The notes under the pieces: generated by a model
Databases searched by the model: none
What the model was told of the DNA's origin: nothing
The model's input: the letters and a program-made list of their open reading frames with translations, nothing else
Source: a virus
Reading direction: 5' to 3' (one strand)
Length of the DNA: 45,056 bases
IMG/VR virus record: IMGVR_UViG_3300046804_004013
Span: 1 to 45,056 of that record
Shown: one piece after another, positions 1-45,056 of the stretch
Position numbering within the stretch: position 1 is the first letter of the stretch
Layout of the letters: each line of letters opens with the position of its first letter
Position numbers and translations under genes: made by a program

Positions 1-285
1 ACAAGTTTGTCCAATAGTTGTTGGGCATTTCTCAATAAGCCACTTACCATTGTTACCCTTGAATGCGTGTGAATATACTTCTACGTAAGCCTCCTCTTCG
101 TGTCCTCCACCTCCTGGTAGAAAACGAATAATAAATTCGCTAGTTCCTGACTTGTTTAGTTTAGGAGTCCAGATTCGAGTATCATCCTCCGAACCGGAGC
201 CCTCTTCCATTTTATTGAACTTTTCAATAAGTTTATCAGTTAGGGAACCGAGCTTTGACTTCTTTTTGTAATCTGCGAATGACAT
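1..285 (-). CDS. 32: gp32 single-stranded DNA-binding protein, N-terminal part
   Basis: This is the first 95 codons of the T4 gp32 homologue; the rest lies beyond the left edge. gp32 coats single-stranded DNA during phage replication, recombination and repair. The visible part begins MSFADYKKKSKLGSL and continues through an acidic linker to RIWTPKLNKSGTSEFIIRF and a LPGGGG turn, then KGNNGKWLIEKCPTT. This matches the start of the T4 gp32 core (WKLKLDNAGNGQAVIRFLP and KKNGKWYIETC). The ATG is at 283-285. It sits downstream of gp59 and gp33, as in T4 (33-59-32), with a DUF1825 gene inserted in between. The gap 286-364 shows only a weak 5-bp inverted repeat (CTTGG/CCAAG) and no clear promoter. 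Confidence 0.9.
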   Translation of the reverse strand, partial: MSFADYKKKSKLGSLTDKLIEKFNKMEEGSGSEDDTRIWTPKLNKSGTSEFIIRFLPGGGGHEEEAYVEVYSHAFKGNNGKWLIEKCPTTIGQTC

Positions 286-364
286 AAAAATTTTAAATGC
301 GATGTTGCGATGTAGCTATGTAAGGTTTAGCTTATTTTACTTGGATTACCTAGCCAAGATTATT

Positions 365-700
365 TTAGGGCAATCCCAATGATTTTTCAATATCTTTGAT
401 TGGAATCTCTAACATCTCAAAGAAATCGTTCATAGATTGTCCTTCCTTTAGTCCCATCATTTGAGCCGATTCAAGAATTAAATCTTTTGTCTCTTGAGCT
501 TCTGGGTCGTCTGATAATGACATTCTAAAAAACAATAACTTTTGTTTTTCAATGAACTCACGAATTAATTTTAAATAATCTTTTTTTTCTTCTTCAGAAA
601 GATAAGGAATGTCAAATACTTTAGAGAAAATTTCTCTTTGCATTTTTTCTAATTCAATCATTGTATTCCGAACCATTTCGGAATTAAAAAAATCACTCAC
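365..700 (-). CDS. DUF1825-like cyanobacterial/cyanophage protein
   Basis: A 111-aa acidic, helix-rich protein. It resembles the DUF1825 family found in cyanobacteria and T4-like cyanophages: it begins with a DFFNSEMVRNTMIEL-like segment, followed by a KQKLLFFRMSLSDDPEA segment and ESAQMMGL. Its function is unknown. The start is GTG at 698-700, and the frame overlaps the end of gp59 by 8 nt, so translation is probably coupled. The next in-frame ATG would remove the conserved N-terminus, which supports the GTG. Its place between gp59 and gp32 suggests expression with the replication genes. No catalytic motif is visible. Confidence 0.75.
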   Translation of the reverse strand: MSDFFNSEMVRNTMIELEKMQREIFSKVFDIPYLSEEEKKDYLKLIREFIEKQKLLFFRMSLSDDPEAQETKDLILESAQMMGLKEGQSMNDFFEMLEIPIKDIEKSLGLP

Positions 701-1286
701 AAATTAACTCCTTGATTATTTTTGAATACTTGTTGATATCTATATTTAGTAGAGGTTCGTATTTTACGATTTTAAGTCTTAGCGCATCCCATAGGGGGTC
801 GTCCAAAATTCTATCATAGTTCCGAACGTAGCGCAACATCTTCTCAAAAATCACAAGAGTTTCAATTGAAAGATATTTCTGTAAGTATTTACGGATTAAA
901 ATAGAATGCTGAGAATCTTTACACTTTAATATTTCATTTAAATTATTTTGACTTAATAAATCAGAAACTTCATTTTTAAATATGTAAGATAAACTTTGAT
1001 TTCTTTTTAGCCAATTTAAGTAAATTTCTTCTCCATCTTTCATTAAGTCTGGTATGTAGACTTGCTGTGGATTTTCTGAATTTAAAAAATTTGAAATGAA
1101 AAAATCTTTAATTTCTTGTTCATTCTTTTTTCGGGATAGTCTTTCATAAAAATACCTATCATTTCTTTTATGAAAAGAAGTTAAAGATGCTTTTACTTTC
1201 CAATTGTATTTAATTACATCATAAGATTTTCTCGTAAAGTGTTGTTTAATCGCTAGAAAAACGCAAAAAACTTGGAATGGACTCAC
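693..1286 (-). CDS. 59: gp59 loader of gp41 DNA helicase
   Basis: A 197-aa homologue of T4 gp59 (217 aa), the protein that loads the replicative helicase gp41 onto gp32-coated forked DNA. Recognised by IKQHFTRKSYDVIKYNWKVK near the N-terminus (T4: MIKQHMNGKYDVIKYNW), KRNDRYFYERLSRK (T4: KRRDKYFFQKLSEK), FFISNFL, and a C-terminal DDPLWDALRLKIVKYEPLLN (T4: DNLVWNNYSIKLKAYRKILN). The start is GTG at 1284-1286, directly after the gp33 stop (TAAGTG), so it is probably read by coupling; no separate Shine-Dalgarno sequence is seen. The neighbours gp33 upstream and gp32 downstream match the T4 order. Confidence 0.9.
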   Translation of the reverse strand: MSPFQVFCVFLAIKQHFTRKSYDVIKYNWKVKASLTSFHKRNDRYFYERLSRKKNEQEIKDFFISNFLNSENPQQVYIPDLMKDGEEIYLNWLKRNQSLSYIFKNEVSDLLSQNNLNEILKCKDSQHSILIRKYLQKYLSIETLVIFEKMLRYVRNYDRILDDPLWDALRLKIVKYEPLLNIDINKYSKIIKELICE

Positions 1287-1547
1287 TTAAATTAATTTTT
1301 TTGATTTTGTCACTTTTTTGAGGAAATTAAGTTGTACTGCATCATTCTTAAGTTTTTCTTTTAGAGGTTTTGAGATTAATCTAGATATAGTTTCAATTTC
1401 AATTCCATTGTCTTCACAGTATTGAACAATGCCTTCAATGTAATTGCAACCATTGTCTCTTACATATCTTTCAATATCAAGAGAAAACCGGTCAGGTGAT
1501 AAAAATTTAGATTTAATTATCTTTTGAACTTCATCATCTATTTCCAT
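1287..1547 (-). CDS. 33: gp33 late-promoter co-activator
   Basis: An 86-aa protein in the position of T4 gene 33. T4 gp33 binds host RNA polymerase and links it to the gp45 sliding clamp, which activates late transcription together with gp55. Resemblance is by order and by the middle of the protein: RYVRDNGCNYIEGIVQYCEDNGIEIETISRLISKPLKEKLKNDA against T4 MVEEFGMSYLEATTAFLEENSIPETQFAKFI. The last residues LNFLKKVTKSKKLI are basic, not the acidic/hydrophobic clamp-binding tail of T4, so clamp contact is uncertain. It overlaps the exonuclease gene by 14 nt. The TATAAATA-type sites in this window would be its targets. Confidence 0.75.
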   Translation of the reverse strand: MEIDDEVQKIIKSKFLSPDRFSLDIERYVRDNGCNYIEGIVQYCEDNGIEIETISRLISKPLKEKLKNDAVQLNFLKKVTKSKKLI

Positions 1548-2214
1548 ATTTTGTATTTTCTTTTACGTAATGCTTTAAGTATTTTATCACTAGTTTCATA
1601 TATTTCAAAAGATCTCGTTCTTCATATACCGCTAATTCTCCATTTTCACAAGTCATAATAATAACTAATTTCTTTACACATAAACCTGTGATTTCGTGAA
1701 GCATCATTCCATATGCCATAGCCTGAACAAAATAATGTTCAATCCATTCTTTTTTCTTTGGATATTTTGATGTCTTATAATCAATAATTGATAACTCCCC
1801 ATCAAAATCAGCAATTGAATCTACAGTACCTGCAACTCCTAGTGTTTTACTGTATAACCCTAATTCCATTCCATAAAATTTATTAATTCTATGTAAAGCT
1901 GGCTTAGAAATCTCAAATAATTTATGTGAAATTTCTTGAACTTCAGGTAAAGGTTTATTTAAAGTATAGGCTTCAATTAAGGAATGTGTATCAGTACCTC
2001 TACTGGTAGCTAAAGATGTGATTCGATTTGCTTCTTCATCTCCAACTTTTAATCTCCATTTTTTAAAGATTTCTTGATTGTAGAAACTTGTAACCGAAGT
2101 AATTGAAACAAACTTTGTTTCTTCATCATCACCAGGGATGAAGTAATAACGAACTCCATCCCGATGAATTCTTTCTAGTTTAGGTAACTCTAAGAACTCG
2201 TGTATAAACTCCAT
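1534..2214 (-). CDS. PD-(D/E)XK (RecB/Cas4-like) exonuclease
   Basis: A 226-aa nuclease. The PD-(D/E)XK core is visible: RGTDTH at about residues 72-77, MELGLYS at 116-122, GVAGTVDSIADF at 126-137 with D132, and the catalytic IIDYKTSK at 143-150 with D145 and K147, then Q164 in the position of the RecB-family glutamine (motif QAxxY). Such exonucleases occur next to gp33 and phoH in T4-like cyanophages and are thought to act in phage recombination or host DNA degradation. The exact substrate cannot be read from the sequence. ATG at 2212-2214; the 3' end overlaps gp33 and the phoH stop lies 7 nt upstream. Confidence 0.82.
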   Translation of the reverse strand: MEFIHEFLELPKLERIHRDGVRYYFIPGDDEETKFVSITSVTSFYNQEIFKKWRLKVGDEEANRITSLATSRGTDTHSLIEAYTLNKPLPEVQEISHKLFEISKPALHRINKFYGMELGLYSKTLGVAGTVDSIADFDGELSIIDYKTSKYPKKKEWIEHYFVQAMAYGMMLHEITGLCVKKLVIIMTCENGELAVYEERDLLKYMKLVIKYLKHYVKENTKYGNR

Positions 2215-2221
2215 TATTAGG

Positions 2222-2980
2222 TCACAGATTTAATGATTCTTTTGCAACTAAAAACTCCTTAACAATTCCTGATCTTACAACATCTTCGATGCTGAATTCA
2301 ATAAGGTCGAAAGATGGCATTATTTTTAGAATTTTCATAAAGTCAATAATTCCATTTTTTTCACTTAGTTTTACTAAATCACTCTGAGTCGCATCTCCAC
2401 AGAACATAATTTTTGAATTTTCACCAACCCGAGTAATAATTGAACAACTTTCGTGGAAATTTAGGTTTTGAAACTCATCTACAATAATAATACAATTATC
2501 TAATGTAAGTCCTCTAATGAAAGAAGTATTGTAAAATTTAATTGTTTTTTGAAGTTTTAGATTACCATAAAGCATATCAAAATCAGCTTCAGAAGCTAAT
2601 TTAAACATATATTTTACCATATTTTTATATGGGATTTCAAAATATCCTTGCTTTTGAGATTCATCTCCTGGCATAAAACCAATTTCTCTTGTCTGTACTA
2701 GAGAGCGAACAATGTAAATTGTTTCGTATGGAGATGAAATATCTAAAACATCTTTCAGTGCATTATACAGGGTAATAAAAGTCTTACCAGTTCCACTACT
2801 TCCATATGCAATTATATTTTTATTTTTTGAATATGAATCAAATAATTTTTGTTGATTTTCTGTAAGAGGTTGGATATCAAGTAAAAAGTCTTGATTGATT
2901 GATTTCTTTCTCTTAGATTGAACTGTTTCGAATTCTTCTTTAATATTAAATTGACTTGTGACCTTTTTCCTTCTTGGCAT
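2222..2980 (-). CDS. phoH: PhoH-family P-loop ATPase
   Basis: A 252-aa PhoH-like protein, a widespread cyanophage gene. Walker A is GSSGTGKT at residues 60-67; Walker B is IIIVDEFQNL around 164-173, followed by RVGENSKIMFCGDATQSD, which matches the helicase-like sensor of PhoH. VRSLVQTREIGFMPGD is the conserved PhoH segment between them. ATP binding is well supported; the cellular role is unclear, since phosphate-starvation control does not hold for all phoH genes. The first 35 nt overlap the 3' end of an HNH endonuclease gene, which is unusual for this gene. Confidence 0.93.
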   Translation of the reverse strand: MPRRKKVTSQFNIKEEFETVQSKRKKSINQDFLLDIQPLTENQQKLFDSYSKNKNIIAYGSSGTGKTFITLYNALKDVLDISSPYETIYIVRSLVQTREIGFMPGDESQKQGYFEIPYKNMVKYMFKLASEADFDMLYGNLKLQKTIKFYNTSFIRGLTLDNCIIIVDEFQNLNFHESCSIITRVGENSKIMFCGDATQSDLVKLSEKNGIIDFMKILKIMPSFDLIEFSIEDVVRSGIVKEFLVAKESLNL

Positions 2981-3590
2981 TAATTTCTATGTTATAATTT
3001 TTTAAATGATTTGAGATTTTTAAAATATGTTCAGTGAATGAAGATATATCCATATCACTTTTCATATAATTACATTTTGTACAGCAAGGCACACAATTTT
3101 CTTTTTCATATGCCCCACTACTATCCATTCTATCAATCCCATTATAAGGAACTGGAACACCAACATATTTTCCTTTGCCTATATGTGGTTGTTTTATTTC
3201 AGGATCTGCTCCACAATAGTAACATTTTTTTTGAACAATTTCAAGATGTTCTTCTCTTGTTAAGTTAAACTCTATATTTCTAGATTTTGCTCCTGACTGA
3301 TACCGTTCATAAATGTATCTATATACACTTTCTGGTTTTCGTCTAGATTGAGCATTCATTCCATTTACAAAACTTTTAGTACATCCACAACTTTTTCTAG
3401 ATTGTTTTTTATTATTACTAAAAAGAGAATCGACTCTCACTAAAAGTTCTTTACCACATTTACATTTACATAAAACTGTTCTCCTTTTTCTCCCAGATGC
3501 TTCTACTATTGATATGGATTTATTATCCATGACAATAAGATTACCAAAAATATCTCCAATTTTTAATTCAAGTTTTCTTTTTTTAGTCAT
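2946..3590 (-). CDS. HNH homing-type endonuclease overlapping phoH
   Basis: A 214-aa protein with two zinc-binding modules. The N-terminal part has CKCKCGKELLVRVDSL and SRKSCGC (residues 41-70), the Cys-rich DNA-binding module often seen before phage HNH domains. The C-terminal part has CYYCG (123-127), NGIDRMDSSGAY (150-161) and NCVPCCTKCNYMKSD (165-179), i.e. an HNH/zinc domain with D153, N165 and N174 and two Cys pairs. Such free-standing genes spread by cutting phage genomes that lack them. It has its own late promoter 31 nt upstream (3621-3628), and its last 35 nt lie inside the start of phoH in another frame. Basic and Lys-rich, unlike the acidic neighbours. Confidence 0.85.
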   Translation of the reverse strand: MTKKRKLELKIGDIFGNLIVMDNKSISIVEASGRKRRTVLCKCKCGKELLVRVDSLFSNNKKQSRKSCGCTKSFVNGMNAQSRRKPESVYRYIYERYQSGAKSRNIEFNLTREEHLEIVQKKCYYCGADPEIKQPHIGKGKYVGVPVPYNGIDRMDSSGAYEKENCVPCCTKCNYMKSDMDISSFTEHILKISNHLKNYNIEINAKKEKGHKSI

Positions 3591-3620
3591 AATCCAAGTT
3601 GGAATACCATTTATAAATAT

Positions 3621-3628
3621 TATTTATA
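3621..3628 (-). promoter_or_regulatory. T4-type late promoter
   Basis: An exact TATAAATA on the minus strand, 31 nt upstream of the HNH gene, overlapping the stop of the gene before it. The plus strand also carries TATAAATA at 3612-3619, so the site is nearly palindromic. T4 late promoters consist of just this -10 element recognised by gp55. Confidence 0.65.
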
Positions 3629-3863
3629 TAGGTTTTACATTTGATTTTGGAGCTTTACTTGCTTTTAATAATACATCGTTCCAACCTGGATGTTTAGATG
3701 CCAGTTTATTTTTCCATTCACCCACTTCACCAACATTCATTTGAGTAGGAATGAGTGGTTTAAGAAAAGGATTTTCTTTGAGAAATGGTTCTTTTTCTGC
3801 CATAAGCATCCACTTCTCAAAAATTTCACCAGTTTCTGTATTTTCAAATCTATACGTTGGCAA
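3624..3863 (-). CDS. FmdB-like small protein without zinc cysteines
   Basis: A 79-aa protein that begins MPTYRFENTETGEIFEKWM. This copies the start of the FmdB/zinc-ribbon family (MPTYEY...) but has no cysteine, so it cannot form the usual zinc ribbon. The start is TTG at 3861-3863; it is chosen because GGAGG lies at 3871-3875 with 7 nt spacing and because the MPTY start is conserved in the family. The C-terminal half (HPGWNDVLLKASKAPKSN) is typical of cyanophage versions. Function unknown. A late-type promoter lies 26 nt upstream. Confidence 0.7.
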   Translation of the reverse strand: MPTYRFENTETGEIFEKWMLMAEKEPFLKENPFLKPLIPTQMNVGEVGEWKNKLASKHPGWNDVLLKASKAPKSNVKPI

Positions 3864-3888
3864 ATTTAACCTCCATTAAATCTATGAA

Positions 3889-3896
3889 TATTTATT
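3889..3896 (-). promoter_or_regulatory. late-type promoter (AATAAATA)
   Basis: AATAAATA on the minus strand, one mismatch from TATAAATA, 26 nt upstream of the TTG-started FmdB-like gene and overlapping the stop of the preceding 52-aa gene. Confidence 0.4.
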
Positions 3897-4050
3897 CTAA
3901 TGTAATAGACGGTGCATCATCACACTCAATACAGTCTATACACTCATCAAGATTTGGATTCTTATTCAAGAAGTCCTGAAATTCATCTTCAGTGAGGAGG
4001 ATTTTAAATATATGGCCATTAGAATGGTCTTTGATGCACCAACTTTTCAT
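3892..4050 (-). CDS. small acidic protein (52 aa)
   Basis: A short ORF, ATG at 4048-4050, stop at 3892-3894. The product begins MKSWCIKDHSNGHIFKILL and ends with a Cys/Asp-rich tail (DECIDCIECDD). It starts 5 nt after the thyX stop, so it is probably translated with thyX. Not recognised. The three clustered cysteines near the C-terminus could bind metal or form disulfides, but no known motif is complete. Confidence 0.6.
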   Translation of the reverse strand: MKSWCIKDHSNGHIFKILLTEDEFQDFLNKNPNLDECIDCIECDDAPSITLE

Positions 4051-4055
4051 AGGTT

Positions 4056-4808
4056 TCAAGGGGATAACTTTGCTCTATGTAGACGTTTAGTTGAATAGTA
4101 ATTCCATACATTCGGTGCCCAACGTTCAAGATGAGGTGCAATTTGTTCGCAAAGTGCTTGAATCTCTAGCTGAGCATCCATCTTTGCTCTTAGATCTAGT
4201 AGATGAAGAACCGAACGTAAATTAAAAGACACTACGAAATTCTGACGAATTGCTTGAGCTAGGTAGTCCCGAATATGTTCTTCACACATTCCTTTTTCAT
4301 ATTTCACCGCATAACGTTTGCAGCCTTCCAGAATCCAGTTTAACTCATCTTCATAATCTTCTTGAGTCCAATCATATTTCTTACCATAGCGGTTGACATA
4401 AAATCCAGGAGGTCGAACATAGAATACATCCTCTGGTTTCAGTTCTCCACTTGCAACTTTGACAACTCTTTTGCCAGTATAGCGTTGAGATTGAACATCA
4501 AACGTCACTCCAACCCTATGCGTCCTTGCTTGGACCATTACGTTGTGAACGTACCCAGACACTGAGAACGTGATACCAGGGTGCTCCAGAGGTCCCCAGT
4601 GCCCTTTGTCGTTACTCAGGAGGCGCTCCACAATCCATTGACCACAATCTGCTCGATTGGGAATCTGTTGCAGATGAATAGGAGTTTCTGAGTAGTCACA
4701 TTTAGCTGCTTGATAAATTACCTGTTCTGGAATTGGATAACATTGAAGCATTACTACTTCAAGGTTTTTATCAAGTTCCAGTAGGTCTTTTGCTGTAATT
4801 GGCTTCAT
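4056..4808 (-). CDS. thyX: flavin-dependent thymidylate synthase ThyX
   Basis: A 250-aa ThyX. It makes dTMP from dUMP using FAD and methylene-tetrahydrofolate, supplying thymidylate for phage DNA. The ThyX signature appears as RTHRVGVTFDVQSQRY at residues 95-110 (H97, R98, S107, R109). Other family landmarks are LEHPGITFSV (74-83), the QAIRQNFVVSFNLRSVLHLLDLR segment, and the C-terminal EIQALCEQIAPHLERWAPNVW. Length is in the family range (about 220-250 aa). The ATG at 4806-4808 begins MKPITAKDL. Two 52-aa genes flank it closely. Common in cyanophages next to phoH and gp32-region genes. Confidence 0.95.
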   Translation of the reverse strand: MKPITAKDLLELDKNLEVVMLQCYPIPEQVIYQAAKCDYSETPIHLQQIPNRADCGQWIVERLLSNDKGHWGPLEHPGITFSVSGYVHNVMVQARTHRVGVTFDVQSQRYTGKRVVKVASGELKPEDVFYVRPPGFYVNRYGKKYDWTQEDYEDELNWILEGCKRYAVKYEKGMCEEHIRDYLAQAIRQNFVVSFNLRSVLHLLDLRAKMDAQLEIQALCEQIAPHLERWAPNVWNYYSTKRLHRAKLSP

Positions 4809-4819
4809 AATTTTAAATT

Positions 4820-4978
4820 TCAGATTTTATAAGGTAGGTCTTCATAATGAGTAAGAAATTTACATACTTCTTGATATTTTACAATTTCATCATCGTAGTC
4901 ATCTTTGAGTTCTTCTTTTAAGCAACTTATTAGTGATTCAATATTTCGAATGATTAATTCAATTCTTTGTTTACTCAT
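4820..4978 (-). CDS. small helical protein (52 aa)
   Basis: ATG at 4976-4978, stop at 4820-4822, 11 nt before thyX. The product begins MSKQRIELIIRNIESLISCL, then KEELKDDYDDEIVKYQEVCK, and ends DLPYKI. It is a highly charged helix with two cysteines and no known motif. Not recognised. It follows a strong terminator at 5011-5044, so it and thyX probably have their own promoter, which is not evident. Confidence 0.55.
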   Translation of the reverse strand: MSKQRIELIIRNIESLISCLKEELKDDYDDEIVKYQEVCKFLTHYEDLPYKI

Positions 4979-5010
4979 TTGTTGTTTAACTCGACTTTTA
5001 CAATTTAAAC

Positions 5011-5044
5011 AAAAAAGGAGGGAATGTCAAGATTCCCTCCTTTT
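5011..5044 (-). terminator. rho-independent terminator after the riboswitch operon
   Basis: A 13-bp perfect stem (5013-5025 with 5032-5044, containing GGAGGGAAT/ATTCCCTCC) and a 6-nt loop. On the minus strand it is followed by TTTTTTGTTT. It ends the two-peptide operon controlled by the glutamine riboswitch. Confidence 0.85.
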
Positions 5045-5079
5045 GAAGAATTTATTTTTAATAAAATCTAAAGTTTATT

Positions 5080-5181
5080 TCAGGCAATCTGTGGTTTCTT
5101 TGCCATTTGAATTTGAGCTACTTGCAATTTCTTTGTCTTTAGATTTTTATCTTTAAGATATCGAACAAAAGCAACTTTCAT
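5080..5181 (-). CDS. 33-aa basic peptide
   Basis: ATG at 5179-5181, overlapping the stop of the 43-aa gene by one base (TGATG). GGAGG lies just upstream. The product is basic: it begins MKVAFVRYLKDKNLKTKK and ends QMAKKPQIA. Not recognised. It is the second gene of the riboswitch-controlled unit and lies directly before the terminator. Confidence 0.55.
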   Translation of the reverse strand: MKVAFVRYLKDKNLKTKKLQVAQIQMAKKPQIA

Positions 5182-5312
5182 CACTTACCCTCCTTTACGA
5201 ATTTAACTCCACGATATGCTTCATTATATTGTTGAGGTTCTTGTTGAACTTGATGTTGTTGTCTACGAATCTCAGTATCGTATTCAACTCCACGATAAAC
5301 AACTTTTGCCAT
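5181..5312 (-). CDS. 43-aa DUF4278-like peptide under riboswitch control
   Basis: ATG at 5310-5312, Shine-Dalgarno TAAAGGAG at 5320-5327. The product begins MAKVVYRGVEYDTEIRRQQ, has a Gln-rich middle, and repeats the motif near its end (AYRGVKFVKEGK). The YRGVxYD motif is that of DUF4278 proteins of cyanobacteria and cyanophages. Genes downstream of downstream-peptide glutamine riboswitches are typically tiny proteins of this sort. Function unknown; a role in nitrogen metabolism or in adjusting host glutamine use is inferred from the riboswitch only. Confidence 0.75.
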   Translation of the reverse strand: MAKVVYRGVEYDTEIRRQQHQVQQEPQQYNEAYRGVKFVKEGK

Positions 5313-5319
5313 TAGACTG

Positions 5320-5390
5320 CTCCTTTACTAGATGAGTAAATTCGCGTTGCTTCTCCTAAAGGATACTTCCGCTGGTGCGACCAGTCAACG
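5320..5390 (-). promoter_or_regulatory. glutamine riboswitch, downstream-peptide class
   Basis: On the minus strand the RNA folds as P1 CGUUG (5390-5386) with CAACG (5349-5345); P2 CUGG/CCAG with loop UCGCA; the conserved CGGAAGUA; then P3 UCC-UUUA-GGA; and GAAGCAACGCG at the 3' side. This is the glnA/downstream-peptide glutamine aptamer. The P3 strand and loop UCCUUUA (5363-5357) are perfectly complementary to UAAAGGA (5327-5321), which is the Shine-Dalgarno of the 43-aa gene. Ligand binding should therefore hide the ribosome site, giving an OFF switch. The known class has such a pseudoknot. The hairpin UUUACU/AGUAAA (5342-5337 with 5330-5325) would compete with it. Confidence 0.85.
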
Positions 5391-5415
5391 ATGATGGAAT
5401 TTTAATCCACCTTTG

Positions 5416-5423
5416 TATTTATG
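5416..5423 (-). promoter_or_regulatory. late-type promoter (CATAAATA)
   Basis: CATAAATA, one mismatch from the late consensus, 26 nt upstream of the riboswitch P1. Transcription would start about 6 nt later, so the aptamer would lie near the 5' end of the RNA. The AT-rich stretch 5424-5485 holds the repeated word AAATCTGTATCAAT and no gene. Confidence 0.4.
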
Positions 5424-5485
5424 TCAAATCTGTATCAATTTATACAAATCTGTATCAATATGATACTATAAATTATTAAGTTTTG

Positions 5486-5641
5486 TTAACTGAATCCTTT
5501 ACTATTTTCTTCTTGTTTTTGAAGGATAATTTGATTTATTTTTCTGAGTTCTTTTTTCAGATGATGTAATTCATCATTTGTATATAAAAAATCTTTGTTT
5601 AATGCTTCTTTAATTAATCCCGCTAGCTTTTTTTCTCTCAT
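5486..5641 (-). CDS. small helical protein (51 aa)
   Basis: ATG at 5639-5641, overlapping the stop of the 84-aa gene (ATGA). The product begins MREKKLAGLIKEALNK and continues LHHLKKELRKINQIILQKQ, a Lys/Glu-rich amphipathic helix that could form a coiled coil. Not recognised. Coupled translation with the upstream gene is likely. Confidence 0.55.
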   Translation of the reverse strand: MREKKLAGLIKEALNKDFLYTNDELHHLKKELRKINQIILQKQEENSKGFS

Positions 5642-5892
5642 CTTTTTTTCTTTTTAGAATCCTTTGATGTATATCCATATGTCTTTGGATTGACCGTACC
5701 ATTTGTCCATTTAATGGCTTTTATTTGATACTTTTTATCGTAGTAATGGTCAAATACCTCAACCTGAGTACCAGAGCGTACTACATCATAGCATAATTTA
5801 TCTTCATTTAAATAAGATACTAAAAATGTATCAAGAGGTAATGCCTTATCTTTTGCAATTTCAGGATCACAATCTTCGTGTAGTATAATCAA
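5638..5892 (-). CDS. conserved-looking phage protein (84 aa)
   Basis: An 84-aa protein that begins MIILHEDCDPEIAKDKAL. The middle (YDVVRSGTQVEVFDHYYD, then IKAIKWTNGTVNPKTYGY) looks like a small β-rich fold, and the tail is poly-Lys (SKDSKKKKR). I do not recognise a named family. A GGAGG-like site at 5900-5904 (CCTCC on +) supports the ATG at 5890-5892. It is the gene after the 196-aa protein and is coupled to the 51-aa gene. Confidence 0.6.
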   Translation of the reverse strand: MIILHEDCDPEIAKDKALPLDTFLVSYLNEDKLCYDVVRSGTQVEVFDHYYDKKYQIKAIKWTNGTVNPKTYGYTSKDSKKKKR

Positions 5893-5907
5893 TTTAATAA
5901 ACCTCCA

Positions 5908-6498
5908 TTATCGATTTCCCCATTGAATATCGGGATAAGCTTCGCTTACAATTTCTTTAGTGATTTTATACTTAGACTGAAGTTTTTTATCTTTAACCAG
6001 ACAGATAATTTCAGCTTCAAGCGGATGAAGTCCTTCAATCATTTGAATAAACATATTCTCACGACGTAATGAACTTAGATTTGAATTTCCAGGAGCACCA
6101 GATGAAGACTTTACAAAGTTAATCAACTTTGTATATTCATTCCTCAATGTAGTATGACCAGTTCTAATTTTTTCAGTGTAACTTACAGAATTGTTCTTGT
6201 AAGCATCCATTTTTTCCACTTCTTTTTGGATCCTGTCTGATACTGAACCCGTTTTTACAAGGTCTTCACTTACAGTGGAATAAGGAACCTCTCCTTCTGG
6301 TAGCATTGATAAAACATTATCATCAAAATTCCAAATAAAAATGGACTTCAATGAATCGTGTTCATATGTTTTTAATACTTCAACTTTTTTTGCTTTTGAC
6401 CTTTGCTTGTCTACTAAGAGTAAAATTTCAAATACAAAAGGATTATTTGGTAATTTCTCAATCTTTTGTTCTTTGGTATTTTCAATAGTTGTTGTCAT
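5908..6498 (-). CDS. T4-like conserved protein, DUF6433-like
   Basis: A 196-aa protein. Landmarks are NNPFVFEILLLVDKQRSKAKK near residues 18-38, LKSIFIWNFDDNVLSMLPEG around 50-69, and a C-terminal PLEAEIICLVKDKKLQSKYKIT with QWGNR at the end. These resemble the DUF6433 family of T4-like phages (assigned from memory, not searched). Function unknown. A late-type promoter (CATAAATA, 6527-6534) lies 29 nt upstream, so it is probably a late gene. Confidence 0.6.
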   Translation of the reverse strand: MTTTIENTKEQKIEKLPNNPFVFEILLLVDKQRSKAKKVEVLKTYEHDSLKSIFIWNFDDNVLSMLPEGEVPYSTVSEDLVKTGSVSDRIQKEVEKMDAYKNNSVSYTEKIRTGHTTLRNEYTKLINFVKSSSGAPGNSNLSSLRRENMFIQMIEGLHPLEAEIICLVKDKKLQSKYKITKEIVSEAYPDIQWGNR

Positions 6499-6526
6499 AT
6501 AATTGTTATGAATAATAATGTCAAGG

Positions 6527-6534
6527 TATTTATG
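6527..6534 (-). promoter_or_regulatory. late-type promoter (CATAAATA)
   Basis: CATAAATA, one mismatch from TATAAATA, 29 nt upstream of the 196-aa gene start. It lies in the short gap after the membrane protein gene. Confidence 0.45.
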
Positions 6535-6541
6535 ATTTTAA

Positions 6542-6808
6542 TCAATCATCATCTTCGTCGTCTTCGTCGAATAAACTTTCATAGTCATCGATAAAATCGG
6601 ACATAAACCCAGGTTCAACACGAAGACTTACAACTTCATCTGCATTTACACTACCATCTTCATTAAAGAATTCTGGATGTAGTGCTCCTTTATTTACTCG
6701 ATGAAACGCAATGTGAATATTTTCTCTCATCAACCATCCTAATACAAACCCAACACCTAAAAACAAAAAACTAACTAAACAAAAAAGAGTAAGTTCTGTT
6801 GCTTGCAT
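6542..6808 (-). CDS. small membrane protein with acidic tail (88 aa)
   Basis: One transmembrane helix is clear near the N-terminus (TLFCLVSFLFLGVGFVLGWL), followed by REN and a soluble part that ends in a run of Asp/Glu (LFDEDDEDDD). The start MQATEL at 6806-6808 is preferred over an in-frame upstream codon: it follows TTGGAGAAAGAATAAA with a good GGAGA, and it lies just after the stop of the preceding gene. Probably an N-out/C-in or N-in/C-out inner-membrane protein; orientation is not clear. Not recognised beyond a cyanophage type. Confidence 0.65.
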   Translation of the reverse strand: MQATELTLFCLVSFLFLGVGFVLGWLMRENIHIAFHRVNKGALHPEFFNEDGSVNADEVVSLRVEPGFMSDFIDDYESLFDEDDEDDD

Positions 6809-6809
6809 T

Positions 6810-7007
6810 TTATTCTTTCTCCAAGAATTTTGATTTCTTTGTCGTAAAGAATTCAATTTGAAAATGAAAATACCTATCTAAACATAATGGTATTTTTAAA
6901 TTCATTTTGAATTTTTCATTTTCCTCTTCTGGTTCCTTCTCCGGTTGATGTAAGAAAACTTCAAGTCCTCTATTTCGAGAATCTTCGTATATATTTAGGT
7001 CACTCAT
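6810..7007 (-). CDS. hypothetical protein (65 aa)
   Basis: A 65-aa protein, MSDLNIYEDSRNRGLEVFL at the start, a Glu/Pro/Lys linker (QPEKEPEEENEK) and an aromatic C-terminal half. Its ATG overlaps the stop of glutaredoxin (ATGA) and its 3' end carries the ribosome site of the membrane protein. Not recognised. Overlap at both ends supports it as a real gene. Confidence 0.5.
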   Translation of the reverse strand: MSDLNIYEDSRNRGLEVFLHQPEKEPEEENEKFKMNLKIPLCLDRYFHFQIEFFTTKKSKFLEKE

Positions 7008-7252
7008 AGAATATTATTTTCTTGAAGATATTTGACGGCATCAGTGCAACCGCCTAGATGAGTATCATTCAAAATAACTTGAGGGAAAGTTGAACCCTCT
7101 CCAAACTCCTGATAGAACTGATCTTTATTAAAGTGTTCATTTAAATTATATACAGTTACAGCGACTGATTTATTTTCTTTCAGATATTCTGCAACTTTTT
7201 TAATTCTATCGCAATAAGGGCATCCAGTTTTACTATAAATTGTGAGATTCAT
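7004..7252 (-). CDS. nrdC: glutaredoxin
   Basis: An 82-aa glutaredoxin of the size of NrdC-type phage proteins. The dithiol site is CPYC at residues 11-14 after IYSKTG; TFPQV (56-60) carries the cis-proline; LGGCTDA (66-72) is the glutathione-binding GG segment. It would reduce disulfides, most likely to recharge ribonucleotide reductase, using glutathione. Upstream, TTTACA-17-TATTCT is a weak possible host-type promoter (about 7290-7318). A terminator (7325-7353) separates it from the gene upstream. Confidence 0.93.
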   Translation of the reverse strand: MNLTIYSKTGCPYCDRIKKVAEYLKENKSVAVTVYNLNEHFNKDQFYQEFGEGSTFPQVILNDTHLGGCTDAVKYLQENNIL

Positions 7253-7324
7253 AATTAGTTTCTTTTGTGTAATAGTATAGAATAAATTGATTTAAAAAAT
7301 TTGTAAAGTTTTTACCTAAAAACT

Positions 7325-7353
7325 AAAAAAGGAAGGAGTAATTCCTTCCTTTT
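7325..7353 (-). terminator. rho-independent terminator
   Basis: Stem AAAGGAAGG/CCTTCCTTT with loop AATTACT; on the minus strand it is followed by TTTAGTTTTT. It ends the transcript of the 224-aa late gene; the 55 nt between that gene's stop and the stem hold nothing else visible. Confidence 0.8.
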
Positions 7354-7408
7354 GTTAATTATCAATGAAACTTTCGAAGATTTAATATAAACTTTACTTT
7401 TATTTTAT

Positions 7409-8083
7409 TCAACCTTCGATGATTGATTCTAGCCAATCATCGGACATATATGTAATCATTTCTTCAGCTAATTCTACATCATCTGCATATCCTTCATCTA
7501 AAAGATATTCAATGACTGTTAAATAGTTATCATATGATTCATATAAATCATACATATCTTCCCAAGTATTCTCAGAGAGGTCATATCCTTCATTAATTAG
7601 TTCATTTACCCAAAGTTCAAATTCTGCATTTATGTTTCTTCTATTATCGGGAGCATATACATCGTATTTTAATTTAGGATTTGCTTGTTTATTATATACT
7701 CCAAGTTTAGAGACTAATCTTCTTCTCCATTTATTCCCAGAACCCCCTGGAGCTTTTGCGTGATATTTACTATACCCAGCTTCTAAATATCGATTATATC
7801 TATCAGCAGAAGGTTTTGCGGCATCTTTAGAATAAATGCTACCCCCATACTGCCGTTGCATTTCTTCAGCTTTTTTCCTTGTTTTATCAAGAATCAAAGC
7901 TTTAGGTGTGCGACTTCCTGAATTTATATCATATTTTTTTCTGAGTTGCTCTCCTCTACTCATTGGTTTGGGCTCAGCTTCTTTTTTTCTTCCAAATAAA
8001 CTCTTTAATCTTGAACGAAGGCCCTCATCCAATAATTCTTCATTATAAGCTTCATATAAATCTACTGAATTAATAACACGCAT
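7409..8083 (-). CDS. late protein with shared N- and C-terminal modules (224 aa)
   Basis: The N-terminus is MRVINSVDLYEAYNEELLDE. The middle is basic and Arg/Lys/Gly-rich (SRLKSLFGRKKEAEPKP, GGSGNKWRRRL). The C-terminus is acidic: VIEYLLDEGYADDVELAEEM then TYMSDDWLESIIEG. Both ends are shared with the proteins at 13069-14004 and 22065-22988, while the middles differ. LYE at residues 9-11 fits the [LI]xE cleavage rule of T4-type prohead proteases. It is preceded by an exact late promoter (8116-8123) and followed by a terminator, so it is a monocistronic late gene. I infer a virion or internal head protein; no catalytic motif is visible. Confidence 0.65.
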   Translation of the reverse strand: MRVINSVDLYEAYNEELLDEGLRSRLKSLFGRKKEAEPKPMSRGEQLRKKYDINSGSRTPKALILDKTRKKAEEMQRQYGGSIYSKDAAKPSADRYNRYLEAGYSKYHAKAPGGSGNKWRRRLVSKLGVYNKQANPKLKYDVYAPDNRRNINAEFELWVNELINEGYDLSENTWEDMYDLYESYDNYLTVIEYLLDEGYADDVELAEEMITYMSDDWLESIIEG

Positions 8084-8115
8084 TAGTTTTTACCTAAAGT
8101 ATTAGTTTATACTTG

Positions 8116-8123
8116 TATTTATA
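8116..8123 (-). promoter_or_regulatory. T4-type late promoter
   Basis: Exact TATAAATA on the minus strand, 33 nt upstream of the 224-aa late gene. Confidence 0.7.
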
Positions 8124-8130
8124 AAAACTA

Positions 8131-8409
8131 CTATTTTAGATCTAAAGGTTCTTCATTACTTAATGGTAGATGAATTAGATTTGGTTCAAAATCCAACTTA
8201 AACTTAGAAGCTGGTAGACCTTGTTGACCTGGAAGTTCTTTTGCCTTTGAGAAGTTTACGTTGATGACATTATCCATAAGAAACTTCTGCTTTCTGTAGC
8301 TCCTATTTTGAGGACTAAATTCTACCATCATAATGGCATCACTCTCTTCACCGCAATGACAAATTACACGGCCTGTACTTGTATCCAATACAACCCAATA
8401 CTCAGTCAT
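8131..8409 (-). CDS. hypothetical phage protein (92 aa)
   Basis: A 92-aa protein, start MTEYWVVLDTSTGRVICHCG, then SDAIMMVEFSPQNRSYRKQK and a Pro/Leu-rich C-terminus (NLIHLPLSNEEPLDLK). The N-terminal strand-rich part carries a CHC pair. Not recognised. The ATG overlaps the preceding gene by 8 nt. Confidence 0.6.
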   Translation of the reverse strand: MTEYWVVLDTSTGRVICHCGEESDAIMMVEFSPQNRSYRKQKFLMDNVINVNFSKAKELPGQQGLPASKFKLDFEPNLIHLPLSNEEPLDLK

Positions 8410-8728
8410 TGTTATACTCCAGATACTTAATTCGTTCTTCTAGGTCATTGATGCGGTCTTCATACTGAAGAAAAAGCAGAGCCAAAGATGTTGGACAAAT
8501 AGTCACCTTTTCTTCAGTATTCTTAGAATAACTTTGAGAAAGCTTTTCTGCTTTCTCTAGTTTTTCTTTAATCATCTGATGACAATATGCCACTGCCACG
8601 TCTTCAAGTTTGTTCATTAAAAATTCTTTATCTGTCATTTTTGTTTCTTTAGAAGGCGGTCTATAAATCTGAGGCCAAGTATCTCTGATAATATCAGCAA
8701 GTTTGTGTGGAGTTTCCGAACTAATCAA
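8402..8728 (-). CDS. hypothetical helical protein (up to 108 aa)
   Basis: A helical protein ending in a coiled-coil-like segment (LQYEDRINDLEERIKYLEY). The longest frame starts at TTG 8726-8728, without a Shine-Dalgarno; the first ATG is MTDKEF at 8636-8638 (78 aa). The extra 30 residues (HKLADIIRDTWPQIYRPPSK) look like real coding sequence, so I keep the longer form but the start is uncertain. Not recognised. Confidence 0.5.
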   Translation of the reverse strand: MISSETPHKLADIIRDTWPQIYRPPSKETKMTDKEFLMNKLEDVAVAYCHQMIKEKLEKAEKLSQSYSKNTEEKVTICPTSLALLFLQYEDRINDLEERIKYLEYNND

Positions 8729-8751
8729 GTTGAGTCTGAAAAAAGTCTGAG

Positions 8752-8976
8752 TTATTTAGTGAGATGTCCGAACTTTTCGTAAGACTTCACCGCCAGGTGT
8801 ACTTCTTCTGTTGAGTAGAAATTCAAATACACACGATTACGGACGGTTTGATGAGGAAAATATGCTAACGATTTTAATGTATTAGCACATTTTGTAGTAG
8901 ATGCCAAAATACAGTTTCGTGTAATAGGGTCCTCAACAAAAAAACCGATCTTACTAATATTCCAATCGTATTTCAT
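8752..8976 (-). CDS. array protein, KFGHL-tail family (74 aa)
   Basis: The last member of a set of small paralogues between 8.75 and 13.0 kb. It begins MKYDWNISKIGFFVEDP and ends STEEVHLAVKSYEKFGHLTK. The tail matches the others: an acidic pair, five or six hydrophobic/variable residues, Y/A, K, an aromatic residue, H and L. The preceding VRNRVYLNFYS resembles the strand before the last helix of a leucine-rich-variant (LRV) repeat. Its ATG overlaps the stop of the PcfJ-like gene (ATGA). Function unknown. Confidence 0.65.
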   Translation of the reverse strand: MKYDWNISKIGFFVEDPITRNCILASTTKCANTLKSLAYFPHQTVRNRVYLNFYSTEEVHLAVKSYEKFGHLTK

Positions 8977-9836
8977 TTCTGAATCGCAGTCAACAGAAGA
9001 CGCTCCACAACTGCTTTCTTCTCAGAATCAAGGTCAGAAGAACGATTATTCAGACCAACTAGCTGCTTGAATTTAAACTCACCTTGTTTTAGAGAACTGT
9101 AGTCCAGTTCAGCAGTATAAGTCGGCTTATCGTTTTCCTCAATCAGAACAATGGCACTCCGCTTTTGTAGAATCGCATTCTCATAAGATGCCACACAGTT
9201 CCGAACCCGACGACCCCAGAGTTGAAGTTCTACTGTGTTCTTCGGCTGATAGACCTTCCAGTTATCCACTTTCACGGGGAAAGGAATGAACTCTGGATGA
9301 TGGTCTACATTCTGAGCAGTGCTCTCAATGTAAAGATGAGACATATGGTCGTGGAAATCTTGAAGACGCCACTTTGCAGGTTTAGTAATCTTTTCAGGAG
9401 TATTACCCCAACGAGTAATCACCTTACTCAGCTGACTAAAGGTGTCATTGTAAATCTCATTGGTACGCTGAAAACCTTCCTTCTCGTAGAAATGTTGTAC
9501 CATATGTAGATAGGTCTGGTGAGACATATTGTTTTTCATCCATTCATAGCAGTCATTGATGCTACTACTATACAGCTCAAACTTCATCAGAATATCCTGA
9601 TAGTTCTGAAAGTAATCATAGGTAATGTCAGACCAAACAGAAGTCAGAAAGTTGATGTTAGAAATGTAATTCGCAACCATATAGAAGCTCACTAGTTCGT
9701 CCAGTTCTTGTGATGCGAACCATTTGCGAAAGAATGGAGTCTGAAGAAACTCATTGGAAACATCCAGTTCAGCGAGTTTCGCAACAGTATTCAGATTGTC
9801 TTGAAAGTTATCGGAAAGAGTGATTTGGATTTTCAT
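8973..9836 (-). CDS. PcfJ-like domain protein
   Basis: A 287-aa protein. The C-terminal half has the PcfJ-like pattern: ELQLWGRRVRNCVASYENAI (about 205-224), then a strand IVLIEENDKPTYTAELD (229-245) and FKQLVGLNNRSSDLDSE (255-271). In PcfJ proteins the matching region is LHNCVGSY, a two-strand piece and Q-x-G-x-x-N. The N-terminal 170 residues are helical and not recognised. PcfJ-like proteins occur on plasmids and phages; their biochemical role is not established. It has a 54-nt upstream gap (9837-9890) and is coupled to the KFGHL-tail gene after it. Confidence 0.7.
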   Translation of the reverse strand: MKIQITLSDNFQDNLNTVAKLAELDVSNEFLQTPFFRKWFASQELDELVSFYMVANYISNINFLTSVWSDITYDYFQNYQDILMKFELYSSSINDCYEWMKNNMSHQTYLHMVQHFYEKEGFQRTNEIYNDTFSQLSKVITRWGNTPEKITKPAKWRLQDFHDHMSHLYIESTAQNVDHHPEFIPFPVKVDNWKVYQPKNTVELQLWGRRVRNCVASYENAILQKRSAIVLIEENDKPTYTAELDYSSLKQGEFKFKQLVGLNNRSSDLDSEKKAVVERLLLTAIQK

Positions 9837-9890
9837 AGCGGTTGTGTGTTCTTTCAGTAGTTTAACAGAGATTTGAGAGCAAGGAAAGGG

Positions 9891-10193
9891 TCAGTGTGCC
9901 AGTCTCAGAAGTGGTTTTGTCAAATATAAACGCTCTGCCTGATGATGAACAAGTATATCTTCTGGAGCATTTATATTCCTTAGTGTCATATATCTATAGT
10001 GACCATAACCTGGAGTATCAACATAATACATTTTTCGTAGTGTTTCTGCTGATGTGTACATATGTACTGCTACACTTCTCCTTATTTCAATACTTGATGA
10101 GTCTGAGAGTATATCAAGTAATTCTGAAGATTTAGTATTCAGTAATTGTATTTGCTCTTCCTCCGAAAGTGAGAGAATTTCTTCTTTGTTCAT
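9891..10193 (-). CDS. array protein with LRV-like repeat (100 aa)
   Basis: Start ATG 10191-10193 is chosen because it overlaps the preceding stop (ATGA). The product begins MNKEEILSLSEEEQIQLLN. The middle SSSIEIRRSVAVHMYTSAET and YRYMTLRNINAPEDILVHHQ resemble LRV/HEAT-like repeats (R-x-x-V-A-x-x-x-x-T-x-E). The end is diverged from the family tail (AERLYLTKPLLRLAH). Placed in the family by position, size and the repeat. Function unknown. Confidence 0.55.
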   Translation of the reverse strand: MNKEEILSLSEEEQIQLLNTKSSELLDILSDSSSIEIRRSVAVHMYTSAETLRKMYYVDTPGYGHYRYMTLRNINAPEDILVHHQAERLYLTKPLLRLAH

Positions 10194-10405
10194 TTCCATT
10201 TCGTCAATTTTCTAAACTTATTATAAGCATATACCGATAATACCACATCTTCTGTTGAATAGCGATTATACATCACATTAAAACGAATACCCCAATCATC
10301 CGATGTTGCAAGTTCTTTTAATGTATCAACTGATTTGGTTCTTTTTGCCAATTCATTTAATCTCATCAGTTCATTTGACCAATCCCAATATTCATCCATA
10401 CTCAT
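10190..10405 (-). CDS. array protein with LRV-like repeat (71 aa)
   Basis: Begins MSMDEYWDWSNELMRLNELA. Then TLKELATSDDWGIRFNVMYN and RYSTEDVVLSVYAYNKFRKL form one LRV-like unit and the family tail. The ATG overlaps the preceding stop (ATGA) and its own stop overlaps the next ATG. Function unknown. Confidence 0.6.
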   Translation of the reverse strand: MSMDEYWDWSNELMRLNELAKRTKSVDTLKELATSDDWGIRFNVMYNRYSTEDVVLSVYAYNKFRKLTKWK

Positions 10406-10593
10406 AATACCACCAAGTCATAATATTTCCTTGCTGCTTTTACAAGATGTACAACATCTTCTGGTGCCATTTTATATACACTCAAATAGATTTCCTGTCC
10501 TAATCCGTATATATTACCATTATCAACAAAGCAAGTTGTAAATCTTGAATGTTCCGTACAAACTTTCAGAAAAACATCCCGTTTTTTAATCAT
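10402..10593 (-). CDS. array protein, KYYDL-tail (63 aa)
   Basis: The reading frame is open further upstream, but the ATG at 10591-10593 (MIKKRDVFLKVCTEHSRF) is preferred because it overlaps the preceding stop (ATGATTAA), as at nearly every junction here. The tail is APEDVVHLVKAARKYYDLVVL. An alternative ATG (MNSSPS) lies 18 nt upstream. Function unknown. Confidence 0.55.
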   Translation of the reverse strand: MIKKRDVFLKVCTEHSRFTTCFVDNGNIYGLGQEIYLSVYKMAPEDVVHLVKAARKYYDLVVL

Positions 10594-10771
10594 TGAGGGT
10601 GACGAGTTCATAGTATTTGTTTGCTGCGTTTGCGATGATGTGATAATGCTCTGGTGAATTTGGAAATGCTTCCAACTGATGATGATAAGTATCTGGATAG
10701 AACCATCTATCAATATGAGGGCAATGTAAATCCCTAACTTTATTAAACACAATTGATTGTTTTGATTTCAT
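10586..10771 (-). CDS. array protein, KYYEL-tail (61 aa)
   Basis: ATG 10769-10771 overlaps the preceding stop (ATGA); a GTG 6 nt upstream is possible. Begins MKSKQSIVFNKVRDLHCPH. The tail is SPEHYHIIANAANKYYELVT, close to the next member (KYYDLV), so these two look like a recent duplicate pair at the tail. Function unknown. Confidence 0.55.
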   Translation of the reverse strand: MKSKQSIVFNKVRDLHCPHIDRWFYPDTYHHQLEAFPNSPEHYHIIANAANKYYELVTLND

Positions 10772-10977
10772 TTCCACATATTCATTCTTTCTAAGTAATT
10801 CATTGCTTGATGAAGTAACCAGATTTCTTCTGATACTGAAATTTTCAAAAAATTAATAAAGTATTTTCCATCTTGCCTGCGGTGATATTGTTCATTTGTA
10901 AGTTGCGAAATCCAATAGTCATTTCGTTTTTTAATATGAGTGTAATGAATTAAATCGGAAAAACTATAAAAATTCAT
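10768..10977 (-). CDS. array protein, diverged tail (69 aa)
   Basis: ATG 10975-10977 overlaps the stop of the frame upstream (ATGA). Begins MNFYSFSDLIHYTHIKKRND. The end VSEEIWLLHQAMNYLERMNM keeps the E-E and helix pattern of the family but has lost the K-F-x-H-L core. Function unknown. Confidence 0.5.
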   Translation of the reverse strand: MNFYSFSDLIHYTHIKKRNDYWISQLTNEQYHRRQDGKYFINFLKISVSEEIWLLHQAMNYLERMNMWK

Positions 10978-11153
10978 AATACTAACAAATGTTCAAATTT
11001 ATCTACTGCCTTTAAAACAATTATTGCTTCTTCTGAAGGACTTTCTTTATGAGTGAAAATATTTCCACCCCAAATGCTCTTAAACGAAATATAATATTCT
11101 GGATAAGATTGAGCAAGTAATTTCTGAAGTTCACAAATTCGTTCTGGTCTCGT
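10974..11153 (-). pseudogene. array member without a normal start codon (59 codons)
   Basis: This frame encodes a typical member: ERICELQKLLAQSYPEYYIS, then an acidic pair and EEAIIVLKAVDKFEHLLVL. It has no ATG, GTG or TTG. The expected ATG position, overlapping the upstream stop in the TTATGA arrangement used by its neighbours, reads TTACGA (11150-11155). The frame then starts at ACG 11151-11153. A single T-to-C change would explain the loss. Its stop still overlaps the next ATG (ATGA). It may be translated weakly from ACG, or be dead. Confidence 0.65.
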
Positions 11154-11323
11154 AATTTCACTAGATGACCAAATTTATATGCTGCCCTTAAAAGCATCTT
11201 TGAAGAATCAGGTGCCTCCATTTTACATACTACTAATTGAGGTGAGTCAAAATTCAAAGGTACACAAAACATAAAATCATTTGGATGAGAGTTACGAAGT
11301 AAAATTCCAAGTTCTCGGTTCAT
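11021..11323 (-). CDS. array protein with read-through extension (100 aa)
   Basis: ATG 11321-11323 overlaps the preceding stop (TTATGA). The family part runs MNRELGILLRNSHPNDFMF to LLRAAYKFGHLVKL. In the relatives a stop follows this tail at once. Here TGA is CGA, so the frame runs on for 43 residues (RDQNEFVNFRNYLLN...) through the coding region of the next gene in another frame. The extension is therefore out-of-frame translation of a paralogue, not a new domain. Function unknown. Confidence 0.6.
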   Translation of the reverse strand: MNRELGILLRNSHPNDFMFCVPLNFDSPQLVVCKMEAPDSSKMLLRAAYKFGHLVKLRDQNEFVNFRNYLLNLIQNIIFRLRAFGVEIFSLIKKVLQKKQ

Positions 11324-11511
11324 AATTTCACCAAATGTTGATACTTTGAGATTGCATAAGAGAATAGAATCTCTTCTTCTGAATGTATGGTCAAATACCT
11401 GTAACCAGTACAACATCTAACTTTTCTTGTATCCCCATACTTTTCTTTAACATATTTTAGTATGTGTCTGAAACCTTCTTCATTTGCGACGACTGCATCG
11501 TAGTATTTCAT
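11320..11511 (-). CDS. array protein, KYQHL-tail (63 aa)
   Basis: Begins MKYYDAVVANEEGFRHILKY. The tail SEEEILFSYAISKYQHLVKL is one of the clearest family signatures. The stop overlaps the next ATG (TTATGA). It starts after the preceding stop with no gap to speak of. Function unknown. Confidence 0.6.
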   Translation of the reverse strand: MKYYDAVVANEEGFRHILKYVKEKYGDTRKVRCCTGYRYLTIHSEEEILFSYAISKYQHLVKL

Positions 11512-11512
11512 T

Positions 11513-11722
11513 TCACATTAAAATCAAATGTTGATACTTTGCTGCAGCATAAGAGTAAATATATTTTTCTTCTGCCATTAGACGCCCAAAATAACTTGCA
11601 TCATAAGGAGTAAAAGGAACAAACTTTACTGGATATTCTCTATCACCAAAATTCCTTATACAATCCATTAGTGTCGCATCCGAGAAGACAGAAAAACGGT
11701 AAGGAGTGCAATCTTCGTTCAT
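11513..11722 (-). CDS. array protein, KYQHL-tail (69 aa)
   Basis: Begins MNEDCTPYRFSVFSDATLMD; tail MAEEKYIYSYAAAKYQHLIL. The ATG overlaps the preceding stop (TTATGA). The N-terminal half is strand-rich and differs from its neighbours, as expected if only the tail is under constraint. Function unknown. Confidence 0.6.
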   Translation of the reverse strand: MNEDCTPYRFSVFSDATLMDCIRNFGDREYPVKFVPFTPYDASYFGRLMAEEKYIYSYAAAKYQHLILM

Positions 11723-11922
11723 AAGTCTATTAGATGTTGAAACTTTGCGACTGCTCTGGAGAACATAAACTCACTCTCGGGGTTACGAAAGGTACGATGA
11801 AGTGCTCCAAATTTAACATTCGTCCGACCATACATTCCTGTCACAAAATGATATTCCCATTCATTTTTTACGGTACAATAATATACGTCATCATAACGTA
11901 TGGGATGTAAGGTGTCTGGCAT
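11719..11922 (-). CDS. array protein, KFQHL-tail (67 aa)
   Basis: Begins MPDTLHPIRYDDVYYCTVKN; tail NPESEFMFSRAVAKFQHLID. The ATG overlaps the preceding stop (TAATG). Function unknown. Confidence 0.6.
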   Translation of the reverse strand: MPDTLHPIRYDDVYYCTVKNEWEYHFVTGMYGRTNVKFGALHRTFRNPESEFMFSRAVAKFQHLIDL

Positions 11923-12134
11923 TATTCTTCAAAAATTACAAAATGTTGGAATTTGGCGATTGCATATGAAAATAGGAATTCTTTTTCAGAAAAGAAAGTT
12001 ATATTGTAATATTGTGAGACAAATACTACTCTTTTACCATTATTCCATAAATTGAATTCATTTCTTGCTGTACTCTCATTTCCAGCTATTATGTACCTAG
12101 TTGGCGAATCACGCAATATTATTGGTTTACTCAT
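11922..12134 (-). CDS. array protein, KFQHF-tail (70 aa)
   Basis: ATG 12132-12134 (MSKPIILRDSPTRYIIAGN) is chosen over a TTG 6 nt upstream; it overlaps the preceding gene by 8 nt. Tail SEKEFLFSYAIAKFQHFVIF. The DNA around the tail (AAATTCCAACAT-TTTGTAATTTTTGAA) is nearly identical to that of the gene upstream, a sign of recent duplication or gene conversion. Function unknown. Confidence 0.6.
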   Translation of the reverse strand: MSKPIILRDSPTRYIIAGNESTARNEFNLWNNGKRVVFVSQYYNITFFSEKEFLFSYAIAKFQHFVIFEE

Positions 12135-12285
12135 TTTCAAAAATTACAAGATGTTGGAATTTGGCGATTGCTATTAAGAAGATAAATGCTTTTTCAGAAC
12201 ATAAGCCGTAGGTGTCAATAAATTTCACCTTTCCATTGTACACATTGAAAAGGTACTTTACATCGTATTCAGAAAGTTCAATCAT
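12127..12285 (-). CDS. array protein, KFQHL-tail (52 aa)
   Basis: ATG 12283-12285 overlaps the clpS stop (TAATG). It begins MIELSEYDVKYLFNVYNGK and ends EKAFIFLIAIAKFQHLVIF plus ENE. It is the shortest intact member and links the array to clpS translationally. Function unknown. Confidence 0.6.
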   Translation of the reverse strand: MIELSEYDVKYLFNVYNGKVKFIDTYGLCSEKAFIFLIAIAKFQHLVIFENE

Positions 12286-12575
12286 TCTTCTGGCTCAATG
12301 GAACAAGGAACACCTTTTGACTTCAGTTGGTCCTCATAAAATTCAGCCATCTCAATGTCGCATACTTTAATGAGACCAACTCCAGTTGTGTGAGCGGTCA
12401 TCATTACAGAGATTGCTTGTGTTTCTGAAAGTTGACAAACTTCCATCAAAGACATCACAACCAATTCAGCACTCACTCCATCATCATTATGAAGAAGTAC
12501 CCGATACTTTGGTGCATTTTTTGGTTTGGTTTGATTCTCTTGAACGGTATTCTTTTCAATAACTTGAGCGGACAT
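12282..12575 (-). CDS. clpS: ClpS-like protease adaptor
   Basis: A 97-aa ClpS homologue. The family core is clear: KYRVLLHNDDGVSAELVVMS at about residues 24-43 (Y-x-V-x-x-x-N-D-D), then AISVMMTAHTTGVGLIKVCD and a C-terminal YEDQLKSKGVPCSIEPEE. ClpS binds proteins with destabilising N-terminal residues and hands them to ClpAP/ClpCP. A phage copy could redirect the host Clp protease. The usual N-D-D motif is present; the acidic/hydrophobic pocket residues cannot be judged by eye. GGAG precedes the ATG, and a host-type promoter lies at 12594-12621. The stop is coupled to the small-gene array. Confidence 0.85.
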   Translation of the reverse strand: MSAQVIEKNTVQENQTKPKNAPKYRVLLHNDDGVSAELVVMSLMEVCQLSETQAISVMMTAHTTGVGLIKVCDIEMAEFYEDQLKSKGVPCSIEPEE

Positions 12576-12593
12576 AATGGTTCTCCAGTGGTG

Positions 12594-12621
12594 ATTGTAG
12601 TGTAGCAGAAAATGAATTCAA
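12594..12621 (-). promoter_or_regulatory. host-type promoter for clpS and the array
   Basis: TTGAAT (12616-12621), a 16-nt spacer, TACAAT (12594-12599), about 20 nt before the clpS ATG. It lies downstream of a gene that has its own terminator upstream, so it could drive the whole coupled array. Confidence 0.5.
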
Positions 12622-12638
12622 ACAGTATGACTCTCGTG

Positions 12639-12968
12639 TCACTTCGTCAAGTGTCCATATTTCCTATTCGCACGGTACAGAAGTCGGATTTCTTCATTGC
12701 AGTTTGGATTTTGCATTACTCCCATTCTGACTTGAGAATTATCATCAATTATCAAATGCTTTAGGACTTCTATTGGAGTTCTTTGGTTCAGAGCAACAAG
12801 CATCCGAATATACCATTCTTTATCATTTGCAAGATAAGCAAGAATTTCGGCAGGAATAGAACTCTCGCTACGAAAAATACTACATCTTGCATTAAAATCT
12901 GGATATTTTGCATAAGTCCAAAAGAACTCCATCATTTCTGGAGAATACGTCGGTTCTTTGAGGTTCAT
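12639..12968 (-). CDS. LRV/HEAT-like repeat protein with KYGHL tail (109 aa)
   Basis: The ATG at 12966-12968 (MNLKEPTYSPEMMEFFW) is preferred; the open frame continues upstream but through a terminator. Two LRV-like repeats are visible: IPAEILAYLANDKEWYIRML with VALNQRTPIEV, and LKHLIIDDNSQVRMGVMQNP with NCNEEIRLLYRANRKYGHLT. The last helix is the same signature that ends the small array proteins. This is the most complete form and suggests that the small ones are derived from the end of an LRV repeat. Function unknown; repeat folds of this sort usually bind protein partners. Confidence 0.65.
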   Translation of the reverse strand: MNLKEPTYSPEMMEFFWTYAKYPDFNARCSIFRSESSIPAEILAYLANDKEWYIRMLVALNQRTPIEVLKHLIIDDNSQVRMGVMQNPNCNEEIRLLYRANRKYGHLTK

Positions 12969-12998
12969 AAGGTGGCATAGTCTAGACAGCCATTCTAC

Positions 12999-13027
12999 AA
13001 AAAAACCTCCCTGATGACAAGGAGGCT
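12999..13027 (-). terminator. rho-independent terminator
   Basis: On the minus strand GCCTCC, a 10-nt loop, GGAGG, then TTTTTTTG. It follows the stop of the 311-aa late gene at 13069 by about 42 nt. Confidence 0.75.
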
Positions 13028-13068
13028 TGTGACAGTTTTTAAAGTGACTCACAGCGTCCTATTTAAAA

Positions 13069-14004
13069 TTAACGCTCTATAATTATCGGAACACCTCCTG
13101 AACGTTTTCCTTTACCCGTACCACTGCGCATTATAGTTCCAGGAAGAGGTGCTATTGCACCAGTATCCTCACCCCCTCTAAGGTTTGAATCCGCCATATC
13201 TTTAGGGTCTTCCGTTGTTGCATTTATTCCAGATTGTCTCAATCTAGAAGCAAGTTGCATTGATCTTGCGTGAGCAGACTGAACTAATGGGGAACGATAA
13301 TCTGTGTAATTGGAAGGAAGCTTCAATTGCTCGTATACAATATCATCCAAAATGGAAGAAATCCAGGCATCACTCATACTTTCTTTAATAACTTTTGCAG
13401 AATTGACATTATCTGCATAACCATGATCTAATAAATGATTTATTATATAACTCTCCTCAAAATTAAATCCTATATCCTTCCAGTCTTTCTCATGCCCTTG
13501 CTGGGTTGCGTATTGTTGTAATAATCTTCTCTCTTCGGGAGTCATTCGTTTAATAGCACTTTCAATTCTACCTCTAGCAAAAGGATTTGTTCTATTTTGA
13601 TATGCCCTATTGTATAATTCTTCTTGTTCTGGAGATAATGAAGAAGTAGGTCTAGGGGTAACTGGTGTAGAAGGTTGAATAGCTCTGTTAGATTTTGTAG
13701 ATTCTTGTGGTCGAGATGGTTCTTGAGTAGCTGGTGATTGCTCTCTTGAAGTCATCCCAATTTTAGATTTTAAGTCTTCAACATTTTTTTGAGCTTCAAT
13801 TCCCGCCTTTAGTCGTTGACTTCCTAAAATATTTTTAGTTCTGTTACTCATCAATGCCTGAGCTTCTTTTGAAGGTCCTGCCAGGGTAGCTTGAGCCGCA
13901 GCTTTGCGTAGTCTATCCAATTCTTCAGAGCTACTCATACCTAAAGAATTAGATTGCTCATATATTGAATAGTATGCTTGGTGTAAATTAAATACTTTAT
14001 TCAT
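13069..14004 (-). CDS. late protein with shared N- and C-terminal modules (311 aa)
   Basis: N-terminus MNKVFNLHQAYYSIYEQSN, a long Ala/Arg/Pro/Ser/Gln-rich middle, and the module IINHLLDHGYADNVNSAKVI then KESMSDAWISSILDD at about residues 190-220, matching the proteins at 7409-8083 and 22065-22988. Here about 90 further residues follow (Gly/Arg-rich end GKGKRSGGVPIIIER). IYE at 14-16 fits a T4-type prohead protease site. Preceded by an exact late promoter (14027-14034) and followed by a terminator. I infer a virion or internal head protein. Confidence 0.65.
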   Translation of the reverse strand: MNKVFNLHQAYYSIYEQSNSLGMSSSEELDRLRKAAAQATLAGPSKEAQALMSNRTKNILGSQRLKAGIEAQKNVEDLKSKIGMTSREQSPATQEPSRPQESTKSNRAIQPSTPVTPRPTSSLSPEQEELYNRAYQNRTNPFARGRIESAIKRMTPEERRLLQQYATQQGHEKDWKDIGFNFEESYIINHLLDHGYADNVNSAKVIKESMSDAWISSILDDIVYEQLKLPSNYTDYRSPLVQSAHARSMQLASRLRQSGINATTEDPKDMADSNLRGGEDTGAIAPLPGTIMRSGTGKGKRSGGVPIIIER

Positions 14005-14026
14005 TTTATATCTAACTTATATAAGC

Positions 14027-14034
14027 TATTTATA
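14027..14034 (-). promoter_or_regulatory. T4-type late promoter
   Basis: Exact TATAAATA on the minus strand, 23 nt upstream of the 311-aa late gene. Confidence 0.7.
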
Positions 14035-14045
14035 TTTTCATACAT

Positions 14046-14696
14046 TTATTTACCACCATACTTATTATATCTTTCTTTTTCTGAAGAATTCCATTTTCTT
14101 GCTACAAAGCTACTTCCAACTCCTTCACCTTCAACTCCTCTTAATTTAGAGAGTACTTTTCTAGGAGACGATGAAGATGAAGATGAACTTTGAGTAGATT
14201 GAGGAGTTGAAGTGGATGGCCTTACTACTCTAGGAGTTGAACCAGTATCATATGTAGAATAACTAGCCGGATGCACTCCATCTTTTCCAGGAGTAAACCC
14301 ACCTTTGAAATTAGCTCCATATTGAGAAGTTAAAGATCTTAAACGTTCATTCTGAGAATCATATCTTCCTATAGCCGCACCTAAAACATTTACGATCGCA
14401 TCAGAACTTCTAAGCAATTTAAGTTGTCTTTCTATAGAATCAAAATCATCAGGATTATTACTTACTCCAGTTGATAAGTTTATAGTTTGACCTTTAAATC
14501 TATTTGGATTGTCTTTTAAGTCTTGCTCAAGATATCTAAGAACTTCATTTGGACTTGCCCCAACTCTTCTACGACCAGGAGAATTTCCGCCATAGCCCAC
14601 TGCTATACTATCTCCATAATAATATTCTTTCAAACTTTCTGGAGTACCGGAAGACATTATTAAACAAGAAGTCATAAATTGAGTGAAAGTTTTCAT
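14046..14696 (-). CDS. SGNH-hydrolase-like late protein (216 aa)
   Basis: The ATG at 14694-14696 (MKTFTQFMTSCLIMSS) is preferred; an earlier in-frame ATG at 14712-14714 lies only 6 nt from the late promoter. Blocks of the SGNH/GDSL hydrolase fold are visible: YYYGDSIAVGYGG (block I, GDS), SSDAIVNVLGAA, and KDGVHPASYSTYD (block V, D-x-x-H-P). The block III G-x-N-D is not clear (NLSTGVSNNPDD). A Ser-rich stretch (eight Ser in a row) and a basic tail follow. Such enzymes hydrolyse esters on sugars or lipids; a virion enzyme that deacetylates surface glycans is possible. The start MKTFTQF with LKE at 22-24 also resembles T4 capsid-targeting sequences (MKTYQEF). Confidence 0.6.
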   Translation of the reverse strand: MKTFTQFMTSCLIMSSGTPESLKEYYYGDSIAVGYGGNSPGRRRVGASPNEVLRYLEQDLKDNPNRFKGQTINLSTGVSNNPDDFDSIERQLKLLRSSDAIVNVLGAAIGRYDSQNERLRSLTSQYGANFKGGFTPGKDGVHPASYSTYDTGSTPRVVRPSTSTPQSTQSSSSSSSSPRKVLSKLRGVEGEGVGSSFVARKWNSSEKERYNKYGGK

Positions 14697-14719
14697 TAAA
14701 ACTATAAGAAGCATATTAA

Positions 14720-14727
14720 TATTTATA
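14720..14727 (-). promoter_or_regulatory. T4-type late promoter
   Basis: Exact TATAAATA on the minus strand, 24 nt upstream of the preferred start of the SGNH-like gene. Confidence 0.7.
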
Positions 14728-14757
14728 TTTTTTATAACCCAATTAACTGAACCTTAA

Positions 14758-15264
14758 TCAAGTCTCAATAATTTCCATCGCTCTCACCAACTCAATATAA
14801 TGATTCATTTCATCTACTACAATTTGAGCAATTTTGGTATCCTCTGGATTCTCTAAAAAGTATGAGAGATAAGTTTCAGTTGCGTGATACTCAATTCCAG
14901 AATTCAAATGATATGCAGAAACAGGATTCAGAAGATAATAAATTACCATAATCCAGTAATAAAGAAGAACCAGATGATATGCAAATACACGGTCAATCCA
15001 ATACTTTGAACCGCCTCTGGCTTCCATTTCTTCTAAATGCTCAGTCTCATTTACAGTTTGTTCAAAATGCTCTTTCATCAGATACAGATGAGTATCCCCT
15101 CTAAGTCCTAAAGATTCTTTCAAATGCAACACACTTAAGAATGCAAAATAAGGTGCTCTTGCAATTGTCTCCAGTAACCAGAATCTTTGTATTGGACGAT
15201 TTCTGTAGAGAAAATCAATCACTGAGACAGTAAAGTTCAACAGTATATCGTTGAAGTATTTCAT
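14758..15264 (-). CDS. ptox: plastoquinol terminal oxidase (PTOX), alternative-oxidase family
   Basis: A 168-aa di-iron oxidase. The family motifs are LLETIARAPYFAFLSVLHL at residues 30-48 (iron ligand E32), NETEHLEEME at 72-81 (E73, H76), AYHLNSGIEYHATETY at 117-132 (E125) and DEMNHYIELV at 151-160 (E152, H155). All expected ligand positions are present. PTOX passes electrons from plastoquinol to oxygen, relieving pressure on photosystem II when carbon fixation is shut down; known in Synechococcus cyanophages. Short compared with plant PTOX, as in phages. Its ATG overlaps the talC stop (ATGA), so the two are co-translated. Membrane-associated by its hydrophobic helices (LVLLYYWIMVIYYLL). Confidence 0.93.
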   Translation of the reverse strand: MKYFNDILLNFTVSVIDFLYRNRPIQRFWLLETIARAPYFAFLSVLHLKESLGLRGDTHLYLMKEHFEQTVNETEHLEEMEARGGSKYWIDRVFAYHLVLLYYWIMVIYYLLNPVSAYHLNSGIEYHATETYLSYFLENPEDTKIAQIVVDEMNHYIELVRAMEIIET

Positions 15265-15899
15265 TTTCCGAGTACTGAATTCCAGTCCTTATTGAATTGC
15301 TCTAAGCCTTTCTCTGTGAGCACGTTCTTATACATTGCCCAGAATACCACTGGAGGAATCGTAACAACATCTGCACCATACTTTGCAGCAAGTTCTACCT
15401 GACGCACATCACGAATAGAAGCTGCAAGAATTTTGGTTTCTGTTCCCATTTGGTTGTAGACTTCACGGATGTTCTTAATCAACTCTATTCCATCCACAGA
15501 GTTATCCATCCATCGTCCAACAAAAGGAGAGATGTAAGTGGCTCCAGCTTTTGCTGCTAATATAGCTTGTGCAACTGAGAAGACAAGAGTTACATTCACA
15601 TCTTGAAGATATGTACAAACCTTAAGACCTTCTACAGTACAAGGAACTTTGATGGTTACATTTGGAATATTGGTATATTCTGCTGCCTGTTCCAACATTT
15701 CATCTGCAGTATCTCCCACAACTTCTGCTGAGATGCTTTCAAGATTTGGAAATGACTCGGAGATTTCTGTAATGACTTCTTTGAGTTGCTTTCCACTCTT
15801 GAGAATTAGAGTAGGATTAGTAGTGATTCCATCTAGTAAACCCGTATCATATGCAGGTTTGATGAGTTCTACATCTGCTGTATCAAGAAAGATTTTCAT
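15261..15899 (-). CDS. talC: transaldolase TalC (FSA type)
   Basis: A 212-aa small transaldolase, a typical cyanophage auxiliary metabolic gene. Landmarks: MKIFLDTADVELIK, DGITTNPTLI (23-32), TIKVPCTVEGLK (82-93) with the Schiff-base K84, NVTLVFS, AGATYISPFVGR, and KILAASIRDVRQVELAAKYG. The barrel is complete. It works in the pentose phosphate pathway; phage TalC is thought to help make NADPH and pentose for nucleotides while the Calvin cycle is held back. The gap 15900-15999 holds an extended -10 (TGTATAAT, near 15923-15930) without a clear -35. Confidence 0.95.
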   Translation of the reverse strand: MKIFLDTADVELIKPAYDTGLLDGITTNPTLILKSGKQLKEVITEISESFPNLESISAEVVGDTADEMLEQAAEYTNIPNVTIKVPCTVEGLKVCTYLQDVNVTLVFSVAQAILAAKAGATYISPFVGRWMDNSVDGIELIKNIREVYNQMGTETKILAASIRDVRQVELAAKYGADVVTIPPVVFWAMYKNVLTEKGLEQFNKDWNSVLGK

Positions 15900-15999
15900 A
15901 AGATTTTTGAATGTCGTAAGTAATTATACAAGTTTTACTTATTGTTATCTGAATTTATGAGCAAATCATAACAACTCTGTGGGTATATTAAAGTATTAG

Positions 16000-16179
16000 T
16001 CAGTTGTCTCTAATCATTTTGAACCATTTAGCAAATTCTTCCCAATGCTTATTATTTACTTCTTCTTGGAGAATAGCAGCACGGTCATCTTGACTAATTT
16101 TATCAAATGCTTGTCTAATCTCACACTTAATTAAATAACGGTGCATTTGAAGCATTTTATCAATTTGTTCATCGGTCAT
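16000..16179 (-). CDS. small helical protein (59 aa)
   Basis: ATG 16177-16179 (MTDEQIDKMLQMHRYLIK), chosen because it sits at the end of the repeated leader ACTCACAAAGTCCCAAAG that also precedes the next two genes. The product is helical and charged and ends HWEEFAKWFKMIRDN. Not recognised. Confidence 0.55.
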   Translation of the reverse strand: MTDEQIDKMLQMHRYLIKCEIRQAFDKISQDDRAAILQEEVNNKHWEEFAKWFKMIRDN

Positions 16180-16202
16180 AAATTCTTTGGGACTTTGTGA
16201 GT

Positions 16203-16230
16203 ACCTTATTAGTACAATAAATGTTTTCAA
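16203..16230 (-). promoter_or_regulatory. host-type promoter, repeated cassette copy 3
   Basis: TTGAAA (16225-16230), 16-nt spacer, TAAGGT (16203-16208), followed directly by ACTCACAAAGTCCC. The -10 is weak, but the downstream leader (16177-16202) matches the two better copies. Confidence 0.4.
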
Positions 16231-16409
16231 CTTTCACCAAAGGATAATTCAAACTTATCAGAAAGTGAAACATAACCACATACACAACCCATTGGAACAG
16301 GATAGTGTCCATCGGATATTGTATGGTCAACGATTAAATCGCCACAATGACACACCTCAGGGTCTATTTCTTTACCGCACCCTTCACAAAAGGCAATCGT
16401 ATCGGTCAT
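16227..16409 (-). CDS. zinc-binding small protein (60 aa)
   Basis: ATG 16407-16409 at the end of the repeated leader. The product begins MTDTIAFCEGCGKEIDPE, then VCHCGD, and PVPMGCVCGYVS. The six cysteines (C-x2-C, C-x-C, C-x-C) and a following His suggest a small zinc-ribbon. Proteins of the pattern CHCGD-x-H-PMGC occur in many phages; function unknown. Confidence 0.65.
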   Translation of the reverse strand: MTDTIAFCEGCGKEIDPEVCHCGDLIVDHTISDGHYPVPMGCVCGYVSLSDKFELSFGES

Positions 16410-16431
16410 AATGCTTTGCGTGTTTGTGAGT

Positions 16432-16437
16432 ATTATA
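16432..16437 (-). promoter_or_regulatory. host-type -10 box, repeated cassette copy 2
   Basis: A perfect TATAAT directly before ACTCACAAACACGCAAAGC and the ATG of the 60-aa gene. The -35 is poor (TTGGAA at 19 nt spacing). Confidence 0.45.
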
Positions 16438-16446
16438 ATTGTATAA

Positions 16447-16845
16447 TCAATAAGTTTTCCAATAATCACCCCAAGATTGTCCTGGTGGTTTGCTATGTGT
16501 TGTTCCGTATGTTTCTTCTCGGAGATTTTCTCTGGCAGTATAATAACTTTCTTGAGTTAATTCCATACGCTTTCTAATCTGACTTTCTGTAGGTTCTTTT
16601 TCTACACGTTCAGTTGTGGATTTATTTACTCCAGGCACCATTTTTTCTATTGAACAATTAGTGACCCCATCATTCATAGTTGCTTTTGAAATATAAAAGA
16701 TAATTCCAGGTTCTCCATTCAGTCCATCTAGTTGTTCTTGAATTCCTTTCATTGAAGCATACTTAGAAGTTGTTGGAAAGTCCTCTGGATAAGACGCAAA
16801 GGCATCTTCCAGTGTTTTGATTTGTTCTGCTGTGAGTTGGTTCAT
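16447..16845 (-). CDS. hypothetical protein (132 aa)
   Basis: Begins MNQLTAEQIKTLEDAFASYP; later SYYTARENLREETYGTTHS, and ends WGDYWKTY. It is moderately charged, with no recognised domain. It starts at the end of leader copy 1 behind the best host-type promoter in the window, so it should be an early gene. Confidence 0.6.
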   Translation of the reverse strand: MNQLTAEQIKTLEDAFASYPEDFPTTSKYASMKGIQEQLDGLNGEPGIIFYISKATMNDGVTNCSIEKMVPGVNKSTTERVEKEPTESQIRKRMELTQESYYTARENLREETYGTTHSKPPGQSWGDYWKTY

Positions 16846-16867
16846 AATGCTTTGCGACTTTGTGAGT

Positions 16868-16896
16868 ATTTTAGCAGCTTATGGGAGTGGTGTCAA
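16868..16896 (-). promoter_or_regulatory. strong host-type (sigma-70) promoter, cassette copy 1
   Basis: TTGACA (16891-16896), a 17-nt spacer and TAAAAT (16868-16873), followed by ACTCACAAAGTCGCAAAGC to the ATG at 16845. It overlaps the end of the GIY-YIG gene. Confidence 0.75.
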
Positions 16897-17812
16897 TGGG
16901 AGTGTGTTTTAATTTTGAAAATACTTCCATAATATGAGAAACACCTTCTGGTTTTATGAGTTCTGTGGTGGAATGACTTGAATATCTCCATCCTTTTTCT
17001 TTTGCGTATTTTAGTTGTTGTTGCTCAAGAATATAACATTCCTCAAAGGTGGAATTATATTCATCAATAACTTCTACTAATTGTTGACGAAATCTCTCCT
17101 TAATTGTTTGTATAGTGATTCCAATTTTATAATGCAATCCATCATTATCCATATACTTAATAAAATATAAAGAACAAGGTAAATTTTTGTTCTCATCATT
17201 TGGTTTCCATCCCCACCCAGGATTAGTCCAACCGTCCTCTCTTTTTTCTAAAATTACTTCTGCACACCTTTTACTATGCCTTTCTCGTTCGCCATCTCTT
17301 TCCCATCTTTCTTTTGATTTTTGTATCATTTTATCTCTACTTTTATCCCAAGCAATTTTTGCTGCTTTTCTTTTAGTTTCTGGGTTATGTGCCTTTGATG
17401 CTTGAGACTTGCAACAATATTTTCTTTCCACAAATCTTAATACTGTGGTTTCTTTTATTGTTCCATGAGGACACGAAAATCTTATTCTTGCGTGTGCCGT
17501 AAGTTTTTCAGGCAAAACAGCACACAAACACAAATTAGAACAAGTATTTTTAATTTCAGATAACCAATCCCTAACTATTGGAACTTCAACACCATATCGG
17601 GGATTATTTTCGCCCAATTTTGATTTTCTTTTGCAGCAAACCGTAGATTTATCTAAACCAGAAACTAAAACCTTTCTTTCTCCAGAACAATCGCAATATA
17701 CATTTATATAATCTCTTTTGGAATAATTTTTCTGAATATCCCTAAATTCCAATCCTCTATTTTTACATACTTGATTGAGATTTTCATAAGTATAAGAACC
17801 CTGTCTAGTCAT
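16871..17812 (-). CDS. free-standing GIY-YIG-type endonuclease
   Basis: A 313-aa protein, ATG 17810-17812 (MTRQGSYTYENLNQVC); a TTG lies 15 nt upstream. N-terminal two-thirds: repeated Cys-rich DNA-binding segments (VYCDCSGERKVLVSG, VCCKRKSKLGENNPRYG, FSCPHGTIKETTVLRF) and a Lys/Arg helix region. C-terminal domain: CSLYFIKYMDNDGLHYKIGI then TIQTIKERFRQQ and EECYILEQQQLKYAKEKGWR, i.e. the GIY-YIG pattern (LYFI / YKIG / R / E). It lies just after psbA with its own late promoter and could be the partner of the ORF-less intron 4. Confidence 0.75.
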   Translation of the reverse strand: MTRQGSYTYENLNQVCKNRGLEFRDIQKNYSKRDYINVYCDCSGERKVLVSGLDKSTVCCKRKSKLGENNPRYGVEVPIVRDWLSEIKNTCSNLCLCAVLPEKLTAHARIRFSCPHGTIKETTVLRFVERKYCCKSQASKAHNPETKRKAAKIAWDKSRDKMIQKSKERWERDGERERHSKRCAEVILEKREDGWTNPGWGWKPNDENKNLPCSLYFIKYMDNDGLHYKIGITIQTIKERFRQQLVEVIDEYNSTFEECYILEQQQLKYAKEKGWRYSSHSTTELIKPEGVSHIMEVFSKLKHTPIDTTPISC

Positions 17813-17835
17813 AAGTAACAAACACAATTTACCAT

Positions 17836-17843
17836 TATTTATA
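17836..17843 (-). promoter_or_regulatory. T4-type late promoter
   Basis: Exact TATAAATA on the minus strand, 24 nt upstream of the GIY-YIG gene and directly after the psbA terminator. Confidence 0.7.
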
Positions 17844-17871
17844 CAAAAAAAGGAACTCCGAAGAGTTCCTT
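17844..17871 (-). terminator. psbA terminator
   Basis: Stem AAGGAACTC/GAGTTCCTT with a TTCG tetraloop, followed by TTTTTTTG on the minus strand, about 29 nt after the psbA stop. Confidence 0.9.
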
Positions 17872-17899
17872 GAAATCATATCATATTTAGTGGTTTAAA

Positions 17900-20800
17900 T
17901 CAACCAATTACTGGCGCCGTGAGGGCAACAGGAGTTGATTCTACACTCGCCAAATCTAAAGGAAAATTATGTGCGTTCCTTTCGTGCCAATTATGTTATC
18001 GTAAGAACTCTTTATTTCTTACTTCTCTATGTCGCCATAGAGTTCAGACTATCTCTTCATCCGTTCTGGATGCTGGGCATTCGTGGGTAGATTATTGTTG
18101 GAACTCACTACCTAGTCGTTAGACCTGCCGAAGAACCTATGTCCTCTTCGGATTGGTACGGGATTGTCTACTTGAGAGTTTCCCCGTTTAACCCAGTTTT
18201 TTGTATAAACATTCCTGCTTATAGGTGACTACACTTATGAAATCACCTCCATTCCCAGTCCAGCACGATTAAGAATGTCAGCCCAAGTGTTAATTACATG
18301 ACCTTGACTATCCTGAATAGATTGATTGAAATTGAAACCATTCAGGTTGAATGCCATAGTGCTAACGCCAAGAGCAGCGAACCAGATGCCCACAACGGGC
18401 CAAGCAGCAAGGAAGAAGTGCAGAGAACGAGAGTTGTTGAACGAAGCATATTGGAAGATCAGACGACCAAAATACCCGTGAGCAGCAACAATGTTATAAG
18501 TTTCTTCTTCTTGACCGAACTTATACCCATAGTTCTGAGACTCAGTTTCAGTAGTCTCACGGACAATTGAAGAGGTCACAAGTGAACCGTGCATCGCTGA
18601 AAACAGTGAACCACCGAAGACACCTGCGACGCCCATCATATGAAATGGATGTGAAAGAATATTATGCTCAGCCTGGAAGACAAGCATATAATTAAATGTA
18701 CCACTGATGCCTAGAGGCATACCATCAGAAAATGCAGTTACTCCTATGTTTCCATAGGGACTAGACTATATCTTAACAATCAAATATTTGATTGTTCTGG
18801 GCGTTCTTGCTGGTATTACGAGTTACGCCTAACTCACCCAGTAGTCGTTGAACCTTTTCCTCAAGCGTGAGGAACTTGGCTTCTGATTGGCATATTATGA
18901 ATTTATTCTGTTTATGAATCAAATACCAGTCAATAAACTCTTTTGGTAGAAAGTCCTTTGGTATTCTTTCTCCATTTATAACGATTCCCCATCTTGAAAG
19001 ATTTGCTAATAGATTTCCTTTCTTTCTACTTTCAGGGTTATAAACCCCAACACCCATTTTTTGACGAGTTGAAGTAGATTTCTTTCCACCTATTTTGCCA
19101 CCTTCTCCCTTTTTCTTGCGAACTTCGGGAGTATTTCCAAGAAGAGAGATTTGTCTTTGAGTTTGACTATTCCATCTACCTGTAGATTTTTCTTTCTGGA
19201 TTTTATGGGAGGCATATGCACCCTTTTTACCCAATTCAGACTGAAGTCCAGAATTATAAAATCCAGAGTTATTTTCTTTGCAGGTTTTTATTCTATTTTG
19301 ATTCATAAGTTTTCTTGCATCTTCATCTTGACCCTTTCTCCACATCCAGGCAATTTTATCTTGAATTTCTCCATAAGATAACCACCTATAGTAATGAAGT
19401 AGAGCGTGATGTTCTAAAGATGCAATTACATTCATCTCCGAACTATTAGAAGACCTACCAGTATGATGTGGAGGTTCGTGATGATATTCAACCATAGTAT
19501 CATTAGAATACTCTAATTGAGATACATATTTCCTGAATTGTTCGTAGATATTGTCCATAACTTAGCTTTCCAGAAGTTAACCCAGTTTTACAAGGGCCAT
19601 TATATCACAACCCTTGACCAAAAGGATATACAAGAAACACAGCAGTCGCAGCAGCTACAGGCGCTGAATAAGCCACAAAAATAAATGGCCTCATACCCAG
19701 CCTGTATGAAAGTTCCCACTCACGGCCCATATAAGCATAAATACCAATCAGAAAGTGGAATACGATTAGTTGATAAGGACCCCCATTATAGCAGTTGGGG
19801 AACCATATGTTTCCATATGGACTGGACTATATCTTCGCCTTATTTTTATAAGGTGTTGGGCGCTAATCTGGTATTACTCAACACGCTTGTTGAACCCAGT
19901 AGTCTCTGAACCTTCCACAGAAGTATCGTCTGTGGCTTGGCTGCTGATTGGCATATTCTCTAAAATCCAACTACAGGAAATACCACTTGTTAAAAGTCTA
20001 TTTCCATTGGCAACTTTATTTAAATGAGATGGGTTTGTTTGTATTCCATATTTCTCCAAAATAGTAGAACAAACAGTCTTAAGTGTTTTGTCTTCTTTTG
20101 GATTGAATACCACATCTCCAAGATGTTTTCCAATAGTTCTTTCGGTTAGTTTTTCATAGATATGAAATACTTTCTTATAGTTTCTATTGTTAAGTGTCTC
20201 TTGTGTTGCGTTTCTTGGATTTTTATAGGCAAAATTAATAAGTCTTTTACCTAGTTTTTGTCTTACACTTTTTGGTTGTTTAAGAGCAGCGGCACGAAGT
20301 TGTCCACTTTCTTTTGCAACCTTACCACCTTTTTTACCTGCAAGAGAAATAACTTGTTCTATTATTTCTTCTTTTTTAGAGTACCCTGCAAGTGCTCTCC
20401 AAGCAATTTTATCTTCTTCATTGCCCCAAAGACGCCAGTTACAGTAATGAAACATAGCGTGTTGGATTGGAGAAACTTCTACGAGATTTTGGGGTTCATC
20501 AGAACCGCCAAGATATTTTGGAGTAAGATGATGTTTGTGTTTCATAAGAGAACTTAGCTTTCCAGCAATTCACCCAATTTAAAGTGACCCAATATTATTT
20601 ATAAAGCCACTCATCAAGACTCGCTGCTTCCCAAATGGGAAAGAAATGCAACCCAATCGCATTTGAACTAGGGACAACAGCACCAGAAATGATGTTGTTT
20701 CCGTACATAAGAGAACCCGCAACTGGCTCTCTAATCCCGTCGCTTCATCTATCAAACAACCATATCTATGGACTTAGGTTGTTTCTTTTGACTTTATGCA

Positions 20801-21697
20801 AACTGATTTATTCCTGTGGGATTTCCACCACCACAGGTGCCATACTTTTCAAGTCTTGCTTCATAACCTATCTTAGCCATTTCACTTCTTCCACCGTTTT
20901 CTACCCACTCTTTCCAAGTTTGTAGATGAGAAATACATTCGGTTATTCTTTCTCCTCGTCTTACACCCATATAAGGAAGTATTTTTTGCAGAATGAATAA
21001 GACTTTTTCTTTTTCTCCGATATGAAGTGTATAAACTTGCTTACCTTTTACAGTTTTTCTTGATGGCGAAAAATAAGATTTATCTAAAAGTTTACTCAAC
21101 CTTTGGATAATATCCTCATCTACCATAGAAATTTTAATAAAAGGTGCTGGTGGTGTTTTAGAAATTTCGTAACGGTTTTTGGAACGATTATCTATTCCAA
21201 AGTATCCTTCACCTTCTAATATACCAGCAATCCAAGCAATATCGGTTTCGGTTAGGTTTAACATTTTGGTTCTCAAATACTGTATTATTTATACAACATT
21301 TGAGTTAAAAAGTCAAAAGTAGATGTTTGGACTATATCTTCACCCTTCATAGAAGGGGCTGGGCGCTCTAGCCTGTTATTAAGGGGACTAAACCCCTCAG
21401 GTAAGTCTCTGAACCTTTCCAAAGTGTACTTTGGACTTGGCTGCTGATTACCTTTCGGTTTCCAGCAATTCACCCAGTTTCGTCAATACTCTTACGAGTA
21501 AGGGACACCGATTAGTTAATGTCTACGGGAGGAGCTGCAATAAAAGCAACAATAAAGCAAATAGTAGCGGCAATAAGTGTCGGAATCATAAGAGTTCCGA
21601 ACCATCCGACGTATAGCCGATTATTAGTGGAAGTAACCCACTCGCAGAAGTCTTGCCAAACGTTATTAGATTGGCGTGAAGCAATTGTAGCAGTCAT
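17900..21697 (-). CDS. psbA: photosystem II D1 protein, five exons
   Basis: Exons (minus strand): 21697-21519, 20742-20605, 19791-19610, 18734-18242, 17987-17900; total 1080 nt, 359 aa plus stop, the normal D1 length. The product begins [20 protein letters not shown]. Joined codons are I60, L106, S167 and M331. The sequence then reads [10 protein letters not shown] with D170 and [14 protein letters not shown] with H332, E333, H337, D342 and A344, so the manganese-cluster ligands keep canonical numbers. D1 is the fast-turnover core of photosystem II; the phage copy keeps photosynthesis running during infection. Preceded by a late promoter (21854-21861) and a structured leader. Without splicing only 60 codons can be read before stops. 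Confidence 0.95.
17988..18241 (-). ncRNA. psbA group I intron 4 (254 nt, no ORF)
   Basis: The 5' exon ends GAGGTGAT, the intron begins TTCATAAGTG and ends AACATAATTG; the exon resumes GCACGAAAGG (U before, G at the end, as in group I introns). Core elements seen: AAACGGGGAAACTCTCAAG (P3/P4 region) with CAATCCCGT, and AAGAGATAGTCT (18057-18046) as P7. It interrupts codon 331, just before the Mn ligands H332/E333. It has no endonuclease ORF. The CTGGGTTAAA near its start is shared with the other introns. Confidence 0.9.
18735..19609 (-). ncRNA. psbA group I intron 3 (875 nt)
   Basis: The 5' exon ends CAAGGGT, intron TGTGATATAATGG...GGAGTAACTG, exon resumes CATTTTCTGATGG. It interrupts codon 167, three residues before D170. 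P7 element AAGATATAGTCT at 18774-18763; 5' domain CTGGGTTAACTTCTGGAAAG (19585-19566). Encodes an HNH-type protein. The segment CTGGAAAGCTAAGTT is shared with intron 2. Confidence 0.9.
18773..19558 (-). CDS. intron 3 HNH-type homing endonuclease (261 aa)
   Basis: Begins [19 protein letters not shown]. The nuclease signature is [20 protein letters not shown] at about residues 22-41, then [19 protein letters not shown] (46-64) and [10 protein letters not shown]. The double His, the spaced H/H and the DKIAW block are shared with the intron 2 protein, so they are relatives. The middle carries Gly/Lys repeats ([27 protein letters not shown]) like DNA-binding NUMOD-type modules, and a C-terminal helical part. 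It would cut intronless psbA near codon 167. Confidence 0.75.
   Translation of the reverse strand: MDNIYEQFRKYVSQLEYSNDTMVEYHHEPPHHTGRSSNSSEMNVIASLEHHALLHYYRWLSYGEIQDKIAWMWRKGQDEDARKLMNQNRIKTCKENNSGFYNSGLQSELGKKGAYASHKIQKEKSTGRWNSQTQRQISLLGNTPEVRKKKGEGGKIGGKKSTSTRQKMGVGVYNPESRKKGNLLANLSRWGIVINGERIPKDFLPKEFIDWYLIHKQNKFIICQSEAKFLTLEEKVQRLLGELGVTRNTSKNAQNNQIFDC
19874..20545 (-). CDS. intron 2 HNH-type homing endonuclease (223 aa)
   Basis: Begins [20 protein letters not shown], then [34 protein letters not shown]: the first His pair, P-K-Y-L-G-G-S, N-L-V and H-A-x-x-H give a His/Asn nuclease motif. [20 protein letters not shown] and a helical C-terminal part ([20 protein letters not shown]) look like DNA-binding modules. 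Related to the intron 3 protein. The C-terminal end runs into the conserved intron core. Confidence 0.8.
   Translation of the reverse strand: MKHKHHLTPKYLGGSDEPQNLVEVSPIQHAMFHYCNWRLWGNEEDKIAWRALAGYSKKEEIIEQVISLAGKKGGKVAKESGQLRAAALKQPKSVRQKLGKRLINFAYKNPRNATQETLNNRNYKKVFHIYEKLTERTIGKHLGDVVFNPKEDKTLKTVCSTILEKYGIQTNPSHLNKVANGNRLLTSGISCSWILENMPISSQATDDTSVEGSETTGFNKRVE
20596..20603 (-). promoter_or_regulatory. T4-type late promoter in intron 2
   Basis: Exact TATAAATA starting 2 nt inside intron 2 and 51 nt before the endonuclease ATG. It would make an RNA that starts within the intron and cannot splice, giving endonuclease only. Confidence 0.6.
20794..21264 (-). CDS. intron 1 LAGLIDADG homing endonuclease (156 aa)
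   Basis: ATG 21262-21264 ([20 protein letters not shown]); a TTG lies 12 nt upstream. [15 protein letters not shown] is a LAGLIDADG helix with the catalytic acidic residue at its end (E-G-E-G). The rest shows the strand pattern [40 protein letters not shown] and the C-terminal [16 protein letters not shown]. One motif in 156 aa means it acts as a homodimer if active. It has its own late promoter at 21286-21293. Confidence 0.85.
   Translation of the reverse strand: MLNLTETDIAWIAGILEGEGYFGIDNRSKNRYEISKTPPAPFIKISMVDEDIIQRLSKLLDKSYFSPSRKTVKGKQVYTLHIGEKEKVLFILQKILPYMGVRRGERITECISHLQTWKEWVENGGRSEMAKIGYEARLEKYGTCGGGNPTGINQFA
21286..21293 (-). promoter_or_regulatory. T4-type late promoter in intron 1
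   Basis: Exact TATAAATA inside intron 1, 22 nt upstream of the LAGLIDADG gene start, the same spacing as free-standing late genes here. Confidence 0.7.
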
Positions 21698-21848
21698 AAG
21701 AATTAAAAAGAAAATAAGATGAATCCAGGGAAGATTCTTTACTTTATTTTCCTTCTCTACCCTCAAGAGAAGGCAGGATGAGAGACGTGTTTACCCTCCC
21801 ATAGGTCTCGGTTATCGGGAGCACAAGTGTCAGAGTCCCCTGACCCGT
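21698..21848 (-). ncRNA. structured psbA leader RNA, PhotoRC-II-like
   Basis: About 150 nt between the late promoter and the psbA ATG, more GC-rich than its surroundings. Visible stems: GTCAG/CTGAC around 21845-21829; CTCCC (21821-21817) with GGGAG (21800-21796), extended by GTG/CAC; an alternative GAGAC (21809-21805) with GTCTC (21786-21782); and a perfect 8-bp hairpin CCTTCTCT/AGAGAAGG (21773-21751). The two middle pairings exclude each other. PhotoRC RNAs are known conserved leaders of psbA in cyanobacteria and cyanophages, so this assignment is from position and overall form, not a model match. Confidence 0.6.
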
Positions 21849-21853
21849 TGATG

Positions 21854-21861
21854 TATTTATA
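21854..21861 (-). promoter_or_regulatory. T4-type late promoter for psbA
   Basis: Exact TATAAATA on the minus strand, about 157 nt before the psbA ATG, which leaves room for the structured leader. Confidence 0.7.
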
Positions 21862-21913
21862 GTAACACTGTCAGCGAATCCTGTCAAGCCCTTGAGTTGT
21901 CTACATTTAACCT

Positions 21914-21921
21914 CATAAATA
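21914..21921 (+). promoter_or_regulatory. late-type promoter (CATAAATA), plus strand
   Basis: CATAAATA on the plus strand, 28 nt upstream of the 36-aa membrane peptide ATG, divergent from the psbA promoter. Confidence 0.45.
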
Positions 21922-21948
21922 ACTTCACATTTCTTCACAAAACTCAAA

Positions 21949-22059
21949 ATGTCAGAATATGTTTGGAGTGTCAATCTTTTAATTGGATTTGGTGTGTTTG
22001 GAGTAGCTTGCGTGATTCTTGCGATTCTAAAAGCAGCTTTATTGGAAACAAAAGAATAA
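21949..22059 (+). CDS. 36-aa single-span membrane peptide
   Basis: ATG 21949-21951, stop 22057-22059, plus strand. The product begins MSEYVWSVNLLIGFGVFGVA, goes on CVILAILKAALLETKE. One transmembrane helix fills most of it. It sits back to back with psbA and resembles in size and form the tiny subunits of photosynthetic complexes, but I cannot match it to any of them. Orientation opposite to its neighbours, own late-type promoter. Confidence 0.55.
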   Translation: MSEYVWSVNLLIGFGVFGVACVILAILKAALLETKE

Positions 22060-22064
22060 AAAAA

Positions 22065-22988
22065 TCAATTCAGATAAGATTCAATTAACTCCTCAAATTC
22101 GTAATCTTCCAGAGATTCAAGAATATATAATGCTTCATTATAATCTTCTACATATCCTTCATATATAAAATCTTCAAGAATTTGTTCAATAATTGAATTA
22201 TACAATTCGAGTTCTTCTTTTGGTAATTTTATGTAAGTCTGACTATATTTTACATTTTCTTCTTGAATAGGATTTTTATTTCTTCTAGCCTCCTTTCTTG
22301 CTATCCTATTTTCCTGACGCCTTAGAATTCTATTAATATCACGAAGCTCTTTTCTTCTTTGAGCATCTCTTGAGGCTTGGCCAGTAAACTCTTTTTTCGC
22401 ACTAGTAACTCCAACTCTAACTGACCTAATGACTTTACCTAAAAATCCTTTAAGCTTTTCTTTAGCAGATTGAAGCTTTCTACCGACTTCAGCAGCCCCG
22501 CCAGCTACTGCAGAGACTGCTCCACCAGCCATAGTCTTTGCTCTTTGAGCAATTTTTCCAGGATATTCAGCAGCTGTTTGTGCAGCTTGAGCTATACGAC
22601 CAATTCTAACTCTTTGTTGTCTTTCAGCAGTTTTCTCAGCTCTTCTAGCCCTATCAAAACCACCACCACTACCAGCACCTGCAGTGATTCTTGCAGTTGA
22701 TATTTGTGCTCTTTTTTCTCTAGCTCTAGGGCCACCTCTGGTAATTTGAAATCCACTAGAAGTTTTAGCTTCTGAAAGGTAACCCCCTAATGAATTCAAA
22801 CACTCATCAAGAGTGATTTCTGTCTCATAAAAAATATCCTCCATAATCTGAGTGAGTTCATTATCACTTAAATCATCAACGAAAGATAAATCTTCATCTA
22901 TTGAGGCGCACTCAATTTCATTTCTAAGTTCTTCATCATATACAGCAAAATAGGATTCGACTAAATCTTTAATTACTCTAGAACTCAT
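22065..22988 (-). CDS. basic late protein with shared N- and C-terminal modules (307 aa)
   Basis: N-terminus MSSRVIKDLVESYFAVYDEE; acidic first 70 residues; a long Ala/Arg/Lys-rich middle (RARRAEKTAERQQRVRIGRI, NRILRRQENRIARKEARRNK) that looks like a DNA-binding or condensing segment; C-terminus FIYEGYVEDYNEALYILESL, EDYEFEELIESYLN. The ends match the proteins at 7409-8083 and 13069-14004. LVE at 9-11 fits a prohead protease site. AATAAATA about 30 nt upstream is a possible late promoter. I infer an internal head protein. Confidence 0.6.
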   Translation of the reverse strand: MSSRVIKDLVESYFAVYDEELRNEIECASIDEDLSFVDDLSDNELTQIMEDIFYETEITLDECLNSLGGYLSEAKTSSGFQITRGGPRAREKRAQISTARITAGAGSGGGFDRARRAEKTAERQQRVRIGRIAQAAQTAAEYPGKIAQRAKTMAGGAVSAVAGGAAEVGRKLQSAKEKLKGFLGKVIRSVRVGVTSAKKEFTGQASRDAQRRKELRDINRILRRQENRIARKEARRNKNPIQEENVKYSQTYIKLPKEELELYNSIIEQILEDFIYEGYVEDYNEALYILESLEDYEFEELIESYLN

Positions 22989-23063
22989 TTTTATTTTCCA
23001 TTAAGGATACCTTTTTTTATTTATTAAATAAGGAAGGTATAAAAAATTAAATGAGCAAAAGAA

Positions 23064-24452
23064 TCAGACGGCAACAGTTGAGAGTGCTCCAGAATTATCA
23101 ACAACTAAACGATACTGAGTTCCATTGGGTGATGTAAGAATTACACCCTGAGAAGTATTAAAACCAACCTTTACATCTCCACCAACATCAAGTTTATATT
23201 GGGGATTAGTAGTTCCAATACCAACATTAAAGTTCTCGTTACCAACTAACCAATATTTTGCTGGATTTGCATCAGTTCTTACACCAATAGCTAATTGAGT
23301 ATCTTTTGTTGTGTCTGGGGAGTCAAATAAAGAAATTGAAGACATTTCTCCAGTACCAATTATAATTTTTCTGGAGGCTGTGGACGAATAACCTGAATAA
23401 GAACCTAAGAAAATATTATAATCGCCTGTAGAATTATTGTAGCCAGACCATTCACCTAAGAAATTGTTATGAGAACCACTGGTGTTAAAATTTCCAGAAC
23501 AATATCCAAAGAAATTATTATATCATCCAGTGGTATTACAGTAGCCGGCACCATTACCGAAGAAATTATTATAGTATCCAGTGTCATTATAATATCCAGT
23601 ATTATGCCCTAGAAAGTTATTGTAGGAACCACTATCATTATAGTAACCAGCCCTATGTCCAAAAAAGTTATTATAAGTTCCTGTTGTATTGCAATATCCA
23701 GTAGATTCCCCTATAAAATTGTTTCGCCTACCAGTTGTATTACAGGAGCCGGCACCATCACCGATAAAATTATTACTATATCCATCAGTAATACTAAAAC
23801 CAGCATTATTACCTAAAAAGAAATTATTGTTTGCTGTTGTAATATCAGGATGAGAAGTTAGATTTGTAGAAGTAATATTAGAAGTGCAACAGTAACTAAA
23901 GGCACCTCCGCCACCAGCAACATTTGTAAGATTACTACCATCTCCATAAAAATAAGCAGCAGTTACAATTCCACTATAGTTTGCATCTCCGGTTGGATTC
24001 GCAACTGTTGAACCTTGAACCTCAATAGTTCCCGTAGTGGCATTTAAAGTAATTGCAGTTCCAATTGAAACACTGTTATTTGTTGGGTCTAATGTAATTG
24101 TATTTGTACCAATAGACAGAATTCCAGTGATTCTGGCATTTCCATTCACAAAAAGTGCAGTAGTTCCAGCTCCAACTACGTGAAGTTTATATTGGGGATT
24201 AGTAGTTCCAATGCCAATATTAGAACTTGTAGAAATACCAGATGCTCCAGATACCCAATAAGATTCACCACTTCCTCCGCCACCGCCACCAGCAATAGTT
24301 AAACCACCTGGAGTAGAACCATCAGAAAGTTTTAATGTTGGTACGTTTGGGTCATAAAAGAGTTCACCAGCATCTCCAACAAACTCAGAAGGATTAGAAG
24401 CTCCAAGTTTATCTACATAAACTCTATAGGTGGTGTTAGTGGATAATGACAT
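23064..24452 (-). pseudogene. tail-fibre-like protein interrupted by an in-frame TGA
   Basis: One frame of 463 codons with a TGA at 23523-23525. Part 1 (309 aa) begins MSLSTNTTYRVYVDKLGASN, has VPTLKLSDGSTPGG, the module NIGIGTTNPQYKLHVVGAG and about five repeats such as YNNFFGHRAGYYNDSG. Part 2 continues the repeat without a break (YNNFFGYCSGNFNTSGSHNN, GEWSGYNNSTGDYNIFLG) and ends with GIGTTNPQYKLDVGGDVKVG and LVVDNSGALSTVAV. In other repeats the TGA position holds Ser, Tyr or Thr. Either a broken gene, read-through, or a sequencing error. An AATAAATA late-type promoter precedes it by 28 nt. An internal start (MSSISLF, 23343-23345) could make the C-terminal part alone. Confidence 0.8.
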
Positions 24453-24479
24453 CTTTTAATTGCACTACAGTATCTCATC

Positions 24480-24487
24480 TATTTATT
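24480..24487 (-). promoter_or_regulatory. late-type promoter (AATAAATA)
   Basis: One mismatch from TATAAATA, 28 nt upstream of the fibre gene. On the plus strand CCTAAATA (24499-24506) could serve the divergent sulfotransferase gene, 29 nt before its ATG. Confidence 0.4.
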
Positions 24488-24534
24488 TTTTTAACTTTCC
24501 TAAATATGCTTATAATGAATTTTATCAATTTTAT

Positions 24535-25365
24535 ATGAAAAAAACATTCTATTTTATTTCTGGTCTTCCTCGTTCTGGGTCAACTGTACTTAGAAGTCTA
24601 CTGAATCAAAATCCAAGATTCTATGCTGGACCTGCATCACCAGTTCTCAGCACGATGTACACAATTGAACATCATCTACAACAAGATGAGTTATTTCACG
24701 CTCATCCAAAGCCAGAACAGGCAAATATGATTATTTCAAATGTTGCTTATCAATTTTATAGTGACATTGAAAAACCTGTTTGCTTTGATTCCAACCGTGC
24801 TTGGCCTGCAAGAGTTCCTTATATTGAAGGATACCTTGGACAAAAAGCAAAGATTCTCTGCACCGTAAGAGATTATGAAGAGATTCTCACTTCATTTGAA
24901 ACACTTCTTCGCAGAAATCCATATCAACTAGGTCAAACGAGAGTTGATTTTATTACAGAACAACTGGTTAAATTAAATATTCCACTCACTACCGAAAACC
25001 GTTGTGAATATATTGCAGGTCCTCAAGGTATTCTAGGTCAATCTGCAAATGCAATTATGGAAGGTATTCAACAAGGTTTCTTAGATAGAATTCATTTTGT
25101 TGAATATAAAAATCTGGTCAATTCACCTCAAGAAACTCTAAATTCAATTTATGAGTTTTTAGGTGAAGATTCTTTTGAACATACATTTGATAATCTAGAG
25201 AATCAAACACGAGAGCAAGACTTAAATACTTATGGTCTTTCTGATATGCATAATGTTCGTCCAGTGTTAAAATCTACATCAGAAAATCCATCAGAAATTC
25301 TACCAGAATCTATTCTTGAAAAATGCAAGAATACTGACTTCTGGAGAAGACTAAATATTCAATAA
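24535..25365 (+). CDS. sulfotransferase-family protein (276 aa)
   Basis: ATG 24535-24537 (MKKTFYFISGLPRSGSTVLR); the frame is open upstream but that part is AT-rich and unlike the family. SGLPRSGST at residues 9-17 is the 5'-phosphosulfate loop that binds PAPS. AKILCTVRDYEEILTSFETL is the 3'-phosphate-binding region (V-R-D), and LVNSPQETLNSIYEFLGED matches the C-terminal P-x-x-x-L-x-x-I-x-x-F-L-G pattern. It would move sulfate from PAPS to an unknown acceptor, perhaps a surface glycan or the virion. First gene of the plus-strand cassette. Confidence 0.82.
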   Translation: MKKTFYFISGLPRSGSTVLRSLLNQNPRFYAGPASPVLSTMYTIEHHLQQDELFHAHPKPEQANMIISNVAYQFYSDIEKPVCFDSNRAWPARVPYIEGYLGQKAKILCTVRDYEEILTSFETLLRRNPYQLGQTRVDFITEQLVKLNIPLTTENRCEYIAGPQGILGQSANAIMEGIQQGFLDRIHFVEYKNLVNSPQETLNSIYEFLGEDSFEHTFDNLENQTREQDLNTYGLSDMHNVRPVLKSTSENPSEILPESILEKCKNTDFWRRLNIQ

Positions 25366-25382
25366 TAAGAGGAGAAACAATT

Positions 25383-25637
25383 ATGCCAATTTTAGAACAA
25401 CTCACAGAAGAGCAAAAGACTCAGCGTCAACTTAGCGCAATGGGTGATAGTGTATGGCTCATTAATAAACTCATTGGCGAAGCAACTCATTCTCAAGAAG
25501 TTCACGATACAATTGATAGAAATGTTCGTCATCTTGAAATCATGCTAGAGAAAGAGCATATTCGGAATTCAGGTTCAGACTTAACTTCTTTTGAAACCGC
25601 AATTACAGACGGTAAAGCATTTATTGCGGCTGGCTGA
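25383..25637 (+). CDS. conserved phage small protein (84 aa)
   Basis: Begins MPILEQLTEEQKTQRQLSAM, ends TSFETAITDGKAFIAAG. AGAGGAGAAAC before the ATG is a good ribosome site. The end resembles that of the 97-aa protein at 28485-28778 (FLQTIETAGQAFIAAKGL), so the two may be distant relatives. It is followed by a terminator. Function unknown; position suggests a structural or fibre-associated role. Confidence 0.6.
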   Translation: MPILEQLTEEQKTQRQLSAMGDSVWLINKLIGEATHSQEVHDTIDRNVRHLEIMLEKEHIRNSGSDLTSFETAITDGKAFIAAG

Positions 25638-25664
25638 AAATTAGTTTAAAAATCTAATCTTTTT

Positions 25665-25697
25665 AGGGAACTATACATAGTGTAGTTCCTTTTTTTA
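25665..25697 (+). terminator. rho-independent terminator, plus strand
   Basis: GGAACTA, a 9-nt centre, TAGTTCC and TTTTTTT on the plus strand, after the sulfotransferase/84-aa operon. Confidence 0.85.
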
Positions 25698-25701
25698 TGA
25701 G

Positions 25702-26607
25702 ATGAAAGAAAAGTATAGTATTTTTAGTTTGAACGGTGGTCTTGGAAAAATCATTAATTCCACTGCAGTTGCAAAGTGTATTAAGAATAATTATCCAGAC
25801 AGAAAACTGATTGTTGTTTGTCCATATCCCGACATTTACTTAAATCTTCCATTTGTAGATAGAGTCTATCAAATGGGAAATACCAGTTATTTCTATCAGA
25901 CATACATTGAAAATCAAGATTCATTGATTTTTGCAAATGAACCTTATATGACAACAGACCATATTCATAAGAGGCTCCCTCTAATTGAATCCTGGTGTAA
26001 GATGTATGGATTAACCTATAATCAAGAACAACCTGAAATTATCTTTAATTCTCTACAAAAAGATATTTCAAGGAATGTTTGGAAGAAAGATGAAAAGCCA
26101 ATTATGATTCTTCATACCAATGGAGGATTAATTACAGAAGATGCTGCACCTTATTTGTGGGCAAGAGATATGCCATTTAACGTTGCAGAAGAAATTGTAA
26201 AAAGATATAAGAATGATTATACCATCTATCAATGTACTAAATTAAATTCAAGAAAACTTGAAGACGTAACTGTCATTGAATGGAATCAGAATATGAGACT
26301 TTCTACAATGGAGTATCTCAGTATTCTTCTTCATAGTGATAAAAGAGTTTTGATTGATAGTTGCCTTCAACACACAGCAAAGGCATTGGATTTACCTTCT
26401 GTTGTACTTTGGAATGGAACATCTCCTAAAGTATTTGGTTATGATTTACATACCAATATTGAAACAGTCAAACCACAGAACTTTAAGCTTCCCAACTCTT
26501 ATCTGTTTGATTTTGACTTTATGTCCCCAAGTGAGCAGTACCCATTCCAAGAAAGTGATGAGTTATTTGATTTAGATGAAATCTTTAAGGCCATAGAAGG
26601 TCTCTAA
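25702..26607 (+). CDS. glycosyltransferase family 9-like protein (301 aa)
   Basis: Begins MKEKYSIFSLNGGLGKIINS, where NGGLGK is the G-G-x-G-K turn of heptosyltransferase-like GT-B enzymes. PIMILHTNGGL starts the second Rossmann half; LIDSCLQHTAKALDLPSVVL followed by WNGTSPKVFGYD (about residues 217-250) is the GT9 nucleotide-sugar region (D-S-x-x-x-H-x-A-x-A-x-x-x-P). It would add a sugar to an unknown acceptor. The gene follows a terminator with only a few bases between, so its promoter must lie in or before that terminator, or read-through is used. Confidence 0.72.
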   Translation: MKEKYSIFSLNGGLGKIINSTAVAKCIKNNYPDRKLIVVCPYPDIYLNLPFVDRVYQMGNTSYFYQTYIENQDSLIFANEPYMTTDHIHKRLPLIESWCKMYGLTYNQEQPEIIFNSLQKDISRNVWKKDEKPIMILHTNGGLITEDAAPYLWARDMPFNVAEEIVKRYKNDYTIYQCTKLNSRKLEDVTVIEWNQNMRLSTMEYLSILLHSDKRVLIDSCLQHTAKALDLPSVVLWNGTSPKVFGYDLHTNIETVKPQNFKLPNSYLFDFDFMSPSEQYPFQESDELFDLDEIFKAIEGL

Positions 26608-26807
26608 GTATCTTAAAGAAACCTAAAGTGTTCCCTTCAAACCCAACAAACCTATCCTACTCACGATTTAGGAACTTGTCAAGATTTGTAGGGTGTGTTA
26701 TGATTTAAAAGTCAATCTTTCAAGTCCTTATTTAAAATCATTTATGACTAATTGTAATTACATTAAACCCAGCTTCCAATATCAATTCCTAACGTCCAAT
26801 AAATGAA
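26608..26807. other. intergenic region between convergent genes
   Basis: 200 nt between the GT9-like gene (plus) and the β-solenoid gene (minus). No hairpin terminator is obvious. It holds a host-type promoter on the plus strand (26676-26704) and a 20-codon ORF (26744-26806, MTNCNYIKPSFQYQFLTSNK) without a ribosome site. Confidence 0.5.
26676..26704 (+). promoter_or_regulatory. host-type promoter with no clear gene
   Basis: TTGTCA (26676-26681), a 17-nt spacer, TATGAT (26699-26704) on the plus strand. Transcription would run antisense into the β-solenoid gene; a 20-codon ORF lies 40 nt downstream. Confidence 0.45.
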
Positions 26808-28481
26808 TTAATTACTACTCAATACATCCGAAAGTTGTTGAGCTGTTGTTGCTACAGTAGATACAATTTTTAAACGCTCCCCTATAGAACCTGGAGTTGT
26901 AAGAGTATTAGTTTGTTGGTCTAAAGACACTGCAGATGCAGAAGCTAAAGCTGTAGCTATATCAGACTGTGTTATATATGCGGTGCCTGTCGTGCTACCA
27001 ACTGACACTCCGAATGCCACACTATTAGCTGAAGGGACAGCACAAGTACCAATGTATGAACCACCTGGGCCATATGTAACCCCCAATCTCACATCAGATT
27101 GTTGGGGATTTCCTGAATTAAATGAATCAGTAATATACATTACTCTTTCTGGACGTGAACTACCAACTACATTTTGACCTCTCATTGTCAAGGAAAATGT
27201 CGTCAATACATTATCTCCAGGAAACCACCTAAGAGCTATACATGGATTTACTCCACTAGAAGAAGCACTACCTTGAAGAAGTCCTGATGACAACAAAGGC
27301 CCAGAAAGAATTGTATTCTGAGATATTCCTCCCATTCCTATCGCAGGAGAAGAACTACTTGCTTGAACAGTGCCTGTATGTATAACTGTACCAGTACTAC
27401 TATTTGTAAACGCAAAAGTATTTGAAGCTGAACCTCCATTGCAAGTACCTGTTATGAATACGGTACCAATCCCGCTATTGATAACAGCACCAATGGGAGC
27501 TACCGTGTCGCCAGAGCACGTTCCAGTTATATTAATTATTCCACTTGAAATGTTTCCAACCGCGGCAGCGGTGCTTCCAGACCTTAAACAATCTCCAGTT
27601 ATATTAATTGTTCCAGTGCCAGAATTTCTCACTGCCCATCCAGCTGAACCCACGCATGTACCTACTATGTTGATAGTTCCTCCAGCTGCATTGTTTACAG
27701 CAACATCAGAAGCATTTTGATTTCCTGCCGAACATGTTCCAGTTATATTAATTACTCCCGTAGACTCATTATTAATTCCATTATTAGAACCAGCATTGTT
27801 TGTATTGCCTGTGCAATTTCCAAAAATGTTTATAGTTCCAGATGACGTATTTCTGATTAGAGGATCATTAAATCCGCTGCTTCTATAATTTCCAGTTAAG
27901 TTTACGGTGCCAGTAGATCCATTTAGAACAAGTCTTCCTACACCCAAAGCATCAGTATTTAAGAATACTGTTCCACTAGAATTATTAAATACCCCCCACC
28001 CAGTAGCATTAGTAAAAGAGCCAGTATGTCTAAAAGTTCCTATTCCAGTGTTTACAATAGCGGCTGTTGATGCAGAAAGTGCGGCATTTAAAGTTCCATT
28101 AAGTCTAAGTTCACCAGAACCACTATGAGCAATTCCAGTTGCAGTTCCTGCCCCAGAGATAAATGTTAATGCTCCAGACAATGTAGATATATTACCAGAA
28201 TTTATTGAAGAAATTATAAGGTTATTATCTCTAACTCCAAACCCAGTTCCCGATGTAGTAGTAAGAGTTATTCCGTTACTGGCATCAGTTATACTTATAC
28301 TTCCTCCCGTGGTTATTCCAGATGCTCCAGAATTGCGTATAGATAAAACAGTCGCTGAAATATCCGCCACAACAGTAAATGTATTAGTAAATACATCATC
28401 TCCTGTTGTTGGCAGACCAACAGTATTCCATAAAGTTGTATCAGACCAGTTGCCGTTTTTAGTAGCAAAAACATTTGCCAT
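26808..28481 (-). CDS. β-solenoid fibre or adhesin protein (557 aa)
   Basis: Begins MANVFATKNGNWSDTTLWNT, VGLPTTGDDVFT, a start typical of surface or fibre proteins. From about residue 60 to 380 it consists of short repeats of the form S-[ST]-G-T-[IV]-[NF]-I-T-G-x-C with Asn/Gly turns (GTINITGDCLRSGSTAAAVG), as in right-handed β-solenoids; many units carry one Cys. The C-terminal 170 residues are non-repetitive (VLTTFSLTMRGQNVVGSSRP, VTYGPGGSYIGTC, LKIVSTVATTAQQLSDVLSS). Likely an exposed fibre with receptor-binding role. The next gene begins right after it. Confidence 0.7.
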   Translation of the reverse strand: MANVFATKNGNWSDTTLWNTVGLPTTGDDVFTNTFTVVADISATVLSIRNSGASGITTGGSISITDASNGITLTTTSGTGFGVRDNNLIISSINSGNISTLSGALTFISGAGTATGIAHSGSGELRLNGTLNAALSASTAAIVNTGIGTFRHTGSFTNATGWGVFNNSSGTVFLNTDALGVGRLVLNGSTGTVNLTGNYRSSGFNDPLIRNTSSGTINIFGNCTGNTNNAGSNNGINNESTGVINITGTCSAGNQNASDVAVNNAAGGTINIVGTCVGSAGWAVRNSGTGTINITGDCLRSGSTAAAVGNISSGIINITGTCSGDTVAPIGAVINSGIGTVFITGTCNGGSASNTFAFTNSSTGTVIHTGTVQASSSSPAIGMGGISQNTILSGPLLSSGLLQGSASSSGVNPCIALRWFPGDNVLTTFSLTMRGQNVVGSSRPERVMYITDSFNSGNPQQSDVRLGVTYGPGGSYIGTCAVPSANSVAFGVSVGSTTGTAYITQSDIATALASASAVSLDQQTNTLTTPGSIGERLKIVSTVATTAQQLSDVLSSN

Positions 28482-28484
28482 GCG

Positions 28485-28778
28485 TCAAAGCCCCTTTGCT
28501 GCAATGAATGCTTGCCCAGCAGTTTCAATTGTCTGAAGAAATTCTGCCAATATTGGGTCACTTACTGCATCTACGGTAGCATCGCAATAGACCACAGCTC
28601 GGGATTCCTCTGACAACTGTTCTGGGCCATTTTCTCCCACATAATAAGGCGTCAAGCGAACTGCGATGCTTGCACCATATCCATCTGCTTGCGGTATAGG
28701 AGAGATTGCTAAATTAACCGCAAGCTTATCATATGTCTTATCTTCTTTAATGATTGGATTAGTTGAAATGATAGCCAT
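28485..28778 (-). CDS. conserved structural-region protein (97 aa)
   Basis: Begins MAIISTNPIIKEDKTYDKLA, a strand-rich middle (ASIAVRLTPYYVGENGPEQL) and helical end (FLQTIETAGQAFIAAKGL). It lies between two fibre genes and is found in this type of position in cyanophages. Function unknown; a fibre connector or assembly factor is possible. Confidence 0.6.
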   Translation of the reverse strand: MAIISTNPIIKEDKTYDKLAVNLAISPIPQADGYGASIAVRLTPYYVGENGPEQLSEESRAVVYCDATVDAVSDPILAEFLQTIETAGQAFIAAKGL

Positions 28779-28794
28779 AAAAATACCTCTAAAT

Positions 28795-30456
28795 TCAAGT
28801 ATAAATCCCAGTATTTCTATTTATCCAAGAAATATCTCTAGCAATTCCAGTGCTCGTAACCAATCCAGAACCAGAAAACAATGTTCTACGAATAGACCAA
28901 AATGGCTCAGTTGTCGCAATTCCAACTGCAGCCTTTCCTGCATAAAAAGTCAGACCATCCGCACTTACATCTGTTAAAACTAAACCATTAGTTGCAATGA
29001 CACCTGTTAAATTACTACCGTCCCCATAATAAGTTACAATTCCCGAAACTGCAGTAATAATACCCGAAGAAATTTGAATATGCCCTAGTGTAGAATTACC
29101 AGAAACCACTATATCTCCAATGACATCAAGTTTAGATGTTGGATTAGTGGTTCCGATACCCACATTAGAACTTGTGGAAATTCCAGAAGCTACAGTTTCC
29201 CATTGAGATGAGCCTCCACCGGCGGAGAATGCAACTCCATTTTGGTATAGAGTTCCAGAGAAGTTTACATCTCCACCGACATGAAGTTTATATTGTGGAT
29301 TTGTCGTTCCAATACCGACATTAAAGTTCTCGTTACCCACAATCCAATCAGTAGAGCCAGCTCCTATTGCAAGTTGATTAGACCCATCAATGATAGGAGT
29401 TTGCCTAGAGTTCCCTATAACTACATTATTTGAGCCAATAGTATTAGAGCATCCAGCTTGATCTCCAAAAAACGTATTATAATTTCCACTAACATTACAA
29501 GCACCTGAGCTACATCCAAAGAAATTATTACCTATTCCAGATGTATTCCCATAGCCAGAGTTTGTTCCAAAGAAATTATTAAAATCGCCATCAATATTAG
29601 AACTTCCAGAGGAATTGCCAATAAAAATGTTATCAACTCCTTCTGTATTATAACGACCGGCATAAGTTCCAAAAAAGATATTATTATATCCTATGGTATT
29701 ATAATAGCCAGAACCTCTTCCTAGGAAGATATTTTCATTACCTAAAGTATTGCAATATCCTGACCATTTTCCTAAAAATATATTCTCACTACCACTTGAA
29801 GTTGAACTTCCAGCCCCAATACCAGCAAAGAAATTATCGGTTCCACTAGTTATAGATTTCCCGGTTTCAGAATCCCCAAGTTTTATGTTGTATCCTGCAC
29901 CAAATCCAATATTACCTTGAACGTGTAAGGTTGTTGTTGGATTTGTTGTTCCAATACCAAGATTTCCACTACTTGGAATAAAAACAAATTGTTCAGTAGA
30001 AATTGCTACAGAGGAAACTCCAGTTGCAGTTACAAAAGTTGGATATACTGGATTATTTGTTATTGTTTGTGTAACTACATTAAATGAATTTACACCAGTA
30101 AGTTTACTTCCATCTCCATAATAAGTCACAACACCAGAAGTTGCAGTAACAATACCAGAAGAAATTTTTACAATTCCTAAAGTTGAAATTCCAGAAACAT
30201 AAAGTTGTGTAATTGAACCTATGCCACCAACTACAGATGTTGATACTCCAGATGCAGTAGCATATGTAGTAATACCAGATACATTTGAAACGGGAACAAA
30301 AGTTTGAGTTGCAGCATCATAAGAAACCAAATCTCCATTTGCAACTCCAATCATATTTACATCGATCAATTGACCGAATTTACGTGGAGCTACTGACCCT
30401 AAAAGAGTAGTTCTATTATTTTGATTTGATTGTAGCCTAACTGTATACTCACTCAT
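28795..30456 (-). CDS. modular tail-fibre-like protein (553 aa)
   Basis: Begins MSEYTVRLQSNQNNRTTLLG, SVAPRKFGQLIDVNMIGV, which is the likely virion-attachment end. Then a module seen in other fibre genes here (VTYYGDGSKLTGV, SAVAIS-type strand, NLGIGTTNPTTTLHVQGN), about nine NNFFG repeats (ENIFLGRGSGYYNTIGYNN), the QLAIGAGSTDWIVGN strand, more GIGTTNP modules, and an end SIRRTLFSGSGLVTSTGIA with WINRNTGIYT. Its ATG overlaps the 115-aa gene (ATGA). The modular make-up suggests exchange with the genes at 23-24 and 37.6-41 kb. Confidence 0.75.
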   Translation of the reverse strand: MSEYTVRLQSNQNNRTTLLGSVAPRKFGQLIDVNMIGVANGDLVSYDAATQTFVPVSNVSGITTYATASGVSTSVVGGIGSITQLYVSGISTLGIVKISSGIVTATSGVVTYYGDGSKLTGVNSFNVVTQTITNNPVYPTFVTATGVSSVAISTEQFVFIPSSGNLGIGTTNPTTTLHVQGNIGFGAGYNIKLGDSETGKSITSGTDNFFAGIGAGSSTSSGSENIFLGKWSGYCNTLGNENIFLGRGSGYYNTIGYNNIFFGTYAGRYNTEGVDNIFIGNSSGSSNIDGDFNNFFGTNSGYGNTSGIGNNFFGCSSGACNVSGNYNTFFGDQAGCSNTIGSNNVVIGNSRQTPIIDGSNQLAIGAGSTDWIVGNENFNVGIGTTNPQYKLHVGGDVNFSGTLYQNGVAFSAGGGSSQWETVASGISTSSNVGIGTTNPTSKLDVIGDIVVSGNSTLGHIQISSGIITAVSGIVTYYGDGSNLTGVIATNGLVLTDVSADGLTFYAGKAAVGIATTEPFWSIRRTLFSGSGLVTSTGIARDISWINRNTGIYT

Positions 30457-30800
30457 AGCGATGCAGTATCCTGAACTATAATTGTTCCTTTTACAAATTT
30501 CTTAGTTGTAGTGTCAGAAAATCCATAAGATAAAAGCACATCAAAATAACATCGCCCAGAAAATGGAAGTGCCGCAGTTACTGTAGATGCCATTGAAATA
30601 TTTACAGAGCTATTTACATCATCAAGATATACATCAAATGGATATGCAGTTTCCGAAGTTGGATATTTACGAAGTTTAGAAACTCCAGTAAAACTTGAGT
30701 TAATTCCTAAAGGACTCCCATCTTCATTATAAATTACAAAAGTCTCATCAAAATCTGCTCCCTTTTCAATAGTAAACGTATTAATTTCGTAAACCGCCAT
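30453..30800 (-). CDS. small structural protein upstream of a fibre gene (115 aa)
   Basis: Begins MAVYEINTFTIEKGADFDET, β-rich (SPLGINSSFTGVSKLRKYPT, FSGRCYFDVLLSYGF, KKFVKGTIIVQDTASL). The pattern K-G-x-D-F-x-x-x-[FI] followed by strands resembles small baseplate-upper-type proteins found before fibre genes. CCTAAATA 24 nt upstream could be a weak late promoter. Confidence 0.6.
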   Translation of the reverse strand: MAVYEINTFTIEKGADFDETFVIYNEDGSPLGINSSFTGVSKLRKYPTSETAYPFDVYLDDVNSSVNISMASTVTAALPFSGRCYFDVLLSYGFSDTTTKKFVKGTIIVQDTASL

Positions 30801-30836
30801 TGAAATATAGAATTCTTCTAAATTATTTAGGAAAAA

Positions 30837-30844
30837 TCTAAATA
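30837..30844 (+). promoter_or_regulatory. late-type promoter (TCTAAATA), plus strand
   Basis: One mismatch from TATAAATA, 26 nt upstream of the 68-aa plus-strand gene. Confidence 0.4.
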
Positions 30845-30869
30845 GTTAAAAATACTTGAGTTATTCAAA

Positions 30870-31076
30870 ATGTCCAGAAGGGAATGGTCTACTGATGTCA
30901 GAGACCCCTGGAATGCAAAAATTCACACCATATTAAAAGCTATTGATTTACATAATGAATTGTATTTGCAAACACACGACAAATTTCATCTTGACTCTAC
31001 TCGGGTTTTGAGGGAGTATGTATCAAACCTAAAGACTTGGATTCATTTACAAGAAAAATGCAAAGAAACCTCTTGA
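30870..31076 (+). CDS. hypothetical protein (68 aa)
   Basis: Begins MSRREWSTDVRDPWNAKIHT, a helical protein (LKAIDLHNELYLQTHDKFHL, REYVSNLKTWIHLQEKCKE). Not recognised. It stands divergent from the 115-aa gene and precedes the membrane protein near the lysozyme, so a lysis role is possible but only by position. Confidence 0.55.
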   Translation: MSRREWSTDVRDPWNAKIHTILKAIDLHNELYLQTHDKFHLDSTRVLREYVSNLKTWIHLQEKCKETS

Positions 31077-31124
31077 TTCTTCTTATATTATTTCGTCTAA
31101 TCACCAACGATGGAGTATTTATAA

Positions 31125-31439
31125 ATGTCAGAAGAACTCAACCAAAAAAACAAGCCCCAGAAGTTAGCTACTCAATCAGAAGAACCTGGAAAAGAGGACA
31201 AAAGAAATTGCCTAGTAAATAAATTAATCTTTACAATTTGTTGTTCAATCATTGCATTTACAGGTCTAAATTTTATATCTTGTAATTTTATGATTCCAGG
31301 AACTATGAATAGAGCAAATCTTCTTGGAGGATTAAAAAACCCCCCGCCTCTTGACTGCAAAGAGTCAGAAAGACGAGGGTATGAGACACTTCTTGCAGTA
31401 CTAACTACTGTGATAGCATTAAAGACAAAGATGGATTAA
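31125..31439 (+). CDS. small membrane protein, holin candidate (104 aa)
   Basis: Begins MSEELNQKNKPQKLATQSEE, a charged cytoplasmic-like head, then a transmembrane helix (LIFTICCSIIAFTGLNFI), a Pro/Gly loop with DCKESERRGYETL, and a second weakly hydrophobic helix (LLAVLTTVIALKTKMD). It converges on the lysozyme gene with overlapping stops. Two possible spans, small size and this neighbour make a holin or lysis accessory plausible; there is no direct motif evidence. Confidence 0.5.
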   Translation: MSEELNQKNKPQKLATQSEEPGKEDKRNCLVNKLIFTICCSIIAFTGLNFISCNFMIPGTMNRANLLGGLKNPPPLDCKESERRGYETLLAVLTTVIALKTKMD

Positions 31440-32065
31440 AGTTTTTCTAATCCCTTCTTAAAGAGATTACCTTCAGCAACTCTTCTCCTCAAAAGCCCAA
31501 CTTCTACATTTGAACCTGGGTTCCTATAGAGTTTAAGTGTTTCTGGTACTTTAGACCACTCTTTATTCTTAAGAACATTAGTGATGGTATTGAATCCAGA
31601 AGACCCATAAAAGCCTGCACCTAAATTATAGGCAAATGATAAAATTGCTCCACGCATCTCATCATTCATTTCATTCCAGTAGGGAATTTTTGTGAGTGAT
31701 GGAATAAACTCCCTTCTTAACTGAAAATATAGTAAATCATCAGCCTCATCTTGAGTAATTTGATTTCCAATCATAAAACGACTTCCGTCCTTTCTGCGGG
31801 TGCTGCCCCACCCAATAGTTATGGGCAATCCCCCAGTTAAAGGATCATAATAAGCTTTTAAATGGCATCCTTCAAATTCTTTTATCAAAGAAACCCCAGA
31901 AATGGGTAAGTCATTCAATGTAGGTTCTACTTTTTCATTTCTATAAATTCTTGCAAATTCATCAAGAATTTCTTTATGAACTGAAGACTGAAGAAACTCC
32001 CACGCTTGAATTTGGTGAGGAAGGTCTTTATGGTGCTTAACGGCATCTAAAAATTTAATAGTCAT
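31436..32065 (-). CDS. GH24 lysozyme (endolysin)
   Basis: A 209-aa protein. Residues 1-50 are an N-terminal helical part; from about 55 the T4-lysozyme (GH24) domain: SLIKEFEGCHLKAYYDP (E65, D74), PITIGWGSTR (T83), QDEADDLLYFQLRREFIPSL, RGAILSFAYNLGAG and LLRRRVAEGNLF. The Glu-Asp-Thr set of the family is in place. It cuts peptidoglycan for lysis, or for local entry if it is a virion enzyme. No signal peptide is seen, so export would need a holin. Confidence 0.88.
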   Translation of the reverse strand: MTIKFLDAVKHHKDLPHQIQAWEFLQSSVHKEILDEFARIYRNEKVEPTLNDLPISGVSLIKEFEGCHLKAYYDPLTGGLPITIGWGSTRRKDGSRFMIGNQITQDEADDLLYFQLRREFIPSLTKIPYWNEMNDEMRGAILSFAYNLGAGFYGSSGFNTITNVLKNKEWSKVPETLKLYRNPGSNVEVGLLRRRVAEGNLFKKGLEKL

Positions 32066-32074
32066 AAGTTTAAT

Positions 32075-32776
32075 TCAATCAGTGACAAAAATGCGACCCC
32101 AGCCAGAATTAGGCCCATCAGGTAACCATCTTCTACGAAGAACTTCCACAGAATACGCAGCTCCTTTACCATTCATAACTGGCCCAGTATATGAATCATT
32201 CAGACTTCCATAGGGGTCGTTTACGATGTAAGATTTACCATCAGAACTTTTTCCAATTACTACTATCATATGACCACCAGTTGGATATGTCAAAGAACCT
32301 CTATGAAGAATTCCAATCACTGCAGGTCTTCCTGCAGAAAGCTCTTTATCTAGATACTCAAAATTAAGATTATAACTAAAGATTGACTTTACTCCATATG
32401 AGTTTAATGCTTTAGTTTGAACCGAATGGTCTGTAGTGTCTCCAATAGAAAATACCTTTTGAACATAAGCATCATCTCCTTGAGCGCCTTTTAGGGTTCC
32501 AGGCTTAAAGTATTCCAAGCACATTGCACAAGCAGAAGAATTGCAAGTACGATTCGCATCTCTGTAATTATCAGTTTGCGGATAGAAAGGTACGTTGAGA
32601 ACTTTTGGAACTGGAGTTTCAACTTTAGTTCTAAAAATTCTAACCCAATTTGCTTCATCTTGCATTAAGTCCTGTGCTTTCAGAAGCAAATCTTTTTCCA
32701 ATTGGTCCACAGCAGCGACGTGCTTTGGATTCTTCTCATCATAAAATTTGAAGAAGTTATGAAGATCTATTTGCAT
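32075..32776 (-). CDS. C39-like cysteine peptidase (233 aa)
   Basis: After an N-terminal helical part (MQIDLHNFFKFYDEKNPKHV) the peptidase domain starts at VPFYPQTDNYRDANRTC with the Cys near residue 78-82 (TCNSSACAMCLEYF), GGHMIVVIGKSSDGKSY carries the His, and VNDPYGS the Asp. This is the C39-like order Cys-His-Asp. Placed next to the lysozyme, so it may cut peptide cross-links of the cell wall as a second lytic enzyme, or process a virion protein. Confidence 0.78.
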   Translation of the reverse strand: MQIDLHNFFKFYDEKNPKHVAAVDQLEKDLLLKAQDLMQDEANWVRIFRTKVETPVPKVLNVPFYPQTDNYRDANRTCNSSACAMCLEYFKPGTLKGAQGDDAYVQKVFSIGDTTDHSVQTKALNSYGVKSIFSYNLNFEYLDKELSAGRPAVIGILHRGSLTYPTGGHMIVVIGKSSDGKSYIVNDPYGSLNDSYTGPVMNGKGAAYSVEVLRRRWLPDGPNSGWGRIFVTD

Positions 32777-32801
32777 TGTTTTGATTATAAACTAAAAATA
32801 T

Positions 32802-33218
32802 TTAGTTCAAAGGTAGAGTTGGCCAAGAAATATCAAATGGATTTGATTGTACTTGAGGTAAATCTCTAAGCTCTTGACGATAAGCAGTCCACTCATCTTT
32901 GTTAGCTAATCCTAAATCATAATCCGAGATTTGAGTCCAGTCACAATCTTTAAGTAACTGATTTCTTCGTTCTCTTATAATTTCCCATTGGGCATTTAAT
33001 TCTTCGGTATTATAAGGTCTTAATATAAATTGAAAATTATTCCATTCTATGGCCTCTATTTTATTATCATATTCTGGCATCTCATAATGACCAGTGAAAC
33101 CAGCAGATTCTATTTCCTCTTGAGTGAAAGAAGAGGGAGTTGTTCTAGTAAAATTATTTGGAAGTCTAATTCTAAATGGTAAAGGTTCTGGATATTGACC
33201 TTGATAAGAATATAACAT
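32802..33218 (-). CDS. tail-fibre assembly-like protein (138 aa)
   Basis: Begins MLYSYQGQYPEPLPFRIRLP. The C-terminal part follows the known tail-assembly chaperone pattern: WEIIRERRNQLLKDCDWTQI, then DEWTAYRQELRDLPQVQSNP and WPTLP. Such proteins help fold the distal fibre, here most likely the 1354-aa protein upstream, with which its start overlaps by one base. Confidence 0.75.
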   Translation of the reverse strand: MLYSYQGQYPEPLPFRIRLPNNFTRTTPSSFTQEEIESAGFTGHYEMPEYDNKIEAIEWNNFQFILRPYNTEELNAQWEIIRERRNQLLKDCDWTQISDYDLGLANKDEWTAYRQELRDLPQVQSNPFDISWPTLPLN

Positions 33219-36200
33219 TATGCAAATCTCCTAGAGAATTGATAAATCCCTTGAACTGTAGGGCTCAATACAAACATTCTCATTTCATCTGGAGTGACAT
33301 AGATATTCCACAAGTTTGCAGGGTTGCCAAGTAAACCAGGAGCACCAATAACTTCTACAGAATCTAAGGTTGCTGTTGTGAGGTCAAATGGTGTTGTCAT
33401 GTTAACTACACGAATAGACCTACCAGTTTTATCTGCTGTAGTAGTACCTAGAGTTACATAAAGTCTTTTTCCGTGTGGAGTTGCAGCCACACCATAAGGT
33501 TCTGTGATGGCAAAGGTTTGGGAGAGTGATATAGACTCTAGCTGGGGAGTAAATGACGAGGTGTATTTTCTTATTGCTGAACCCCCAGTAAATAGTGTTC
33601 CTTCCCATGTAGTTGAAGGAATAGATAATGAGCGAACATTTGCTTCACTACCCCCGATATAAGCATAACCAGCAGCTCCATTCGTATAAAAGACTGCAGA
33701 GGAAAAAGGCTCAAAAATGCCATAAACGCAGTCATTGGTGGTTCCAGTTAAAAATATCCTTACTACGTTGGGTTCAAGAGTAAGTCCACTACTTGTGGCT
33801 TCAAATCCTATACTTGCAGAATCCACAAATGACATAGTAGACACATCTCCATTACTTATTGAAAATCGTCTAATTGTATCTAAAGTGCTTCCACATACAT
33901 ACAAATACCCATTGTTCTCATCAATAGTAAGTCCCGTAACAGTTGCTTCACCATGACCAGCAGAGACTCTTGTATAAGTTATTGTAGTGATATCCCATGG
34001 AGTAGAAAGCGAGTATTGATTGACATCATCACCAGTCTGTCCAGTGACATAAAGACTTGTTCCGTCTGAGCTGAAATGAAAAGCTGTTGGAACAGTTTCT
34101 TCACGATTAACTGAATACATACCAACAACATTATTGCTTCTCCATGCAATAGCAAGAGTCCAGCGATACACTAGAGTACCATTGATGAAATACATGTAAA
34201 GTCCGTCTGGACTGAAATGTAATGTTGTTACACTTCCAGCAATATGACCGTAATAAAAAACATCAGTCAAAGTAGCTGTGGAAACATTCCAAGGAGTGGA
34301 AAGAGTAAATTCACGAATGTGGTCATTCGTTTGACCAGTAACGTGCATTCTAGTTCCATCGCTGCTAAAGAAAATACCTCTTGGCTGTGAGTCTCCAATA
34401 GCTGCAGATACTCTCACAAAATGAGCAGTTGAAATATCCCAAGCAACATCAAGAAGATATTGATTAACATCAGCACCAACGTTTCCAGTCACATACAAAT
34501 TCAAGCCATCTGGACTGATATACATTCCAAGTGCTGTAGTTTCTTCTGGCTGCACTGTAGTGTATCCAGTAAGATATGTGCTTCTCCAGGGTTGACTTAA
34601 TGAGAATTGATAAATCGTGTTATTTGTGCCTCCAGTAAGATATAAATTATTTCCGTCAGGGCTAATATGAATTCCATTTATTGTCCCATCAAAGTTGCCA
34701 ACAAATTTTGTTCTAGCCAAAGAGATAGTTGAAACATCCCATGGAGTAGATAGAGTAAATTCCCTGATGTAATCTAATGTTGTTCCTATAATATACATCC
34801 TAGACCCATCATCTTTAAAGAACAATCCAGTAGGAGTTGCTTCACCATGAGTTGCTGAAACTCTCACAAAGGTCGCACTAGAAGTATCCCACGCTACAGA
34901 TAAATCATATTGATTGACATCATCTCCAGTTTGTCCTGTTATATACATGCGCAGACCATCTGGACTGATATACATTGAAGTACATGCAGTCTCTTCGCCA
35001 GAAACAACATATCGCCCCTTAACTGCAGTGACTTGCCACGCAACTGACAAATCTATCTGATAAACTCTATTATTTGTATCTCCAGGAATATAGATTTTAG
35101 TGCCATTGTCTCCAAAAAATAAATCCCTAACAGTAGCATCTAAAAAGCTTGTAGAAAGAGTTCGTCTTAAGGTAATATTTGATACATTCCATGGGGCGCT
35201 GCCGGCAGCGCCCCCAACAGTGTCTAAAGAGTATTCTTGAATCGTGTTATTACCAGCGCCAGCAACAAACATTTTTGTGCCATCGTCACTAAAAAATATT
35301 CCTTGTGGAGTAGCATCATTAATGCTTGCGGACACACGGATAAAACTTGCAGTACTAATGTTCCAAGGACTGCTCAAAAAGTATTGATTGACATCATCAC
35401 CAGTTGAACCAATAACATACATATTTTGGCCATCAGGACTAATATACATTCCAGCTGGAACTGTTTCTTGAGCAGTGACACTAAAAGAGACATTATCGTA
35501 TGATGCTGTAGAAATATCCCAAGCAGTACTCAACGTGTACTGAAAAATAGAGTCGGTGCTATCGTTTATAACATAAAGTTTTTTACCATTTATTAAAGGG
35601 TCAGTGCTTTTACTTATAAAAATGGATTGAGAACTTGTTGATTGGGTATTAACAGAAAAGCTTTTGGGGACTGTATAATTTGCTGTAGAAACATCCCAAG
35701 GAGTAGTAAGTGTATACTGAAAAATAGTATCTGTTGTCGCGGCCCCTCCAGCCAAAACATACATTTTCGTTCCATTATCTCCAATAAATGCAGAATATGG
35801 GTCAGCGACTTGAGTGCTTACTAAGTATGATTTGGATACATAATCAGCAGTTACAGCTCCACCAATGTCCCAAGGAATAGAAAGTGTATATGACCAAACT
35901 ATATCATTTGTATTTCCAAGAATGTACATCTTGTCACCAGAGCTACTGAAATATAAACCTCTACAATCAGTATCTTGAGCGGAAACACTTACAGTTTTAC
36001 TGGCGTAAGTTGCTGTCGTTACATCATAGGCTGTACCTAAAGTATATTGAAATACAGCATTAGTTGCCTGATTAAGAACAAACAATATCCTTCCAGTATT
36101 TGCACCAGAGCCTCCAATAAAAATATTACATGGCTCTGTGGCTTGAGTAGTTACAGTATAACTTCGTGGAACATAATCGGAAGCTGCAGTAATTGTAGCT

Positions 36201-37282
36201 GCTCCAATATCCCAATTAGGGGATAAGCTATATGAATAAATAGCATCATTAGTGCTACCAAGAAGATACATTTTGGAACCAATATCGTTAAAGAAAATTT
36301 CCCAAGGTTCTGTATCTCTAGCATTGACGTTTAAAAATTTAGCTGGACTATAGACCGCAGATGATGGGTCATAAGGAGTATTTAAAGTATATTGATAAAC
36401 GGTGGGAGAACCCGCAACATAGCTTAAAACATACATTCTTGTGCCATTATTTCCAATGTAAACACTTCTAGGGGCAGTTGCTTGACCAGAAGTTTGGAAA
36501 GATACTGGCGCACTATAATCTGAAGTAGCTCCCGTAAGGTCCCATTGATTTGGTAACGAATATGAATATATTGCCTGAGATGTGCTTCCAAGCATATATG
36601 CTTTAAAGCCATCACTCTTAAAAAATATGTTTTGTGGAGTGGCGTCTTGAGTAACTGCTAGTGTTTTATTTGCGTAGGATGCATTGTTTATGTCGTAGGG
36701 CGCAGAAGAAGGGTTTATACTGTACTGATAAATGTTTCTATTTGTTCCCCCAAGAGAGAACATTGTGAATCCATCTGAAGAAAATCTTGTGGACCTTGGA
36801 GTTGCGTCTTGTGTTCCTAGGTAAAACTTGGTGACAAATGGATTCAAACAAGAAGTTCCATAATCATAGGAAGCAATCCAAATAGTGTCATTTGTTGTTC
36901 CACCAAAATAGTAGTATCCAGCTGGATATCCAGATTGATAAAATATTGAGTTTACATTAATATCATAATCCCCGCAAAGAAAATCCCTTCCCGCTTGATA
37001 TGTTGCTGTGGTAATGTCAAATGGTGTACCCAAAGACCATTCAGTTATTTTTGCAGTTGTTCTGGTTCCTGGAGTACATACCAAAAGTATTGTCCCATCA
37101 CTACTGAATGTAAATCCCTGTGCAGCACCAGCTTGAGTTAAAGCATTAAACTTTCCATCATAGCTAAATGTTGTCAGAAAATTCTTTGAGTTTTCTCTGG
37201 ATATATTTTCATCTAGAGAATAAATTCCAGATAATCTTTTTGTGTCATTACCCCCTATTAGACCAAGACGACCAATTCCCAT
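33218..37282 (-). CDS. giant β-propeller-like repeat protein (1354 aa)
   Basis: Begins MGIGRLGLIGGNDTKRLSGI. Almost the whole length is a repeat of about 45 residues: a P-x-G-[IM]-[FY]-[FI]-S-x-D-G-T strand, K-[ML]-Y-[VI]-x-G-x-T-x-D-x-[VI] strand, then Q-Y-x-L-S-x-[PA]-W-D-[IV]-S-T-A. Examples: GMYISPDGLNLYVTGNVGAD and VNQYLLDVAWDISTAHF. I count more than 20 units, like the seven- or multi-bladed propellers of the WD40/NHL kind, several in a row. The end (MFVLSPTVQGIYQFSRRFA) is one more unit. Likely a fibre or receptor-binding protein. Overlaps the 119-aa gene by one base. Confidence 0.75.
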   Translation of the reverse strand: MGIGRLGLIGGNDTKRLSGIYSLDENISRENSKNFLTTFSYDGKFNALTQAGAAQGFTFSSDGTILLVCTPGTRTTAKITEWSLGTPFDITTATYQAGRDFLCGDYDINVNSIFYQSGYPAGYYYFGGTTNDTIWIASYDYGTSCLNPFVTKFYLGTQDATPRSTRFSSDGFTMFSLGGTNRNIYQYSINPSSAPYDINNASYANKTLAVTQDATPQNIFFKSDGFKAYMLGSTSQAIYSYSLPNQWDLTGATSDYSAPVSFQTSGQATAPRSVYIGNNGTRMYVLSYVAGSPTVYQYTLNTPYDPSSAVYSPAKFLNVNARDTEPWEIFFNDIGSKMYLLGSTNDAIYSYSLSPNWDIGAATITAASDYVPRSYTVTTQATEPCNIFIGGSGANTGRILFVLNQATNAVFQYTLGTAYDVTTATYASKTVSVSAQDTDCRGLYFSSSGDKMYILGNTNDIVWSYTLSIPWDIGGAVTADYVSKSYLVSTQVADPYSAFIGDNGTKMYVLAGGAATTDTIFQYTLTTPWDVSTANYTVPKSFSVNTQSTSSQSIFISKSTDPLINGKKLYVINDSTDSIFQYTLSTAWDISTASYDNVSFSVTAQETVPAGMYISPDGQNMYVIGSTGDDVNQYFLSSPWNISTASFIRVSASINDATPQGIFFSDDGTKMFVAGAGNNTIQEYSLDTVGGAAGSAPWNVSNITLRRTLSTSFLDATVRDLFFGDNGTKIYIPGDTNNRVYQIDLSVAWQVTAVKGRYVVSGEETACTSMYISPDGLRMYITGQTGDDVNQYDLSVAWDTSSATFVRVSATHGEATPTGLFFKDDGSRMYIIGTTLDYIREFTLSTPWDVSTISLARTKFVGNFDGTINGIHISPDGNNLYLTGGTNNTIYQFSLSQPWRSTYLTGYTTVQPEETTALGMYISPDGLNLYVTGNVGADVNQYLLDVAWDISTAHFVRVSAAIGDSQPRGIFFSSDGTRMHVTGQTNDHIREFTLSTPWNVSTATLTDVFYYGHIAGSVTTLHFSPDGLYMYFINGTLVYRWTLAIAWRSNNVVGMYSVNREETVPTAFHFSSDGTSLYVTGQTGDDVNQYSLSTPWDITTITYTRVSAGHGEATVTGLTIDENNGYLYVCGSTLDTIRRFSISNGDVSTMSFVDSASIGFEATSSGLTLEPNVVRIFLTGTTNDCVYGIFEPFSSAVFYTNGAAGYAYIGGSEANVRSLSIPSTTWEGTLFTGGSAIRKYTSSFTPQLESISLSQTFAITEPYGVAATPHGKRLYVTLGTTTADKTGRSIRVVNMTTPFDLTTATLDSVEVIGAPGLLGNPANLWNIYVTPDEMRMFVLSPTVQGIYQFSRRFA

Positions 37283-37641
37283 CAGCTAATCTCCTCATAT
37301 CCGATAATAAGTGTAAGACTATTTGTAGCAGATGCTAATGCCCGAATACTATCACCTTCCTCTAAGTAAAAATAAGTTTCCTTTGTACTTAAAACCTGTG
37401 TTGCATCTGCTGGTACGCTAATTGTAAAAGCAATATATCTGTCTGTGGTTCCATTAAAAATGCTGACGCTGATGTCAGCTGCATTTGTACCATTTATATT
37501 AGAACAAAAAATACTATTAATTTTTAATACTTTATTGCTAGCTGCTCCATTTGACAAAGCACTTGCCAAACTTGTGGTAACTAAGTATCTTGCAGTTTTG
37601 CCAACAATTGTAGTTGGATTTTTTAAATTAGGTGCTGCCAT
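37282..37641 (-). CDS. small structural protein (119 aa), paralogue of the one at 40960
   Basis: Begins MAAPNLKNPTTIVGKTARYL; core ISVSIFNGTTDRYIAFTISV, then KETYFYLEEGDSIRALASAT. The last 45 residues line up with those of the 113-aa protein at 40960-41301 (GKLVLIPGDSFVLSSSVNNQ). Both sit just before a large fibre gene on the same strand. Function unknown; a fibre adaptor is possible. Confidence 0.65.
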   Translation of the reverse strand: MAAPNLKNPTTIVGKTARYLVTTSLASALSNGAASNKVLKINSIFCSNINGTNAADISVSIFNGTTDRYIAFTISVPADATQVLSTKETYFYLEEGDSIRALASATNSLTLIIGYEEIS

Positions 37642-37642
37642 T

Positions 37643-40600
37643 TTAGAATATCATTCCCATCATTACTGGACTTATATCTGGAGTTCCCCCTGTTATATTT
37701 ATTGTTGCAATTCCTGAAGAAACTGTAACGGTTGATATGCCAGAGCCTCTAAAATCAATTGTAGTAACTCCAGTCCCTACAGTTCCGCTTTCTGTTGCTA
37801 TTCCGATTCCAGGATTTGTAATTGTAAGATTACTACCGTCTCCATAATAAGTTACAACTCCTGAGGTTGCAGTAACAATACCAGAAGAAATTCTAACGGT
37901 TCCTAATGTAGAAATTCCAGAAGCATTTATATTAGTTACAGAAATACTTGGTGTTCCAGTTAAACCTTGAGCCACTGTAGAAATTCCTGCAGTTGAAGCA
38001 TAAGTTGCTATACCACTAGAAGTTGCATAAGTTGATACTCCTGCAATTGAAGCGTAATTAGAAGTATTAGCTACAACATTAGCGTCTAGAGTTCCTTTAA
38101 AAGTTCCGTAATATTCAGTAGCAGTAACTATACCAACATTAATATTAGGAGTTCCAGTTAATCCTTGAGATACTGTAGCAATTCCTGCAGTTGATGCATA
38201 TGTGGCACTTGAGGCGTTACCACTGAAATTAGATGCAGTAATTATACCTGAAGCATTAATATTAGTTACAGAAATACTTGGTGTTCCAGTTAAACCTTGA
38301 GAAACTGTAGAAATTCCAGAAGTATTTGCATAAGAAACATTGATATTATAAGAACCAGATAGTCTAGAACTATTAATAGTGCCTGTAGTAATATTAGCTG
38401 CGTTACTGAGATTTGTGGCAGTAGTTGCAGTGCCAGTGAGAGAGCCTAAAAATGTAGTAGCTGTGACGACACCAGAAATATTTACGTCACCAACTACATA
38501 AAGTTTTGAAGTTGGATTTGTAGTTCCAATACCTATATTATAGGAACTATTGCCAACAATCCAATCAGTAGAACCAGCTCCTATTACAAGTTGATTGGAA
38601 CCATCTAAAATTGGAGTATTAGTTCTACACGCACCAATTATTATATTAAAAGAACCAGTTTGATTGTTATATCCAGCATAAGGACCCAGAAAAACATTAT
38701 AATCTCCCGTGTTGTAAAATCCTGCACGTTTTCCAAAGAAATTATTATGATTTCCACTGAAATTATAGTATCCAGCCTCAGTTCCAAAAAAATTATTATA
38801 TGATCCGGTCATGTTGCCAATTCCGGCACTATAACCAAAGAAATTATTACAAGAACCAGTTATATTATCACTTCCGGCACTATAACCAAAGAAATTGTTA
38901 CCACTGCCAGTTGTATTGAAAAGCCCAGCACCAGTACCAAAGAAATTATTCCAAGATCCTGTTGTATTATAGTATCCCGATTTGAATCCTAGGAAATTAT
39001 TAAAAAGTCCAGTACTATTGCAAAACCCAGTAAAATAGCCACCAAAGAAATTAAAATTACCAGAAGTATTAAAGGCGCCGGCGCAATAACCTAAGAAATT
39101 ATTGTAAGAGCCAATTGTATTGCATCTTCCAGCACTTACTCCAACAAAAAAATTATCAGTTCCTGAAGTTATTGAACAGCCAGTAGTATTATTGCCAATA
39201 AGGATGTTATTTTTGGCACCAAATCCTAAAACACCTTGAATCTGCAATTTTGTTGTTGGATTAGTGGTTCCAATACCAAGGTTACCTGAAACATAAGCCC
39301 CACCAGTAACTTGAAGTCTTTGTGAAGTAGTTCCTGTAGAAGTTGCAATACCTATTAGAATAGGCCCATTATTAAATGTAGAAATTCCTGTAACTTGAAG
39401 TTGAGAAATAGAACCTATACCACCAATAACTGATGTAGAAATTCCTGCAGTTGAAGAATAAGTTGCTATGCCAGAAGTTGATGCATATGTGGCACTTGAT
39501 GCGTTGCCACTGAAATTAGATGCAGTAACAATACCTGAAGCATTAATATTCCTTACTACAGATAGGTCTCTTTCTGTAAACTGAACTGAACCAGCAGCTA
39601 GTCTAGTTCCCGATGGAAACTGAGTTGAGCCAATTCCCACGGCATAGTTAATTAACCAAGCATCAGTATTCAGTCCAGCAAAAGCGCCAGACTTAAACCA
39701 CATAATTTTCTTATATGTGGCTGGATTTGTTTCTCCAATTCCAACATCATAGAGTTGAACTAAAGGATTTCCTTCAGTGGATGCAACAGCAATGCCACCG
39801 TGATTTGCTGTTGTGTCGTTAGAAACATCATTACCACTTCCATCAGTTCTAAATCCAAGAACTATGTCTGGGTCATATACTTTGAACTCAGTTGTGAATA
39901 AAGTTGCAGAAGTGCCCCCAATAGTGATGTTACCATTTACATTCAGATTACGATTGACTTGAAGGTCTCTAGTAACTGTTACATCTTGAGGTGCAGTAAA
40001 TTGAGTAGGAATACTGAGAGTTGGCGTGGAGCTTTCTCCAGTCCCTCCAGTGACAGTAATTTGGTTTGAAGTTCCTGTGATTGACTGAACATAATCACCA
40101 GTAGTATCAGTGCCCAATGCAACTGAATTGGGTTGTATAGTTGCAGCTAATGATACATTACCTGTTCCATCAAAAGATATAGGTGATGCAATAATATCTC
40201 CAGTAATTTCAAATGTTCTTGAATTTTGTAATGCTGTAGCAACTCCTGCAATTGTAGCATAAGTTGCTATACCACTAGAAATAGCATAAGTAGCAATTCC
40301 AGAATTTTCTGAATAAGTAGATACTCCTGCAGTAGAGGCATATGTTGCAATTCCTGAAAATGATGCATAAGTTGCTATACCACTAGATGTTGCATAAGTA
40401 GCAATTCCAGAATTTCCAGAGTAAGTAGCTACTCCTGCAACAGATGCATAAGATGCACTTGTTGCATTTCCACTAAAAGTTGACGCGGTTATAACACCAG
40501 TAAAATAGCCATCACCATCAACATGAAGTCTTGATGTGGGGTTTGTAATGCCAAGACCAACAGAACCAGAAGATGGTATAAAGACGAATTTGCTACTAGA

Positions 40601-40948
40601 AATTCCTACAGAAGTTACTCCAGTTGTACTTGCAAATGTAGGAAATACTGGATTACTTGATAAATCCTGAGTAATTACATTAAATGCACTTACTCCAATT
40701 AAATTACTTCCATCTCCATAATAAACTACAGTTGATATTCCAGGATTTGACGATGTAATAATACCTGACGATGTGATTTTTACATCACCTATTGTTGCAA
40801 TTCCGTCAGATGATAATGATATTGAATTAGACCCTCCATCTCCAGAAATGTTAACATTTCCTATAACGTCAAGTACGACTTCATCCTCAGTGTATGAACT
40901 TATACCAACCCTTAAAGATCTTAATCTTTCGTTTGAAAATACTGTCAT
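37643..40948 (-). CDS. long modular tail-fibre-like protein (1101 aa)
   Basis: Begins MTVFSNERLRSLRVGISSYT. Order of parts: VVLDVIGNVNISGDG start; a GIATYASxSGVATYS-type repeat (about residues 165-240, DNA 40225-40455); a middle with VTGGTGESSTPTLSIP, NLNVNGNITIGGTSATLF; GIGTTNPTTKLQIQGVLGFG; about twelve NNFFG repeats (SYNNFFGTEAGYYNFSGNHN); QLVIGAGSTDWIVGNSSYN; more modules of the form VTNINASGI and GVVTYYGDGSNL; and the end GISTVTVSSGIATINITGG. The modules occur in the two other fibre genes in the same order. Confidence 0.75.
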   Translation of the reverse strand: MTVFSNERLRSLRVGISSYTEDEVVLDVIGNVNISGDGGSNSISLSSDGIATIGDVKITSSGIITSSNPGISTVVYYGDGSNLIGVSAFNVITQDLSSNPVFPTFASTTGVTSVGISSSKFVFIPSSGSVGLGITNPTSRLHVDGDGYFTGVITASTFSGNATSASYASVAGVATYSGNSGIATYATSSGIATYASFSGIATYASTAGVSTYSENSGIATYAISSGIATYATIAGVATALQNSRTFEITGDIIASPISFDGTGNVSLAATIQPNSVALGTDTTGDYVQSITGTSNQITVTGGTGESSTPTLSIPTQFTAPQDVTVTRDLQVNRNLNVNGNITIGGTSATLFTTEFKVYDPDIVLGFRTDGSGNDVSNDTTANHGGIAVASTEGNPLVQLYDVGIGETNPATYKKIMWFKSGAFAGLNTDAWLINYAVGIGSTQFPSGTRLAAGSVQFTERDLSVVRNINASGIVTASNFSGNASSATYASTSGIATYSSTAGISTSVIGGIGSISQLQVTGISTFNNGPILIGIATSTGTTSQRLQVTGGAYVSGNLGIGTTNPTTKLQIQGVLGFGAKNNILIGNNTTGCSITSGTDNFFVGVSAGRCNTIGSYNNFLGYCAGAFNTSGNFNFFGGYFTGFCNSTGLFNNFLGFKSGYYNTTGSWNNFFGTGAGLFNTTGSGNNFFGYSAGSDNITGSCNNFFGYSAGIGNMTGSYNNFFGTEAGYYNFSGNHNNFFGKRAGFYNTGDYNVFLGPYAGYNNQTGSFNIIIGACRTNTPILDGSNQLVIGAGSTDWIVGNSSYNIGIGTTNPTSKLYVVGDVNISGVVTATTFLGSLTGTATTATNLSNAANITTGTINSSRLSGSYNINVSYANTSGISTVSQGLTGTPSISVTNINASGIITASNFSGNASSATYASTAGIATVSQGLTGTPNINVGIVTATEYYGTFKGTLDANVVANTSNYASIAGVSTYATSSGIATYASTAGISTVAQGLTGTPSISVTNINASGISTLGTVRISSGIVTATSGVVTYYGDGSNLTITNPGIGIATESGTVGTGVTTIDFRGSGISTVTVSSGIATINITGGTPDISPVMMGMIF
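38640..39190 (-). repeat. NNFFG tandem repeats in the fibre gene
   Basis: About twelve imperfect units of 48 nt encoding NTTGSYNNFFGxxAGYY. The same unit occurs at about 29405-29830 and 23380-23830 in the two other fibre genes, including the unit with the TGA. Confidence 0.8.
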
Positions 40949-40959
40949 TTTAAATCATT

Positions 40960-41301
40960 CTAGATGAGAGTTTCTAAGACGCTAACTATCACATGTACTT
41001 GGTTATTTACACTTGATGATAAGACAAAGCTATCACCAGGAATTAAAACTAATTTCCCAGTGGTAAGTTCGGTAATATCGTGTGATGCAACTGGCTTCTT
41101 ATAAGATGAATATGTCGTTACAGCAATACCTGATATATTTCTCTGATGCGCTAAAGTAACGTCTTGTGAACTATTACTAGTATTCGTCGCCTGAGCACAA
41201 AGAACAACCGAATTATATCCAGATGGTGCAGTATAGATTCCAACTGGAGAAGTGGATGCTATGGCTACTACAGTTTTGTAATTGTTTAGGGCAAGTGCCA
41301 T
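40960..41301 (-). CDS. small structural protein (113 aa), paralogue of the one at 37282
   Basis: Begins MALALNNYKTVVAIASTSPV, GIYTAPSGYNSVVL, then VTLAHQRNISGIAVTTYSSY and LTTGKLVLIPGDSFVLSSSV. Strand-rich. The end matches the 119-aa protein at 37282-37641. It sits between the 1054-aa and the 1101-aa structural genes. Function unknown. Confidence 0.65.
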   Translation of the reverse strand: MALALNNYKTVVAIASTSPVGIYTAPSGYNSVVLCAQATNTSNSSQDVTLAHQRNISGIAVTTYSSYKKPVASHDITELTTGKLVLIPGDSFVLSSSVNNQVHVIVSVLETLI

Positions 41302-41302
41302 C

Positions 41303-44300
41303 TCAGAACCCCCCTAAAGATAAGATATATGGAGTCATAGTTGAAAGTAAACTTTTTGTATACGCATTTCCTGTAATAGAACCTGTGGTCTGATTAATAG
41401 TAACACCGTCTCCAATTTTAAAATTACCTGCTTGATTGGTGCTCGTATAGACAACCAATCCACCCTCTCTTGAATCCGTTTCATTTTCATCTGTGGGAAC
41501 TCCTCCAGTAAAAGGAAGGCAAGTTGCAATATCAGTTCCAGAACCAATAAATTCAAAAGAGTGACCTGACGCTAATATTCTACTTTGTTTGAAGAAATTC
41601 ACCGTTGTTCCGACACCAACACTAAAAGGAACATTTTCGTTTAGAGTAATTATAGAAATTCCGCCAACAACTTCAGTTGCTTTTTGAATAGTATAATACT
41701 CTGGCACAAGTTCTGCAGTTACTACTGCAGTATTTATTCCAGATGAAACTGTAACATTTGGAATGGAAGTATATCCTCTTCCGTTTGAAATCATATCTAC
41801 TCCAACTAAAGAACCATTTTCAATAATTGGAGAAGCCTGAGCAACTACACCCCAAGGTAAATCTGGAGGGTCTATTGTAATTGTTGGAGCATCAGTATAA
41901 CCAGAACCACCATCTACAATATTCAATGTTTTAACTGTATAGAATAAATCATTGAAATAAACAGCTTGCCCATCAAATGGTCTTACTACATTAACTCTTG
42001 CAGTTCCGCCTGAATTATAAGTATGAGATAGAGTTGAAATTCCAACATAAACTTCAAAAGAAGTAGAGGATGGAACACCAGAAACATTAAAGATATAACC
42101 TTGATTTCCTGATGGATAGGTCACAATTCCAGGCCCAGATGAACAAGTAAATCCAAGACCTGAAATAGAAATGCCCATTCCAACATTAAAATTATGAGGA
42201 TTATTTACTGTAATTGTAGTCAATCCAGTAGTATTATCATACACCGCGTTAACTACATTGAGTGGTGAAGAATTAAATTGAACCACAAAAGTATCACTGT
42301 TTTCTGCAGAGGGTACTGTAGTAATTCCAGAAAACTTCTTAGCACTTACACCATCTGCAACCAATCCATAATTACCAAAAGATGAATTAGAGTTTGTCAA
42401 ATCACAGGCACCACCACTTCCACAATAAACTGCAATATCATTACAAATTGTAAAAAGAGAAACTAACTGTGCATATGCTTCATTTGTAATGGATACTCCT
42501 ATTCCACCTTGGTTATATTGAGTATAAGAATCCAAAACCATTGATTTAAGTGGCCCAATAGCATCTCTGCCATCAATTCTCATTCCAACACTATCTGGAA
42601 TGAAGTTTGTGCAATTTTGAACATATGGAGATTGATTGATATATCTCTTATTATTTGGGTCAAATGCAAATACAGCTTTACTTAAAAGTGTGCCTTTGAA
42701 TGACATTTCTGCGACATAATTACCATTTCCAAGATAGAATAAGTCTTGGTTATCATTCATTGGAATTACTGTAGTTTCTCTCAAAGAATGACCAATAATA
42801 GTAACTTGGTCTGGAAGAACAATTGGATTATCTTCAATGTAGGTTCCAGGAGCAACTCTAATTACGGTCTCAGCTGTAGCTTGATTTACTGCTGCTTTAA
42901 TTGTCAGTTTGGGATTTGTCAAATCTCCAAAGTTTGAATCATTTCCATCCTTAGCAACATAAATGACATTTTCTTCACCTACAGCAACTGCTATATTATC
43001 AAATACAAAATTTCCAGAAGAATGATTATATTTTAAATACTTGCCATCATAAGCACTAGGATTAGTGGCAATACCTACAACGTCATCCAGATACTTCAGA
43101 CGAGTCTCACCACCTCCACCAAGAGTGGAAAGTTGCTGTTGAATGCGATTAATGAACAGACGATAATGCTGTTGAAGTTGGTCTAAAGTAACAAACTTCT
43201 TGTCTAGTGGAGTTAATGGGTCAGAGTTTTTAGTATCAGGTGGTTCATTTAATAAACCTTCAGTTAAATTCTGTTCATTGAACTTTTTAAAGATTTCTTC
43301 AAGATATTTAACTTTCTTGGAAAGCTCATAGTTCTGCTCTTCAATTTCATTAATATGAAGTTTAGAAATTACAGTTTGAATTTCCTCTTGAATATCTTCA
43401 ATGTATTGATTTTGTTGTTTAACAACATTTTCATTTTGAAGAATTTCTTCCTTTAAGTTAGATACCCTTTGATTAAGTTCTTCTTGGATATCTTCAATAT
43501 ATTGACTTTGAGTCTTAAGATGTTTCTCATTACGAAGAATATCAACTTCTAAACTTGAAACTTTTTGAGTAATGCTCTCCTTATAAGTTTCATTATTCTT
43601 TAATTCATTTTCAAACTCATTCTTTAAAAATTCAATTTCCTCAATCTTCTCTATTGCTCTTTGTTCAACAATCTGATGTGAGTTCTCAATTGAATCAATT
43701 TTATTTGAAATTCCTTCAATTGTTTGATTTAATTTTTCATCAAATTCGTTAAGTTTAGATTCGGTCCTAAGTTCTGTTTCAACAATAAAATCTTTATATT
43801 TTGGAATATCATTTTCTTTTATTTGATTGAAATTTTGATTTAATGTTTCAAAATTATCAATAATTTCAGAGACACTTTTCTCATTAATACCTTCAAGTGT
43901 TTCAGTTAGCTCTTCGTATTTGGCATCTACAAACTCTCCAATTCCCTCTAGAGCCTGATTTACATTTTCCTCTAGTTGTTCATACCGATTATAAGTACGA
44001 ATCTCTGTATCAACGACTAGTTTTTTATATTTTGGTACTTCAACTTCAATAAACTCATTTACCTGAGTAGCAAGCCCAGAAACATCTAAACGTATTTCTG
44101 TTAGATTTTTTTCATTAATTCCTTGAACTTTTGATTGAATGTCACGAATACTACTTTCTACAACAAGAAGTTGTGACATCATCGCCCGATCCAGATCTTC
44201 TTTTTTTAGAAGAGTTTGAATCTCTTTTTGAATATCTTCTACTTTATTTGAAATAAAGTTTACTTTTTCAATATTTTCAGCATAATTATCTAGAGTTTCA

Positions 44301-44467
44301 GAGAACTCAGATATGGTTTCAATTTTATTTAAATTTCTTTTAAAAGATTCAAATGCGTCAGAAAAGGTATTTAATTCAGGAGTTTGAATTAATTCCTGAA
44401 CCTTATTATCTATAGAACTGACTTTTTCTTTTTTATTAAAATATTCTGAAGGTTTTTTAAGTGCCAC
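41303..44467 (-). CDS. coiled-coil and β-helix structural protein (1054 aa)
   Basis: Begins MALKKPSEYFNKKEKVSSID. Residues about 15-410 are a long coiled coil with repeated pieces (NQYIEDIQEEIQTVISK and SQYIEDIQEELNQRVSNLKE; QTIEGISNKIDSIENS). After a Gly-rich hinge (LSTLGGGGETRLKYLDDVVG) comes a β-helix domain that starts VIYVAKDGNDSNFGDLTNPK, LTIKAAVNQATAETVIRVAP, GTYIEDNPIVLPD, as in surface or fibre β-helices. The C-terminal part has Ig-like strands (LTTITVNNPHNFNVGMGISI, GGSGYTDAPTITIDPP). Likely a trimeric fibre or baseplate-attached protein. Late-type promoter 26 nt upstream. Confidence 0.75.
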   Translation of the reverse strand: MALKKPSEYFNKKEKVSSIDNKVQELIQTPELNTFSDAFESFKRNLNKIETISEFSETLDNYAENIEKVNFISNKVEDIQKEIQTLLKKEDLDRAMMSQLLVVESSIRDIQSKVQGINEKNLTEIRLDVSGLATQVNEFIEVEVPKYKKLVVDTEIRTYNRYEQLEENVNQALEGIGEFVDAKYEELTETLEGINEKSVSEIIDNFETLNQNFNQIKENDIPKYKDFIVETELRTESKLNEFDEKLNQTIEGISNKIDSIENSHQIVEQRAIEKIEEIEFLKNEFENELKNNETYKESITQKVSSLEVDILRNEKHLKTQSQYIEDIQEELNQRVSNLKEEILQNENVVKQQNQYIEDIQEEIQTVISKLHINEIEEQNYELSKKVKYLEEIFKKFNEQNLTEGLLNEPPDTKNSDPLTPLDKKFVTLDQLQQHYRLFINRIQQQLSTLGGGGETRLKYLDDVVGIATNPSAYDGKYLKYNHSSGNFVFDNIAVAVGEENVIYVAKDGNDSNFGDLTNPKLTIKAAVNQATAETVIRVAPGTYIEDNPIVLPDQVTIIGHSLRETTVIPMNDNQDLFYLGNGNYVAEMSFKGTLLSKAVFAFDPNNKRYINQSPYVQNCTNFIPDSVGMRIDGRDAIGPLKSMVLDSYTQYNQGGIGVSITNEAYAQLVSLFTICNDIAVYCGSGGACDLTNSNSSFGNYGLVADGVSAKKFSGITTVPSAENSDTFVVQFNSSPLNVVNAVYDNTTGLTTITVNNPHNFNVGMGISISGLGFTCSSGPGIVTYPSGNQGYIFNVSGVPSSTSFEVYVGISTLSHTYNSGGTARVNVVRPFDGQAVYFNDLFYTVKTLNIVDGGSGYTDAPTITIDPPDLPWGVVAQASPIIENGSLVGVDMISNGRGYTSIPNVTVSSGINTAVVTAELVPEYYTIQKATEVVGGISIITLNENVPFSVGVGTTVNFFKQSRILASGHSFEFIGSGTDIATCLPFTGGVPTDENETDSREGGLVVYTSTNQAGNFKIGDGVTINQTTGSITGNAYTKSLLSTMTPYILSLGGF

Positions 44468-44492
44468 TATATTCTACAAATTCTTTTAGAAG

Positions 44493-44500
44493 TATTTATT
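44493..44500 (-). promoter_or_regulatory. late-type promoter (AATAAATA)
   Basis: One mismatch from TATAAATA on the minus strand, 26 nt upstream of the 1054-aa structural gene. Confidence 0.45.
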
Positions 44501-44529
44501 CTCCCATTAAAAAGCAAAAATAACAAGTA

Positions 44530-44688
44530 TTATATTCGATACTCTTCTATCTTATCTAATACTTTATTTAAATATCTTTGAGCTAACCCTTTTGGGTCTG
44601 AAGTCCAATATGAATCATTATTTAATTCATCTTTTATTCGAAGAACTTCATATTTAATTGCTTCTTTAGTAAGTTGAGTTCTTGGCAT
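44530..44688 (-). CDS. small helical protein (52 aa)
   Basis: ATG 44686-44688, stop 44530-44532. Begins MPRTQLTKEAIKYEVLRIKD, then SYWTSDPKGLAQRYLNKVLD and KIEEYRI. Helical and charged; it looks like a conserved cyanophage small protein but I cannot name it. It lies 12 nt after the partial structural gene at the right edge. Confidence 0.6.
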   Translation of the reverse strand: MPRTQLTKEAIKYEVLRIKDELNNDSYWTSDPKGLAQRYLNKVLDKIEEYRI

Positions 44689-44700
44689 CTTAATTAAAAA

Positions 44701-45056
44701 TTAATTACTAGTTATGTCTGGAGAATCACTCAAATTTCTTGAAGTTTTAGTAGCTGTTGAATTTGGGGATATGTTTACAAAACATTCTCCATTATTACAT
44801 ACAATATTACCTAAAACCTCAACGTTATTTAATATATTTGAATTAAAATTAAATAAATTTACAGGTCTAGTCTGAGGTGTGGCATTTATTGAGTTTAATA
44901 GATTTAAATTAAAATAGCTATTATTAATAGTACTACTTATTCCTACTATTGAACAAGCAGAGTTATTAAACTGTCCAATAAATGAATTTGAGTTTATTCT
45001 TAGATTAGAAGCTGGAGTATTAATTGTAATAGCTTCTTGATTAGAATATCTAAATT
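44701..45056 (-). CDS. structural protein, C-terminal part (start beyond window)
   Basis: The last 118 codons of a frame that runs off the right edge; stop 44701-44703. The visible part is Asn/Ser/Ile-rich (TINTPASNLRINSNSFIGQF, SSTINNSYFNLNLLNSINAT, GNIVCNNGECFVNISPNSTA), like a β-solenoid or fibre protein. It ends SRNLSDSPDITSN. Identity cannot be given from this piece. Confidence 0.6.
   Translation of the reverse strand, partial: FRYSNQEAITINTPASNLRINSNSFIGQFNNSACSIVGISSTINNSYFNLNLLNSINATPQTRPVNLFNFNSNILNNVEVLGNIVCNNGECFVNISPNSTATKTSRNLSDSPDITSN

Follow-up and report, generated by a model that had tools for sequence, protein, structure and literature searches.

The 45,056-nt stretch of viral DNA analysed here (the window; IMGVR_UViG_3300046804_004013) encodes fourteen small genes on its minus strand, counted on the sequence at 8752–12968, whose products carry a homologous C-terminal tail on diverse heads, with two predicted folds among them, and which co-occur with and are coupled to a gene for the degradation adaptor ClpS. 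Together with relatives in four other cyanophages, this array suggests an undescribed kit in which one handle serves for grabbing many proteins.

Layout of the array and its two tailless genes

A common C-terminal signature on fourteen small genes between 12968 and 8752 had been proposed in a sequence-only reading of this DNA, and we confirmed it, including one gene (m08) that lies outside the ORF list. Two genes without the tail, encoding ClpS and a PcfJ-like protein, sit within the array. The features are listed below in gene order, with the E-value of each tail in a leave-one-out HMM test.

12639–12968, minus strand: m01, LRV-type, 109 aa, first gene of the run; tail EEIRLLYRANRKYGHLTK; E 1.7e-4
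12282–12575, minus strand: ClpS adaptor, without tail; PF02617, E 1e-16
12127–12285, minus strand: m02, short; tail SEKAFIFLIAIAKFQHLVIFENE; ATGA overlap with clpS; E 4e-7
11922–12134, minus strand: m03, short; tail SEKEFLFSYAIAKFQHFVIFEE; E 9e-9
11719–11922, minus strand: m04, short; tail PESEFMFSRAVAKFQHLIDL; E 1.4e-10
11513–11722, minus strand: m05, short; tail AEEKYIYSYAAAKYQHLILM; E 2e-4
11320–11511, minus strand: m06, short, predicted beta-alpha-beta-alpha; tail SEEEILFSYAISKYQHLVKL; E 3e-9
about 11153–11323, minus strand: m07, short; tail PDSSKMLLRAAYKFGHLVKL; E 4e-4
10974–11153, minus strand: m08, short, hidden in another frame, start would be ACG; tail SEEAIIVLKAVDKFEHLLVL; E 7e-6
10768–10977, minus strand: m09, divergent tail SEEIWLLHQAMNYLERMNMWK; E 0.07
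10586–10771, minus strand: m10, short; tail PEHYHIIANAANKYYELVTLND; E 0.0055
10402–10593, minus strand: m11, short; tail PEDVVHLVKAARKYYDLVVL; E 1.8e-4
10190–10399, minus strand: m12, LRV-type; tail TEDVVLSVYAYNKFRKLTKWK; E 1e-7; counterpart in phage G001 at L007:8231–8503
9891–10193, minus strand: m13, LRV-like, altered end APEDILVHHQAERLYLTKPLLRLAH; tail alone not significant, E 0.98
8973–9836, minus strand: PcfJ-like, without tail; PF14284, E 4e-8, 33.7 bits against a cut-off of 25
8752–8976, minus strand: m14, LRV-type; tail STEEVHLAVKSYEKFGHLTK; ATGA overlap with the PcfJ-like gene; E 2.5e-6

The genes are tightly joined. Eight of the 15 junctions are 4-nt ATGA overlaps, one is TAATG, two are 8-nt overlaps, one has a 1-nt gap, one is ACGA, and two are real gaps of 63 and 54 nt; for this count the start of m12 was assumed to be 10405 in scoring its overlap. 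The ACGA lies between m07 and m08, where eight other junctions have ATGA. This explains why m08 is missing from a list of start-to-stop ORFs, and, since the next codon is CGA, why the frame of m07 stays open as far as 11021. Three-frame translation recovered m08, and a six-frame search matched it at E 5.6e-12 with a model of which m08 is itself a row.

The window ClpS passes PF02617 with 60.9 bits (cut-off 23), and aligned to solved ClpS it retains the HNDD and MMTAH segments. The NDD and M-x-x-A-H segments are those of the N-degron pocket of ClpS, and the protein is a predicted adaptor with putative binding to ClpA/ClpC. Matching ClpS proteins in named phage records were only about 32–34% identical; the ClpS of five phages (the window and G001–G004) group together with support of 92/86, and the ATGA coupling of clpS to the next member is also present in G001. 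The earlier reading had overlooked the embedded ClpS gene and also that four further cyanophages show this association. The PcfJ-like protein is 40% identical to the product of a gene within the G004 array; phages B23 and S-EIV1 have tiny ORFs next to PcfJ-like genes as well, and these ORFs lack the tail.

One tail on dissimilar heads

In the leave-one-out test, each tail was ranked by a HMM among 339 sequences that included 138 other window ORFs and 200 shuffles. The left-out tail ranked first in 13 of 14 cases and reached E < 0.01 in 12, which bears out the earlier expectation that the tails are homologous. The exceptions were m09, which was borderline (0.07), and m13, which failed (0.98), and both fit the signature poorly. 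m09 is the weakest assignment among the short genes, its tail also failing a shuffle test built on short members only; m13 is 42% identical to G001 L007:8500–8808, with gene order kept.

That shuffle test covered 13 short members (10 from the window and three from the related phage G001) against 300 shuffles each. Tails scored above all 300 shuffles in 12 of the 13, whereas no head did so, the best head being equalled by one shuffle in 300. By these profile tests the tails are homologous and the heads not detectably so; the variability of the N-terminal parts had likewise been noted before, and two head folds are now predicted among them. At the nucleotide level, mean identity is 0.50 in the tail versus 0.29 in the preceding 16 codons. 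For m02 and m03 the tail DNA is 87% identical over 70 nt and ends at a sharp edge where dissimilar heads begin, these two heads showing no likeness at the DNA level. A test for recent conversion between tails, itself weak, found matching codon choices for m05/m06 (9/10, P 0.011) and m02/m03 (9/11, P 0.07), with no signal in the remaining member pairs. Alignment of all fourteen members gave no conserved stretch usable for a back-translated search.

Structure prediction places the tail on at least two folds. The AlphaFold model of m01 is a 7-helix solenoid (pLDDT 93.5) with the tail as its terminal helix, and that of m06 is beta-alpha-beta-alpha (pLDDT 87.7, pTM 0.71) with the tail as its last helix. 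The sequence-only reading had held that its claim would fall if tails, or the folds at them, proved unrelated; that the tail is predicted as a C-terminal helix in both folds, with different folds preceding it, does not clearly point that way. A model built from short members only also detected LRV-member tails (E 1.5e-5 in G001, 3.7e-5 for window m14) and nothing unrelated in 14 records, the 12 besides the window and G001 giving zero matches. Comparison of the short-member and LRV alignments by hhalign gave 93.5%, and in a smaller HMM test the similarity of tails across folds was modest, at 11 bits versus 7.7–9.5 for the best shuffles.

The LRV assignment of m01 rests on homology and fold, and we count it as LRV on these grounds with a Pfam score below the cut-off: it scores 13.1 bits against PF01816 (cut-off 21.6), other window members score nothing, and its G001 counterpart reaches 125 bits. 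By tblastn m01 matches the G001 LRV protein at E 2e-22 and LRV proteins of G002 and G004 to about 1e-12; a profile that contains relatives from other phages (A10) matches 1LRV at E 2.6e-19, and Foldseek places 1lrv and alphaRep among the top matches of the m01 model, every E-value being weak. m12–m14 are LRV relatives of m01, and LRV is limited to these four members. The earlier description of LRV/HEAT-like repeats ending in the signature thus holds for m01 and its relatives m12–m14 and not for most members. We also considered that the short members are all eroded LRV proteins and dropped this, as the m06 model has strands; m06, the only one of m02–m11 that was folded, is not a predicted alpha-solenoid. 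Foldseek and VIA-align searches with m06 against the PDB and viral models returned no convincing relative, from which novelty of the fold does not follow.

Related cyanophages

Relatives of the set occur in four other cyanophages (G001–G004), and all five IMG/VR cyanophage contigs with this ClpS have LRV genes nearby; the five are not independent, because three of them have ClpS proteins 77–78% identical. The number of members differs, with six in G001, ClpS being among them, and 14 in the window. In G004 a 10.8-kb stretch encodes about 20 LRV proteins, with ClpS and a PcfJ-like gene within; G002 has 18 LRV genes with a single tail type and 104 LRV matches, flanking ClpS on both sides, the majority of them lying far from it; and in G003 LRV genes are again near ClpS. 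The LRV proteins near ClpS, encoded by up to about 20 genes, have a tail that is uniform within each phage and phage-specific. Such a difference between phages is expected from descent alone, and also from co-adaptation.

Among 46 TalC-bearing relative contigs (2.3 Mb), none had ClpS, LRV or the short tail, and 80 cyanobacterial ClpS loci and 80 TalC loci gave zero tail or LRV matches by HMM. LRV genes without ClpS were found in virus contigs L008 and L009 and in a Moorella phage. The tail was absent from every named phage and library family searched, tblastn searches of named phages with two of the members returned nothing beyond chance or generic LRV matches, and bacterial genomes scanned for the tail yielded no relative. 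The members fit no Pfam or PHROG family, and seven window proteins and two relatives had no match in PADLOC-DB. In the literature searched, mostly without subscription journals, there was no account of LRV or HEAT proteins in cyanophages.

What the array may do

The reading that we favour, with somewhat less than even confidence, is a diversified set of binders with a common dock that feeds proteins to the Clp protease via ClpS/ClpC. The array would be a modular family in which variable N-terminal heads (LRV solenoids of differing length, a small beta-alpha-beta-alpha fold, or others) sit on one conserved C-terminal helix; that helix would most likely dock all members on one partner, and each head may hold its own target. 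The association with ClpS gives the fixed partner supposed in the sequence-only reading a specific candidate: ClpS, or the ClpC chaperone that it serves, would be the likeliest partner because the members surround ClpS, are translationally coupled to it and accompany it in five phages. With such a partner, host proteins bound by the heads would be passed on to the host Clp protease. We infer the docking, the identity of the partner, the host nature of the targets and degradation as the outcome.

The main rival, which we consider doubtful, is that the tail is a structural cap only, small binder or inhibitor genes having been duplicated in tandem and their last helix conserved for closing the fold. 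Its predicted position at the very end of both m01 and m06 agrees with this, as does the way it naturally caps the end of the solenoid in LRV proteins, and the LRV tails of G004 and G002 resemble internal repeats, being only somewhat more uniform (0.57 versus 0.43 and 0.79 versus 0.70, respectively). However, one would not expect an alpha-solenoid and a beta-alpha-beta-alpha protein to have a fold cap in common, mere packing of head on cap should keep heads similar, which they are not detectably, and the polar K and H positions of the tail are kept in short and LRV groups alike. That one amphipathic helix recurs in 14 co-encoded proteins would also fit a shared multimerisation element, the helices pairing mutually into mixed assemblies that combine heads; this leaves the company of ClpS unexplained, and we think it improbable.

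Expanded, fast-changing arrays of small genes are common in phage host-takeover regions, and the copy number differs here from phage to phage, being six in G001 and 14 in the window. The heads might neutralise host defence or regulatory proteins as a counter-defence or decoy set, with ClpS an independent host-derived gene nearby. We regard this as unlikely, given that none of the PADLOC, Pfam and PHROG families fits and that ClpS and tail-bearing LRV genes are jointly absent in the 46 relatives and jointly present in five phages. Least probable is that the tail acts as a degron that renders members short-lived Clp substrates: most short members do finish in HL-x-x-[hydrophobic] at constant spacing from the C-terminus, but LRV members finish in HLTK, without a hydrophobic end, and ClpS recognises N-termini, not C-termini (PMC7966870).

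Known systems share parts of this arrangement. LRV proteins (PF01816, Azotobacter 1LRV) are of the same kind as m01, m12–m14 and the LRV proteins of G001–G004, although we found no account of LRV proteins that phages encode in arrays and that share a uniform end helix, and the short members m02–m11 look unlike them. The ClpS of jumbo phages has likewise been thought to steer host Clp proteolysis, with a proposed role in bringing targets to host ClpAP (PMC7824862); unlike in the window, the part of that account drawn on here mentions no accompanying tail-bearing array. NblA, a small ClpC adaptor in cyanobacteria (PMC7966870) that freshwater cyanophages also encode (PMC4103541, PMC7966870), is a single protein, whereas the array has many members, none matching the NblA Pfam family, and m06 has a predicted fold with strands. 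Poxviral ankyrin-repeat/F-box proteins (PRANC, PMC9414399) are also a viral multigene family with a variable repeat head and a constant C-terminal part, and their tie to host protein degradation may offer a comparison in how they work only. They have no sequence relation to the array, whose members have no Pfam match to ankyrin repeats or F-box; the array would act through Clp rather than ubiquitin by a putative docking, and its heads have more than one predicted fold.

We found no described phage system, and no family in the libraries searched, in which many tiny genes with a constant tail and different folds lie around a degradation adaptor. It is possible, if rather doubtful, that some T4-like cyanophages encode Clp substrate receptors with swappable heads of several folds, one docking helix and their own ClpS. 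Even if the tail is a cap only, LRV expansions this large (104 repeat matches on a 125-kb cyanophage contig) occurring together with ClpS are unreported in the literature searched. If the tail docks on ClpS/ClpC, these phages would choose host proteins for Clp removal in a modular way, and the heads would amount to a list of probes for host proteins important in infection. Such a set of Clp receptors would, if true, be a bacterial-virus parallel to the poxviral ankyrin/F-box proteins.

The small-gene array and its setting

The window, a virus contig of 45 kb, encodes baseplate and tail-fibre proteins and a plastoquinol oxidase (phrog_4235), and psbA, transaldolase and ThyX were recognized by sequence; from these genes we assign it to a T4-like cyanophage. 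The window shares 16.8 kb of identical sequence with a 20-kb contig (L001). The array is laid out as follows:

13028-13003, minus strand: terminator-like hairpin, ahead of the small-gene run
12968 to 8752, minus strand: small-gene run, beginning after the hairpin

The signature that the sequence-only reading ascribed to fourteen small genes is present at the C-terminal end of 14 genes (m01-m14) in this run, in which a ClpS gene and a PcfJ-like gene are both embedded. With gene starts inferred throughout the array, eight junctions read ATGA and that of m07 and m08 (11150-11155) reads ACGA, a single base that costs both a stop and a start, so that the m07 frame is lengthened and m08 is left without an ATG. 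The same base occurs in L001, which is identical to the window there.

Several further features of the window were observed. Longer proteins of phages B23 and S-EIV1 (L016, L017) match the PcfJ-like protein (8973-9836) in their C-terminal part. Another motif, approximately YLLDEGYADDVELAEEMITYMSDDWLESI, is common to three proteins that flank the array or lie close to it (7409-8083, 13069-14004 and 22065-22988), and is divergent in the third. psbA (18235-21766) is apparently split by inserts bearing HNH-like and LAGLIDADG-like endonuclease genes; psbA of S-SRM01 is likewise interrupted by a homing endonuclease. Two tail-fibre-like proteins (23523-24452 and 28795-30456) share runs of NNFxGxxAGYCNTTG-type repeats, and a protein at 24460-25365 (+), FISGLPRSGSTVLRSLL, is sulfotransferase-like as assigned by eye only.

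A constant tail on different heads

HMMs were built on the last 42 residues with each member left out in turn, and 339 sequences were ranked. The omitted member came first in 13 of 14 cases (E < 0.01 for 12), with m09 borderline and m13 failing the test. m13 has a counterpart, 42% identical and in the same gene order, in a related cyanophage contig (G001). With heads and tails of the short members scored separately, 12 of the 13 tails exceeded 300 shuffles and no head clearly did so, the nearest being m06 and one G001 member. Nucleotide identity is 0.50 within the tail versus 0.29 upstream of it; m02 and m03 are 87% identical over 70 nt of tail, with dissimilar heads. Tails that HMMs recover, heads that they do not and the fall in identity ahead of the tail together establish that the proposed constant tail and variable head are real.

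Structures were predicted for m01 and m06. m01 is predicted to be a leucine-rich repeat variant (LRV) solenoid (pLDDT 93.5), and a profile of m01 and its relatives matches 1LRV (E 2.6e-19). For m06, where the alignment is shallow (12 sequences), the predicted fold is strand-helix-strand-helix (pLDDT 87.7, pTM 0.71), with no convincing relative in structural comparisons of the model. LRV repeats whose closing helix is the signature, as the sequence-only reading proposed for the longest members, were borne out for m01; m06 has a different predicted fold. A profile of the short members alone (A9), scanned against 14 records, matched the end of a G001 LRV protein (E 1.5e-5), m14 (E 3.7e-5) and short members; G002-G004 and nine named phages gave no hit. 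In hhalign, A9 and the LRV alignment matched at 93.5%; smaller HMM tests of cross-fold likeness pointed weakly in the same direction, and five short members found no match in the G004 LRV alignment. The tail is probably homologous across the two folds.

Related arrays and the company of ClpS

Searching with ClpS yielded four further phage genomes (G001-G004); all contigs compared are metagenomic and some are incomplete. G001 (140 kb) is arranged as in the window, with three LRV-type members and one short member, ClpS and two short members, and retains the ATGA coupling out of clpS. G004 (89 kb) has about 20 consecutive LRV genes, whose usual ending is NPNATEDIIMLAKATDFI; ClpS and a PcfJ-like gene, a relative of the window's, lie among them. 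In G002 (125 kb) there are 104 LRV matches, and the LRV genes that end in variants of NPNTPHYIKKYLKIQEHL number 18, some of them beside ClpS; the matches (L028-L034, contig 3300044591_002420) lie in many separate genes across about 18-100 kb. LRV genes of G003 (29 kb) end in variants of ATREIIQTVRAYEFYKE. The tail is uniform within each phage and differs from one phage to another; the versions of the window, G001, G003 and G004 are alignable by eye, and that of G002 is more distant. By tblastn, the 13069-14004 version of the YLLDEGYADDVELAEEMITYMSDDWLESI protein was also found in G001 and G002. Baseplate or portal proteins group G001, G002 and G004 with the T4-like cyanophages P-SSM2, B23 and S-SRM01, in which ClpS, LRV and short-tail searches gave no matches.

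LRV genes lie near ClpS in all five ClpS-bearing contigs, and ClpS, LRV and the short tail are absent from 46 contigs (2.3 Mb) selected solely by a related transaldolase. Without the window the count is 4/4 versus 0/46, for which simple counting, ignoring kinship and contig fragmentation, gives a probability of about 4e-6. There is no general tie of LRV proteins to ClpS, since two virus contigs (L008, L009) that were picked up through LRV only, and Moorella phage MTATph1, have them without ClpS. In a tree that includes 80 cyanobacterial ClpS, those of the phages fall into a single group (support 92/86, bootstrap unsettled); they are closest by identity to the ClpS of Cyanobium and Synechococcus, and retain the pocket segments.

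A possible set of Clp adaptors

Both the repeat family of the LRV heads and the adaptor family of ClpS are known. In the collections searched, no known system matched their combination here, in which a multigene array surrounds a phage ClpS and puts a single tail on different folds. The likeliest reading is that the members are adaptors whose tail would dock on ClpS or ClpC while the heads hold targets, because members are probably co-translated with ClpS, heads can be solenoids, which are typical protein binders, the conserved helix outlasts head turnover and the company of ClpS recurs. The chief rival explanation of the shared helix, which is the final helix in both predicted structures, is that it merely caps the folds. 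We hold this adaptor reading tentatively, as a real possibility somewhat short of an even chance. Its likenesses are analogies: ClpS1, ClpS2 and NblA are ClpC adaptors of cyanobacteria (PMC7966870), poxviral ankyrin/F-box proteins serve likewise as adaptors (PMC9414399) and steering of host proteolysis has been proposed for a phage ClpS (PMC7824862). In a stricter form of the adaptor reading, which we consider rather doubtful, the members would be receptors delivering to Clp the host proteins caught by their heads.
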